Shown here: positions 1 through 40,843 of the stretch, piece after piece
Position numbering within the stretch: the stretch's first letter is position 1
Layout of the letters: every line of letters starts with the position of its first letter
Source of the DNA: Alphaproteobacteria bacterium
Lineage (GTDB): Bacteria; Pseudomonadota; Alphaproteobacteria; Sphingomonadales; Kordiimonadaceae
Direction of reading: 5' to 3'
DNA: 40,843 nucleotides
NCBI GenBank assembly: GCA_006226495.1
Contig: SBGU01000042.1
Location: forward strand, 1-40,843
Notes under the pieces: generated by a model
What the model was told of the DNA's origin: nothing
Seen by the model: the letters and a program-made list of their open reading frames with translations, nothing else
The model's database searches: none
Position numbers and translations under genes: made by a program

Positions 1-1170
1 TACCTCACCGGCATATTGATCCTGGCGGCGGTGGCGCTTTTCTTCGTCACCAGCCTCGCGGGCCGGGTCTGGTGTGGTTATGCCTGCCCGCAAACTGTGT
101 GGACCGACCTGTTCGTCTGGGTCGAACGCATCGTGCAGGGCGACCGCGCCAAACGCATGCGGCTGGCCGAAAGCCGCTGGGGCTTCGAAAAGCTCTGGAA
201 AATGGCGGCGACCCATATCATCTGGATCGTCATTGGCATGCTGACGGGCGGTGCCTGGGTTTTCTATTTCAATGACGCACCCACGCTTCTTGACCAGATC
301 GTGCATCTGGATGTGCCCTGGTCGGTGATGGGCTGGATCATTGCGCTCACGGGTTCCACCTACCTGATGGCGGGTTTTGCCCGCGAACAGGTGTGCATCT
401 ATATGTGCCCCTATGCGCGTTTCCAGTCGGCCATGTTCGACAAGGACACCATGATCATCGGCTATGACGAGGTGCGCGGCGAACCCCGGGGCAAACACAA
501 GAAAGGCGAAAGCTGGGACGGTCGCGGCGACTGTATCGACTGCACCGCCTGTGTGCAGGTATGCCCGACCGGCATCGACATCCGCGAAGGCCTGCAGATG
601 GAATGTATCGCCTGCGGCCTGTGTGTGGATGCCTGCAACGACATCATGGACAAGGTCGGCCGCCCGCGTGGCCTGATCCGTTATGACACCACCCACAATA
701 TCGACGCGCGCGCCGAGGGCCTGCCGGAAAAATCGCACATCATGCGCCCGCGCACCTTCTGGTATGTGGCGATCCTGTCGCTTGTGGGCGCGGTCATGCT
801 GTTTGGCCTCACGCACCGGGCGCCGTTCGAACTGCATGTGCTGCACGACCGCAACCCCCTCTATGTAAAACTGTCGGACGGGCGCATCCGCAACGGCTAT
901 GATATCAAGATCCTGAACAAGACCCACGGCGACCGCCATTACCGGCTGGAAATCGAGGGCCTTGACGGTGTGGAAATCCGGGTCCAGGCCGCGGGTGAAC
1001 CCGATGCCGCCAACCTGCCGGTGTTTGCCGACAGCGTCGGCCATTACCGGGTGTTCCTGTTGGCCACAAAACCGGCAGAGGACCGGGCCAAGGTAAGCTT
1101 CAGGCTTGTTGACAATGAAACCGGCGAGGCCGAAACCTATTCCGGTGTTTTCATGAGTGGCAAAAAATGA
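1..1170 (+). CDS. ccoG: Cytochrome c oxidase accessory protein CcoG (FixG/RdxA), 5'-truncated by window
   Basis: Membrane-bound iron-sulfur protein that helps assemble the copper centre of cbb3-type cytochrome oxidase. The frame is open from base 1, so the N-terminus (roughly the first 90-100 residues of a usual ~480) lies outside the window. The visible part has a WCGYACPQ motif, a CIYMCPY motif, and two ferredoxin-like clusters, CIDCTACVQVCP and CIACGLCVDAC, encoded around 535-640. One more transmembrane segment follows near 760-810, then a C-terminal beta-rich (Ig-like) periplasmic domain, as expected for this family. It overlaps ccoH by an ATGA at 1167-1170, so ccoG-H-I-S are translationally coupled. 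The ccoNOQP oxidase genes would be expected just upstream; that is inference. Confidence 0.95.
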   Translation, partial: YLTGILILAAVALFFVTSLAGRVWCGYACPQTVWTDLFVWVERIVQGDRAKRMRLAESRWGFEKLWKMAATHIIWIVIGMLTGGAWVFYFNDAPTLLDQIVHLDVPWSVMGWIIALTGSTYLMAGFAREQVCIYMCPYARFQSAMFDKDTMIIGYDEVRGEPRGKHKKGESWDGRGDCIDCTACVQVCPTGIDIREGLQMECIACGLCVDACNDIMDKVGRPRGLIRYDTTHNIDARAEGLPEKSHIMRPRTFWYVAILSLVGAVMLFGLTHRAPFELHVLHDRNPLYVKLSDGRIRNGYDIKILNKTHGDRHYRLEIEGLDGVEIRVQAAGEPDAANLPVFADSVGHYRVFLLATKPAEDRAKVSFRLVDNETGEAETYSGVFMSGKK

Positions 1171-1667
1171 GCAGCTATCAACCGGATATGGCGGGTGAAG
1201 ACATCCGCAAAAGCGACCGCTTCATTCCCTGGTATTTTGTCGCCTTTTTCCTGACCTTCATCGTGGTCGATGCGGTGTTTGTCTATATCGCCACCACCAC
1301 CCACACCGGGGTCGTGACCGACCATGCCTACAAGGAAGGCATCAGCTACAATGAAACGGTGGCGGCATCCGACGCGCAGGACCGGTTGGGCTGGCAGGGC
1401 ACCGTCAGGCTGGACGGTGTGGCCGGCTTCAGCTTCCGCCTTGCCGACAAGGCCGGCAAACCCCTGTCGGGTGCAAAGGTACAGGCCAGCTTCATGCGCC
1501 CCACGTCGGACGGCAAGGATTTCACGGCCGAGCTTGTGGAAACCGAAGCCGGGCTTTATGAAGCGGCTGTGGCCTTCCCGCTGCCGGGCGTGTGGGACGC
1601 GCGTGTATTTGCCGGGCGCGACGGCCAGGAATACCAGCACCATGAAAGGCTGATTGTCGGGCAATGA
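1167..1667 (+). CDS. ccoH: cbb3 oxidase assembly protein CcoH (FixH family)
   Basis: A 166-residue protein with one strong membrane span near residues 18-40 and a periplasmic C-terminal domain. It matches the FixH/CcoH family, which binds the CcoP subunit and stabilises the assembling cbb3 oxidase. Direct evidence is the topology, the size and its position between ccoG and ccoI. Start and stop both overlap the neighbours by four bases (ATGA at 1167 and at 1664), which fixes the start. Sequence conservation in this family is low, so the assignment leans on synteny. Confidence 0.9.
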   Translation: MSSYQPDMAGEDIRKSDRFIPWYFVAFFLTFIVVDAVFVYIATTTHTGVVTDHAYKEGISYNETVAASDAQDRLGWQGTVRLDGVAGFSFRLADKAGKPLSGAKVQASFMRPTSDGKDFTAELVETEAGLYEAAVAFPLPGVWDARVFAGRDGQEYQHHERLIVGQ

Positions 1668-3955
1668 CTGTTTCCGCCTGCATCCATTGCGGCACACCGA
1701 CCTCGAACGGGGCCGATTTCTGCTGCGCCGGCTGCGAAGCGGCGCATGCGGTGGTCGCGGGCGTGAAAGTTTCTGCAAGCGGCAAAAGCTCGGGCCTCGC
1801 CAGCCTTGCGACCGAACAGCCGGACGGCAGTTACCGGCTTGAGGCCGGGGTCGAAGGCATCCACTGTGCCTCCTGCATCCGGCTGATTGAAAACGCCCTT
1901 GGGGCTGAAGCCGATGTCCGGTCCGCCCGGGTGAACATGACCACCGAGCGTCTGGCGCTTGTGTGGCAGGGCACGCGCGAGCGCGGCAACGAACTGGCGG
2001 CGGTGGTCACCAAACTTGGTTACAAGCTGCATGCCCTGAATGACACAGCCGACGACGGCAAGGACAGCGAAGAACGCCGGCTTCTGAAGGCGATCGCGGT
2101 GGCGGGGTTCGCCGCCGGTAACCTGATGCTGCTTTCGGTCGGCCTGTGGACCACGACCAGCGAGACCATGGGCATCGCCATGCGCGACATGATGCACTGG
2201 GTGTCGGCGCTGATTGCGCTGCCGGCGGTGCTTTATGCCGGCCGGCCCTTTTTCGCCTCCGCCTGGTCGGTGCTGAAGGAAAAGCACACCAACATGGATG
2301 TGCCGATCTCGATTGCGGTACTCCTCGCCTGCGCCATGAGCGTGTTTGAAGCCGCCCGGCACGGCGAACATGTCTATTTCGACAGCGCCACCATGCTGTT
2401 GTTTTTCCTGCTGATCGGCCGGTACCTGGACGCCCGTGCCAAGGGCAAGGCGCGCGAATCCGCCAGCAAGCTGTTGTCGCGCCTGACCGGTTTCGCCACC
2501 GTGATCGAAGGCGCCGCCGTGCGCGAGGTGCCGGTGCGCGACATCCGCGAAGGCATGCGCCTGTCGGTCGCGGCGGGCGAAAACATCCCGGCGGACGGCA
2601 CGGTCCTGAAAGGTGTATCCGCCGCCGACATGTCGCTGATTTCGGGTGAAACCCTGCCGGAGGCCCTGACACCCGGCAGCAGTGTGTTTGCAGGCACACT
2701 GAACCTGTCCGCCCCCATCGAGATCACGGTCACGAAGGCGAGCGAAAAAAGCCTGCTCAGCGAAATCGTGCGGCTTCTGGAAACTGCCGAACAGGCTAAT
2801 GCCAGATATGTGCGGCTGGCCGACCGGGCGGCCCGGCTTTATACACCCGTGGTGCATGCCATGGGCGCGCTCACTTTCATCGGCTGGTGGCTTGTCATGC
2901 AGGCGCCCTGGCAGGTGTCGCTCTTGCATGCCGTCACCGTGCTCATCATCACCTGCCCGTGCGCGCTGGGCCTTGCGGTGCCGGTGGTGCAGGTTCTGGC
3001 CAGCGGGCGGCTGATGAAATCGGGCATTCTTCTGAAATCCGGGGACGCACTGGAGCGCCTGGCGGATGTCGATACCGTGGTTTTCGACAAGACCGGCACC
3101 CTGACCATCGGCAAACCGGCGCTGGTGCCCGCCGATTACGACCGCGACCATCTGGCGCTTGCCGCAGCGCTTGCCGCCCACAGCAAACATCCGCTTTCAA
3201 AAGCCCTTACGGCCGCTTATTCAGGCCTGCGCCGCGATGCTGACGTATCCGAAATGCCGGGGCAGGGGCTTGAAGCCACGGTCGACGGCCAGCAAGTGCG
3301 ACTTGGCAACCGGCGCTGGTGCGGCCCCGAAGGGCTGGACCGCGACAGCGACACCCATCTTGAATTGTGGCTCAATATCGCGGGCGCCCCGGTGGCGCGG
3401 TTTGCTTTTGCCGACGACCTGCGCCCCGATGCCGCCACTGTGGTTTCGCACTTGCTGGCGGGGGGCATCGAAGTGCGGCTTTTGTCGGGCGACCGGTTCG
3501 ACGTCGTGCGCCACACGGCGGAAAAGGCCGGTATCAAGGCCTTCCAGGGGCAGGTCTCGCCTGTCGAAAAATGCAATTACCTTGAAAAACTGGTGGCCGA
3601 GGGCCGCACGGTGCTGATGGTGGGGGATGGCCTGAATGACGCACCGGCGCTGGCCGCGGCCCATGTGTCCATGTCGCCATCAAGCGCGATCGACATCACG
3701 CAAAATACCGCCGATATCGTGTTTCAGGGCGACCGCCTTCTGCCCGTGCTTGAAGGTATGCGGGTCGCCCGGCTGTCGAACCGGCTGGTGAAACAGAATT
3801 TTGGTCTGGCGGTCCTTTATAATATCTTTGCCATTCCCCTGGCGGTGCTTGGATACGTGACCCCGATGGTGGCCGCCGCCGCCATGTCCGGGTCGTCCCT
3901 TGTGGTGATCCTGAATGCCTTCCGCCTGAATATCTCGCGCGCGGACCGGAACTGA
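1664..3955 (+). CDS. ccoI: Copper-translocating P1B-type ATPase CcoI (FixI)
   Basis: A 763-residue P1B-type ATPase that exports copper to the periplasm for cbb3 oxidase assembly. The N-terminus carries a cysteine-rich stretch (CIHCG, then CCAGCEAAH, residues 6-28) typical of FixI-type ATPases, followed by a heavy-metal domain with HCASC at residues 67-71. The membrane CPC motif is at residues 431-433, the phosphorylation motif DKTGTLT begins at D475, and the hinge motif GDGLNDAPAL follows near residue 650. The cysteine-rich N-terminus plus the ccoGHIS context separates it from the CopA export ATPase. It overlaps ccoH by four bases, and its stop overlaps the ATG of ccoS at 3955. Confidence 0.95.
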   Translation: MTVSACIHCGTPTSNGADFCCAGCEAAHAVVAGVKVSASGKSSGLASLATEQPDGSYRLEAGVEGIHCASCIRLIENALGAEADVRSARVNMTTERLALVWQGTRERGNELAAVVTKLGYKLHALNDTADDGKDSEERRLLKAIAVAGFAAGNLMLLSVGLWTTTSETMGIAMRDMMHWVSALIALPAVLYAGRPFFASAWSVLKEKHTNMDVPISIAVLLACAMSVFEAARHGEHVYFDSATMLLFFLLIGRYLDARAKGKARESASKLLSRLTGFATVIEGAAVREVPVRDIREGMRLSVAAGENIPADGTVLKGVSAADMSLISGETLPEALTPGSSVFAGTLNLSAPIEITVTKASEKSLLSEIVRLLETAEQANARYVRLADRAARLYTPVVHAMGALTFIGWWLVMQAPWQVSLLHAVTVLIITCPCALGLAVPVVQVLASGRLMKSGILLKSGDALERLADVDTVVFDKTGTLTIGKPALVPADYDRDHLALAAALAAHSKHPLSKALTAAYSGLRRDADVSEMPGQGLEATVDGQQVRLGNRRWCGPEGLDRDSDTHLELWLNIAGAPVARFAFADDLRPDAATVVSHLLAGGIEVRLLSGDRFDVVRHTAEKAGIKAFQGQVSPVEKCNYLEKLVAEGRTVLMVGDGLNDAPALAAAHVSMSPSSAIDITQNTADIVFQGDRLLPVLEGMRVARLSNRLVKQNFGLAVLYNIFAIPLAVLGYVTPMVAAAAMSGSSLVVILNAFRLNISRADRN

Positions 3956-4158
3956 TGGACGTACTTCTTTACCTTATACCCATTGCGCTTGTGCTGGGCC
4001 TTCTGGGCCTTGCCGGTTTTTTGTGGACCATGCGCAACAACCAGTATGACGACCTGGACGGTGCGGCCCATCGCATCCTGTTCGATGACGAGGACGAGGT
4101 CAAAATGCCGCAGCATAATGGCCCGGAAAATGCATCCGGAAGAGACGCTAAAAAGTAA
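3955..4158 (+). CDS. ccoS: cbb3 oxidase maturation protein CcoS (FixS)
   Basis: A 67-residue protein with one N-terminal membrane span (residues 3-25) and the family signature WTMRNNQYDDLDGAAHRIL. CcoS is needed for cofactor (haem/copper) insertion into cbb3 oxidase. The start codon shares its first base with the last base of the ccoI stop, so translation is probably coupled. The acidic tail (DDEDE) is also typical. It is the last gene of the run; an FNR-like box and ompW follow. Confidence 0.93.
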   Translation: MDVLLYLIPIALVLGLLGLAGFLWTMRNNQYDDLDGAAHRILFDDEDEVKMPQHNGPENASGRDAKK

Positions 4159-4185
4159 CGTATCTTTTTGAAATAATTAAAGAAA

Positions 4186-4199
4186 TTGACTTTTATCAA
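4186..4199 (+). promoter_or_regulatory. FNR/FixK-type box upstream of ompW
   Basis: TTGACTTTTATCAA matches the FNR consensus TTGAT-N4-ATCAA at nine of ten half-site bases. Its centre lies 68 bases before the ompW ATG. If it acts as a class II site (centre at -41.5), transcription would start near 4234, and the predicted -10 window (4222-4227) reads TAGTTT, a fair match to TATAAT. Seen directly: the palindrome and the spacing. Inferred: low-oxygen activation, perhaps by the FNR-family regulator at 6942-7685. Confidence 0.75.
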
Positions 4200-4260
4200 G
4201 GGTGATTCAGGGGCTGTTTGCTAGTTTCCTTTCAGACAAAACAAACTGAGGAAACAAAAA

Positions 4261-4887
4261 ATGCCTTCCCTTCGTTCTATCTCGCTTCTGACCTGTGCTG
4301 CTGCTCTCCTGGCTGCCGGTGGTGCGGTCCAGGCTGAAGAAAAAAGCCCCTGGATGGTGCGCGTGCGTGTGATTGACGTAGCGCCGGACGAATCCTCGAC
4401 CGTTTCGATCGGCGGCAAGGCCACGGTCGACAGCGCCATCGTGCCGGAACTGGATATCAGCTATTTCTGGTCCGATCATGTGGCCACCGAATTGATCCTG
4501 GCGACAACCAAGCATAATGTCGGCGCCGTGGGCACCGCGCTGGGTGATGTCGATCTGGGTCATACCTGGGTGCTGCCGCCGACCCTCTTGCTGCAGTATC
4601 ACTTTGCGCCGGATGCCGCGTTCCGCCCCTATGTGGGTGCCGGCCTGAACTATACCTTCTTCTACAGCGCCGACGCGGGCGACCTGGACACGATCGACTA
4701 TAAAAACGGGTTCGGTTATGCGCTCCAGGCCGGTTTCGATGTGCCGATCAAGGACAACTGGACCTTCAACGCCGACGTGAAGAAACTGTGGCTCAATACG
4801 GATGTCACCATCAACGATGGTGTTGCCACCGCCGATGTGGACCTTGATCCGTGGGTATTTGGTGTCGGTTTCGGCTATCGCTTCTAA
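4261..4887 (+). CDS. ompW: OmpW family outer membrane protein
   Basis: A 208-residue outer membrane beta-barrel of the OmpW family, an eight-stranded porin-like channel for small hydrophobic molecules. A signal peptide covers residues 1-25 and ends in VQA. The mature part begins with the family pattern SPWMVRVRVIDVAPDE, includes the HTWVLPPTLLLQYHF and FRPYVGAGLNYTFFYS blocks, and ends in a terminal phenylalanine (GFGYRF) as outer membrane barrels do. A GAGG ribosome site precedes the ATG. An FNR-like box lies upstream and a strong terminator just downstream, so it is probably a single-gene oxygen-responsive unit. Confidence 0.93.
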   Translation: MPSLRSISLLTCAAALLAAGGAVQAEEKSPWMVRVRVIDVAPDESSTVSIGGKATVDSAIVPELDISYFWSDHVATELILATTKHNVGAVGTALGDVDLGHTWVLPPTLLLQYHFAPDAAFRPYVGAGLNYTFFYSADAGDLDTIDYKNGFGYALQAGFDVPIKDNWTFNADVKKLWLNTDVTINDGVATADVDLDPWVFGVGFGYRF

Positions 4888-4916
4888 AGCATAGCCGCAA
4901 CCGGCCCATAAAGGGG

Positions 4917-4960
4917 GCGCGGCCCGGGTGGTTCTGCCATCCGGGCCGCGCTTTTTTTTT
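4917..4960 (+). terminator. Rho-independent terminator of ompW
   Basis: A 15-pair GC-rich hairpin (arms 4917-4931 and 4937-4951, one G-U pair, loop TTCTG) is followed directly by nine T residues at 4952-4960. It starts 30 bases after the ompW stop codon. A run of eight G residues follows the T tract. Confidence 0.92.
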
Positions 4961-4988
4961 GGGGGGGGTCACATGTCAAAGGGTATCA

Positions 4989-5028
4989 GAAAGGGGAAAC
5001 CCCGCCCCGGTTGGGGGCCGGGGCGGGG
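4989..5028 (-). terminator. Probable terminator of hemN (minus strand)
   Basis: A perfect 11-base inverted repeat, arms 5000-5010 and 5018-5028 with a 7-base loop, lies 38 bases beyond the hemN stop. Read on the minus strand, it is followed by TTTCCCCTTT, a weak T-rich tail. A second small hairpin (CTGTAC-TTGC-GTACAG, 5037-5052) sits between it and the gene. The T tract is poor, so efficiency is uncertain. Confidence 0.55.
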
Positions 5029-5066
5029 CGGTACTGCTGTACTTGCGTACAGTTGGGAAATGTTGT

Positions 5067-6425
5067 TCAGGCGACCTGGGCGTGACGCCCCGCGGTCGGC
5101 TGCAGATAGCTGTCGAACGCGGCACATACCAGTCGAACCGCCTGCGGCGCTGCCGGGTTCACGGTCACCAGACCGTCGGCAATTTCCACCAGGCCGTCTG
5201 TCACCAGCGGCTGAAGCCGCGCAATCGCATTGGCGAAATAGTCGCGCGGCAGGCCATGCACGGCGGAAAACACCTTCAGGTCGATATCGAAATAGCACAT
5301 CAGCCGTTCGATGATGGCGCGGCGTAACCTGTCGTCGGCGCTCAGGCGTTTGCCCTTCACGGTGGCCGCCCGGCCCGCGCGCACGGCAGCGTCATACGAC
5401 CGCACATCGGGTGCATTCTGGGCATAGCCATCCGGCAAGGCGCTGATGGCCGAGGCGCCAAAACCGATCAGGCAGGTGGCGGCATCGGTGGTATAACCCT
5501 GGAAATTGCGGTGCAGGTGGCCGTCGCGCAGGGCCGTTGCCATGCTGTCGTCCGGCAGTACAAAATGGTCCAGCCCGATGGGCACATACCCCCGCCGGCC
5601 CAGGCGCCGTTTGGCAACATCGAACTGTTCCAGCCGCGCGGTCCCGTCCGGCAGGGCCGCTTCGTTGATCAGGCGCATATGCTTTTTCATCCAGGGCACA
5701 TGGGCATAACCGAACAGGGAAATCCGGTCCGGCGCCAGCGCGGCGGCGAAGTCGACATTTTCCTCGATCACCAGCCTGTCCTGATGCGGCAGGCCATAAA
5801 GCAGGTCCATATTGATACGGCGGATGCCATAGTCCCTGAGGGTGCGCACGGCGTCATAGATCACATGGAAAGGCTGCCTGCGACCGATGGCGCGCTGCAC
5901 TTCTTCGTGGAAATCCTGCACCCCCAGGCTGGCGCGGTTCACGCCGGCGGCGGCATAGGCGGCCACCTTGGCCTCGGTCACCTCGCGCGGGTCCAGCTCG
6001 ATGGCGATTTCGGCATCGGCGCGCACGGCGAAATGCCGGCGCAGCCAAGCCATCAGCCGGGTGAAATCCTCAGGCCGCAGCATGCTGGGCGAGCCGCCGC
6101 CAAAATGGATATGGCTCACCTGTTCGGGGCGGCCGATCCAGTGGGCGACCTGGTCGATTTCCAGGAACAGGGTCTTCAGGTAATTCTCCAGCGGCTCATA
6201 GTGCCGGCTCGCGCGCGTATTGCAGCCGCAGTACCAGCACATCTGCCGGCAGAAAGGGATATGGATATAAAGCGACAGGGCGCCACCTTCGGGCAGGGCT
6301 CTGATCCAGCCCTGCATGGTGTCGCTGTCCACGGCGGCACTGAAGTGCGGTGCGGTGGGGTAGCTTGTGTAACGGGGGACCTGCTGGTTGTGGCGCAAAA
6401 GCACATCTGCCATTGTTTCGGTCAC
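5067..6425 (-). CDS. hemN: Oxygen-independent coproporphyrinogen III dehydrogenase HemN
   Basis: Radical-SAM enzyme of haem synthesis that converts coproporphyrinogen III to protoporphyrinogen IX without oxygen. The RYTSYPTAPHF motif lies near the N-terminus, and the cluster-binding motif CRQMCWYCGC (C59, C63, C66, plus C68) is the form of true HemN rather than HemW. HFGGGSPS, the GVQDF block and the HemN C-terminal domain follow. I place the start at a GTG at 6425, eight bases after AGGAG (6434-6438); this gives 452 residues, the normal length. The frame stays open to 6863, but that part runs under the divergent gene and is not coding. A perfect FNR-type box sits 67 bases upstream. Confidence 0.93.
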   Translation of the reverse strand: MTETMADVLLRHNQQVPRYTSYPTAPHFSAAVDSDTMQGWIRALPEGGALSLYIHIPFCRQMCWYCGCNTRASRHYEPLENYLKTLFLEIDQVAHWIGRPEQVSHIHFGGGSPSMLRPEDFTRLMAWLRRHFAVRADAEIAIELDPREVTEAKVAAYAAAGVNRASLGVQDFHEEVQRAIGRRQPFHVIYDAVRTLRDYGIRRINMDLLYGLPHQDRLVIEENVDFAAALAPDRISLFGYAHVPWMKKHMRLINEAALPDGTARLEQFDVAKRRLGRRGYVPIGLDHFVLPDDSMATALRDGHLHRNFQGYTTDAATCLIGFGASAISALPDGYAQNAPDVRSYDAAVRAGRAATVKGKRLSADDRLRRAIIERLMCYFDIDLKVFSAVHGLPRDYFANAIARLQPLVTDGLVEIADGLVTVNPAAPQAVRLVCAAFDSYLQPTAGRHAQVA

Positions 6426-6485
6426 GTGTCTGGCTCCTGTCATTCTGTACTGAAAACACCATAACCTGCGCCAAAGCCGGGGGAT

Positions 6486-6499
6486 TTGACGGAAGTCAA
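6486..6499. promoter_or_regulatory. Symmetric FNR/FixK-type box between hemN and the 6561 gene
   Basis: TTGACGGAAGTCAA is a perfect TTGAC-N4-GTCAA palindrome of the FNR/FixK/Dnr class. For hemN on the minus strand, a class II arrangement puts the start of transcription near 6451, with a -10 hexamer TATGGT at 6463-6458 and the ribosome site AGGAG within a short leader. Toward the plus strand the -10 window at 6522-6527 reads CATTGT, which is weaker, so the site may drive both genes but hemN fits best. Confidence 0.75.
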
Positions 6500-6560
6500 C
6501 AACAGTCGGATTTGCCTGTGCCATTGTGCGGACAGTTGGGGGATGCCGAGTGGAGAAACC

Positions 6561-6926
6561 ATGTCCGACGCGGAAAACAAGGAAGATTATGCGCGCCTGA
6601 TGCAGGAGTATCTGGATCTCTGCAATCGCGCGCTGGCGGCCAACAGGGACCGCTTTCCCTATGGAGCGATCTGGCAGGCCGCCGAACAGGCCCTGTCGGG
6701 GGAAGAAATGGAATTTGCCGTCGTGGATGATGCACCCAAGGCCCGCATGCGCGTGTGCCTGAAGGACAGGCATCTGGACCTGCAGGAATGTGGCTGCGCG
6801 GGCGAGGTGCCGGTCCGGCGCATCAGCGCCGACTATATCCGCCGCCTGCTGGCCGACCCGCAAAAGGTGATCGACAATCCGTCCCTGATCGACTGGAACT
6901 GGATGAAAAAAAGCGCAGGGGCCTGA
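6561..6926 (+). CDS. Hypothetical protein, 121 residues, divergent from hemN
   Basis: I do not recognise this family. The product is a small, mainly helical, soluble protein with no signal peptide or membrane span. It has a central CGC motif (LQECGCAG) and a conserved-looking tail (NPSLIDWNWMKKS). The ATG at 6561 follows TGGAG with good spacing; the same frame is open from 6486, but that would include the FNR-like box, so the internal start is preferred. It shares the upstream region with hemN and converges on the CRP/FNR-family gene with only 15 bases between stops. A role in low-oxygen or haem metabolism is inferred from context only. Confidence 0.75.
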   Translation: MSDAENKEDYARLMQEYLDLCNRALAANRDRFPYGAIWQAAEQALSGEEMEFAVVDDAPKARMRVCLKDRHLDLQECGCAGEVPVRRISADYIRRLLADPQKVIDNPSLIDWNWMKKSAGA

Positions 6927-6941
6927 AGGCGCGCGCAGGGC

Positions 6942-7685
6942 CTAGCTGATGTCGTCGCAGGGGAACTCGTTCGAGCAGGCGCTGCAGGAAAAGCTCGACA
7001 TGACCTCAAGCCGCGGGATGGTGACCAGCGAGCCTTCCACCTTGATGTCCGTTTCGTCGCGCAGCTTGTTCAGCGCGCGCGAGAAAGTCTCGGACTTCAT
7101 GCCCAGCCGGGCCGCGATCAGCGACTTGTCGTATGGCAGCTTCAGTTCGATCGGTTCAGCCATGTCGATGGTACACAGGCGCAAAAGGAAACAGCCGATG
7201 CGCTGCGATGCATTTTGCAGGGTCAGGCTTTCGATTTCGCGGGTCTGGCGGCGCCGGTGCTGCGACAGGGTGTGCAACATCGCCAGCGCCATGCGGTTGT
7301 TTTCACTGATCGACCGCTTCAGCATCGGCGCCGGCAGGCGCAGTAGCTGAACCTTTTCCACCGCCGTGGCACCACAGGAATGGCGTCCGTCTTCCAGGAT
7401 CGCGGTTTCGCCGAACGACTGGCCGCTCGTCAGGATATCGATCACGGCTTCATGCCCGTCCATGGTTTCCCGGAACAGCTTCACCCAGCCCGACACGATG
7501 ATATAGAACCATTCCGCGTCGTCATCCTGCAGGAACAGGGTGTCGCCCTTGGAATAATCCTGCAACTGGCCGGCCTGGGCAAACTGGTCCACCGTCGCAG
7601 CATCGATGCCCGCAAAAAGTGCATGGCGCACCAAAAGCGACGTAACGCCGGGGCGACCCTGTTGCATGGCGGCGGTGTATGGCAC
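6942..7685 (-). CDS. CRP/FNR-family transcriptional regulator with C-terminal cysteine cluster
   Basis: A 247-residue regulator with an N-terminal cyclic-nucleotide-binding-like domain (residues ~20-140), a dimer helix, and a winged helix-turn-helix. The recognition helix has E199-x-x-S202-R203, the FNR residues that read TTGA half-sites, which agrees with the two boxes nearby. It lacks the N-terminal cysteine motif of classical FNR; instead C234, C237 and C243 form C-x2-C-x5-C at the extreme C-terminus (C104, C165 and C171 are elsewhere). Start: GTG at 7685 preceded by AAGGA with 7-base spacing; an internal ATG at 7667 lacks a ribosome site. It is divergent from the efflux genes across a 207-base intergenic region in which I see no clear FNR box. 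Confidence 0.92.
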   Translation of the reverse strand: MPYTAAMQQGRPGVTSLLVRHALFAGIDAATVDQFAQAGQLQDYSKGDTLFLQDDDAEWFYIIVSGWVKLFRETMDGHEAVIDILTSGQSFGETAILEDGRHSCGATAVEKVQLLRLPAPMLKRSISENNRMALAMLHTLSQHRRRQTREIESLTLQNASQRIGCFLLRLCTIDMAEPIELKLPYDKSLIAARLGMKSETFSRALNKLRDETDIKVEGSLVTIPRLEVMSSFSCSACSNEFPCDDIS

Positions 7686-7892
7686 AGACCGGTCCTTCGT
7701 GATTCTCTCTTGCGGCGCCAGTATATAGACCCATCGCCTAACGCTCTATTAAAAAAATAATATGGCCCCCGAATGACGATGTGACATTTTGGCGCGCATC
7801 AGGCACGGTTCGTCGCTGCACAGGCGGTTTATGCGCAGGGTTTAGCGTATGACGCGCGTACCAAAGGCGTAACTGAGAACGACAGGGATATC

Positions 7893-9371
7893 ATGACATA
7901 TTTTCAATCTGGCCGTGTGCGGACGGCCTTTCTGGTGATTGTTCTGGCGGGCGGTGCCTTCTGGTATTTTGGCGGTGACAATGGTGCCGCCAAGGCGCCT
8001 GATGCAGCCTTTGTAACCAAACCCGTGGACACGGGCAGCGTGCGCAAGGTGGTGTCGGCCAGCGGGTCCGTGCGGCCCCTGATCACGGTCGATATCGGCT
8101 CCCAGCTTTCGGGGCAGATTGCCGAACTTCTGGTCGACTATAATGACGAGGTCACCGAAGGTCAGCTTTTGGCCCGGATCGACCCGCAAAGTTTCCAGAC
8201 CCAGGTGACCCAGGCCAAGGCCGAACTGGCGGTGGCGAATGCCGGTGTCGATATCCAGAAGGCCTCGATCCTCAGTGCCAAGGCGAATCTGAAGGAAGCC
8301 GAACGGGTCTACAAGCGCCAGAAGGAGCTGCGCGCCCAGGGCAACGTGGCCGAAAGCACGCTCGACACGGCCGAAACCGGCGTTGAAACCGCAAAAGCCG
8401 GCCTTGCCGCCGCCGAAGCCCAGCTCAGGAACGCCGAAGCCGGCGTGATCCAGCGCCAGGCCGCGCTTGCGCAGGCCGAAATCAATCTCGAGCGTACGGA
8501 AATCCGCTCCTCGATCAATGGCACGGTCATCGAACGCAGTGTCGACCTGGGCCAGACCGTGGCGGCCAGCCTGCAGGCACCGACCCTGTTCCAGATCGCG
8601 CAGGACCTGTCGGACATCCAGGTTGAAGCCAGCGTCGACGAAGCCGACATCGGTTCGGTCGCGCGCGGCAACCGGGTCGAATTCACGGTCGACGCCTTCG
8701 ATGGCCGCACCTTCCGGGGTGTGGTGGACCAGGTACGCCTGGCGCCGACCGAATCCTCGAACGTGGTCACCTACACGGTGGTCATTTCCGCCCGCAACCC
8801 GGGGCGTATCCTCCTGCCGGGGATGACCGCGAATGTGGACATCATCACCGGCGAGAAAAACGACGTTACCCGCGTGGCCAACGACGCCCTGCGCTTCCGC
8901 CCCAAAACGGGCGCGGCGGTTGAAGGCGGCGAAGCGGCACCACAGGGTGAAGCCCGCGACCCGCGCGCCCGCATGGAAGCCATGGCCAGGGAACTGGGCC
9001 TGTCGGACGACCAGAAATCCCGGCTGCAGGACCGCATGGCCGAATTGCGCACACAGATGCAGGCGGGCGGCGGCGCCAGCCCCGATGCCATGCGTACCAG
9101 TGACCGGGTTCAGATGCGCGAAAAAATGCGCGCGCAGTTCGATGCCGCCCTGAAGGACGTGCTGACTGAAGATCAGTGGGCCAAACTGCAGCAAAGCCGC
9201 TCGGGCCGCGAGGCCACCCGCCAGGGCCAGGTTTACCTGCTGGCCGCCGACGGCACCCTGAAGCCGGCATCCGTGACCGTCGGCCTGTCGGACGAAGACC
9301 ATACCGAAGTTGTCTCCGGCCTGGAACCCGGTGCGCAGGTCGTGGTGCGCGAGGAAAGGGCCCGCCGATGA
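7893..9371 (+). CDS. MacA/HlyD-type periplasmic adaptor with LTxxQ (Spy/CpxP-like) insertion
   Basis: Membrane-anchored periplasmic adaptor of a MacAB-type tripartite efflux pump, 492 residues. One N-terminal span (residues ~10-26) is followed by lipoyl half-motifs (GSQLSGQIAELLVDYND and the partner near 205-225), a long alpha-hairpin coiled coil (residues ~100-200) and a beta-barrel (residues ~240-335). The membrane-proximal domain resumes at GQVYLLAADG (residue 445). Between barrel and that domain, residues ~341-442 form an extra charged helical segment with two LTxxQ-type motifs, LSDDQ (370-374) and LTEDQ (424-428), like Spy/CpxP chaperones. Its stop overlaps the ATPase start (ATGA at 9368). 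Confidence 0.9.
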   Translation: MTYFQSGRVRTAFLVIVLAGGAFWYFGGDNGAAKAPDAAFVTKPVDTGSVRKVVSASGSVRPLITVDIGSQLSGQIAELLVDYNDEVTEGQLLARIDPQSFQTQVTQAKAELAVANAGVDIQKASILSAKANLKEAERVYKRQKELRAQGNVAESTLDTAETGVETAKAGLAAAEAQLRNAEAGVIQRQAALAQAEINLERTEIRSSINGTVIERSVDLGQTVAASLQAPTLFQIAQDLSDIQVEASVDEADIGSVARGNRVEFTVDAFDGRTFRGVVDQVRLAPTESSNVVTYTVVISARNPGRILLPGMTANVDIITGEKNDVTRVANDALRFRPKTGAAVEGGEAAPQGEARDPRARMEAMARELGLSDDQKSRLQDRMAELRTQMQAGGGASPDAMRTSDRVQMREKMRAQFDAALKDVLTEDQWAKLQQSRSGREATRQGQVYLLAADGTLKPASVTVGLSDEDHTEVVSGLEPGAQVVVREERARR

Positions 9372-10084
9372 GCAACCCCAAAAAGGCGGTGATCGAGGCC
9401 CGTGGCCTGACCCGCCATTATGTGCAGGGTGGCGAAACCATCCGCGCGCTTGACGGGGTCGATGTCACGATCCACGAGGGCGAGTTTGTCGCCGTCATGG
9501 GGCCTTCGGGTTCGGGCAAATCGACCTTCATGAACATGTGCGGTGCGCTGGATCGGCCCACAAGCGGCAGCATCAAGGTGGGGGGTGCCGAACTGTCGGG
9601 CCTGGATAATGACGCGCTGGCGGAACTCAGGAACCGGGTCATCGGTTTTGTATTCCAGCAGTTCAACCTGCTGCCGCGCACCAGTGCCTTGCATAATGTC
9701 ATGCTGCCGCTGCGCTACCGGGGCAGCCTGCCGGCGGACGCGGAAGAACGCTGCCTGAAGGCGCTTGACCAGGTCGAACTGGCGGGCCGCGCCAGCCACA
9801 GCCCGAACGAACTGTCGGGTGGCCAGCAACAGCGTGTCGCCATTGCCCGCGCTTTGGTAAACGAGCCGGAACTGATCCTGGCCGACGAACCGACGGGCGC
9901 GCTCGACAGCCACACCACCGAAGAAGTGCTGAAACTGTTCCAGCGCCTGAACGCGGCGGGCATGACCATCGTGATGGTCACCCACGATGCCGAGGTGGCG
10001 GCCTATGCCGGGCGCTGCCTTTATTTCCGCGACGGCAATATCGTCGAGGATACGGCGGCGGCAAAGGAAAGGGCGGCATCATGA
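9368..10084 (+). CDS. MacB-type ABC transporter ATP-binding protein
   Basis: A 238-residue ABC ATPase of the MacB/LolD class that powers the neighbouring permease. The Walker A is GPSGSGKST, the Q-loop FVFQQFNLLP, the signature LSGGQQQRVAIARAL, the Walker B LILADEPTGALD, and the H-loop THD. The start at 9368 overlaps the adaptor stop by four bases, and the gene overlaps the permease start at 10081-10084, so the three genes form one transcript. In E. coli MacB the ATPase and permease are fused; here they are two genes, as in many other bacteria. Confidence 0.95.
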   Translation: MSNPKKAVIEARGLTRHYVQGGETIRALDGVDVTIHEGEFVAVMGPSGSGKSTFMNMCGALDRPTSGSIKVGGAELSGLDNDALAELRNRVIGFVFQQFNLLPRTSALHNVMLPLRYRGSLPADAEERCLKALDQVELAGRASHSPNELSGGQQQRVAIARALVNEPELILADEPTGALDSHTTEEVLKLFQRLNAAGMTIVMVTHDAEVAAYAGRCLYFRDGNIVEDTAAAKERAAS

Positions 10085-11319
10085 CCCTGCTCGATACCAT
10101 CAAGATAGCGCTGGAGGCCCTGCGGCTGAACGCGCTCCGCACCGCGCTCGCCATGCTGGGCATCATCATCGGTGTGGCGTCGGTCATCGCCATGGCGTCC
10201 ATCTCGGCGGGGGCGTCGAAGCAGATCGAGGATGTGATCAACAACCTGGGCAGCAATGTGCTGTTCGCGCGCCCCGGTTCCAGCCGCATGGGTGGCCGCA
10301 TGGGCGGCGCGGGTTCCAGCCTGCCTTTCACGGATGGCGACGTGGCCGCGATCAAACAGCAGATCCCGGAAGTCGCCGCCGTGTCGGGCGAAAGCCGCAG
10401 CGCGGGCGCCGTGGTCTATGGCAACAAAAACTGGCTGACGAGCTTCCAGGGCGTGAACGCGGCCTTCCATGACGTGCGCAACTGGCATGTGTCCACCGGG
10501 AACGGCCGCGAACTCACGGACGACGACATCCGCCGCAAGGGCAAGGTGGCTGTGATCGGCCAGACGGTCGCGCGTGAACTGTTTGGCGATACCTCGCCGC
10601 TTGGCGAACGTATCCGGCTGAAAAACGTACCTTTCACCGTGGTTGGCATCCTCGACAAAAAGGGCCAGTCCGGCATGGGCAACGACCAGGACGATACCAT
10701 CCTGGTGCCATTGTCGACCGCCCGCATGCGGCTGGAACGTTCGGGCGGGCCGGTGCCCAACGCGGTCGAGATCATGCTGATCTCGGTCGAAAACGGCGCC
10801 GACATGTCGGTTGTGCAGGCCGATATCGAGGACCTGTTGATGAAACGCCGCAACGTGCGCCCGGGCGCCCAGCCTGATTTCGACGTGCGCAATATGGCCG
10901 AATTCATTGCCACCCGCACCGCAACCCAGTCGACCCTTGGCCTGCTGCTGGCCGCTGCCGCCGCCATTTCGCTCATTGTCGGCGGTATCGGTATCATGAA
11001 TATCATGCTTGTTTCGGTAACGGAACGAACGCGGGAAATCGGGCTTCGCATGGCCGTCGGTGCGCGCGAGAGGGATATATTGGTGCAGTTTCTCGTTGAA
11101 GCCACCACCCTGTGCCTGATCGGCGGCATCATCGGGCTGATTATCGGCAGCATCGGGGCCGGGCTGTTTGCCAAGCTGGGCAACTGGCCGGTGCTGGTGG
11201 ACCCCATGTTTGTGGCCATCGGCATCGTGGGGTCGGCTGGCGTCGGCCTGTTCTTCGGCTTCTACCCCGCGCGCCGCGCCTCGCGCATGAACCCGATCGA
11301 CGCCCTGCGTTTCGAATGA
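10081..11319 (+). CDS. MacB-type ABC transporter permease (FtsX domain)
   Basis: A 412-residue permease with an N-terminal membrane span (about residues 20-42), a large periplasmic MacB core domain, and three C-terminal spans of the FtsX fold. The NIMLVSVTERTREIGLRMAVGA block, typical of MacB permeases, lies near residues 307-328. It completes the adaptor-ATPase-permease set; no TolC-like outer membrane channel is encoded nearby, so the pump probably borrows one from elsewhere. The substrate (macrolide, peptide, lipoprotein or other) cannot be read from the sequence. It converges on the acyl-CoA ligase with 7 bases between stops. Confidence 0.94.
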   Translation: MTLLDTIKIALEALRLNALRTALAMLGIIIGVASVIAMASISAGASKQIEDVINNLGSNVLFARPGSSRMGGRMGGAGSSLPFTDGDVAAIKQQIPEVAAVSGESRSAGAVVYGNKNWLTSFQGVNAAFHDVRNWHVSTGNGRELTDDDIRRKGKVAVIGQTVARELFGDTSPLGERIRLKNVPFTVVGILDKKGQSGMGNDQDDTILVPLSTARMRLERSGGPVPNAVEIMLISVENGADMSVVQADIEDLLMKRRNVRPGAQPDFDVRNMAEFIATRTATQSTLGLLLAAAAAISLIVGGIGIMNIMLVSVTERTREIGLRMAVGARERDILVQFLVEATTLCLIGGIIGLIIGSIGAGLFAKLGNWPVLVDPMFVAIGIVGSAGVGLFFGFYPARRASRMNPIDALRFE

Positions 11320-11326
11320 AGGCGGC

Positions 11327-12991
11327 CTAGTTTGCTGCCTGCCTGATGCAAAGGTCCGCGCCGGTGGCAATGCCGCCGGCGATGTCTTCGATCTCGTGGC
11401 CATAGCGGCCCAGGATGCGTTCGCGGCGGATTTTCATCGTGTGGGTCAGGACCCCGTTTTCGATGGTCCAGGGTTCAGCGGCCATCAGGATGGCGCCGAT
11501 CTGGGCATGGCGTTCCTGCGCGGCATTGATGCCGCCGATCAGGGTGCGCAGGCCATGTTCGAACGCTTCGTCCGGCAGGCCGTGTGCCACCTCGCTGCGT
11601 ACCACAAGCAGCACCGGCTGTGGCAGGCCGTGGCCGACGATGACCGCCTGTTCCACCAGTTCCGATTCCAGCACCAGCGTTTCGATGGGGCCGGGCGCGA
11701 CATATTTGCCCTTGGCGGTCTTGAAGGTTTCCTTGACCCGGCCACGCAGGGAAATAAAGCCCTCGGCGTCGATCTCGGCCCGGTCGCCGGTATAGACCCA
11801 GCCGTCCCGGAAGGTTTCCGCCGTCTTGTCCGGCGCCTTGTAATAACCCAGGCAGGTGCCGCGCCCGCGTGCGATCAGTTCCCCTTCGTCGGTGACCCTC
11901 ACATCGATGCCGGCGATGGGCAGCCCCACTGCGCCGCGTTTTTCCGATCCGCGCGGTGTGACACAAATGGGCAGGATTTCGGTCTGGCCATAACCGTCAT
12001 GCAGGGAAAGACCAAACAGGTCGAACCATTCCTTGATGGCGGGTGGCGTGGGCGCGGTGGTGGACATCATGTGCTGCACGGTTGCGAGGCCCAGTTTGTC
12101 GCGGATGCCGGCGGCGACCATGGCGCCGTTTGGTCCCTGCAGCATGGCCTTCAGGTCCGCGGCATTGCCACCCGCGCCGGCGATCACCGCCTGCACCAGT
12201 TTTTCCCAGATGCGCGGCACACCGAAAAAATAGTCGGGCCTGGTGATGGTCAGGTCGCGGGTGAACGTGTCCAGCCCCTCGCCAAAAATGATGCTGCCGC
12301 CCGCCGCCAGCGAATGCAGGTGGATGACCAGCCGTTCCGCCAGATGCGCGAGCGGCAGGTAGGAAAAAAAGCGCCAGCCGCGTTCGGTGCCGGTGTTCAC
12401 CACCACGCCTTCGGTGGCTTCGGCCAAGGACTGAAGCGAATGCATCACGCCCTTGGGTTTGCCGGTGGTGCCCGAGGTGAAGATCACGGTCGCGCACACG
12501 TCGCGGTCCGGCATCGTCGGCAGGGGCAGGGCACCCCCCGCAGCCAACAGGTCGTCCCAGGTCATATGGCCTTCAGCCGGATCGATGCCGGGCAGGGTGA
12601 CAATGGTCACATGCGCGGGCACATGGGTCTTCACGGCCTGCCAGTTGGCGGCTTCACCCAGGAACAGCAGTTCGGTGTCTGAAAACTCCAGCACATACTG
12701 GAAGGTTTCCGGCCGCATGGTGGTGAAAACCGGTACGGTGTTCGCACCCGCGCGCAGGATGGCAAGGTCGGCCATGATCCAGTGCGCCCGGTTATTGGAC
12801 AGGATCGCCGCCTTGCGGCCCACACCCGGCAGGCGGCTGGCAATCGCGCTGGCGGCGGCTTCGACCGTCCGGCGCACGGTGGCCCATGTGTAGGGAACGG
12901 GCGTGCCGTCCTCAAGGTCGATCAACCAGTCTGTATCCGGCATCACGGTGGCCCAGTGTTCCAGATCTTCGAGTGCTGTGCGCAGTGCCAT
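11327..12991 (-). CDS. Acyl-CoA ligase (AMP-forming synthetase), last gene of the Atu-like operon
   Basis: A 554-residue adenylate-forming enzyme that activates a carboxylic acid with ATP and CoA. The P-loop motif IFTSGTTGKPKGVMHS is at residues 170-185, the YGQTE motif near 334, the YTGDRAEID hinge near residue 405, and a C-terminal TMKIRRERI block contains the expected catalytic-lysine region. It resembles long-chain (FAA/FadD15-like) and feruloyl-CoA-type synthetases. It is the last gene of the operon and plays the part AtuH plays in Pseudomonas, plausibly activating citronellic or geranic acid or a related branched acid. The substrate is inferred from context. Confidence 0.88.
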   Translation of the reverse strand: MALRTALEDLEHWATVMPDTDWLIDLEDGTPVPYTWATVRRTVEAAASAIASRLPGVGRKAAILSNNRAHWIMADLAILRAGANTVPVFTTMRPETFQYVLEFSDTELLFLGEAANWQAVKTHVPAHVTIVTLPGIDPAEGHMTWDDLLAAGGALPLPTMPDRDVCATVIFTSGTTGKPKGVMHSLQSLAEATEGVVVNTGTERGWRFFSYLPLAHLAERLVIHLHSLAAGGSIIFGEGLDTFTRDLTITRPDYFFGVPRIWEKLVQAVIAGAGGNAADLKAMLQGPNGAMVAAGIRDKLGLATVQHMMSTTAPTPPAIKEWFDLFGLSLHDGYGQTEILPICVTPRGSEKRGAVGLPIAGIDVRVTDEGELIARGRGTCLGYYKAPDKTAETFRDGWVYTGDRAEIDAEGFISLRGRVKETFKTAKGKYVAPGPIETLVLESELVEQAVIVGHGLPQPVLLVVRSEVAHGLPDEAFEHGLRTLIGGINAAQERHAQIGAILMAAEPWTIENGVLTHTMKIRRERILGRYGHEIEDIAGGIATGADLCIRQAAN

Positions 12992-13006
12992 GTCCGTTTT
13001 CCCCCG

Positions 13007-14188
13007 TCAGCCTTTCATCAGTTCCTGGGCGATGATGCCCTGCCGCACCTGGTTGGTGCCGGCGCCGATTTCCAGCACCTTGCCGCTGCGGTAAAGCCGG
13101 TTCACCTCGGTCTCGCGCATGAAACCCATGCCGCCATGGATCTGCACCGCATTGTCCAGCACCCGCATGATGGCGCGACCGGCATAAAGCGCGTTCATGG
13201 CCGTGCGCAGATGCACGGGGCCACGCCCGCCGCCGCCGCGTTCAAGATCGTTCACTTCCTTCAGCATCTGGTAGCTGGTGGCGCGCAGGGTTTCGATGTC
13301 GGTATACATGTCGGCAATCATGCCCTGCACAAGCTGGAACTGGCCGATGGCCTTGCCGAACTGCTTGCGGTCCTGCGCGTACTGGAGGCTCAGGTCAAGC
13401 GCCCGCTGCGCCATGCCGATGGACGACGAGCACAGGAGCGTGCGTTCGATATTCAGCCCGCTCATCACCACCGCGACACCGGCATTTTCGCCGCCCACCA
13501 GGTTGGCGGCCGGCACGCGGCAATCCTCGAACACCAGTTCACCGGTCGGGCTGCCACGCCAGCCCATCTTGTCCAGCTTCTGGGCGACCGCAAAACCCTC
13601 GAACTCCTTTTCGACAATGAAGGCCGAAATGCCGTGCGCCCCCGCAGCCGGGTTGGTTTTGGCATATACCAGAAGGATATCCGCCACCGGGCCGTTGGTG
13701 ATGAACATCTTGCGACCGTTCAAAATGTATTCGTCGCCGACACGTTTCGCCGTGGTGGCCATGGAGCCAAGGGCGTCCGAGCCCGCGCCGGGTTCCGTGA
13801 GGCCAAGGGCGCCGATGGCGCCGTCCACAAAACGCGGCAGGTATCTGGCTTTCTGGTCTTCGTTGGCGTTCCGCACGATATTGTTGATGCACAGGTTTTC
13901 GCTGGCGCCCCAGCTCGCGGAGAAACTGTGGTTCCAGTAGGTCAGCGCTTCGGCGATCAGGGCTTGGGAGATAAAGTCCAGCCCCGCACCGCCATATTGT
14001 TCCGGGATGGTCACGCCCAGAAGGCCGACCTCCTTCATGGCGCGATATGCGTCCGCGGGGAACCAGTCCTCGTCATCCATGCGGGCGATCAGCGGGTACA
14101 GTTTGTCCTCGCCGTACCGCAGGGCCATGTCGAACAGGCTTTGCTGTTCTTCCGAAAAGCCGAACTGTTTCAGGTTCGGCTGCATCAT
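13007..14188 (-). CDS. Acyl-CoA dehydrogenase (isovaleryl-CoA-dehydrogenase-like active site)
   Basis: FAD-dependent acyl-CoA dehydrogenase of 393 residues. It has the FAD/substrate motifs GALGLTEPGAGSD and MFITNG, and the C-terminal QIHGGMGFMRETEVNRLYR block. The usual catalytic Glu of the YEGT motif is absent (the segment reads EIGAGTNQ); instead SGLNIERTL places E248 where isovaleryl-CoA dehydrogenase has its helix-G catalytic Glu, which suggests a branched-chain acyl-CoA substrate. I chose the ATG at 14188, which overlaps the preceding BKACE stop (ATGA); an in-frame ATG at 14197 adds only three residues. It is the second dehydrogenase of this operon. Confidence 0.9.
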   Translation of the reverse strand: MMQPNLKQFGFSEEQQSLFDMALRYGEDKLYPLIARMDDEDWFPADAYRAMKEVGLLGVTIPEQYGGAGLDFISQALIAEALTYWNHSFSASWGASENLCINNIVRNANEDQKARYLPRFVDGAIGALGLTEPGAGSDALGSMATTAKRVGDEYILNGRKMFITNGPVADILLVYAKTNPAAGAHGISAFIVEKEFEGFAVAQKLDKMGWRGSPTGELVFEDCRVPAANLVGGENAGVAVVMSGLNIERTLLCSSSIGMAQRALDLSLQYAQDRKQFGKAIGQFQLVQGMIADMYTDIETLRATSYQMLKEVNDLERGGGGRGPVHLRTAMNALYAGRAIMRVLDNAVQIHGGMGFMRETEVNRLYRSGKVLEIGAGTNQVRQGIIAQELMKG

Positions 14189-15063
14189 GCCGCCCATTTC
14201 ATTTTGGCAAGCGCGGCGCGGGTTTCTTCGGGGCTTGTGATCTCGCGCCCCGCATTGCGTGCGCACTGCGCCAGCGCCGCAATCATCTGGCCGTTCGACG
14301 TCGCCTTCTCACCATCCGGCAGGTAGAAACAGTCCTCGAGGCCAGTGCGCAGGTTGCCGCCCAGGTCGGCCACACGCTGGTGCACCGGCCAAACGTCCTG
14401 CCGGCCGATCAGGGTCGCCTGCCAGGGGCTTTCCGGATGTTTATATTTGATCAACAGCGGCAACAGGTCGGCGTCGCACGGCATGCCGGAGGCCACACCC
14501 ATCACAAAATTATAGTCGGCATGGGCCATCATGCCATTTTCGAGATAGAGCCCGACCGAACGCACGATACCGACATCGAAACATTCAAATTCGGGGATGA
14601 TGTCGTTGGCCTTCATGGTGGCCAGCATTTCTGCGACCTTCTCGACCGGATTGTCGAACACCATCGGCTGCCAGGCCCAACTGCCATCCTTACGGGTTTT
14701 CAGATAATTCAGGCTGCCGGCATTCAAGGCCGCCATCTCGGGTTTGTTGTGTGCAAGATACTTGAGCACCGCACCCTGGTCGCGGCCCACCACACCGGTG
14801 GTCATGTTGATCACGACACCGGGACAGGCGGCGCGGATCGCGTCGTTGATTTCGTGTGCGAGGGCGCCATCCCAACTGGGCAGATGTCCCTTGCCGGGCG
14901 TCTGCTGCCGGTAATGGCAATGCATGATGGTGGCACCTTCATCAAAGGCCGCCTTGGCCTCTGCCGCCATCTGTTCGGGGGTCACCGGCACATGATGCTG
15001 GGTCGGGTCCGTCAGCACGCCGGTCAGCGCGCAGGTCAGGATGGCTTTGTCGGGGGTGCTCAT
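14185..15063 (-). CDS. Beta-keto acid cleavage enzyme (BKACE, DUF849)
   Basis: A 292-residue TIM-barrel enzyme. BKACEs condense a beta-keto acid with acetyl-CoA and cleave it to acetoacetate and a new acyl-CoA. The metal ligands are visible: H48 and H50 in MHCHYR, and E243 in GGNLRTGLED, with R239 and D244 matching catalytic R226 and D231 of the lysine-fermentation enzyme Kce. Other family blocks present are INMTTG and LNAGSLNY. Kce Glu14, which contacts the substrate amino group, aligns with L17 here (TGVL instead of TGAE), pointing to a non-amino, probably hydrophobic substrate. It overlaps both neighbours by ATGA, so it is an integral operon member. Confidence 0.88.
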   Translation of the reverse strand: MSTPDKAILTCALTGVLTDPTQHHVPVTPEQMAAEAKAAFDEGATIMHCHYRQQTPGKGHLPSWDGALAHEINDAIRAACPGVVINMTTGVVGRDQGAVLKYLAHNKPEMAALNAGSLNYLKTRKDGSWAWQPMVFDNPVEKVAEMLATMKANDIIPEFECFDVGIVRSVGLYLENGMMAHADYNFVMGVASGMPCDADLLPLLIKYKHPESPWQATLIGRQDVWPVHQRVADLGGNLRTGLEDCFYLPDGEKATSNGQMIAALAQCARNAGREITSPEETRAALAKMKWAA

Positions 15064-16973
15064 GTTTCGGTTCCTTTGATGCTGGCCAGATGCTGCCGGC
15101 CCTTGACTTGTGTGCCGGCGCTGACCGCGATGTCCGCGATTGTGCCGTCAATATCGGCGCGCACCTGATGTTCCATTTTCATGGCTTCGATCACGACGAT
15201 CAGATCGCCGGCCTTGACCAGGTCACCGGCCCTGGCGTTCACGGCCACCACCTGCCCGTCCATCGGGGCGCGCAACTGGCCGGTGCCGCCCCTGGCCTGT
15301 TTTTCCGGCGGCGCGAGGGTGACATCGGTTGCCGCCACGTGCCCCGTGGGCAGGTCCAGCCAGACATGGCCGGCGGCGAGGGTGGCAACCGACAGGTCGG
15401 CTTCGGGGAAGGTCGCTTCCGCCGTGCCGTCCGTCACGCTGATCCGCCAGCCATCCGGTGTGCGGGTGTGTGTCAGGCTCAGGGCAAAGCGGGTGTCGCC
15501 AACCAGGATGGTGCGCCGTTCGGGCACATGATGCACGGTGCGCCAGCCGGCCAGGTGCGGGTTCGGGAAACGTTTCAGGCCATCAAGCAGGATGGCCGCC
15601 GCCGCCATGGCCGCTTCATGGAAACCGGGGGCAGGGGGCGTGAAGGCTGCCGTGTCCAAGGTGCCCGTGCGGTGGCTGGCGGTCCGGAAGCCCTCCCCCG
15701 CCAGAATGTGCGCCAGATAGGCCTTGTTGGTGGTCACACCGGCGATATGGCTTGTGGCCAGCATGCGCGCCAGCTTCTGCAAGGCTTCGTCGCGCGTGCG
15801 GCCATGGGCGATCAGTTTTGCCAGCATGGGGTCATAGAAGGGGCTGACCGTATCACCGGCCACCACGCCACTGTCGGTGCGGCCTTCATGCGAGAACGCG
15901 AGCCGGTGCAGCGTGCCGGTTTGCGGCAGGAAACTGTGCGCCGGGTCTTCGGCATACAGGCGGGCTTCGATGGCATGGCCGGTGAAGGCCACATCTGCCT
16001 GCCCGAACGCCAGTTTTTCGCCGCCCGCGATGCGAATCTGTTCGGCGACAAGATCAAGGCCGGTAATGGCTTCGGTGACCGGGTGTTCCACCTGCAGCCG
16101 GGTGTTCATTTCAAGGAAATAGAAAGCGCCGTCTTCATCCACCAGAAACTCGACGGTGCCGGCACCCGTGTAACCAACGGCTTTCGCCAGCGCGACGGCT
16201 GCATCATGCAGGCCGGTGCGCGTGGTGTCCGATATCGTCGCACAGGGCGCTTCTTCCAGCACCTTCTGGTGCCGGCGCTGGGCCGAACAGTCGCGTTCGC
16301 CCAGATGCAGCACGGTGCCATGGCTGTCGGCCAGTATCTGCACTTCCACATGCCGCGCGGGCGCGATCACCCGTTCGAGAAGTACGTCGCCGCTGCCGAA
16401 TGCGGCCCCGGCTTCGCGGCGCGCGGCGGCAAGGGCTTCATCGAACCCGTCAAGGCTTTCAACCTTGCGCAGGCCGCGCCCGCCGCCGCCTGCCGTGGCC
16501 TTGATCATCAGGGGCACGCCCAGCTTTTCGGCCTCGGCCTTCAGGTTGGCGTCCGAGCGGTCGGCGCCGTCGAAACCGGGCACGCAGGGCACGCCGGCGG
16601 CCTGTGCGATCAGCCGCGCTTCGCGCTTGTCGCCCATCTTGGCAATCACATCTGCCGTGGGGCCCACGAACACCAGCCCGGCTTTGGCCACGGCTTCGGC
16701 GAAGGCCGCGTTTTCGGACAGGAAACCATAACCCGGATGGATGGCATCGGCGCCGGCGTCCGCCGCAGCGGCAATGACCCGGTCGATGTTCAAATAGGAC
16801 TGGCCCACAGGCGAGGGGCCGATATGCACAGCGCGGTCCGCCAGTTGCACATGCTGTGCGGTACGGTCGGCGTCGGAATAAACAGCGACGGTTTCAATGC
16901 CCATGGCGCGGGCCGTGCGGATGATGCGCACCGCAATCTCGCCCCGGTTCGCGATCAGAAGGCGGCGGATCAT
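15060..16973 (-). CDS. atuF: Biotin-containing acyl-CoA carboxylase alpha subunit (geranyl-CoA carboxylase type)
   Basis: A 637-residue biotin carboxylase/biotin carrier subunit. It opens with LLIANRGEIAVRI, has the GGGGRG ATP-grasp loop, the RDCSAQRRHQKVLEEAP and EMNTRLQVEHPVTE motifs, a middle BT-like linker domain, and the biotin site AMKM with K599. It carboxylates biotin and works with the beta subunit at 18936-20543. The size and layout fit methylcrotonyl-, geranyl- and propionyl-CoA carboxylases alike; I favour geranyl-CoA carboxylase (AtuF) because of the partner subunit and gene order. Four-base overlaps join it to the hydratase and to the BKACE gene. Confidence 0.85.
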   Translation of the reverse strand: MIRRLLIANRGEIAVRIIRTARAMGIETVAVYSDADRTAQHVQLADRAVHIGPSPVGQSYLNIDRVIAAAADAGADAIHPGYGFLSENAAFAEAVAKAGLVFVGPTADVIAKMGDKREARLIAQAAGVPCVPGFDGADRSDANLKAEAEKLGVPLMIKATAGGGGRGLRKVESLDGFDEALAAARREAGAAFGSGDVLLERVIAPARHVEVQILADSHGTVLHLGERDCSAQRRHQKVLEEAPCATISDTTRTGLHDAAVALAKAVGYTGAGTVEFLVDEDGAFYFLEMNTRLQVEHPVTEAITGLDLVAEQIRIAGGEKLAFGQADVAFTGHAIEARLYAEDPAHSFLPQTGTLHRLAFSHEGRTDSGVVAGDTVSPFYDPMLAKLIAHGRTRDEALQKLARMLATSHIAGVTTNKAYLAHILAGEGFRTASHRTGTLDTAAFTPPAPGFHEAAMAAAAILLDGLKRFPNPHLAGWRTVHHVPERRTILVGDTRFALSLTHTRTPDGWRISVTDGTAEATFPEADLSVATLAAGHVWLDLPTGHVAATDVTLAPPEKQARGGTGQLRAPMDGQVVAVNARAGDLVKAGDLIVVIEAMKMEHQVRADIDGTIADIAVSAGTQVKGRQHLASIKGTET

Positions 16974-17764
16974 TGCACGTCCTCCTGCCAGCTTGCCTTG
17001 CGGCGCTCGCGGAAAGCGGCGGTGCCTTCCTGTCCCTCGGGCCCCATCAGCGCATCGGCAAACAGGTCGGCGGCATGGTCAAGCGCGGGGGCGTCCACGC
17101 CCGGTGCCAGTTTCATCAGGAGCGCCTTGGTGGCCCGGTTGGCGCCGGGTGCCGCTTTCAGGATACCGGCCAAAGTGGCGGCAAGACGCGCTTCCAGCCC
17201 ATCCGCATCCGCTTCCACATGATGCACAAGGCCAAGCGCCTTGGCTTCGGTGCCGTCGATCATCTGGCCGGTGAGCGCGAGGCGCCGGGTGGCCGTGAGG
17301 CCGATACGCGCCAGCACGAAGGGCGCGATCTGTGCGGGTACAAGACCCACGGTCACTTCCGGCATGCCGAAGCGGCAGCCAGCGTGCGCAATGGCGACAT
17401 CGGCCACGCAGGCAAGGCCAAAACCACCGCCAAGCGCCGCGCCTTCCAGTACCGCCACCAAGGGTTTCGGGAAGGCCTGTGCGACTTCCAGCATTTCGCC
17501 GAAGCGCCGGTTGCCGGCCCATATGGCGTCCCTGCCATCCATGCCCATGCCCTTCAGGTCGCCGCCCGCCGAAAAACAGCCGCCGGCACCCTTGAGCACA
17601 AGCGCACGCACTGTATCGTCCGCCGCAGCGGCATCAAACGCCGCAATCAGGCCGTCGACCATCGCGGCATTCATGGCGTTTTTCACGTGGGGGCGATTGA
17701 GGGTCACGGTCATCACCGCGCCCTTGCGTGCCACCAGAACCGGGTTTTCCTGAAGCTCGGTCAC
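16970..17764 (-). CDS. atuE: Enoyl-CoA hydratase, isohexenylglutaconyl-CoA hydratase type
   Basis: A 264-residue crotonase-fold protein. The oxyanion-hole motifs are GGCFSAGGDLK and GAALGGGFGLA, and the FGMPEVTVGLVPAQIAPFVL block carries one catalytic Glu; the second classical Glu is not obvious, as that region reads ATRRLALTG. In the Atu pathway this step hydrates the carboxylated glutaconyl-CoA product; the leucine-pathway homologue LiuC hydrates 3-methylglutaconyl-CoA. Its place between the dehydrogenase and the carboxylase alpha subunit is the same as atuE in Pseudomonas. It overlaps the alpha subunit gene by four bases. Confidence 0.82.
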   Translation of the reverse strand: MTELQENPVLVARKGAVMTVTLNRPHVKNAMNAAMVDGLIAAFDAAAADDTVRALVLKGAGGCFSAGGDLKGMGMDGRDAIWAGNRRFGEMLEVAQAFPKPLVAVLEGAALGGGFGLACVADVAIAHAGCRFGMPEVTVGLVPAQIAPFVLARIGLTATRRLALTGQMIDGTEAKALGLVHHVEADADGLEARLAATLAGILKAAPGANRATKALLMKLAPGVDAPALDHAADLFADALMGPEGQEGTAAFRERRKASWQEDVQ

Positions 17765-17774
17765 CCCTTTGGCC

Positions 17775-18923
17775 TCACTTCTTGTCCATGCCCATCAGGC
17801 GGGTCAGGATGCGCAGCATGGTTTCGTCCGAGCCGCCGCCGATGCTTGAAAGCCGGCTGTCGCGGTACGAACGCGCGACCGGGCTGTCCCACATGAAGCC
17901 CATGCCGCCCCAATATTGCAGGCAGGAATCCGACACTTCGCGCGCCAGCCGCCCGGCCTTCAGCTTGGCCATGGACGCAAGGCGAAGCACATCGATGCCG
18001 TTGATATATTGCTCGACCGCCGCCCAGGTCAGCGCCCGCAGGGCTTCAACCTCGGTCGACAGTTCGGCAAGCCGGTACTGCACCACCTGGTTATCCAGCA
18101 CGCTGCCGCCAAAAATCTGGCGCTCGCGGGTATAGTCGATGGTGGCCTTGATGGTTTTTTCCATGCCCTTCGGTCCCAGCATGGCGGCGCACAGGCGTTC
18201 TTCCTGGAACTGCATCATCTGCATGCGGAAACCGTCGCCTTCACGCCCGATCAGGTGGCGCTGCGGCACCCGCACATTATCAAGGAAAATCTGCGCCGTG
18301 TCGGACGAGCGCATGCCCAGCTTGTTCAGGGGTTCCGAAAAGCTGACTCCCCTGGTTTTGGTCGGCACCACAATCAGGGACTTGTTCTTGTGCGCGGGCG
18401 CGTCGCCGGTGTTGGCGAGCAAACACAGGAAATCGGCCTGGGTCGAGTTGGTGATCCACATCTTGGTGCCGTTGATCACATAATCGTCGCCGTCCTTGAC
18501 CGCGTTTGTCTTGATCGCCGCCACGTCAGACCCCGCATGCGGTTCGGAAACCGCGATTGAACAGACCATGTCGCCGGCGATGGCCGGGGCCAGGAATTCG
18601 GCGCACAGTTCGGGGCTGCCAAACCGGGCAAGGGCAGGGGTGGCCATGTTGGTCTGCACGCTGATGCCCATGGGCACACCGCCGCAGTTGATGCCGCCCA
18701 GTTCCTCGGCCATCACCATTTCATAGGAATAGTCGAGGCCCAGCCCGCCATAGGCTTCGGGTTTCGAAATGCCGAGAAGGCCCAGGTTGCCCATTTTCTT
18801 GAACAGTTCATGCGCCGGGAAAATGCCGTCCTTTTCCCATTCGTCGACATGGGGGTTGATCTCGTCTTCGACAAAACGCGCGACGGTACGGCGCAGTTCG
18901 TTATGTTCATCGGTAAAAAGCAT
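17775..18923 (-). CDS. atuD: Acyl-CoA dehydrogenase, citronellyl-CoA dehydrogenase type
   Basis: A 382-residue FAD-dependent dehydrogenase. It has CSIAVSEPHAGSD and MWITNS for FAD and substrate, and ends with YRDSRLSSIGGGSDETML, so the YEGT-type catalytic Glu is absent. FQEERL (E242) is placed like the helix-G Glu of isovaleryl-CoA dehydrogenase, as expected for beta-methyl-branched substrates such as citronellyl-CoA. It lies directly after the carboxylase beta gene (12-base gap) and before the hydratase (10-base gap), the atuC-D-E order. An isovaleryl-CoA role is the main alternative. Confidence 0.83.
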   Translation of the reverse strand: MLFTDEHNELRRTVARFVEDEINPHVDEWEKDGIFPAHELFKKMGNLGLLGISKPEAYGGLGLDYSYEMVMAEELGGINCGGVPMGISVQTNMATPALARFGSPELCAEFLAPAIAGDMVCSIAVSEPHAGSDVAAIKTNAVKDGDDYVINGTKMWITNSTQADFLCLLANTGDAPAHKNKSLIVVPTKTRGVSFSEPLNKLGMRSSDTAQIFLDNVRVPQRHLIGREGDGFRMQMMQFQEERLCAAMLGPKGMEKTIKATIDYTRERQIFGGSVLDNQVVQYRLAELSTEVEALRALTWAAVEQYINGIDVLRLASMAKLKAGRLAREVSDSCLQYWGGMGFMWDSPVARSYRDSRLSSIGGGSDETMLRILTRLMGMDKK

Positions 18924-18935
18924 GGTCGGTCCTTC

Positions 18936-20543
18936 CTAGAAACGGGCGACGCCGAAAGTGTTGGGCCGGGTGGTGCGGCTGTCCGCATCCCGGCAGATAT
19001 CAAGAAGATAGGCGAGCACACGGCGGGTATCGCGCGGGTCGATAATGCCGTCGTCCCACAGGCGCGCGCTGCCATAAAGCGCGGTCGAACAGGCATCCAT
19101 CTGCGCGGCGGTCATGGCCTCAAGCTTCGACAGCGCCTCGGTGTCCGGCTCCTTGCCTTCGCGCAGCGCCTTTTCGGTGCCAACGATCTTCAGCACCATG
19201 CCGGCCTGTGCGCCGCCCATGACGGCGGTTTTCACATTGGGCCAGGAAAATACGAAGCGCGGGTCGACACCACGGCCGCACATGGCATAGTTGCCGGCGC
19301 CGTAACTGCCGCCGATATGGATGGAGATGCGCGGCACACGCGCGTTGGTGACCGCCTGAATGAGCTTCGAGCCGTGTTTGACCACGCCGTCGGCTTCCGA
19401 CTGTTTGCCGACCATGAAGCCCGTGGTGTTATGGAGGAAAATGATCGGGATGCCGGCCTGATCGCACAATTGCACAAACTGCGCGGCCTTGGTGGCGCCT
19501 TTGGGCGTTATCGGGCCATTGTTGCCGATGATGCCGATGGTGTGACCTTCAATGGCGGCATGGCCACAGACGGTCTGGCTGTCATAGTCATTCTTGAAAT
19601 CAAGGAAGTCGGAACCGTCGCACACACGCGCGATCACTTCCCGCACGTCATAGGGTGTTTTGGCCTCTGCCGGCACGATGCCGATCAGTTCATCCGCGCC
19701 GTGGAGTGGCATATCAAACGAACGTTCGGTAATATTCTGGTTTACCCAGGGCAGGCGCGCCATGATCTCGCGGGCATACCGGATGCCGTCGGCGTCGTCT
19801 TCCGCCAGATATTCGGCGGTGCCGGTTACTTCGGCATGCAGTTCGGCGCCGCCCAGTTCCTCGTCATTGGCGATTTCGCCGGTGGCGGCCTTCAGAAGCG
19901 GCGGGCCGGCCAGGAACACTTTCGAACGCCCGCGCACCATGACCACATAATCACTGAGGCCGGGCTGGTAGGCGCCGCCGGCGGTCGAGCTGCCGTGCAC
20001 CACGGTGATCTGCGGGATGCCGGCGGCGGACAGCCGGGCCTGGTTTGCAAAGCTGCGCGCGCCTTCAACGAACATGTCGGACACATGGCTCAGGTTGGCG
20101 CCGCCGCCTTCCATCAGCCCGACAACCGGCAGCCGGTTTTCAAGCGCGATATTTTGCAGGCGCAGCGATTTCCACAGGCCCGACGGCGCGACCGTACCGC
20201 CCTTGACCGCACTGTTGGACACAATGACCATGCAGCGTTTGCCGCTCACGTACCCGATGCCGGCGATAGAACCACCGGCGCCGGAGCCATCCTTGTCGTC
20301 ATACATCTTGTAGCCCGCGAGCGCGGACAGTTCGAGGAACGGGCTGCCGGGGTCCAGAACCAAGGCCAGCCGTTCTTTCGGCAACAGTTTGCCGCGTTTT
20401 TCAAACAGCAGACGTGCCTTTTCCTGCGCGGCGGCTTTCAGGTCCTCAATGGCAGCGAGTTCGTCCAGTTGCGCCTGCATCGCAGCAGCATTGGCCTGGA
20501 AGCTGGCGCCCGTGGGGTCGATCTGGCTTTCGATTGCCGGCAT
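18936..20543 (-). CDS. atuC: Acyl-CoA carboxylase beta subunit (carboxyltransferase), geranyl-CoA type
   Basis: A 535-residue carboxyltransferase with both crotonase-like halves: GGSIAGIGYV and GSSTAGGAYQPGLSD in the N half, and GGSYGAGNYAMCGRG with FSWPN in the C half. In methylcrotonyl-CoA carboxylases the stretch after SGGANL contains a longer loop and a Phe (191 in the P. aeruginosa enzyme) that closes the acyl pocket; here the loop is about three residues shorter and Gly161 aligns with that Phe, the change reported for geranyl-CoA carboxylase. The alignment was done from memory by eye. AAGGA lies before the ATG, three bases after the SDR stop. Confidence 0.85.
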   Translation of the reverse strand: MPAIESQIDPTGASFQANAAAMQAQLDELAAIEDLKAAAQEKARLLFEKRGKLLPKERLALVLDPGSPFLELSALAGYKMYDDKDGSGAGGSIAGIGYVSGKRCMVIVSNSAVKGGTVAPSGLWKSLRLQNIALENRLPVVGLMEGGGANLSHVSDMFVEGARSFANQARLSAAGIPQITVVHGSSTAGGAYQPGLSDYVVMVRGRSKVFLAGPPLLKAATGEIANDEELGGAELHAEVTGTAEYLAEDDADGIRYAREIMARLPWVNQNITERSFDMPLHGADELIGIVPAEAKTPYDVREVIARVCDGSDFLDFKNDYDSQTVCGHAAIEGHTIGIIGNNGPITPKGATKAAQFVQLCDQAGIPIIFLHNTTGFMVGKQSEADGVVKHGSKLIQAVTNARVPRISIHIGGSYGAGNYAMCGRGVDPRFVFSWPNVKTAVMGGAQAGMVLKIVGTEKALREGKEPDTEALSKLEAMTAAQMDACSTALYGSARLWDDGIIDPRDTRRVLAYLLDICRDADSRTTRPNTFGVARF

Positions 20544-20546
20544 GGC

Positions 20547-21434
20547 CTAGTCCTTGCCCCGAAGCGCACGCGGCGGGGTATAGCGGTGGAAACCCTGGTA
20601 ACTTTCGCTGTTCTTGGCACCCTGTGGCGGGAAAAAGGGGCTGAACAGGCTGCCGGCACCATCGACCCGCAGGCTCGCGCCCGAAATGAAACCCGCGCCG
20701 TCCGACAACAGGAAACAGATGGCGCTCGAAATCTCCGCCTCGGTCGCGATGCGCCCCAGCGGCACAAAATTCTTGAGCTGCGGCAGGATTGCCTGCACGC
20801 CGGGGTCGGTGTAGGTATCAAAGCCCGACGAGGCCACCCAGCCGGGCGCCACGCTGTTTACACGGATGCCGAACCGGCCCCATTCCACCGCCGCGGTCTT
20901 GGTGAAATTGTCGCACGCCGCGCGCGCGGCACCTGAATGGCCCATGGTCGGCATGCCCGACCAGAAATCGGCGGTTATGTTCACGACCGCGCCGCCCGTA
21001 TCCTTCATTGACTGGTTCACCAGTTCGCGGGTCACGTTGAAGGCGCCGACCACATTGTTCCGAAGCACGGTTTCAAAACCGTTGGTGGATATTTTTTCGA
21101 GCGGCGAGGGATATTGCCCGCCCGCATTGTTGACAAGCCCGGTGACCGCGCCTTCCTTGAGGATGTCAGCAATGGCGTCCCGGACCGCGCCTTCGTCGCG
21201 GATATCAAAAGCGCGCCAACCGGCCTTGCCGCCGTCGTCCGTGATCTCCCCAACCACGGTTTCCAGCTTCTCCTGTTTGCGGCCGGTGATGATGACATCG
21301 GCGCCCAAGGAAGCCAGTTCGTGCGCCGTGCAACGGCCAATGCCGCTGCCGCCACCGGTGACAATGATGCGCTGGCCCGCGAACAGGTCTGCGCGAAAGA
21401 CGGAGCGATACCCGCTCATTCCCTCTGTTGGCAT
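20547..21434 (-). CDS. SDR-family oxidoreductase resembling trans-2-enoyl-CoA reductases
   Basis: A 295-residue short-chain dehydrogenase with the nucleotide motif TGGGSGIG (residues 26-33) and NNAGG (102-106). The usual catalytic YxxxK is absent: the segment reads GHSGAARAACDNFTK (S167 and R171 in those places), the pattern of peroxisomal trans-2-enoyl-CoA and 2,4-dienoyl-CoA reductases. It is the first gene of the operon and corresponds in place to atuB of Pseudomonas. The ATG at 21434 follows AAGG with good spacing; the frame is open to 21494, but that would cover the operator palindrome. A role in interconverting enoyl-CoA and saturated acyl-CoA intermediates is inferred. Confidence 0.87.
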   Translation of the reverse strand: MPTEGMSGYRSVFRADLFAGQRIIVTGGGSGIGRCTAHELASLGADVIITGRKQEKLETVVGEITDDGGKAGWRAFDIRDEGAVRDAIADILKEGAVTGLVNNAGGQYPSPLEKISTNGFETVLRNNVVGAFNVTRELVNQSMKDTGGAVVNITADFWSGMPTMGHSGAARAACDNFTKTAAVEWGRFGIRVNSVAPGWVASSGFDTYTDPGVQAILPQLKNFVPLGRIATEAEISSAICFLLSDGAGFISGASLRVDGAGSLFSPFFPPQGAKNSESYQGFHRYTPPRALRGKD

Positions 21435-21471
21435 GAGTGCCTTCCCTTGATCTAATCCCGCTTGAATAAAA

Positions 21472-21491
21472 ACAAGCAAGCGCTTGGTTGT
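21472..21491. promoter_or_regulatory. Probable TetR operator between the Atu-like operon and tetR
   Basis: ACAAGCAAGCGCTTGGTTGT is a 20-base palindrome with one mismatched pair, centred between 21481 and 21482 (core CAAGCGCTTG). It lies 37 bases before the SDR start on the minus strand and 31 bases before the tetR start on the plus strand. A TetR dimer bound here could silence both genes and be released by an acyl-CoA ligand. The site is seen directly; the binding partner is inferred from position. Confidence 0.75.
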
Positions 21492-21522
21492 CAACCGTGA
21501 AAGGATCGGCTAGGGTGGCGGC

Positions 21523-22134
21523 ATGAGCAAAACACAGGCAGTTTCGGTGGATAGTGTCGCGCCGCTTGGGCCCATCAGCCCGGCGAAAGCGCGGATTCTG
21601 GCGGTCGCGGTCGACCTGTTCCATGAAAAGGGTTACGAGCGCACCACGGTCAGGGACATTGCGGAACGCACCGGCATCCTGTCCGGCAGCCTGTTCCATC
21701 ATTTCAAAAGCAAGCAGGAAATCCTGTATACCGCCATGGCGATGACGACTCAGGCCATGGGCCAGTCGGCGGAAGCCGCGGTCACGGGGGTCGACGACCC
21801 GGTTGCGCAGTTGAAGGCGCTTATCCTGATGGAACTGAATTCCATCCACCGGGAAGACGGCCATGCGGCCTATGTATTGGTGGATGAATGGCGGAGCCTG
21901 GACCCGGAACACGCGGCGGCGGTCCTGAAACTCAGGGACGGGTCCTATGAACGCTGCTGGATGGCCGCCCTTGAGGGCTGTGCCGATAAAGGCATCCTGA
22001 AGAACAACCCGCGCATTGCCCGGCAACTTCTCCGGGGCGCCCTGGCCTGGACCCGCACCTGGTTCCGCGCCGATGGCGCCCTGACCCTGCCGGGCCTTGC
22101 CGACGAAGTGTGCGGCACCTTCCTGAAATCCTAG
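21523..22134 (+). CDS. TetR-family regulator of the Atu-like operon
   Basis: A 203-residue TetR regulator with the DNA-binding domain at about residues 20-66 (ILAVAVDLFHEKGYERTTVRDIAERTG, then GSLFHHFKSKQEIL). The C-terminal domain, a ligand pocket and dimer interface, resembles acyl-CoA-responsive TetR proteins. It is divergent from the eight-gene operon across an 88-base gap that contains the palindromic operator, the usual arrangement of an autoregulated local repressor; AtuR plays this part in Pseudomonas. REP-like repeats follow its stop. Confidence 0.9.
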   Translation: MSKTQAVSVDSVAPLGPISPAKARILAVAVDLFHEKGYERTTVRDIAERTGILSGSLFHHFKSKQEILYTAMAMTTQAMGQSAEAAVTGVDDPVAQLKALILMELNSIHREDGHAAYVLVDEWRSLDPEHAAAVLKLRDGSYERCWMAALEGCADKGILKNNPRIARQLLRGALAWTRTWFRADGALTLPGLADEVCGTFLKS

Positions 22135-22140
22135 ACCCAG

Positions 22141-22320
22141 CCCTGTATCCCGGGCTTCGACAGGCTCAGCCCGAACGGGGAGTTTAGGCGAGCGACCGGT
22201 GTTGGCCCTGTATCCTGGGGTTCGACAGGCTCAGCCCGAGCGGGGAGCACAGGCGGGAGACTGGTGTTGGGCCCTGTATCCCGGGGTTCGACAGGCTCAC
22301 CCCGAGCGGGGAGTATACAC
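22141..22320. repeat. Three tandem ~65-base REP-like repeats
   Basis: Units begin with CCCTGTATCC at 22141, 22206 and 22272, a spacing of 65-66 bases. Each contains TTCGACAGGCTCA, a near-palindromic CCCGA(A/G)CGGGGAG block and a variable tail; the third tail is shorter and different. The core resembles a short repetitive element common between genes in many proteobacterial genomes. It fills the space between the converging tetR and TSUP permease genes. Confidence 0.85.
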
Positions 22321-22340
22321 TGGCGCCAGCCTCATGCGCC

Positions 22341-22364
22341 GTTCGCCCTGAGCCTGTCGAAGGG
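22341..22364 (-). repeat. Inverted fourth copy of the REP-like core
   Basis: GTTCGCCCTGAGCCTGTCGA and the next four bases are the reverse complement of the repeat core found three times just upstream. The third direct copy (from 22287) and this inverted copy can pair into a long hairpin, which may end transcription from tetR and from the TSUP gene, whose stop is 14 bases away at 22378. Confidence 0.8.
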
Positions 22365-22377
22365 CATTGCCGCGTGC

Positions 22378-23154
22378 TCAGAAAATACCGCTCAGGGTCA
22401 CACTCAGGCCGATGGCGAACAGGGCCATCAGGGCGATGCGGCGATAACCGCCCGAGCCATATTTTTCAAACAGCCGGAAACCGATCCTGTTGCCGGCCAG
22501 CATGCCCGGCAGCGCCAGCGCGAACAGGGTCAGTTCCTTCACGCCAATGATGCCGCTGATCGCATAACTGCCGGTCGCAAAAATGGCGGAAAACAGGAAA
22601 AAGCCCATCAGGAACGCGCGGCTGACCACCGGGTTCGAAAAGGCGGCCATGGCATAGATGATGACCGGCGGTCCGGGGATCGCGAGCGCCCCGTTCAACA
22701 GGCCCGACGCAAGGCCCGTCAGCGCCGCTTTCCAGCCGCCTGACGCACTGTCCTTCGGTTTGTAGCGGGCCAGCAGGAAACAGGCACCCATCACCGAAAT
22801 GCCGATGGCGGCGCGGAAACTGTCGGGGCTGATAACCAGGAGGATATAGGTGCCCAGCATGGTGCCCACGGCAGCCATGCCGGTCATCCAGCCCATCACG
22901 CGCCAGGGCACATCCGGCATGTAGGATTTGAGGTTCTGGAGCGAGATGGTGAGCGTGAGCAATACCACGATGCTGACCGCCGTGGTGGGCAGAAGAAACA
23001 GGCTCATCACCGGCAGGGCCGCCAGCGCAAAGCCGAAGCCGGTGAAGGCGCGCAGGATGGCGGCGACAAAAATCGCCAGCGCCATGCCAAGCGCCGCCCA
23101 GAGGCTGAGGTCGCCCAGAAGGTCACCCGTCAGGCTGGTCAGGAAATCGCTCAT
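22378..23154 (-). CDS. TSUP (TauE/SafE) family membrane permease
   Basis: A 258-residue integral membrane protein with about eight spans and the two-repeat layout of the TSUP family. The first repeat has ILRAFTGFGFALAALPVMSLFL and the second GLASGLLNGALAIPGPPVIIYAM, the glycine/proline-rich signatures of the family. These proteins move sulfite, sulfoacetate, other sulfonates or organic anions; the substrate cannot be read here. It lies 18 bases after the amidohydrolase stop in the same direction, so it may be co-transcribed with the amidohydrolase and BASS transporter. Confidence 0.88.
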   Translation of the reverse strand: MSDFLTSLTGDLLGDLSLWAALGMALAIFVAAILRAFTGFGFALAALPVMSLFLLPTTAVSIVVLLTLTISLQNLKSYMPDVPWRVMGWMTGMAAVGTMLGTYILLVISPDSFRAAIGISVMGACFLLARYKPKDSASGGWKAALTGLASGLLNGALAIPGPPVIIYAMAAFSNPVVSRAFLMGFFLFSAIFATGSYAISGIIGVKELTLFALALPGMLAGNRIGFRLFEKYGSGGYRRIALMALFAIGLSVTLSGIF

Positions 23155-23172
23155 AAAACCTGTTCGTCCCGG

Positions 23173-24939
23173 TCAGGCCGCCTGGCCAAGCCGCACCAGC
23201 CGGCCGGGCAGGGCGCCTGTCAGTTGGTCATTTTCAACCACCGGCACGCCGCCCACGATGGTGGCGACATAGCCTTTGGCCGCTTGCAGCAGGCGTTGGC
23301 CACCCGCAGGCAGGTCCTTTACCATGTGGGGCGCATAAAGCCGCAGGTTTTTATGGTCGATCACGTTGATGTTAGCCTTCTGGCCCACAGCGATGCGGCC
23401 CCGGTCGTGGAAGCCGACATAATCGGCGATGTCGCTGGTCAGCATCTTGACGGCGCGTGCGAGCGGGATCTGCGCTCCGGCCTTGCGGTCCCGCGCCCAG
23501 TAGCTGAGCAGATAGGTCGGGAAACTGGCATCACACACTGTGCCCACATGGGCGCCGCCGTCCGACAGGCCCATGATCGACTGCGGGTGGCTCATCATCG
23601 TATGCACGGCATCATAATTCAGGTTGGTATAATTGTAGATCGGGAAATAGATGAATTCCTCGCCATCTTTCTCGAGCAAAATGTCATAGATTTTGCCCAG
23701 CGGCTTCTGGCCTTCGGCTTCCGCCATCTTGTAAACCGACTGGCTGACCGGCTGTTCATAGTCCGGGTTTTCACCCAGCTTGAACATCTTGCAACTGATG
23801 AAATCGATCTGCGCCAGCAACAGGTCGGCAATCGGCGGGATGGCTGTGCCGTCGCCCGCCATCTTTTCCGATGTTTCGGTCAGAAGCCGGGCCTTGAAAT
23901 CCGGGTCGCGCATGATGGCCACCCGTTCCGACAGCGGCAGATGGCTGATCTTCTTGTAGCTCGGGAAGCCGATGAAGGGGTGGAAGGTGCACTGGAGGCC
24001 AAGGATGACCCCGATGCCGCGCGGCGCCACCTGCAGGCGCATGTTGATGCCCTTGTCCCTGGCGGCTTCGGCGCGCGCCATGATCTTTTTCCACTGGTTG
24101 GGCGCAAAATCCCGCTGCATCAGGGACAGGGAAAAAGGCTTGCCGCCCGCCGCGCCGGCGAAAGCTTCCAGAAGGTCGAATTCCCGGTCGAAGGCGGTTT
24201 CGTCGCCGCGCTCCAGGTCGAAATCATTCACCGCCTGCAACACACCATGGTCCACGTCCCGGAAGGCTTCGGCGATGCCGGCCAATTCCTCGCGCGTGGC
24301 TTCGGAGGCGGGTGTCCAGTCGCCGTCCGCGGTGCGGTGCACGTCCGACCGGCCGGTTGAAAAACCGACAGCACCGGCCTGAAGCGCAGCGCGGGTCAGA
24401 TCGCGCATTTTGGCGATATCGTCGGGCGTGGCCTTTTCGTTATAAAGTGCGCGGTCACCCATCACATAAACCCGTAACGGATCATGCACCACCTGGGTCG
24501 CGAAATCGATCGCGTGCGGGAAATCGATGGCATTCATATAGTCCGGGAAGCTTTCCCAGTTCCAGGTCAGGCCCTCGGCGAGCGCGGTGCCGGGGATATC
24601 CTCCACCCCTTCCATCAGGCGCACCAGCCGGTCGCGGTCGTTTTCATGCACCGGGGCGAAACCGACACCACAACTGCCCATCACGGCGGTGGTCACACCA
24701 TGGTTCACACTGGGCTGCATGTCGGCATCCCACGAAACCTGCCCGTCATAATGGGTGTGCAGGTCCAGGAAACCGGGGGTGACGATATGGCTGGTGGCGT
24801 CGATCATGCGCGCTGCACTGTCCGAAATGTCGCCCACGGCGGCGATGATGCCGTCCTTGATGGCGACATCGGCGGTGAAGGCGTCGCCGCCATTGCCGTC
24901 ATAAATGCTGCCGCCCTTGATGATCAGGTCGTATGCCAT
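23173..24939 (-). CDS. N-acyl-D-amino-acid deacylase family amidohydrolase
   Basis: Metal-dependent amidohydrolase of 588 residues. It starts [15 protein letters not shown], then [13 protein letters not shown] with H61 and H63, [10 protein letters not shown] with C90 (the D-aminoacylase cysteine ligand), and late [10 protein letters not shown] with the catalytic Asp. The ATG at 24939 has a strong GGAGGAAA ribosome site (24943-24950), so independent translation is likely. However, the frame continues without a stop into the upstream BASS transporter, making one 903-residue frame as sequenced; a G7 tract at 24965-24971 explains this. D-aminoacylase, dihydropyrimidinase-like or other amide hydrolase activity is possible; the natural substrate is unknown. 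Confidence 0.85.
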
Positions 24940-25884
24940 CAGATTTCCTCCGTAACGGTTTGTCGGGGGGGCACCGTCCTGTGCGTCCTTGATGCGCAGG
25001 AAACCGGTCAGCACAAAGCCGCCGATCAGGTGCCACACGCTCCATGTGGCGAGAATGAGGGCCGCGCTGCCGAGGCCCTTGAACTGGCTGAGGATGATCA
25101 GAAGCCCCAGCCCGGAATTCTGGATGCCGACCTCAAAGGTCAGCGCCCGCGCTTTTGCGCGATTGTTCAGGAACAGCCGTCCGGTCAGGCTGCCGGTCAG
25201 GAAGGCCGCGGCGTTGTGCAGGATCACAATCGGCAGGATCGTGGCGCCAAAATCGGCCAGCAGGTCCATGTTGCGCGTGATGCCGACCACCACGAGGGCA
25301 AGCAACAGCAGCACCGCGAGCGGCAGGCAGATTTTCAACAAACGCCGCGCGAGCGCCGGCATGAAATGCGCCACCGCGATGCCGGCCAGCAGCGGCAGCA
25401 ACAGGGTGGTGCTGGTCTGGGCGATAAAGGCCGCGCGGTCGACATCGATGGTTTTCACCAAGTCGCGTGTCGGGCCATAAAGCCCGGTCCAGAACAGGAT
25501 CGCGAGCGGCAGCGCGGCGGCGGAAAACAGGCTAGAACAGGTGGTCAGCGCCACCGAATAGGCGGTGTTGCCGCCGCTCAGGCGTGTATAAAGGTTCGAG
25601 ACATTGCCGCCCGGGCAACAGGCCACCACCAGCATGCCAAGCGCAATGCCCGGCGCGGGATTGAGAAGCAGGATCAGCGCGAGGGTCACGAGCGGCAGCC
25701 CGACAATCTGGGCCAGAAGGCCCACGGCCATGCTGCGCGGGTGGGTTTTCAGGAAACCGAAGTCGGATGTGCGCAAACCCAGGGCCACGGAAAACATCAT
25801 GAAGGCAAGCGCAATGGTCAGCCCGAGTTGCGTGCCGCTTTCCATCGCCACCACGGCGTCATTGATGCCGGTGCCTGCTGCCAT
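24940..25884 (-). CDS. Bile acid:sodium symporter (BASS) family transporter, open into the amidohydrolase
   Basis: About 315 residues with roughly nine to ten membrane spans and the BASS motifs CCPGGNVSNLYTRLSGGNTAYSVALT and EVGIQNSGLGLLI. Family members import bile acids, pantoate, pyruvate or other organic acids with sodium. The ATG at 25884 has GGGAGGG upstream. The coding frame does not stop before the amidohydrolase ATG; removing one C from the C7 run near the end would create a TGA overlapping that ATG (TGATG). I therefore list it as a separate transporter that is, as sequenced, fused in frame. It is divergent from the AraC gene. Confidence 0.8.
24965..24971. other. G7 homopolymer that decides fusion or separation of two genes
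   Basis: Seven G residues on the plus strand (C7 in the coding sense). With seven, the transporter reads in frame into the amidohydrolase. With six, the transporter would end at a TGA (24941-24939) that shares its last base with the amidohydrolase ATG. This may be a sequencing or assembly length error, a real indel, or a slippage site; the sequence alone cannot tell these apart. Confidence 0.7.
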
Positions 25885-25922
25885 CGATCTTTCCCTCCCA
25901 TCCTTGCACCGAAAATACTTGA

Positions 25923-25938
25923 CCCCGGCGCGCCGGGG
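25923..25938. repeat. Perfect 16-base palindrome in the BASS/araC divergent region
   Basis: CCCCGGCGCGCCGGGG is a perfect palindrome in the 111-base gap between the divergent BASS and AraC-type genes. The flanks (TTGACCCC... and GGGGAATGACAG) resemble short intergenic REP-like elements of alphaproteobacteria, so a repeat remnant is more likely than an operator; both remain possible. Confidence 0.45.
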
Positions 25939-25995
25939 AATGACAGTCGGCGCCGAAGAATTGATATTTTACGCCAACACCAGCCAAGTCAAGCC

Positions 25996-27000
25996 ATGCC
26001 GGACCAGGTCCTTTCCCGATATCTTGCCGGCCTTGTCGCCACGATGGACGAGGAATATGGCATCGCGCCTGAGCGCCTGTACGCCGCAGCCGGGCAGGAT
26101 GCCTTGTCGGGAAAAGACGAACGTGTGCCCGGCGCGGTGGCCGACGCCCTCTGGGCCACGGCTGAGAAACTGGCGGGCGATGCGCTTCTGGGCATCCGGG
26201 TCGGTCGTCGGGTGCGCTACAGCAGCTATTCCACGCTCGGGCACCTGCTCACCACCTGCGACACGGTCGAAGAAGCGCTGACCATGGCAACAGGCTATGC
26301 GCGCTTTGTGGGCGCGGGCGGCACCTTCGAGCTCACACGCGCAGGCGACGATCTGGTGCTGACCTACAGGCCCGTGCGCGCCAATTGGCCGGCGGCGCAG
26401 GTGCGGTCCGAAGCCGTGTTGTTGCCGTTTGTGCGGTTTGCCAACTGGGCGGCGGCGGGCGCGGTGCCGGCGTTGGTGTTCCTGAAACGCCCGGCGCCGG
26501 AGGATGCAGCGGCCTTCACCGAAGCCTTCCTTGCGCCCGTCGAGTTTGGCGCCGCGGAAAACGGTATCCGCTGGCGCCCCGATGCGCTCGCGCGCCCGAT
26601 GGCGGATGCCAACCGCGCGCTCAAACAGGTGCTGAAGGACCATGTGGCGGCGGAAATCGACGCCGGCACCAGCGCCTCGGGCCGGGTGGCGGACTGGTTC
26701 CGCACCCGGCTTGCGCTGCCCCTGGGCCTTGCGGGCGACGCGCAACAGATTGAGGCCTGTGCGGCGGCGCTCGGGCTTTCCGTCCGGTCGCTGCAGCGTG
26801 CGCTGGGGGACGAGGGCACCAGCTTCCGCGACCTGCTGGCCGCCGCCCGGCGCGAAAGCGCGCAGAAGCTCCTGAAGGAAACCGGCGCCAGTGTTGCCGA
26901 TATTGCCGAACACCTGGGCTATTCCGAACCCGCCGCTTTTGTGCGCGCCTTCGGGCGCTGGTGCGGCATGTCACCCACACGCTACAGGCGCGGTGGATAA
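25996..27000 (+). CDS. AraC-family regulator with arabinose-binding-like N-terminal domain
   Basis: A 334-residue regulator. The first ~200 residues fit the N-terminal domain of the OruR/ArgR/GbdR-like AraC group, with GIRVGRRVRYSSYSTLGHLLTTCDTVEEAL. The C-terminal AraC domain has two helix-turn-helix units, CAAALGLSVRSLQRALGDEGTSFRDLL and SVADIAEHLGYSEPAAFVRAFGRWCGMSPTRYRR. The frame is open far upstream, but that part is antisense to the BASS gene; the ATG at 25996 gives the normal family length, although no clear ribosome site precedes it. It is divergent from the BASS-amidohydrolase-TSUP genes and may control them, or the deaminase that follows. Confidence 0.88.
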   Translation: MPDQVLSRYLAGLVATMDEEYGIAPERLYAAAGQDALSGKDERVPGAVADALWATAEKLAGDALLGIRVGRRVRYSSYSTLGHLLTTCDTVEEALTMATGYARFVGAGGTFELTRAGDDLVLTYRPVRANWPAAQVRSEAVLLPFVRFANWAAAGAVPALVFLKRPAPEDAAAFTEAFLAPVEFGAAENGIRWRPDALARPMADANRALKQVLKDHVAAEIDAGTSASGRVADWFRTRLALPLGLAGDAQQIEACAAALGLSVRSLQRALGDEGTSFRDLLAAARRESAQKLLKETGASVADIAEHLGYSEPAAFVRAFGRWCGMSPTRYRRGG

Positions 27001-27088
27001 TGTCGGCCCGCCTTGGCAGCGGCGGGCGGATCGTCTATCAGGTTTAAGGAACGATACAGAGAAACACATGGGACCGGGGAGCATGACC

Positions 27089-28510
27089 ATGGGCCTGAAA
27101 AAACTGGTGAAACTGGCGGCCATGCTGGCGGCCTTTGTCACCCTTGAAGGACAGATGCAAATGAGCGCAGCGAAGGACGCAGCGGACTTGATTGTCATGG
27201 GCCGCTATGTGGTGACCATGGATGCAAAAGGCACGGTCATTGAAAACGGTGCCGTGGCCATCAAGGACGGTGCCATCCTTGCGGTCGGCCCCGAAGACGA
27301 TATCGCCGCCGCCTATGATGCGCCCGAAACCGTGCCCGCCGAAGGCCGGGTGCTGATGCCCGGTTTTGTGAACGGCCACACCCATTCCGCCATGGTGCTG
27401 TTCCGCGGCATGGCCGATGACCTCGACCTCATGACCTGGCTGACCAAATATATCTTCCCCATGGAAGGGCGCTATGTGGACCCGGATTTCATCCGCGTCG
27501 GCTCGACACTCGCCTGCTGGGAAATGATCCAGGGCGGCACCACCAGCTTTGTGGACATGTATTTCTACCCGGACGTCATTGCCGGTGTGGTGGAACAATG
27601 CGGCCTGCGCGCGGTCATTTCCGCCCCGATGATCGATTATCCGAGCCCGGGTTTCAAAGGCTGGGACGACAGTTTCGCCTCGGGCGTCGATTTCGTGAAA
27701 CGCTGGCAGGGCAAAAACGGTCGCATCACGCCGGCCTTGGCCCCGCATGCGCCCTATACCGTGTCGAAGGAACATCTGGCCGCGGTTGCCAAGGTGGCGC
27801 ACGAACTTCATGCCCCCATCTCGATCCATATCGCCGAAGACAAGGCTGAGCTGAAAACAATTGGCGACAAATATGGCATCACCTCCGTCGACCTGATGCA
27901 GGACACCGGCCTTCTGGACGAACAGGTGATCGCGGCCCATGTGGTCTGGCCCACGGAAGGCGACATGAAAAAGCTGGCCGGCACGCGCGTGGGCGCCATC
28001 CATAACCCGACCTCGAACATGAAAACCGGGGCCGGTATCGCGCCGATCCCGGCCATGCTGAAGGCCGGCGTGACCATCGGCCTTGGCACCGATGGTGCGG
28101 CATCGAACAACGACCTCGACATGTGGGAAGAAGTGCGGCTGGCCGCGCTGCTGCACAAGGGCGTCGCAACCGACCCGACCGTGATGCCGGCGGCGACCGC
28201 CCTGGACCTTGGCACCCGCATGGGCGCAAAAGCCGCGGGCCTTGAGGGTGTGACCGGTGCCTTGGAGCCGGGCCTCAGGGCCGACATGATCCAGGTGTCG
28301 CTCGACAGCCTGCGCCTGAAGCCGCTCTATGATGTGGTGTCGCATCTTGTCTATGCCGCCAATTCGCGCGACGTGGTCACCAGCATCGTCGATGGCAAGC
28401 TGCTGATGAAGGACGGCAAGGTGCTCACGATCGACGAAGCCAAATTGCGCGCCGACATCGAAGCTGTCGCCGACAAGATCAGGGCCGACCTGAAGGCCAC
28501 CGCCCAATAA
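27089..28510 (+). CDS. Amidohydrolase, MTA/SAH deaminase-like (MtaD/TRZ-ATZ family), possible leader peptide
   Basis: Metal-dependent deaminase of the 5-methylthioadenosine/S-adenosylhomocysteine deaminase family. Motifs: PGFVNGHTHSAMVLFRG (metal His pair), ISIHIAEDKAE (His/Glu), AAHVVW, HNPTSNMKTG and GLGTDGAASNNDLDMWEE (catalytic Asp). The start is ambiguous. ATG 27089 has GGGGAG 7 bases upstream and gives 473 residues beginning with a basic n-region and hydrophobic stretch (MGLKKLVKLAAMLAAFVTL) that looks like a signal peptide. ATG 27161 has AAGGA 9 bases upstream and gives a normal 449-residue cytosolic enzyme. Exact substrate (adenosine derivative, guanine-like or other amino-heterocycle) is not certain. 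Confidence 0.85.
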   Translation: MGLKKLVKLAAMLAAFVTLEGQMQMSAAKDAADLIVMGRYVVTMDAKGTVIENGAVAIKDGAILAVGPEDDIAAAYDAPETVPAEGRVLMPGFVNGHTHSAMVLFRGMADDLDLMTWLTKYIFPMEGRYVDPDFIRVGSTLACWEMIQGGTTSFVDMYFYPDVIAGVVEQCGLRAVISAPMIDYPSPGFKGWDDSFASGVDFVKRWQGKNGRITPALAPHAPYTVSKEHLAAVAKVAHELHAPISIHIAEDKAELKTIGDKYGITSVDLMQDTGLLDEQVIAAHVVWPTEGDMKKLAGTRVGAIHNPTSNMKTGAGIAPIPAMLKAGVTIGLGTDGAASNNDLDMWEEVRLAALLHKGVATDPTVMPAATALDLGTRMGAKAAGLEGVTGALEPGLRADMIQVSLDSLRLKPLYDVVSHLVYAANSRDVVTSIVDGKLLMKDGKVLTIDEAKLRADIEAVADKIRADLKATAQ

Positions 28511-28522
28511 ACGGTTGCGACC

Positions 28523-28550
28523 GGGTGCGCCAGGGCGCACCCTTCATTCA
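28523..28550 (+). terminator. Weak hairpin between the deaminase and fdsG
   Basis: An 8-base inverted repeat GGGTGCGC/GCGCACCC with loop CAGG (28523-28542) follows the deaminase stop by 12 bases and is followed by TTCATT. The T tract is poor; it may end the deaminase transcript or only attenuate it. Confidence 0.4.
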
Positions 28551-28578
28551 CGCCATAAGCAAAACCATAAAGGGACCG

Positions 28579-29058
28579 ATGGCCGTGCAGAAACCACTGA
28601 CCCCCGCCGCCATGGATGCGCTGATCGCCCCCAATGTGGGCATGACCGGCGGCCTGATGCGTGCGCTGCATGCGCTGCAGGCCCAGGCGGGACATATCGA
28701 CGGCGCCGCCATCCCGCGCCTTGCCGCCGCCTTCAACCTGACAAAGGCCGAGGTGAAAGGGGTGGTCAGCTTCTATGACGACTTCCGCGACGCGCCCACG
28801 GGCCGGCATGTTATCCGCATCTGCCAGGCCGAGGCCTGCCAGGCGGTCGGCGCGCGGGCCCTGACCAACCACGCGCTCGACCGGCTGAATATCGCGCTTG
28901 GCGGCACCACGCCCGACGGGCGCATCACGGTGGAGGCGGTCTATTGCCTGGGCCTGTGCGCGACCGGCCCGGCCCTGATGGCGGACGGCCAGTTAAAGGG
29001 CCGCATGGATGCCGCGGGTTTCGACCGGCTTGCCGGTGTGCAGGAGGCCGAGGCATGA
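28579..29058 (+). CDS. fdsG: NAD-dependent formate dehydrogenase gamma subunit (NuoE-like)
   Basis: A 159-residue thioredoxin-fold [2Fe-2S] protein of the NuoE/FdsG class. The cluster ligands are CQAEAC and, about 40 residues later, CLGLC. It passes electrons between the FdsB flavin and the iron-sulfur chain of the soluble formate dehydrogenase. The ATG at 28579 follows AAAGGGA at short spacing; an earlier in-frame ATG (28525) would overlap the upstream hairpin. The stop overlaps the fdsB start (ATGA at 29055). Confidence 0.92.
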   Translation: MAVQKPLTPAAMDALIAPNVGMTGGLMRALHALQAQAGHIDGAAIPRLAAAFNLTKAEVKGVVSFYDDFRDAPTGRHVIRICQAEACQAVGARALTNHALDRLNIALGGTTPDGRITVEAVYCLGLCATGPALMADGQLKGRMDAAGFDRLAGVQEAEA

Positions 29059-30572
29059 CCCGCATCTATATCCCGCTCGACAGCAGCGCCGTGGCGCTGG
29101 GCGCCGACGATGTGGCGGCCGAAGTGGCGCGGCTGAAACCCGACGCCACCATCGTGCGCACCGGCAGCCGGGGCATGGCCTGGCTGGAACCGCTGGTCGA
29201 GATTGAAACACCGGAAGGCCGGGTGGCTTATGGCCCGGTCACACCCGCTGATGTGCCCGGTGTGCTGGATGGCAGCGCTACCGCACTTTGCCACGGCATC
29301 ACCGACGACGTGCCGTTCCTGAAGCATCAGGAACGCCTGACCTTCGTGCGTTGCGGCATTGTCGACCCGCTTAGTCTTGCGGACTATGAAGCGACGGGTG
29401 GCCTCAAGGGGCTGAAGAACGCGCTTGCCATGGCGCCGGAGGCCATTACCGACGCCATCATGGAATCAGGGCTCAGGGGGCGCGGCGGTGCGGCGTTCCC
29501 GGCCGGTATCAAATGGCGCACGGTCATGCAGGCCGTGGCTGACCGGAAATATATCGTCTGCAACGCCGACGAGGGCGACAGCGGCACCTTCGCCGACCGC
29601 ATGATCATGGAAGGCGACCCCTTCCACCTGATCGAGGGCATGGTCATCGCCGGCCTTGCGACCGGCGCCACAAAAGGCTTCGTTTATCTACGGTCAGAGT
29701 ATCCGGTGGCGCAGCGCGTGTTCGCGGGTGCGCTGAAGGTTGCCTATGAAGCCGGCCTGTTGGGCGCGGATGTGCTGGGCTCCGGCAAGGCGTTCGATCT
29801 TGACCTGTTCATGGGGGCAGGGGCCTATATCTGCGGCGAGGAAACCTCGCTCCTGGAAAGCCTTGAGGGCAAACGCGGGCAGGTGCGGGCGAAACCGCCG
29901 CTGCCGGCGCTTGAGGGCCTTGATGGCAAACCGACGCTGGTGAACAACGTCTTGTCCCTGTGTGCGGTACCCACGATCCTGGCGGAAGGGGCGGCTTTCT
30001 ACCGCGACTATGGCATGGGCCGCTCGACCGGCACCAAACCCTTCCAGCTTGCGGGCAATATCGCGCGGGGCGGGCTTGTGGAAAAAGCCTTTGGTGTCAC
30101 CTTGCGGGAACTGGTGATGGATTTTGGCGGTGGCACACGTTCGGGCCGGCCGATCAAGGCCGCGCAGGTCGGTGGGCCCTTGGGTGCCTACCTGCCCGAA
30201 CATCTGTTCGACACGCCGATGGACTATGAAAGTTTCACCGCCATTGGCGCCGGTGTGGGCCATGGTGGTATAGTATTGTTCGACGATACGGCGGACATGG
30301 CGGCACAGGTGAAATATGCCTTCGATTTCTGCGCCCACGAAAGCTGCGGCAAATGCACACCCTGCCGTATCGGTGCGGTGCGCGGGGCGGAAGTGATGGA
30401 CCGGATCATCGCCGACGAACGCCGGCACGAGAATATCGAACTGCTGACCGACCTTCTCGAGGTGATGGAAGACGGTTCCCTGTGTGCGATGGGCGGCATG
30501 ACGCCGGTGCCGGTCAGGAGTGTGCTCCGGCACTTTGCAGACGACCTGCATGATGTGAAGAAAGGAGCCTGA
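29055..30572 (+). CDS. fdsB: NAD-dependent formate dehydrogenase beta subunit (NuoF-like)
   Basis: A 505-residue subunit that carries FMN, the NAD site and one [4Fe-4S] cluster. The N-terminal ~130 residues are a thioredoxin-like extension as in FdsB. Then GLRGRGGAAFPAGIKW and CNADEGDSGTFADR form the NAD/FMN region, GAGAYICGEETSLLES follows, and ESCGKCTPCRIG near residue 432 holds the 4Fe-4S ligands with a distant C-terminal Cys. It delivers formate electrons to NAD+. The start overlaps the fdsG stop by four bases and AGGAGG lies just upstream. fdsA begins three bases after its stop. Confidence 0.95.
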   Translation: MTRIYIPLDSSAVALGADDVAAEVARLKPDATIVRTGSRGMAWLEPLVEIETPEGRVAYGPVTPADVPGVLDGSATALCHGITDDVPFLKHQERLTFVRCGIVDPLSLADYEATGGLKGLKNALAMAPEAITDAIMESGLRGRGGAAFPAGIKWRTVMQAVADRKYIVCNADEGDSGTFADRMIMEGDPFHLIEGMVIAGLATGATKGFVYLRSEYPVAQRVFAGALKVAYEAGLLGADVLGSGKAFDLDLFMGAGAYICGEETSLLESLEGKRGQVRAKPPLPALEGLDGKPTLVNNVLSLCAVPTILAEGAAFYRDYGMGRSTGTKPFQLAGNIARGGLVEKAFGVTLRELVMDFGGGTRSGRPIKAAQVGGPLGAYLPEHLFDTPMDYESFTAIGAGVGHGGIVLFDDTADMAAQVKYAFDFCAHESCGKCTPCRIGAVRGAEVMDRIIADERRHENIELLTDLLEVMEDGSLCAMGGMTPVPVRSVLRHFADDLHDVKKGA

Positions 30573-30575
30573 CAA

Positions 30576-33422
30576 ATGGCCCTTCTGAAAGAGACCGATT
30601 TTGGCACCCCGGCGGCGAAATCCGCCGAGACCGTGACCCTGGAGATCGACGGCCACACCGTGACCGTGCCCAAGGGCACCAGCGTCATGCGCGCGGCGGC
30701 GGAAGCGGGTATATCGATCCCCAAACTGTGCGCGACCGACATGGTAAAGGCCTTCGGCTCCTGCCGCCTGTGCCTTGTGGAGGTCGAGGGTAAAAAGGGC
30801 GCGCCGTCATCCTGCACCCTGCCGGCTGATGCTGGCATGGTGGTTAAAACCCAGACCGAACGGCTGGCGCGGCTGAGGCGCGGGGTGATGGAGCTTTATA
30901 TCTCCGACCACCCGCTCGATTGCCTGACCTGCCCCACGAACGGGGACTGCGAATTGCAGGACATGGCGGGCGCCGTGGGATTGCGTGATGTGCGTTATGG
31001 CTATGCGGGCGAAAACCATCTGGACCTTCAGAAGGACGAAAGCACGCCCTATTTCACCTACGACCCCAGTAAATGCATCGTCTGTTCGCGCTGCGTGCGC
31101 GCGTGTGATGAGGTGCAGGGGACATTGGCGCTGACCATTGAGGGCAGGGGCTTCGGCTCCCGCGTCGCGACGGGGGCGGAAAATTTCTTCGACAGTGAAT
31201 GTGTGTCCTGCGGTGCCTGTGTGCAGGCCTGCCCGACCGCGACGCTCACCGAAACGTCGGTCATCGCGCACGGCGTGCCGGACCGCACGGTTATCACCAC
31301 CTGCGCCTATTGTGGCGTGGGCTGCAGCTTCAAGGCCGAGCTGAAGGGCGACCAGGTCATCCGCATGGTGCCCCACAAGGACGGCAAGGCCAACCATGGC
31401 CATTCTTGCGTGAAAGGCCGCTTCGCCTGGGGCTACGCCAGCCATGCCGACCGCATCACCAAACCGATGATCCGCGACCGGATCGAGGACCCGTGGCGCG
31501 AAGTCAGTTGGGACGAAGCCATCGGCTTCGCCGCCGAACGCCTGCGCACCATCCGCGCCACCCATGGCCGCAAATCCATTGGCGGCATCACCTCGTCCCG
31601 CTGCACGGCAGAAGAAGTGTGGCTGGTGCAGAAAATGATCCGCGCCGCATTCGGCAACAACAATGTCGATACCTGCGCGCGGGTGTGCCATTCGCCCACG
31701 GGCTATGGCCTCAAGCAGACCTTCGGCACCTCCGCCGGCACGCAGGATTTCGATTCTGTCGAGGAAGCCGATGTGATCCTGCTGATCGGCGCCAACCCGA
31801 CCGACGCGCACCCGGTGTTTGCAAGCCAGATGAAACGCCGGCTCCGGCAGGGTGCCAGACTGATCATCGCCGACCCGCGTCAGATCGATCTGGTGAAAAC
31901 GCCGCATATCGAAGCCGCGCACCATCTGCAACTGACGCCTGGCACCAACGTCGCGCTCGTGAATGCGCTGGCGCACACCATCGTGGCCGAACGCTTGTGG
32001 GATGAAGCGTTTGTGCGCGAACGCTGCGAAATGGATGCATTCGACGACTGGAAAGCCTTCATCCTCGACCCGGTCAACAGCCCGGAAGCCGTGGCCCCGG
32101 TCACCGGCGTGCCGGCAGACGAACTCCGCGCCGCCGCCCGGCTGTATGCCACGGGCGGCAATGCCGCCATCTATTATGGCTTGGGGGTTACCGAACACAG
32201 CCAGGGGTCGACCATGGTGATGGGCATGGCGAACCTCGCGATGCTGACCGGCAATATCGGGCGCCGCGGCGTGGGCGTGAACCCGCTTCGCGGCCAGAAT
32301 AACGTGCAGGGCTCGTGTGATATGGGCTCGTTCCCGCACGAGTTTTCGGGCTATCGCCATGTGTCGGACGATGCCGTGCGCGCCAGTTTCGAAAACCACT
32401 GGGGTGTGGCACTGGACAGCGAACCCGGCTACCGCATCCCCAACATGTTTGATGCCGCCATCGCCGGCGCCTACAAGGCCATCTATGTGCAGGGCGAGGA
32501 TATCGCGCAATCCGACCCCAACACCCTGCATGTAGAAGCCGCGCTTCGGTCCATGGACTGCGTGATCGTGCAGGACCTGTTCCTGAATGAGACCGCCCGT
32601 TTTGCGCACGTGTTCCTGCCGGGCACCAGCTTCCTTGAAAAGGACGGCACCTTCATCAATGCCGAACGCCGCATCGGCCGGGTGCGCCCGGCGATGAAGT
32701 CGAAAACCGGCATGGACGAATGGCAGGTGACAGCCGCACTTTCAACCGCGCTTGGTTACCCGATGCAGTATAAAAACGCTGCTGAAATCATGGACGAGAT
32801 CGCGGCCCTGACCCCCACCTTCGCGGGTGTCAGCTTCGACCGCCTCGACCGGGAAGGCAGCCTGCAATGGCCGGTGAACGACGCGGCGCCAAACGGCACG
32901 CCCATCATGCATGTGGACGGCTTTGTGCGCGGGCTGGGTAACTTCGTCATCACCGAATATGTGCCTACGGAAGAAAAGACCAACCGCAAGTTCCCGCTGA
33001 TCCTGACCACAGGCCGCATCCTCAGCCAGTATAATGTCGGCGCCCAGACCCGGCGCACCGACAATAACCGCTGGATGGTCGAGGATGTGCTGGAAATCCA
33101 TGCCTCCGACGCCGAAATGCGCGGCATCCGGGACGGCGACTGGGTGGCGGTGCGGTCCAGGAAGGGCGAAACGTCCTTGCGGGCGCAAATCTCGTCCCGC
33201 ATGGCGCCCGGTGTGGTGTACACCACCTTCCACCATCCGGAATCGGGCACCAATGTCATCACCACCGAACTCAGCGACTGGGCGACCAACTGCCCGGAAT
33301 ACAAGGTGACGGCGGTGGAAGTTGCGCCGGCCAACCACCGGTCCGACTGGCAGCGCCAGTATGCCGAGGACACGCCTGGCCTTCGCCGCATGGAACGCCC
33401 GCGTTCGACGGCGGCTGAATGA
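30576..33422 (+). CDS. fdsA: NAD-dependent formate dehydrogenase alpha subunit (molybdenum catalytic subunit)
   Basis: A 948-residue catalytic subunit that oxidises formate to CO2 at a bis-molybdopterin centre. The N-terminal NuoG-like part has a [2Fe-2S] domain (CATDMVKAFGSCRLC), a His-Cys3 cluster motif (HPLDCLTCPTNGDC) and two ferredoxin motifs (CIVCSRCVRAC, CVSCGACVQAC). The molybdopterin part opens with CAYCGVGC. The metal-ligand residue is C371 in ARVCHSPTGYG, so it is the cysteine form, not selenocysteine. Domain order and length match FdsA of Cupriavidus and Rhodobacter. The stop overlaps the fdhD start by four bases. Confidence 0.95.
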   Translation: MALLKETDFGTPAAKSAETVTLEIDGHTVTVPKGTSVMRAAAEAGISIPKLCATDMVKAFGSCRLCLVEVEGKKGAPSSCTLPADAGMVVKTQTERLARLRRGVMELYISDHPLDCLTCPTNGDCELQDMAGAVGLRDVRYGYAGENHLDLQKDESTPYFTYDPSKCIVCSRCVRACDEVQGTLALTIEGRGFGSRVATGAENFFDSECVSCGACVQACPTATLTETSVIAHGVPDRTVITTCAYCGVGCSFKAELKGDQVIRMVPHKDGKANHGHSCVKGRFAWGYASHADRITKPMIRDRIEDPWREVSWDEAIGFAAERLRTIRATHGRKSIGGITSSRCTAEEVWLVQKMIRAAFGNNNVDTCARVCHSPTGYGLKQTFGTSAGTQDFDSVEEADVILLIGANPTDAHPVFASQMKRRLRQGARLIIADPRQIDLVKTPHIEAAHHLQLTPGTNVALVNALAHTIVAERLWDEAFVRERCEMDAFDDWKAFILDPVNSPEAVAPVTGVPADELRAAARLYATGGNAAIYYGLGVTEHSQGSTMVMGMANLAMLTGNIGRRGVGVNPLRGQNNVQGSCDMGSFPHEFSGYRHVSDDAVRASFENHWGVALDSEPGYRIPNMFDAAIAGAYKAIYVQGEDIAQSDPNTLHVEAALRSMDCVIVQDLFLNETARFAHVFLPGTSFLEKDGTFINAERRIGRVRPAMKSKTGMDEWQVTAALSTALGYPMQYKNAAEIMDEIAALTPTFAGVSFDRLDREGSLQWPVNDAAPNGTPIMHVDGFVRGLGNFVITEYVPTEEKTNRKFPLILTTGRILSQYNVGAQTRRTDNNRWMVEDVLEIHASDAEMRGIRDGDWVAVRSRKGETSLRAQISSRMAPGVVYTTFHHPESGTNVITTELSDWATNCPEYKVTAVEVAPANHRSDWQRQYAEDTPGLRRMERPRSTAAE

Positions 33423-34192
33423 CCGGGACCTGGCAACCGGATATTCTGGTCAAGGGGCTGCAGGACGGTGCGCCCGTCGACTGGCATCTGGCAGAAGAAG
33501 CACCGGTCGCGCTGGTGTATGGCGACATCACCTATGCGGTGATGCTGGCCACACCGCAGGAGCTTGAAGATTTTGCCGTCGGTTTTTCGCTGGCCGAACG
33601 GTTGATCGACCGGGTGGGCGATATCCGCGCCATCGAGGTTCGGGAACGCACGCAGGGCATCGACCTGCATATCAGCCTGGACGACCGTCTGCTGGAACGC
33701 CTGTCGGTCCGGGAAACCCGCGCCATGACCGGTCGCACCGGTTGCGGCCTGTGCGGCATCGACAGCGCCGACCGCCTGTTCAGGCCCCTGAAGAAGGTTG
33801 CCGCCACGCCGGTGACGCCTGACGCGGTGGCGATCAGTGCGGCGGTGGCGGCCCTGCCGGCCCTGCAGCCGCTCAAGTCCCTGAACCGCTCCGTCCACGG
33901 TGCTGCTTTTGTGGCGCCGGATGGCAGCATCCGTATGGTGCGCGAGGATGTCGGTCGCCACAATGCCATCGACAAACTCATCGGTGCGCTGGCGCGGGCA
34001 GGCGAGGCTGTCACTGACGGTTTTGTGCTGATGACCAGTCGCGCCTCCTACGAAATTGTCGAAAAAGCCGCATTCGCAGGCGTGACCCAGCTTGTGACCC
34101 TGTCGGCGCCAACCGCCTTTGCGGTCAGGCGCGCGCGTGAGGCGAACCTCGCGCTGGTGAATTTCGGTGACGGCAGCTTAACCCGGTTCTAG
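33419..34192 (+). CDS. fdhD: Formate dehydrogenase accessory sulfurtransferase FdhD (FdsC)
   Basis: A 257-residue FdhD protein, which transfers sulfur from IscS to the molybdenum cofactor before it enters the formate dehydrogenase. The CGLCG motif in GRTGCGLCGID near residue 105 contains the functional cysteines; GAAFVAPDG and REDVGRHNAIDKLIG are other family blocks. In Cupriavidus the homologue is called FdsC. It is coupled to fdsA by an ATGA at 33419. No fdsD-like small gene follows before the convergent gene at 34255. Confidence 0.93.
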   Translation: MTGTWQPDILVKGLQDGAPVDWHLAEEAPVALVYGDITYAVMLATPQELEDFAVGFSLAERLIDRVGDIRAIEVRERTQGIDLHISLDDRLLERLSVRETRAMTGRTGCGLCGIDSADRLFRPLKKVAATPVTPDAVAISAAVAALPALQPLKSLNRSVHGAAFVAPDGSIRMVREDVGRHNAIDKLIGALARAGEAVTDGFVLMTSRASYEIVEKAAFAGVTQLVTLSAPTAFAVRRAREANLALVNFGDGSLTRF

Positions 34193-34254
34193 GTTTGCCT
34201 GGCCCGCCGGCGGCAGGCATCGGCCCGCACAAGGGTCGCCGCAGCCGCCCGGGT

Positions 34255-34995
34255 TCAGCGGTCGGCGGCACCGGTGTAGGTGACAGTCGAGCCTTGCAAA
34301 ATCTCATGCGCGGCCGGCTGATAGGCAGCGAGAATGGTATCAATGCGCCCGGTGCGCTGCATGTCGGCAAGGGCGCGGGATATGATCTCGACCCTGTCCA
34401 TATGGTTCACATGCAGATAATGGTACAGCGTGTCCTGGTGCAAGGCTCGTGACCGGTAGGGCAGGAAGTATGGCGCGCCCGACAGATCGACCACCCCTTC
34501 GTAGAAGATGGCGTCTACGGCGCCGCGGCGAAGAAAGGTGACCAGATCTTCGGTGCTGGCCAGTTTGACCGGGTGCATGTCGGCCGCCAGCTTTTCCGCA
34601 ACCACAATGCCCAGTTCGATCCCCAGCCTGCGGTTGGCGAGATCGGAAAACTGCTTCACGTCGTCGAGCGGCCCAGTGCCGTATGCATAACCCCGGATGG
34701 TCAGAAGCGGCACCGGTACACGGACAAGGGCAAGGTAGGTACCTTCAATCACCGGCAGGCGCGCGACTTCGCCGTCATAGGTGCCCCGGTTGCTTTCCTT
34801 GAGGGCGCGGTTGCTGGGCAGGTGTACAAAGGCAACCTCGATGCCCGCATGGGCATAGGCTTCCTCCAGGATCTTCTCGGCCAGGAAATGGGTGGGCTCG
34901 CCGTCGAGAGATGCCAGGGTCATGGGGGCGGCAATTCCAGGCGCCGCCAGCGCAAAAGCCGCAATCGTGGCCAATATCATCCGCACCGGAATCAT
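34255..34995 (-). CDS. Periplasmic solute-binding protein, family 3-like
   Basis: A 246-residue secreted protein with a signal peptide (residues 1-~23, ending GIAAP). The mature part fits the amino-acid-type (SBP_bac_3) fold: FLAEKILEEAYAHAGIEVAFVHLPSNRAL, LANRRLGIELGIVVAEKL and a hinge region with FLRRGAVDAIFYEG. I place the start at ATG 34995; a TTG at 35019 would add eight residues. No ABC permease or ATPase genes lie nearby, so it may work with a distant transporter or be a sensor-like binding protein. It converges on fdhD and is divergent from the siderophore receptor. Confidence 0.8.
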   Translation of the reverse strand: MIPVRMILATIAAFALAAPGIAAPMTLASLDGEPTHFLAEKILEEAYAHAGIEVAFVHLPSNRALKESNRGTYDGEVARLPVIEGTYLALVRVPVPLLTIRGYAYGTGPLDDVKQFSDLANRRLGIELGIVVAEKLAADMHPVKLASTEDLVTFLRRGAVDAIFYEGVVDLSGAPYFLPYRSRALHQDTLYHYLHVNHMDRVEIISRALADMQRTGRIDTILAAYQPAAHEILQGSTVTYTGAADR

Positions 34996-35090
34996 AGTCT
35001 GTTTCCCAAGTGCCCCCAAGCGTGTGGCCAGATTAGGGTCCGGGAGTTAAGAAACCGTCAACCGGTTCCCGTCAGGATAAATTTTCTGAT

Positions 35091-35109
35091 ATTAAGAATA
35101 AGTCTTAAT
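35091..35109. promoter_or_regulatory. Fur-like palindrome upstream of the TonB-dependent receptor
   Basis: ATTAAGA-ATAAG-TCTTAAT is a perfect 7-5-7 inverted repeat, 19 bases long like a Fur box, lying in an AT-rich patch 97 bases before the receptor start and 95 bases before the binding-protein start. Its match to the classic Fur sequence is only moderate, so an iron regulator is likely from context but not proven. Confidence 0.5.
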
Positions 35110-35206
35110 TTCATTGACACCGGTGCCGCCCTTTTCTAGAAGATTGCGCAACCCCGCCGCCCAGCGCGGGGAAGCAACCACCAGTCAGATCAAAAGGGTT
35201 CAGGAA

Positions 35207-37315
35207 ATGGCACATATCCTCAAAGGACTATTACTCATCGGGACCGGCCTTGCCGGCAGCATGGCGGCATATGGCGCCGCGCGCGCGGAAACCGTGGCGG
35301 CAGACAAGGATGAAAGCCTTGAGACGATCCTGGTGGTCGCGGCGCGCGAAGCCCGCACCAGCCGGGGTGCCACCAACCTGAACCTCAGCCTTGCGGAAAC
35401 CCCGCAGTCGGTGACCGTGATCGGCCGCGACATCATGGATGCCTTCCTTCTGGATGAAGCCAACCAGGTGCTGCAAATGACCACCGGCGTGAATGTGGAA
35501 TCGGTCGAAAGCGACCGCACCTATTACAACAGCCGCGGTTTCGACATCAAAAGCATGCAGGTGGACGGCATCGGCCTGCCGTTTGTCTGGAACGTGGCAG
35601 GGGCGCTGGATACCGTCATCTACGACCGGGTCGAGGTGATCCGCGGCGCCAACGGCCTGCTGACCGGTACCGGCAACCCGTCGGGCACCATCAACTATGT
35701 ACGCAAGCGCCCGACCAACGATTTCCAGGCCTATGTGGAAGCTTCCTATGGCTCGTGGGACCAGAAACGGCTCGAGGCCGATGTTTCGGGCCCGCTGACC
35801 AGTTCGGGCACCTGGGCCGGTCGCCTGATCGGCGCGGTCGAGGACAGCGACAGCTATCTGGACCTTTATCACAACAAACGCACCATCTTCTCGGCGCTGA
35901 TCGACGGCCAGTTGGGCGAAAACGCCACGGTGACGTTCGGTTATACCCAGCAGGACAACAAGTCGGACGGGGTGCTGTGGGGCGCGTTGACCCTGCTGGA
36001 TAACGATGGCAACCAGCAGTCCTATGACCCGTCGACCACCACCTCGATGGACTGGACCTTCTGGAACACCCACTCGAAGACCGCCTTTGCCGAACTGACC
36101 TACGCGCTGCCGGCTGGCTGGGAAGTCAAGGGCACGGTGACCTACAACCATTATTACGAACCGTCCGAACTGTTTTATGTCTATTCGGGTGGTTATGACA
36201 GCGACACCGGCCTTGGCCTTTACGGCTATCCCGGCGCCTATGACACCTCGTCCGACCGCTGGCTGGTGGATGTTACCGTCGGCGGCAACTACAGCCTGTT
36301 CGGACGTGAACAGGAAGCCATGTTCGGCGTGAACATGGCCTGGGCCGACAGCGACTATTACAGCTACGCAGCACCCGGCGACGACCCGGCCTGGGGCGCG
36401 CTGCCGTCCTTCCCCGGCTGGACCGGTACCGAACTTTCGCGCCCGGCGTTTGGTGAAGGCACCCTGTCGTCCGAATGGTCCGACCGCGTGCGCCGCTTCT
36501 ATGGCGCTACCAACATGCACCTGACGGACGAGCTGAGTGTGCTGCTGGGCTTCAACGCCATCGATGTGAAAACCGAAGGTTACAGCTTCGGTGAACCGAT
36601 GGACCGGGACGAAAGCGAGATCAGCCCCTATATCGGCGTGGTCTACAAGCTGACGGATAACCTGAGCGCCTATGCCAGCTACAGCGACATTTATGAACCG
36701 CAGGCCGAGGCGGAGGAAGATTTCACCCCGCTGGGCGCCGCTGTCGGCAAAAGCTATGAAGCCGGCCTCAAGGGCGAATGGCTGGACGGCAAGCTCTATA
36801 CCGCGCTGTCGGTCTTCAAGGCGAGCCAGGACAATTTCGCCGAATATGCCGGGTCGCGCGGTGACGGCTCGTCCTTCTATCAGGGCATCGACCTGCGCTC
36901 GAAAGGTTTCGAATTGGAAGCCGCCGGCCATATCACCGACTGGTGGTCGATCCAGGCGGGTTATACCCACATCGTGCTGAAGGACCCGGACGGCAACCAG
37001 GCCCGCACCTTCCTGCCGCGCGACACCTTCAAGATGGCCACCACCATGGACATCCCGGCTGTGCCGGGCCTGACAGTGGGCGCCAGCCTCCGCTGGCAGG
37101 ATGAAATCTATCTCGACACCTGGGCCGGCAGCATCATACAGGGTGCCTATGCCATCATCGGTGCCACCGCCAGCTACGACATCAACGAGCATGTCCAGGT
37201 GGCGCTCAATGTCCAGAACCTGACCGACAAGAAGTATCTGGCATCCCTCTATTGGGACCAGGCCTTCTATGGCGAACCGCAAAGTGTGATGGCGCGCCTG
37301 CGCGTGCGCTACTGA
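35207..37315 (+). CDS. TonB-dependent siderophore receptor (FhuE/FpvA-like)
   Basis: A 702-residue outer membrane receptor for a ferric siderophore. Signal peptide residues 1-27 (ending GAARA), TonB-box-like ETILVVA near residues 39-45, and the plug domain with ETPQSVTVIGRDIM, TTGVNVES and VEVIRGANGLLTGTGNPSGTINYVRKRP. The 22-strand barrel ends in NVQNLTDKKYLASL and a terminal tyrosine (RLRVRY). There is no N-terminal signalling domain of the FecA type between the leader and the TonB box, so it is probably not the input for the FecI/FecR pair downstream. A Fur-like palindrome lies upstream. The ligand cannot be named. Confidence 0.93.
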   Translation: MAHILKGLLLIGTGLAGSMAAYGAARAETVAADKDESLETILVVAAREARTSRGATNLNLSLAETPQSVTVIGRDIMDAFLLDEANQVLQMTTGVNVESVESDRTYYNSRGFDIKSMQVDGIGLPFVWNVAGALDTVIYDRVEVIRGANGLLTGTGNPSGTINYVRKRPTNDFQAYVEASYGSWDQKRLEADVSGPLTSSGTWAGRLIGAVEDSDSYLDLYHNKRTIFSALIDGQLGENATVTFGYTQQDNKSDGVLWGALTLLDNDGNQQSYDPSTTTSMDWTFWNTHSKTAFAELTYALPAGWEVKGTVTYNHYYEPSELFYVYSGGYDSDTGLGLYGYPGAYDTSSDRWLVDVTVGGNYSLFGREQEAMFGVNMAWADSDYYSYAAPGDDPAWGALPSFPGWTGTELSRPAFGEGTLSSEWSDRVRRFYGATNMHLTDELSVLLGFNAIDVKTEGYSFGEPMDRDESEISPYIGVVYKLTDNLSAYASYSDIYEPQAEAEEDFTPLGAAVGKSYEAGLKGEWLDGKLYTALSVFKASQDNFAEYAGSRGDGSSFYQGIDLRSKGFELEAAGHITDWWSIQAGYTHIVLKDPDGNQARTFLPRDTFKMATTMDIPAVPGLTVGASLRWQDEIYLDTWAGSIIQGAYAIIGATASYDINEHVQVALNVQNLTDKKYLASLYWDQAFYGEPQSVMARLRVRY

Positions 37316-37325
37316 TCGCGGATAT

Positions 37326-37380
37326 CGGCCCTGCCTCCCCCATGGGGTGGGGCCGAACCCGCTTTCGGGCTTGCCTGTTT
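37326..37380 (+). terminator. Candidate terminator after the siderophore receptor
   Basis: CGGCCC (37326-37331) can pair with GGGCCG (37350-37355), with an inner CCCC/GGGG pairing; a smaller hairpin CCCG-CTTT-CGGG (37358-37369) follows, then CTTGCCTGTTT. The pairing is imperfect and the T tract weak. It separates the receptor from the next Fur-like box. Confidence 0.35.
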
Positions 37381-37390
37381 GACCTGGTAT

Positions 37391-37405
37391 TGATAGGCAT
37401 TATCA
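37391..37405. promoter_or_regulatory. Fur-like box upstream of the membrane protein genes
   Basis: TGATAGGCATTATCA matches the 15-base Fur core TGATAATnATTATCA except in the central few bases, and its outer 5-base arms are perfectly inverted. It is 22 bases before the ATG at 37428, so bound Fur would block transcription of the small membrane protein and PepSY genes. Regulation by iron is inferred. Confidence 0.65.
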
Positions 37406-37427
37406 AAATTAACTGACGCGGGGTTCC

Positions 37428-37994
37428 ATGGACACGACCATTCTGATCAGCATTGTGCCGGCACTCGCGCTTTCGGGCGCGGGCCTTGTTTGTGCCTACA
37501 GGGGCTGGCAGTTGCGCGGCGGCAAAAACGGTGGCTGGCTGCTGGCCATGGTGGCCCTGTGGGCCCTGTCCACCTGGTTCTGGTGCCGGGGTTTCGGTGT
37601 CGAAATCGGTATCCCGCTGGCGCTGGAAACCGCGTCGCTGGTGGCCTTTGCCGGCATTCTTTTGCGGGCAGAGCGGCGCGCGCCCAAGGAAAGCCGCGAC
37701 CGGGTCGCCGAGCCGCCGGCCCCGCATCCCTGGCGCCGCACGCTCGGCTTTGTGCGCTTCCTGATCGCGGGTCCTGTTGCGTTTGTCGCCGCCATGGCGG
37801 TCGCCGTGGTGGTGGCCACCCAGGCACCGATCAATGAACAGACCCGCCTTGTGCTCGCGGGCCTGATGATCCCGACCCTGTGGGCGATCCTGATCGTCGC
37901 GGCCCTTGTGGTGCGCCGGCTTTATGTCACCGGCGGGCTCTATATACTGTTCACGTTTCTGGCCGCCGGCCTTACTGTCATGACGAAAGCCTGA
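37428..37994 (+). CDS. Small integral membrane protein of the iron uptake block
   Basis: A 188-residue protein I cannot assign to a named family. It has about five hydrophobic spans (residues ~4-24, 35-52, 55-75, 110-130 and 140-185), with a basic, proline-containing cytoplasmic loop (about 80-107) in the middle. Short membrane proteins of this kind often accompany PepSY membrane proteins and TonB-dependent receptors in siderophore gene sets. It is behind a Fur-like box and ends four bases before the PepSY gene, so the two are probably co-transcribed. A role in ferric-siderophore reduction or export is only a guess from context. Confidence 0.8.
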   Translation: MDTTILISIVPALALSGAGLVCAYRGWQLRGGKNGGWLLAMVALWALSTWFWCRGFGVEIGIPLALETASLVAFAGILLRAERRAPKESRDRVAEPPAPHPWRRTLGFVRFLIAGPVAFVAAMAVAVVVATQAPINEQTRLVLAGLMIPTLWAILIVAALVVRRLYVTGGLYILFTFLAAGLTVMTKA

Positions 37995-37998
37995 TGCC

Positions 37999-39480
37999 AT
38001 GAAACTGCCCGAAATTCCCCGCGCCCTTTCGAAAGCCATGCTGGACGGCCATTCGCTCGTCGGTATCCTGATGGGCGCGCTTATCTATCTTGTCTGTTTC
38101 AGTGGCACACTTGCGGTGCTGACCGCCGAATTCGGCATGTGGGAAGCCCCCGAAGGGCCGTTTATCGACAGCGTGAGCCCCGAGCTTTATGCCACGGTCG
38201 GCCAGTCGGCCTACGAGGTCGCGCATGCGGCGGGGTATGACCATGCGGTCTATGTGGTGGCGCCGACCCCCGAAAACCCGCGTCTGATGGTCACGGGGTA
38301 TGACGATTTTGGCGGTTACCGCCAGTGGATGGCCAATGCCGACGGCACGCTGACCGACCCGCCGCACACGCCCTGGACCGAATTCATGCGCTACCATCAC
38401 TATAACCTGCACCTGCCGGGCATGGTCGGTTATTATGTGGTGGGCCTGATCGGCAGCCTGTTGATCGCCAGCCTGATTTCGGGTGTGATCGCGCACCGGC
38501 GCATCCTGAAGGATGCCTTCCGCCTGCGCCTTGGTGGCACCGGGCGGCTGGCGAACGCCGACCTGCATAACCGCATCGGGGTCTGGGCCTTGCCTTTCCA
38601 TCTGATCGTGTCGCTGACCGGTTCCTTGCTGGGCCTCGCCGGGCTGTTGATCGGCATGGTCGCCTTCGCGGCCTATGACGGCAACCAGGACAAGGCCTGG
38701 GAAATTCTGTTCCCCGCCGCCGGCACGGAAGACCACAGCCCCGCGCCGGTGCCGGACATCCGGCCGATCCTCGCCGACTTGGAGACCCGCACACCGGGCA
38801 CGGAAATTGTCTGGATCGGCTATGACCATGTCGGCACCAAGGGTCAGGCCGTCCTCCTCGCCACTGCCGAACCCGGCCACCTGTCCCGGTCCGAAATGTG
38901 GACCTATGGCGGCGATGGCCAGTTCCGGGTGAAGGCGGGTTATACCGACGGCACGGCGGGCATGCGTATCTACGGCATGCTGGCGCCCCTGCACTTCGGC
39001 ACCTATGGCGGGCTGGCGCTGAAGCTGGTTTATATGGTGCTGGGCGCGGGGCTGACCATCATTGTCGCGACCGGCATCAATATCTGGCTCGCGCGCAAGC
39101 GCACGCAGGGTTATGCCGTGCCGCATTTCGAGCGCGCCTGGGGTGTGTTCGTCTGGGGCCAGTTCGCGGCCTTTGCGCTCGCCGGTGTGCTCGAGATCGC
39201 GGGCCTCGCCCCGGCGCTGCCGGTCTATTGGGCGGCGACCCTGTTGCCCATCATCGCGGCCCTGTGGCTGAAGGTGCCGGCGGCGGATCTGGTGCGGCTG
39301 GTGCAAACGGCGGGCGGTGTGCTGCTGGCGGTGCTTGCCGTCGGCCATGTCGCGGCGTGGGGGCTGGTGTCCCTGGATGCCTTCATCATCGATAGCGGCT
39401 TCTTTTTGCTGGGGCTTTTGCTCATCAGGCGGGCCGCGCGCACAGCCATTCCGGCCCCGCGTCCGCAGCCGGCGGAATGA
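37999..39480 (+). CDS. PepSY-associated transmembrane protein (PiuB-like)
   Basis: A 493-residue inner membrane protein with an N-terminal span (residues ~20-42), a periplasmic PepSY-like region, then RYHHYNLHLPG and DLHNRIGVWALPFHLIVSLTG, the conserved histidine-containing helices of the PepSY-TM family. A second periplasmic region and four to five C-terminal spans follow. Members such as PiuB and FoxB are linked to ferric-siderophore reduction in the inner membrane; the paired histidines could hold haem. It follows the small membrane protein by four bases and precedes the sigma factor gene. Confidence 0.9.
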   Translation: MKLPEIPRALSKAMLDGHSLVGILMGALIYLVCFSGTLAVLTAEFGMWEAPEGPFIDSVSPELYATVGQSAYEVAHAAGYDHAVYVVAPTPENPRLMVTGYDDFGGYRQWMANADGTLTDPPHTPWTEFMRYHHYNLHLPGMVGYYVVGLIGSLLIASLISGVIAHRRILKDAFRLRLGGTGRLANADLHNRIGVWALPFHLIVSLTGSLLGLAGLLIGMVAFAAYDGNQDKAWEILFPAAGTEDHSPAPVPDIRPILADLETRTPGTEIVWIGYDHVGTKGQAVLLATAEPGHLSRSEMWTYGGDGQFRVKAGYTDGTAGMRIYGMLAPLHFGTYGGLALKLVYMVLGAGLTIIVATGINIWLARKRTQGYAVPHFERAWGVFVWGQFAAFALAGVLEIAGLAPALPVYWAATLLPIIAALWLKVPAADLVRLVQTAGGVLLAVLAVGHVAAWGLVSLDAFIIDSGFFLLGLLLIRRAARTAIPAPRPQPAE

Positions 39481-39552
39481 AGGTGAAAAAAATTCAGTTT
39501 CGGATTCCCAAATCGGATATGGTCATCGTCTTAGTCGGTAAGGAGACTGGGG

Positions 39553-40146
39553 ATGGCGGCTGGTTACCAGCGCGACGTGGGAAGGACGGACCAATCCGCG
39601 ACCGAAGAGGTCGAGGCCCGTTCGCTCACGCGCGATGATGTACGGGCCCTGTTCCAACGCCATAACGATGAGCTGGTTCATTACCTGACCGGGCGGCTGA
39701 AGTCGCGGGAAGAGGCGGTCGAGGTGGCGCAGGAGGCTTATGTTCGCCTGCTGCGCCTGGATGACACCAGCACCATCGGGTTTTTGCGTGCGTTTCTTTA
39801 CCGGACGGCGACCAACATCGCCATCGACCGGGCCCGCCAGCGCAGCCGCGCTCAGGCCTGGTACGAGGACGAGGCCCCGGCCCGCGCCGACGAGGTGTTC
39901 AGCTTTACGCCCGAACGCCAGGTCGCGGCGCGCCAGTCGGTGCAGCGGGTTGTCGACTGCCTGAACGAACTGCCTGAAAAGTGCCGACACGCCTTTGTTC
40001 AGTTCAAGTTCAGGAACCGGGACTATGACGATATCGCCGCCGAAATGGGTTTGACGGCAAGCATGGTCCGCAAATATGTGCTGCGCGCCCTTGTCCATTG
40101 CACCGAAGTGCTGGGGGACGAGCTGGATGCGTGGGGCACACGGTGA
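39553..40146 (+). CDS. ECF sigma factor, FecI-like
   Basis: A 197-residue extracytoplasmic-function sigma factor. Region 2 spans about residues 30-97 (LFQRHNDELVHYLTGRLKSREEAVEVAQEAYVRLL, then FLYRTATNIAIDRAR), and region 4 about residues 130-185 (LNELPEKCRHAFVQFKFRNRDYDDIAAEMGLTASMVRKYV). It fits the FecI group that drives iron-uptake genes. AAGGAG lies seven bases before the ATG, and the FecR gene follows directly. The first ~25 residues are an unconserved extension. The receptor it controls is probably downstream, outside the window. Confidence 0.93.
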   Translation: MAAGYQRDVGRTDQSATEEVEARSLTRDDVRALFQRHNDELVHYLTGRLKSREEAVEVAQEAYVRLLRLDDTSTIGFLRAFLYRTATNIAIDRARQRSRAQAWYEDEAPARADEVFSFTPERQVAARQSVQRVVDCLNELPEKCRHAFVQFKFRNRDYDDIAAEMGLTASMVRKYVLRALVHCTEVLGDELDAWGTR

Positions 40147-40154
40147 GAGAGACG

Positions 40155-40843
40155 ATGGTTGAGTTGAACAAGGTCAAGATAGACACCGGGGTGCTGGAGA
40201 CGGCGGCAGACTATTATCTGGCGCTGCAGGACGGCACCATGACAGCGACCGGCCTTCAGGACTGGCAGCTTTGGCTTGCCGCTTCGGACGAACATCGCCG
40301 GGCCTTCGCGCGGCTGGAAAGCCTGTGGGGTGTGCTGGCTGACGTGCCGGCCGAGATGCTTGAGCCCGCAGCAACCGTTGAAAACACCGCGCCCGCCGAC
40401 GCCGCACCCGCCCGGGCCGGTGCCAGTGTGCTCGGGCTTGTGGCGCCCGCCGGCAAGGCGCGGGTCAGCCGCATCCGCACCGCCGCCTGGATGACCGGCA
40501 TGGCTGCCTCGGTCGCCGCCGTGTTCCTGGCCGGCTATCTGATGTTTGCCTCCGCCCCCGGCGCCGACCTGCCGGCGCCGATCAGTTTCGCAACCGGCCA
40601 TGGTGACGGCCGGGTGGTCAACCTGGCTGACGGTTCGATCGTCGAACTGGGCCCGGACAGCAAACTTTCGGTCGATTATTCAAGTGACGAACGCCGCCTG
40701 AGCCTCGAGACCGGCCAGGCCGTGTTTACCGTTGCCAAGAACCCGCGCCGGCCCTTTGTGGTTGAAGCCGCCGGCGGCAGCGTCACCGCCATCGGCACCG
40801 TCTTCAACGTGCGCCGCCATGCCGCGGACGTCGAGGTGCGGGT
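40155..40843 (+). CDS. FecR-family anti-sigma/sigma regulator, 3'-truncated by window
   Basis: Inner membrane regulator paired with the FecI-like sigma factor; 229 codons are visible before the window ends. The N-terminal cytoplasmic domain (ADYYLALQDG, WQLWLAAS, HRRAFARLESLW) is the sigma-binding DUF4880 part. An Ala/Pro-rich linker and a membrane span (residues ~112-132) follow. The periplasmic FecR domain begins near residue 143 (LADGSIVELGPDSKLSV, then GTVFNVRR). I use ATG 40155; a GTG at 40143, overlapping the sigma factor stop, would add four residues. The C-terminal STN-contact domain lies outside. Confidence 0.92.
   Translation, partial: MVELNKVKIDTGVLETAADYYLALQDGTMTATGLQDWQLWLAASDEHRRAFARLESLWGVLADVPAEMLEPAATVENTAPADAAPARAGASVLGLVAPAGKARVSRIRTAAWMTGMAASVAAVFLAGYLMFASAPGADLPAPISFATGHGDGRVVNLADGSIVELGPDSKLSVDYSSDERRLSLETGQAVFTVAKNPRRPFVVEAAGGSVTAIGTVFNVRRHAADVEVR

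Follow-up and report, generated by a model that had tools for sequence, protein, structure and literature searches.

The closest described system is the Pseudomonas operon of acyclic terpene degradation, atuABCDEFGH (gene names and order as given in PMC4847356), in which, as at the locus reported here, a divergent TetR gene is followed by genes for an SDR, the beta subunit of geranyl-CoA carboxylase (GCC), a dehydrogenase, a hydratase, and the alpha subunit. The cleavage step of this pathway is disputed, being assigned to AtuA in that paper, where it is called the lyase, and to LiuE in a review (PMC4097962). LiuE belongs to liuRABCDE in Pseudomonas (PMC4097962). The Liu (leucine/isovalerate) operon, in which LiuE is the hydroxymethylglutaryl-CoA lyase, has carboxylase, hydratase, and dehydrogenase classes in common with the operon described below, but its carboxylase is of the methylcrotonyl-CoA carboxylase (MCC) type. 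Enzymes of the BKACE/Kce family (PF05853, DUF849) convert a beta-keto acid and acetyl-CoA into an acyl-CoA and acetoacetate (PMC11961710). Here, we describe an operon in which a BKACE most likely takes the place of AtuA within an otherwise known isoprenoid pathway; many bacteria show the same swap. No description of such an operon variant was found in print within the literature searched.

Gene content and type of the operon

The window, which is the whole stretch of 40,843 nucleotides that was analyzed, comes from a marine-type bacterium. It contains eight minus-strand genes (11327..21434) behind a divergent TetR gene (Table 1). Gene calls and Pfam agree with the order and strand proposed in a first-pass annotation made from the letters alone. 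The tight spacing that it described, with gaps of at most 15 bases or 4-base overlaps, was also found: from the SDR to the ligase, the intergenic distances are 3, 12, 10, −4, −4, −4, and 15 bases, the three overlaps being those of hydratase/alpha, alpha/BKACE, and BKACE/dehydrogenase 2 among the seven junctions.

Table 1. Positions of the operon genes, their regulator, and the candidate upstream site in the window
Feature	Position	Strand	Basis
AMP-forming acyl-CoA ligase, accessory	11327..12991	-	PF00501, PF23562
Acyl-CoA dehydrogenase 2 (isovaleryl-CoA-dehydrogenase-like), accessory	13007..14188	-	best PDB match 4o5m
BKACE, Atu-linked clade, proposed AtuA replacement	14185..15063	-	PF05853
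Biotin carboxylase + biotin carrier alpha subunit (AtuF position)	15060..16973	-	PF00289/PF02786/PF02785/PF00364
Crotonase (AtuE-like hydratase)	16970..17764	-	best PDB match 4zu2
Acyl-CoA dehydrogenase 1 (AtuD position)	17775..18923	-	PF02771/PF02770/PF00441
Geranyl-CoA-carboxylase-type beta subunit (AtuC-like)	18936..20543	-	5ikl best match
SDR, AtuB-like (citronellol-catabolism dehydrogenase type)	20547..21434	-	best PDB match 6lln
Promoter/operator candidate	21473..21494	-	TTGACA then partial palindrome around CAAGCGCTTG
Divergent TetR-family regulator (AtuR position)	21523..22134	+	PF00440, PF17932

In order from the SDR, Pfam assigned the eight proteins to SDR, Carboxyl_trans, acyl-CoA dehydrogenase, ECH_1, biotin carboxylase with Biotin_lipoyl, BKACE, acyl-CoA dehydrogenase, and AMP-binding. 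It reported neither an AtuA (PF07287) nor an HMGL-like (PF00682) domain among them, as expected from the earlier statement that the operon lacks an AtuA or LiuE-like gene; a hydroxymethylglutaryl-CoA (HMG-CoA) lyase gene scoring above the NCBIfam cutoff is located elsewhere in the genome, on contig C29. The arrangement SDR-beta-dehydrogenase-hydratase-alpha beside a divergent TetR gene is that of Atu operons; the same order, TetR included, is found in loci L133 to L141, and in L133 and AtuA loci like it, a divergent TetR gene is likewise the operon's neighbor. Compared with the Pseudomonas operon, the window lacks atuA and the second SDR (atuG), and has instead a BKACE after the alpha subunit, followed by the isovaleryl-CoA-dehydrogenase-like gene and the ligase.

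The SDR probably starts at 21434, with its longest open reading frame opening at 21494. The candidate upstream site is identical at 22/22 bases in seven of seven loci (the window and L038 to L043), and its 17-base core has a single place in the window on both strands with up to 3 mismatches.

The carboxylase type was assessed from the beta subunit, which scored 824 bits to GCC beta (5ikl) versus 523 to MCC beta (3u9r). It carries Gly161, in the context FVEGARS, in the column of GCC Gly162 (a correspondence that takes chain residue 1 as residue 2), and the three-residue insertion before it is absent. A glycine at the Gly162 position and no three-residue insertion in the beta subunit is the published rule for GCC (PMC4673880). 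On the beta-subunit tree, the window sequence is nested among AtuA-bearing loci, in a 29-row starred set made up of 18 AtuA loci, 9 BKACE loci, one with neither gene, and one truncated. These comparisons identify the subunit as being of the geranyl-CoA, not the methylcrotonyl-CoA, carboxylase type.

The SDR scored 368 bits to 6lln, “Putative dehydrogenase involved in catabolism of citronellol” (next match, 170), and has a counterpart at 56 to 61% identity in 17 of the 29 AtuA-type loci. The hydratase reached 249.5 bits with 4zu2, a putative isohexenylglutaconyl-CoA hydratase, versus 86.7 with methylglutaconyl-CoA hydratase (1hzd); its second-best NCBIfam model was gamma-carboxygeranoyl-CoA hydratase (170.9, below the cutoff of 426). 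Dehydrogenase 1 is 65 to 70% identical to the dehydrogenase adjoining GCC beta in L133 to L149, of which 16 are loci with AtuA and one is truncated. The best solved-structure matches (5ikl, 6lln, and 4zu2), the GCC diagnostic residue, and the beta-subunit tree all uphold the Atu-type assignment of the first-pass annotation, and on these sequence comparisons, the operon is an Atu-type operon. As for the remaining genes, dehydrogenase 2 has isovaleryl-CoA dehydrogenase (4o5m, 347 bits) as its best PDB match, and the ligase has AMP-binding_C_3 and is closest to the NCBIfam model FadD11, with a score below its cutoff; it may correspond in role to AtuH, as proposed in the first-pass annotation. The solved structure closest to the alpha subunit is MCC alpha (3u9s), no chain named GCC alpha being present among the 60 matches listed.

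The resemblance of dehydrogenase 2 and the alpha subunit to leucine-pathway enzymes, together with the gene classes common to both operons, would fit a duplicated Liu operon. This origin is nevertheless rejected as extremely improbable, given the GCC-type beta subunit and the separate MCC-type locus in the window genome, whose beta subunit scored 900 bits to MCC beta versus 495 to GCC beta. Grouping of the carboxylase and dehydrogenase with Liu enzymes had been named in advance as evidence against an Atu-type operon. The beta subunit does not fall with the Liu enzymes; dehydrogenase 2, however, is isovaleryl-CoA-dehydrogenase-like.

The BKACE clade and its linkage to carboxylase genes

The window BKACE matches PF05853 with 259 bits (E 5.9e-77; Pfam gathering cutoff, 24.8) and falls short of the cutoffs of all NCBIfam BKACE models, scoring 170.5 bits versus a cutoff of 382 for the Kce equivalog NF052387 (3-keto-5-aminohexanoate cleavage enzyme). 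It is 29 to 36% identical to the other BKACEs listed, and on the tree, the Atu-linked BKACEs form their own clade (100, starred). The metal-binding and catalytic residues identified by alignment with Kce (H48, H50, E160, R239, E243, and D244) are the same in all 103 rows compared, of which 98 are distinct. The catalytic base of Paracoccus BKACE15 is a Glu (PMC11961710). The position of Kce T106 is Ala in all 103 rows, and acid binding may therefore differ from that of Kce. Leu17, at the position of Kce E14, was rejected as a clade-specific hydrophobic marker, since Ile or Leu is also found there in 11 of the 13 other BKACEs compared (13 of 14 comparison loci were used).

A search of 59 genomes, the window's own included, found the BKACE at 78 to 92% identity in 6 of the 58 relatives. 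The core order SDR-beta-dehydrogenase-hydratase-alpha-BKACE is kept in all six, with dehydrogenase 2 next in five and the ligase in three. Among the 80 best loci, picked by BKACE similarity alone, carboxylase or dehydrogenase-1 genes are near the clade BKACE in 78, the two exceptions being contigs of 3 to 4 kb, and the BKACE directly adjoins the alpha or beta subunit in 74. A chance neighbor is ruled out by the GCC-type genes nearby in 78/80 loci, and the search for BKACEs inside similar operons of other genomes, suggested by the first-pass annotation, revealed a conserved and widely recurring gene; the lack of conservation that the annotation had listed as contrary evidence was not observed. 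The surrounding gene content differs by lineage, with extra dehydrogenases and different ligases. L184 has the beta subunit and BKACE only; the 20 kb of sequence read there contains none of the remaining operon genes. Some of the gene calls in this analysis are rough heuristics.

This linkage bears on whether the BKACE could serve a side reaction, such as the salvage of a short 3-oxo acid, and leave untouched the 3-oxo acid that the carboxylase route produces. Its fold is common to enzymes of other function, including cis-epoxysuccinate hydrolase and ObcA among those listed, and BKACEs act on a range of beta-keto acids (PMC11961710). However, the tie of one clade to GCC-type genes in 78/80 loci and its exchange with AtuA, described below, make a side role distinctly unlikely.

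Exchange of BKACE and AtuA

The 56 GCC-like beta-subunit loci obtained from a 397-genome survey comprise 29 with AtuA, 16 with BKACE, none with both, and 11 with neither, 2 of which are contig-truncated; loci with neither gene become 12/57 when L191 is included as GCC-like. The AtuA and BKACE labels need at least seven changes on the best tree of beta subunits, and in L150, the BKACE sits between TetR and SDR, in the slot held by AtuA in L133. Because of these counts, these changes, and this shared slot, BKACE most likely replaces AtuA at Atu-type loci. Fisher's test of the exclusion gave a p value of 9.7e-8 for 54 loci, which is naive in that it ignores relatedness. A phylogeny-aware test, underpowered with 7 independent pairs, found BKACE opposite in 3 to 6 of them and never parallel (median p, 0.125).

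No clade BKACE was found in the 29 AtuA-locus genomes. Complete genome-wide exclusion is, however, too strong a statement: AtuA-family matches away from the locus occur in 3/29 BKACE genomes (drawn from 30 of the 80 loci), a strong match occurs elsewhere in 1/23 BKACE genomes of a second sample, and in G206, both families are present away from its carboxylase locus. Two of the off-locus matches sit in frames of more than 600 amino acids. That AtuA was merely missed in the window is ruled out at the operon, and the genome holds just a distant AtuA-family protein (460 amino acids, 72 bits) outside it. The kept linkage and the exclusion with AtuA at the locus support the earlier proposal that the BKACE is part of the pathway.

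Proposed pathway and the cleavage step

We consider it moderately probable that this Atu-type operon degrades acyclic isoprenoids, or else large acyl-CoAs of other kinds with a beta-methyl branch, with the BKACE replacing AtuA and acting after a lyase. In this scheme, we infer which substrate is used, how the lyase and the BKACE act on it, and what dehydrogenase 2 does. From homology and pathway knowledge, the ligase, dehydrogenase 1, carboxylase, and hydratase would convert the acid to a 3-hydroxy-3-alkylglutaryl-CoA. The HMG-CoA lyase encoded elsewhere would split this by its normal retro-aldol chemistry, releasing acetyl-CoA and a 3-oxo acid in free form, which would be 7-methyl-3-oxooct-6-enoate if the substrate is geranyl-CoA. 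The BKACE would capture this unstable acid and, with acetyl-CoA, give acetoacetate together with an acyl-CoA that has lost two carbons (5-methylhex-4-enoyl-CoA in the geranyl-CoA case), and dehydrogenase 2 may open the next round of beta-oxidation, towards 3-methylcrotonyl-CoA and the Liu pathway. Such an acyl transfer using acetyl-CoA, which the first-pass annotation proposed for a 3-oxo acid or its CoA ester, would fit the free acid better than the ester. An HMG-CoA-lyase mechanism would not give acetate and 3-oxoacyl-CoA. These are the lyase products published (PMC4847356 and PMC4097962); with them there would be no need of a BKACE, which counts against the proposal. The swap of BKACE with AtuA suggests that acetyl-CoA and the free 3-oxo acid are the real intermediates. 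It also offers a testable role for AtuA and a proposed substrate for the whole BKACE clade.

The same architecture may act on another substrate, such as a longer isoprenoid acid (farnesyl or phytol-derived) or another beta-methyl-branched acid, which we regard as a tangible possibility while leaning against it. The GCC glycine signals no more than space for a larger acyl group (PMC4673880), and the lineage-variable gene content, with its extra dehydrogenases and different ligases, would agree with such a substrate, but the beta subunit, SDR, and hydratase are most similar to citronellol/geranyl enzymes. This reading is compatible with the main explanation and alters the chain length only.

An HMG-CoA lyase match is present in 34 of 36 BKACE-type genomes, so that a universal need for this lyase is not upheld. 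The two genomes with no such match belong to one genus, are both listed as 100% complete, and carry MCC at 70% identity; no lyase match was found among the open reading frames around their MCC genes, L199 and L200 (rough gene calls). This genus does not fit the lyase-then-BKACE scheme simply.

Alternatively, the BKACE would perform the whole C-C cleavage, from 3-hydroxy-3-alkylglutaryl-CoA to acetoacetate and the shortened acyl-CoA, without HMG-CoA lyase. The substrate is formally the aldol adduct of the two usual BKACE substrates, and with R = methyl, the net reaction would be HMG-CoA to acetoacetate and acetyl-CoA. The lyase-free genus has MCC, and therefore something else must cleave HMG-CoA there, although this could be a non-homologous lyase. 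We know of no BKACE that acts on a tertiary alcohol. The replaced AtuA has itself been called the lyase (PMC4847356), but the HMG-CoA lyase matches in 34/36 genomes argue against direct cleavage, which we hold to be unlikely. Equally doubtful is its extension, in which the Atu-linked clade would be a new kind of lyase (for HIHG-CoA, and for HMG-CoA where the lyase is absent), exchanged several times with an AtuA catalyzing the same cleavage. If true, AtuA too would act in cleavage, and the disputed lyase step would be settled.

Under the lyase-then-BKACE scheme, as under direct cleavage, acetoacetate would be a product. Two neighboring CoA-transferase-family genes on contig C48 of the window genome could use it.

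Organization and carboxylase type of the operon

The window genome comprises 4.32 Mb in 60 contigs, and the window is one entire contig (C9) of 40,843 bases. The tightly spaced eight-gene arrangement described in the first-pass annotation was confirmed, with the minus-strand order SDR, carboxylase beta, dehydrogenase 1, hydratase, carboxylase alpha, BKACE, dehydrogenase 2, and ligase. Successive genes are separated by 3, 12, 10, −4, −4, −4, and 15 bases, that is, by gaps of 3 to 15 bases or by one of three 4-base overlaps. All bases of the candidate element TTGACAACCAAGCGCTTGCTTG are unchanged in 7/7 loci, namely, the window and the BKACE operons of six relatives (L038 to L043), and the divergent TetR protein may bind there. 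The symporter-amidohydrolase ORF and the adjacent TauE-like gene adjoin the operon in L038 and L041 too.

Features near the operon, and a distant AtuA-family protein elsewhere in the window genome
Feature	Contig	Position	Strand	Remark
TetR gene	C9	21523-22134		divergent from operon
Promoter/operator candidate TTGACAACCAAGCGCTTGCTTG	C9	21473-21494	minus	22 bases, TTGACA + palindrome
TauE-like gene	C9	22378-23154		beside symporter-amidohydrolase ORF
Symporter-amidohydrolase ORF	C9	23173-25884	minus	sodium/bile-acid-symporter-like domain fused with amidohydrolase domain
AtuA-family (DUF1446) protein, distant	C40 (L205)	9285-10667		460 aa, 72 bits to PF07287

The beta subunit aligns with 824 bits to that of geranyl-CoA carboxylase (GCC; 5ikl) and with 523 bits to that of methylcrotonyl-CoA carboxylase (MCC; 3u9r). 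According to Jurado et al. (PMC4673880), GCC has Gly where MCC has Phe, and MCC carries a 3-residue insertion just before this position; the window protein shows Gly without the insertion. The best structure matches of the SDR and the hydratase are 6lln (citronellol catabolism, 368 bits) and 4zu2 (isohexenylglutaconyl-CoA hydratase, 249.5 bits), respectively; comparison of the alpha subunit does not separate GCC from MCC. These matches bear out the proposed likeness to the Atu operon, and by sequence comparison the window operon is of the Atu type. Assignment to the leucine (Liu) pathway was ruled out, since a separate carboxylase locus of the MCC type (900 bits to MCC versus 495 to GCC) exists in the same genome.

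A beta-subunit search of 397 Pseudomonadota genomes, the window genome among them, provided 60 survey regions: 56 whose match reaches 538 bits or more (all such matches except the window) and, as MCC controls, 4 of the 11 matches at 504 to 509 bits, the other 7 being left out. A beta-subunit tree of 81 rows was built from the window, L038 to L043, 54 survey regions (the 60 less 6 redundant ones), and 20 of 80 named BKACE loci. The diagnostic Gly occurs in 36/37 BKACE loci, 28/29 AtuA loci, 9/9 loci with neither gene nearby, and 2/2 truncated loci of this set, with Ser at this column in L064 and L157. Three of the four rows picked as MCC have Phe and the insertion; the fourth, L191, has neither and nests among the GCC-like rows.

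Linkage of the BKACE to the operon

The BKACE was found at 78 to 92% identity in 6/58 relatives, and the operon order around it is kept in all six, with dehydrogenase 2 in five and the ligase in three. Alignment of the BKACE alone retrieved 232 confirmed loci in named genomes, the best 80 of which come from Kordiimonadaceae-type genomes, Parvularculaceae, Oceanicaulis, Bradyrhizobium, Rhodoferax and other Burkholderiales, Rhodocyclales, gammaproteobacterial MAGs, and one myxococcal MAG. One or more of the genes for carboxylase beta, carboxylase alpha, and dehydrogenase 1 are present in 78 of these 80 loci, the other two being contigs of only 3.1 and 4.4 kb, and an alpha or beta gene is the neighboring match, within 1.5 kb, in 74. 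No AtuA or HMG-CoA lyase match was found in these best 80 loci within a reach of at most 10 kb on each side, often shorter. DUF849 genes thus do occur inside atuCDEF-like operons of other genomes, and judged from its gene neighborhood the BKACE belongs to the Atu-type operon. In a tree of 36 rows picked for diversity, the operon-linked BKACEs form one clade against 14 other BKACEs with support of 100, under a long-branch warning.

The positions aligned to H46, H48, E143, R226, E230, and D231 of the reference enzyme Kce, which we take to have active-site roles, are invariant in 103/103 rows (the window, L038 to L043, 80 named loci, and 16 survey loci; 98 are distinct, and some genomes appear twice). 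The column of Kce T106, residue 112 of the window protein, holds Ala in all 103 operon-linked rows and Ser or Thr in 13/13 other BKACEs, and because of this replacement the operon-linked enzymes may differ in how they bind the acid group. The catalytic base of Paracoccus BKACE15 is Glu E171 (PMC11961710); from spacing only, we infer that E160 of the window protein would be its equivalent.

Among the open-licence literature matches listed, neither DUF849 nor Kce is joined with geranyl-CoA, citronellol, or atuC; an earlier mention of the link may exist in the survey of the BKACE family or in other Atu papers. The word "terpene" occurs together with each of the two names in one paper (PMC10971088 and PMC12918008), and the passages in PMC10971088 have no bearing on the link.

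Exchange of BKACE and AtuA at the locus

The 56 GCC-like loci comprise 29 with AtuA (586 to 613 residues), 16 with a BKACE, none with both, and 11 with neither, two of the last (L142 and L171) being cut by contig ends; with L191 included, neither gene is found in 12/57. No BKACE of the operon-linked clade occurs in the 29 AtuA-locus genomes, which have only BKACEs of at most 36% identity or none. The locus L150 has its BKACE between TetR and SDR, the slot of AtuA in the AtuA-type locus L133.

As an absolute rule for genomes, exclusion is contradicted by AtuA-family matches elsewhere in some BKACE genomes, and it is therefore a property of the locus. A high-score match away from the locus was found in 1/23 BKACE genomes (G196), with weak ones in G000, G266, and G360. 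In a second BKACE set, 3/29 genomes have AtuA-family matches away from the locus, two of them in frames of more than 600 residues. Outside their "neither" locus, 10 of the 11 genomes concerned match the AtuA family strongly, and G217 gives only weak matches; among the 11, G206 carries a BKACE of the operon-linked clade elsewhere, and G404 has a second carboxylase locus with AtuA (L187).

The AtuA/BKACE label changes at least seven times on the beta-subunit tree, which was obtained by a quick method and contains long branches. In seven independent pairs AtuA and BKACE never go the same way (median p 0.125), so few pairs that the test falls short of significance.

The AtuA-family copies off the GCC loci in G196 (458 residues) and G206 lie in frames of 458 to 468 aa, shorter than the AtuA genes at the 29 AtuA loci, and possibly have a different function. 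The AtuA-family protein on C40 of the window genome had no NCBIfam match. Seven GCC loci without AtuA or BKACE nearby (L151, L168, L169, L172, L176, L178, and L181) include six with an extra acyl-CoA dehydrogenase, and in 6/7 of their genomes the AtuA family is matched strongly at another place.

HMG-CoA lyase and the proposed chemistry

The mechanism of HMG-CoA lyase leads to acetyl-CoA and a free 3-oxo acid as the expected products, in contrast to acetate release. For the cleavage of HIHG-CoA, the 3-hydroxy-3-alkylglutaryl-CoA of the geranyl route, published schemes write acetate and the 3-oxoacyl-CoA as products (PMC4847356, PMC4097962), and PMC7794910 likewise shows acetate being released; the lyase of this step is named AtuA in PMC4847356 and LiuE in PMC4097962.

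The window genome encodes a lyase scoring 291 bits against the NCBIfam hydroxymethylglutaryl-CoA lyase cutoff of 246, and this assignment and that of the MCC-type locus both held on testing. With this lyase as query (E up to 1e-15), 57/60 genomes gave a match: 34/36 with a BKACE locus, 14/15 with an AtuA locus, and 9/9 with a "neither" locus, G404 being counted among the last and having an AtuA locus as well. The AtuA-type genome G164 (L155) gave no lyase match; the MCC query matches it once, at 48%, within the GCC locus, and it has no other MCC-like beta subunit.

The remaining two genomes, G091 and G145, are of the BKACE type (L180, L182, L199, and L200) and belong to one genus. They gave no HMG-CoA lyase match, including among ORFs called near MCC, and the only HMGL-like sequences matched in them are parts of large frames (543 to 585 residues). 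The BKACE could be read as a direct lyase because these genomes of a single genus have MCC (70% identity) and no lyase match; their HMG-CoA would be cleaved either by another enzyme or by the BKACE.

In the reading with a separate lyase, cleavage of the HMG-CoA-lyase type would yield acetyl-CoA and the free 3-oxo acid, 7-methyl-3-oxooct-6-enoate if geranyl-CoA is the starting compound. Decarboxylation of this acid would be expected to give 6-methylhept-5-en-2-one. A BKACE takes precisely such a pair as substrates, and PMC11961710 describes formation of acyl-CoA and acetoacetate from a beta-keto acid and acetyl-CoA. The BKACE would then produce 5-methylhex-4-enoyl-CoA and acetoacetate, and after one further round the chain would enter the Liu pathway as 3-methylcrotonyl-CoA. 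The second dehydrogenase of the operon resembles isovaleryl-CoA dehydrogenase.
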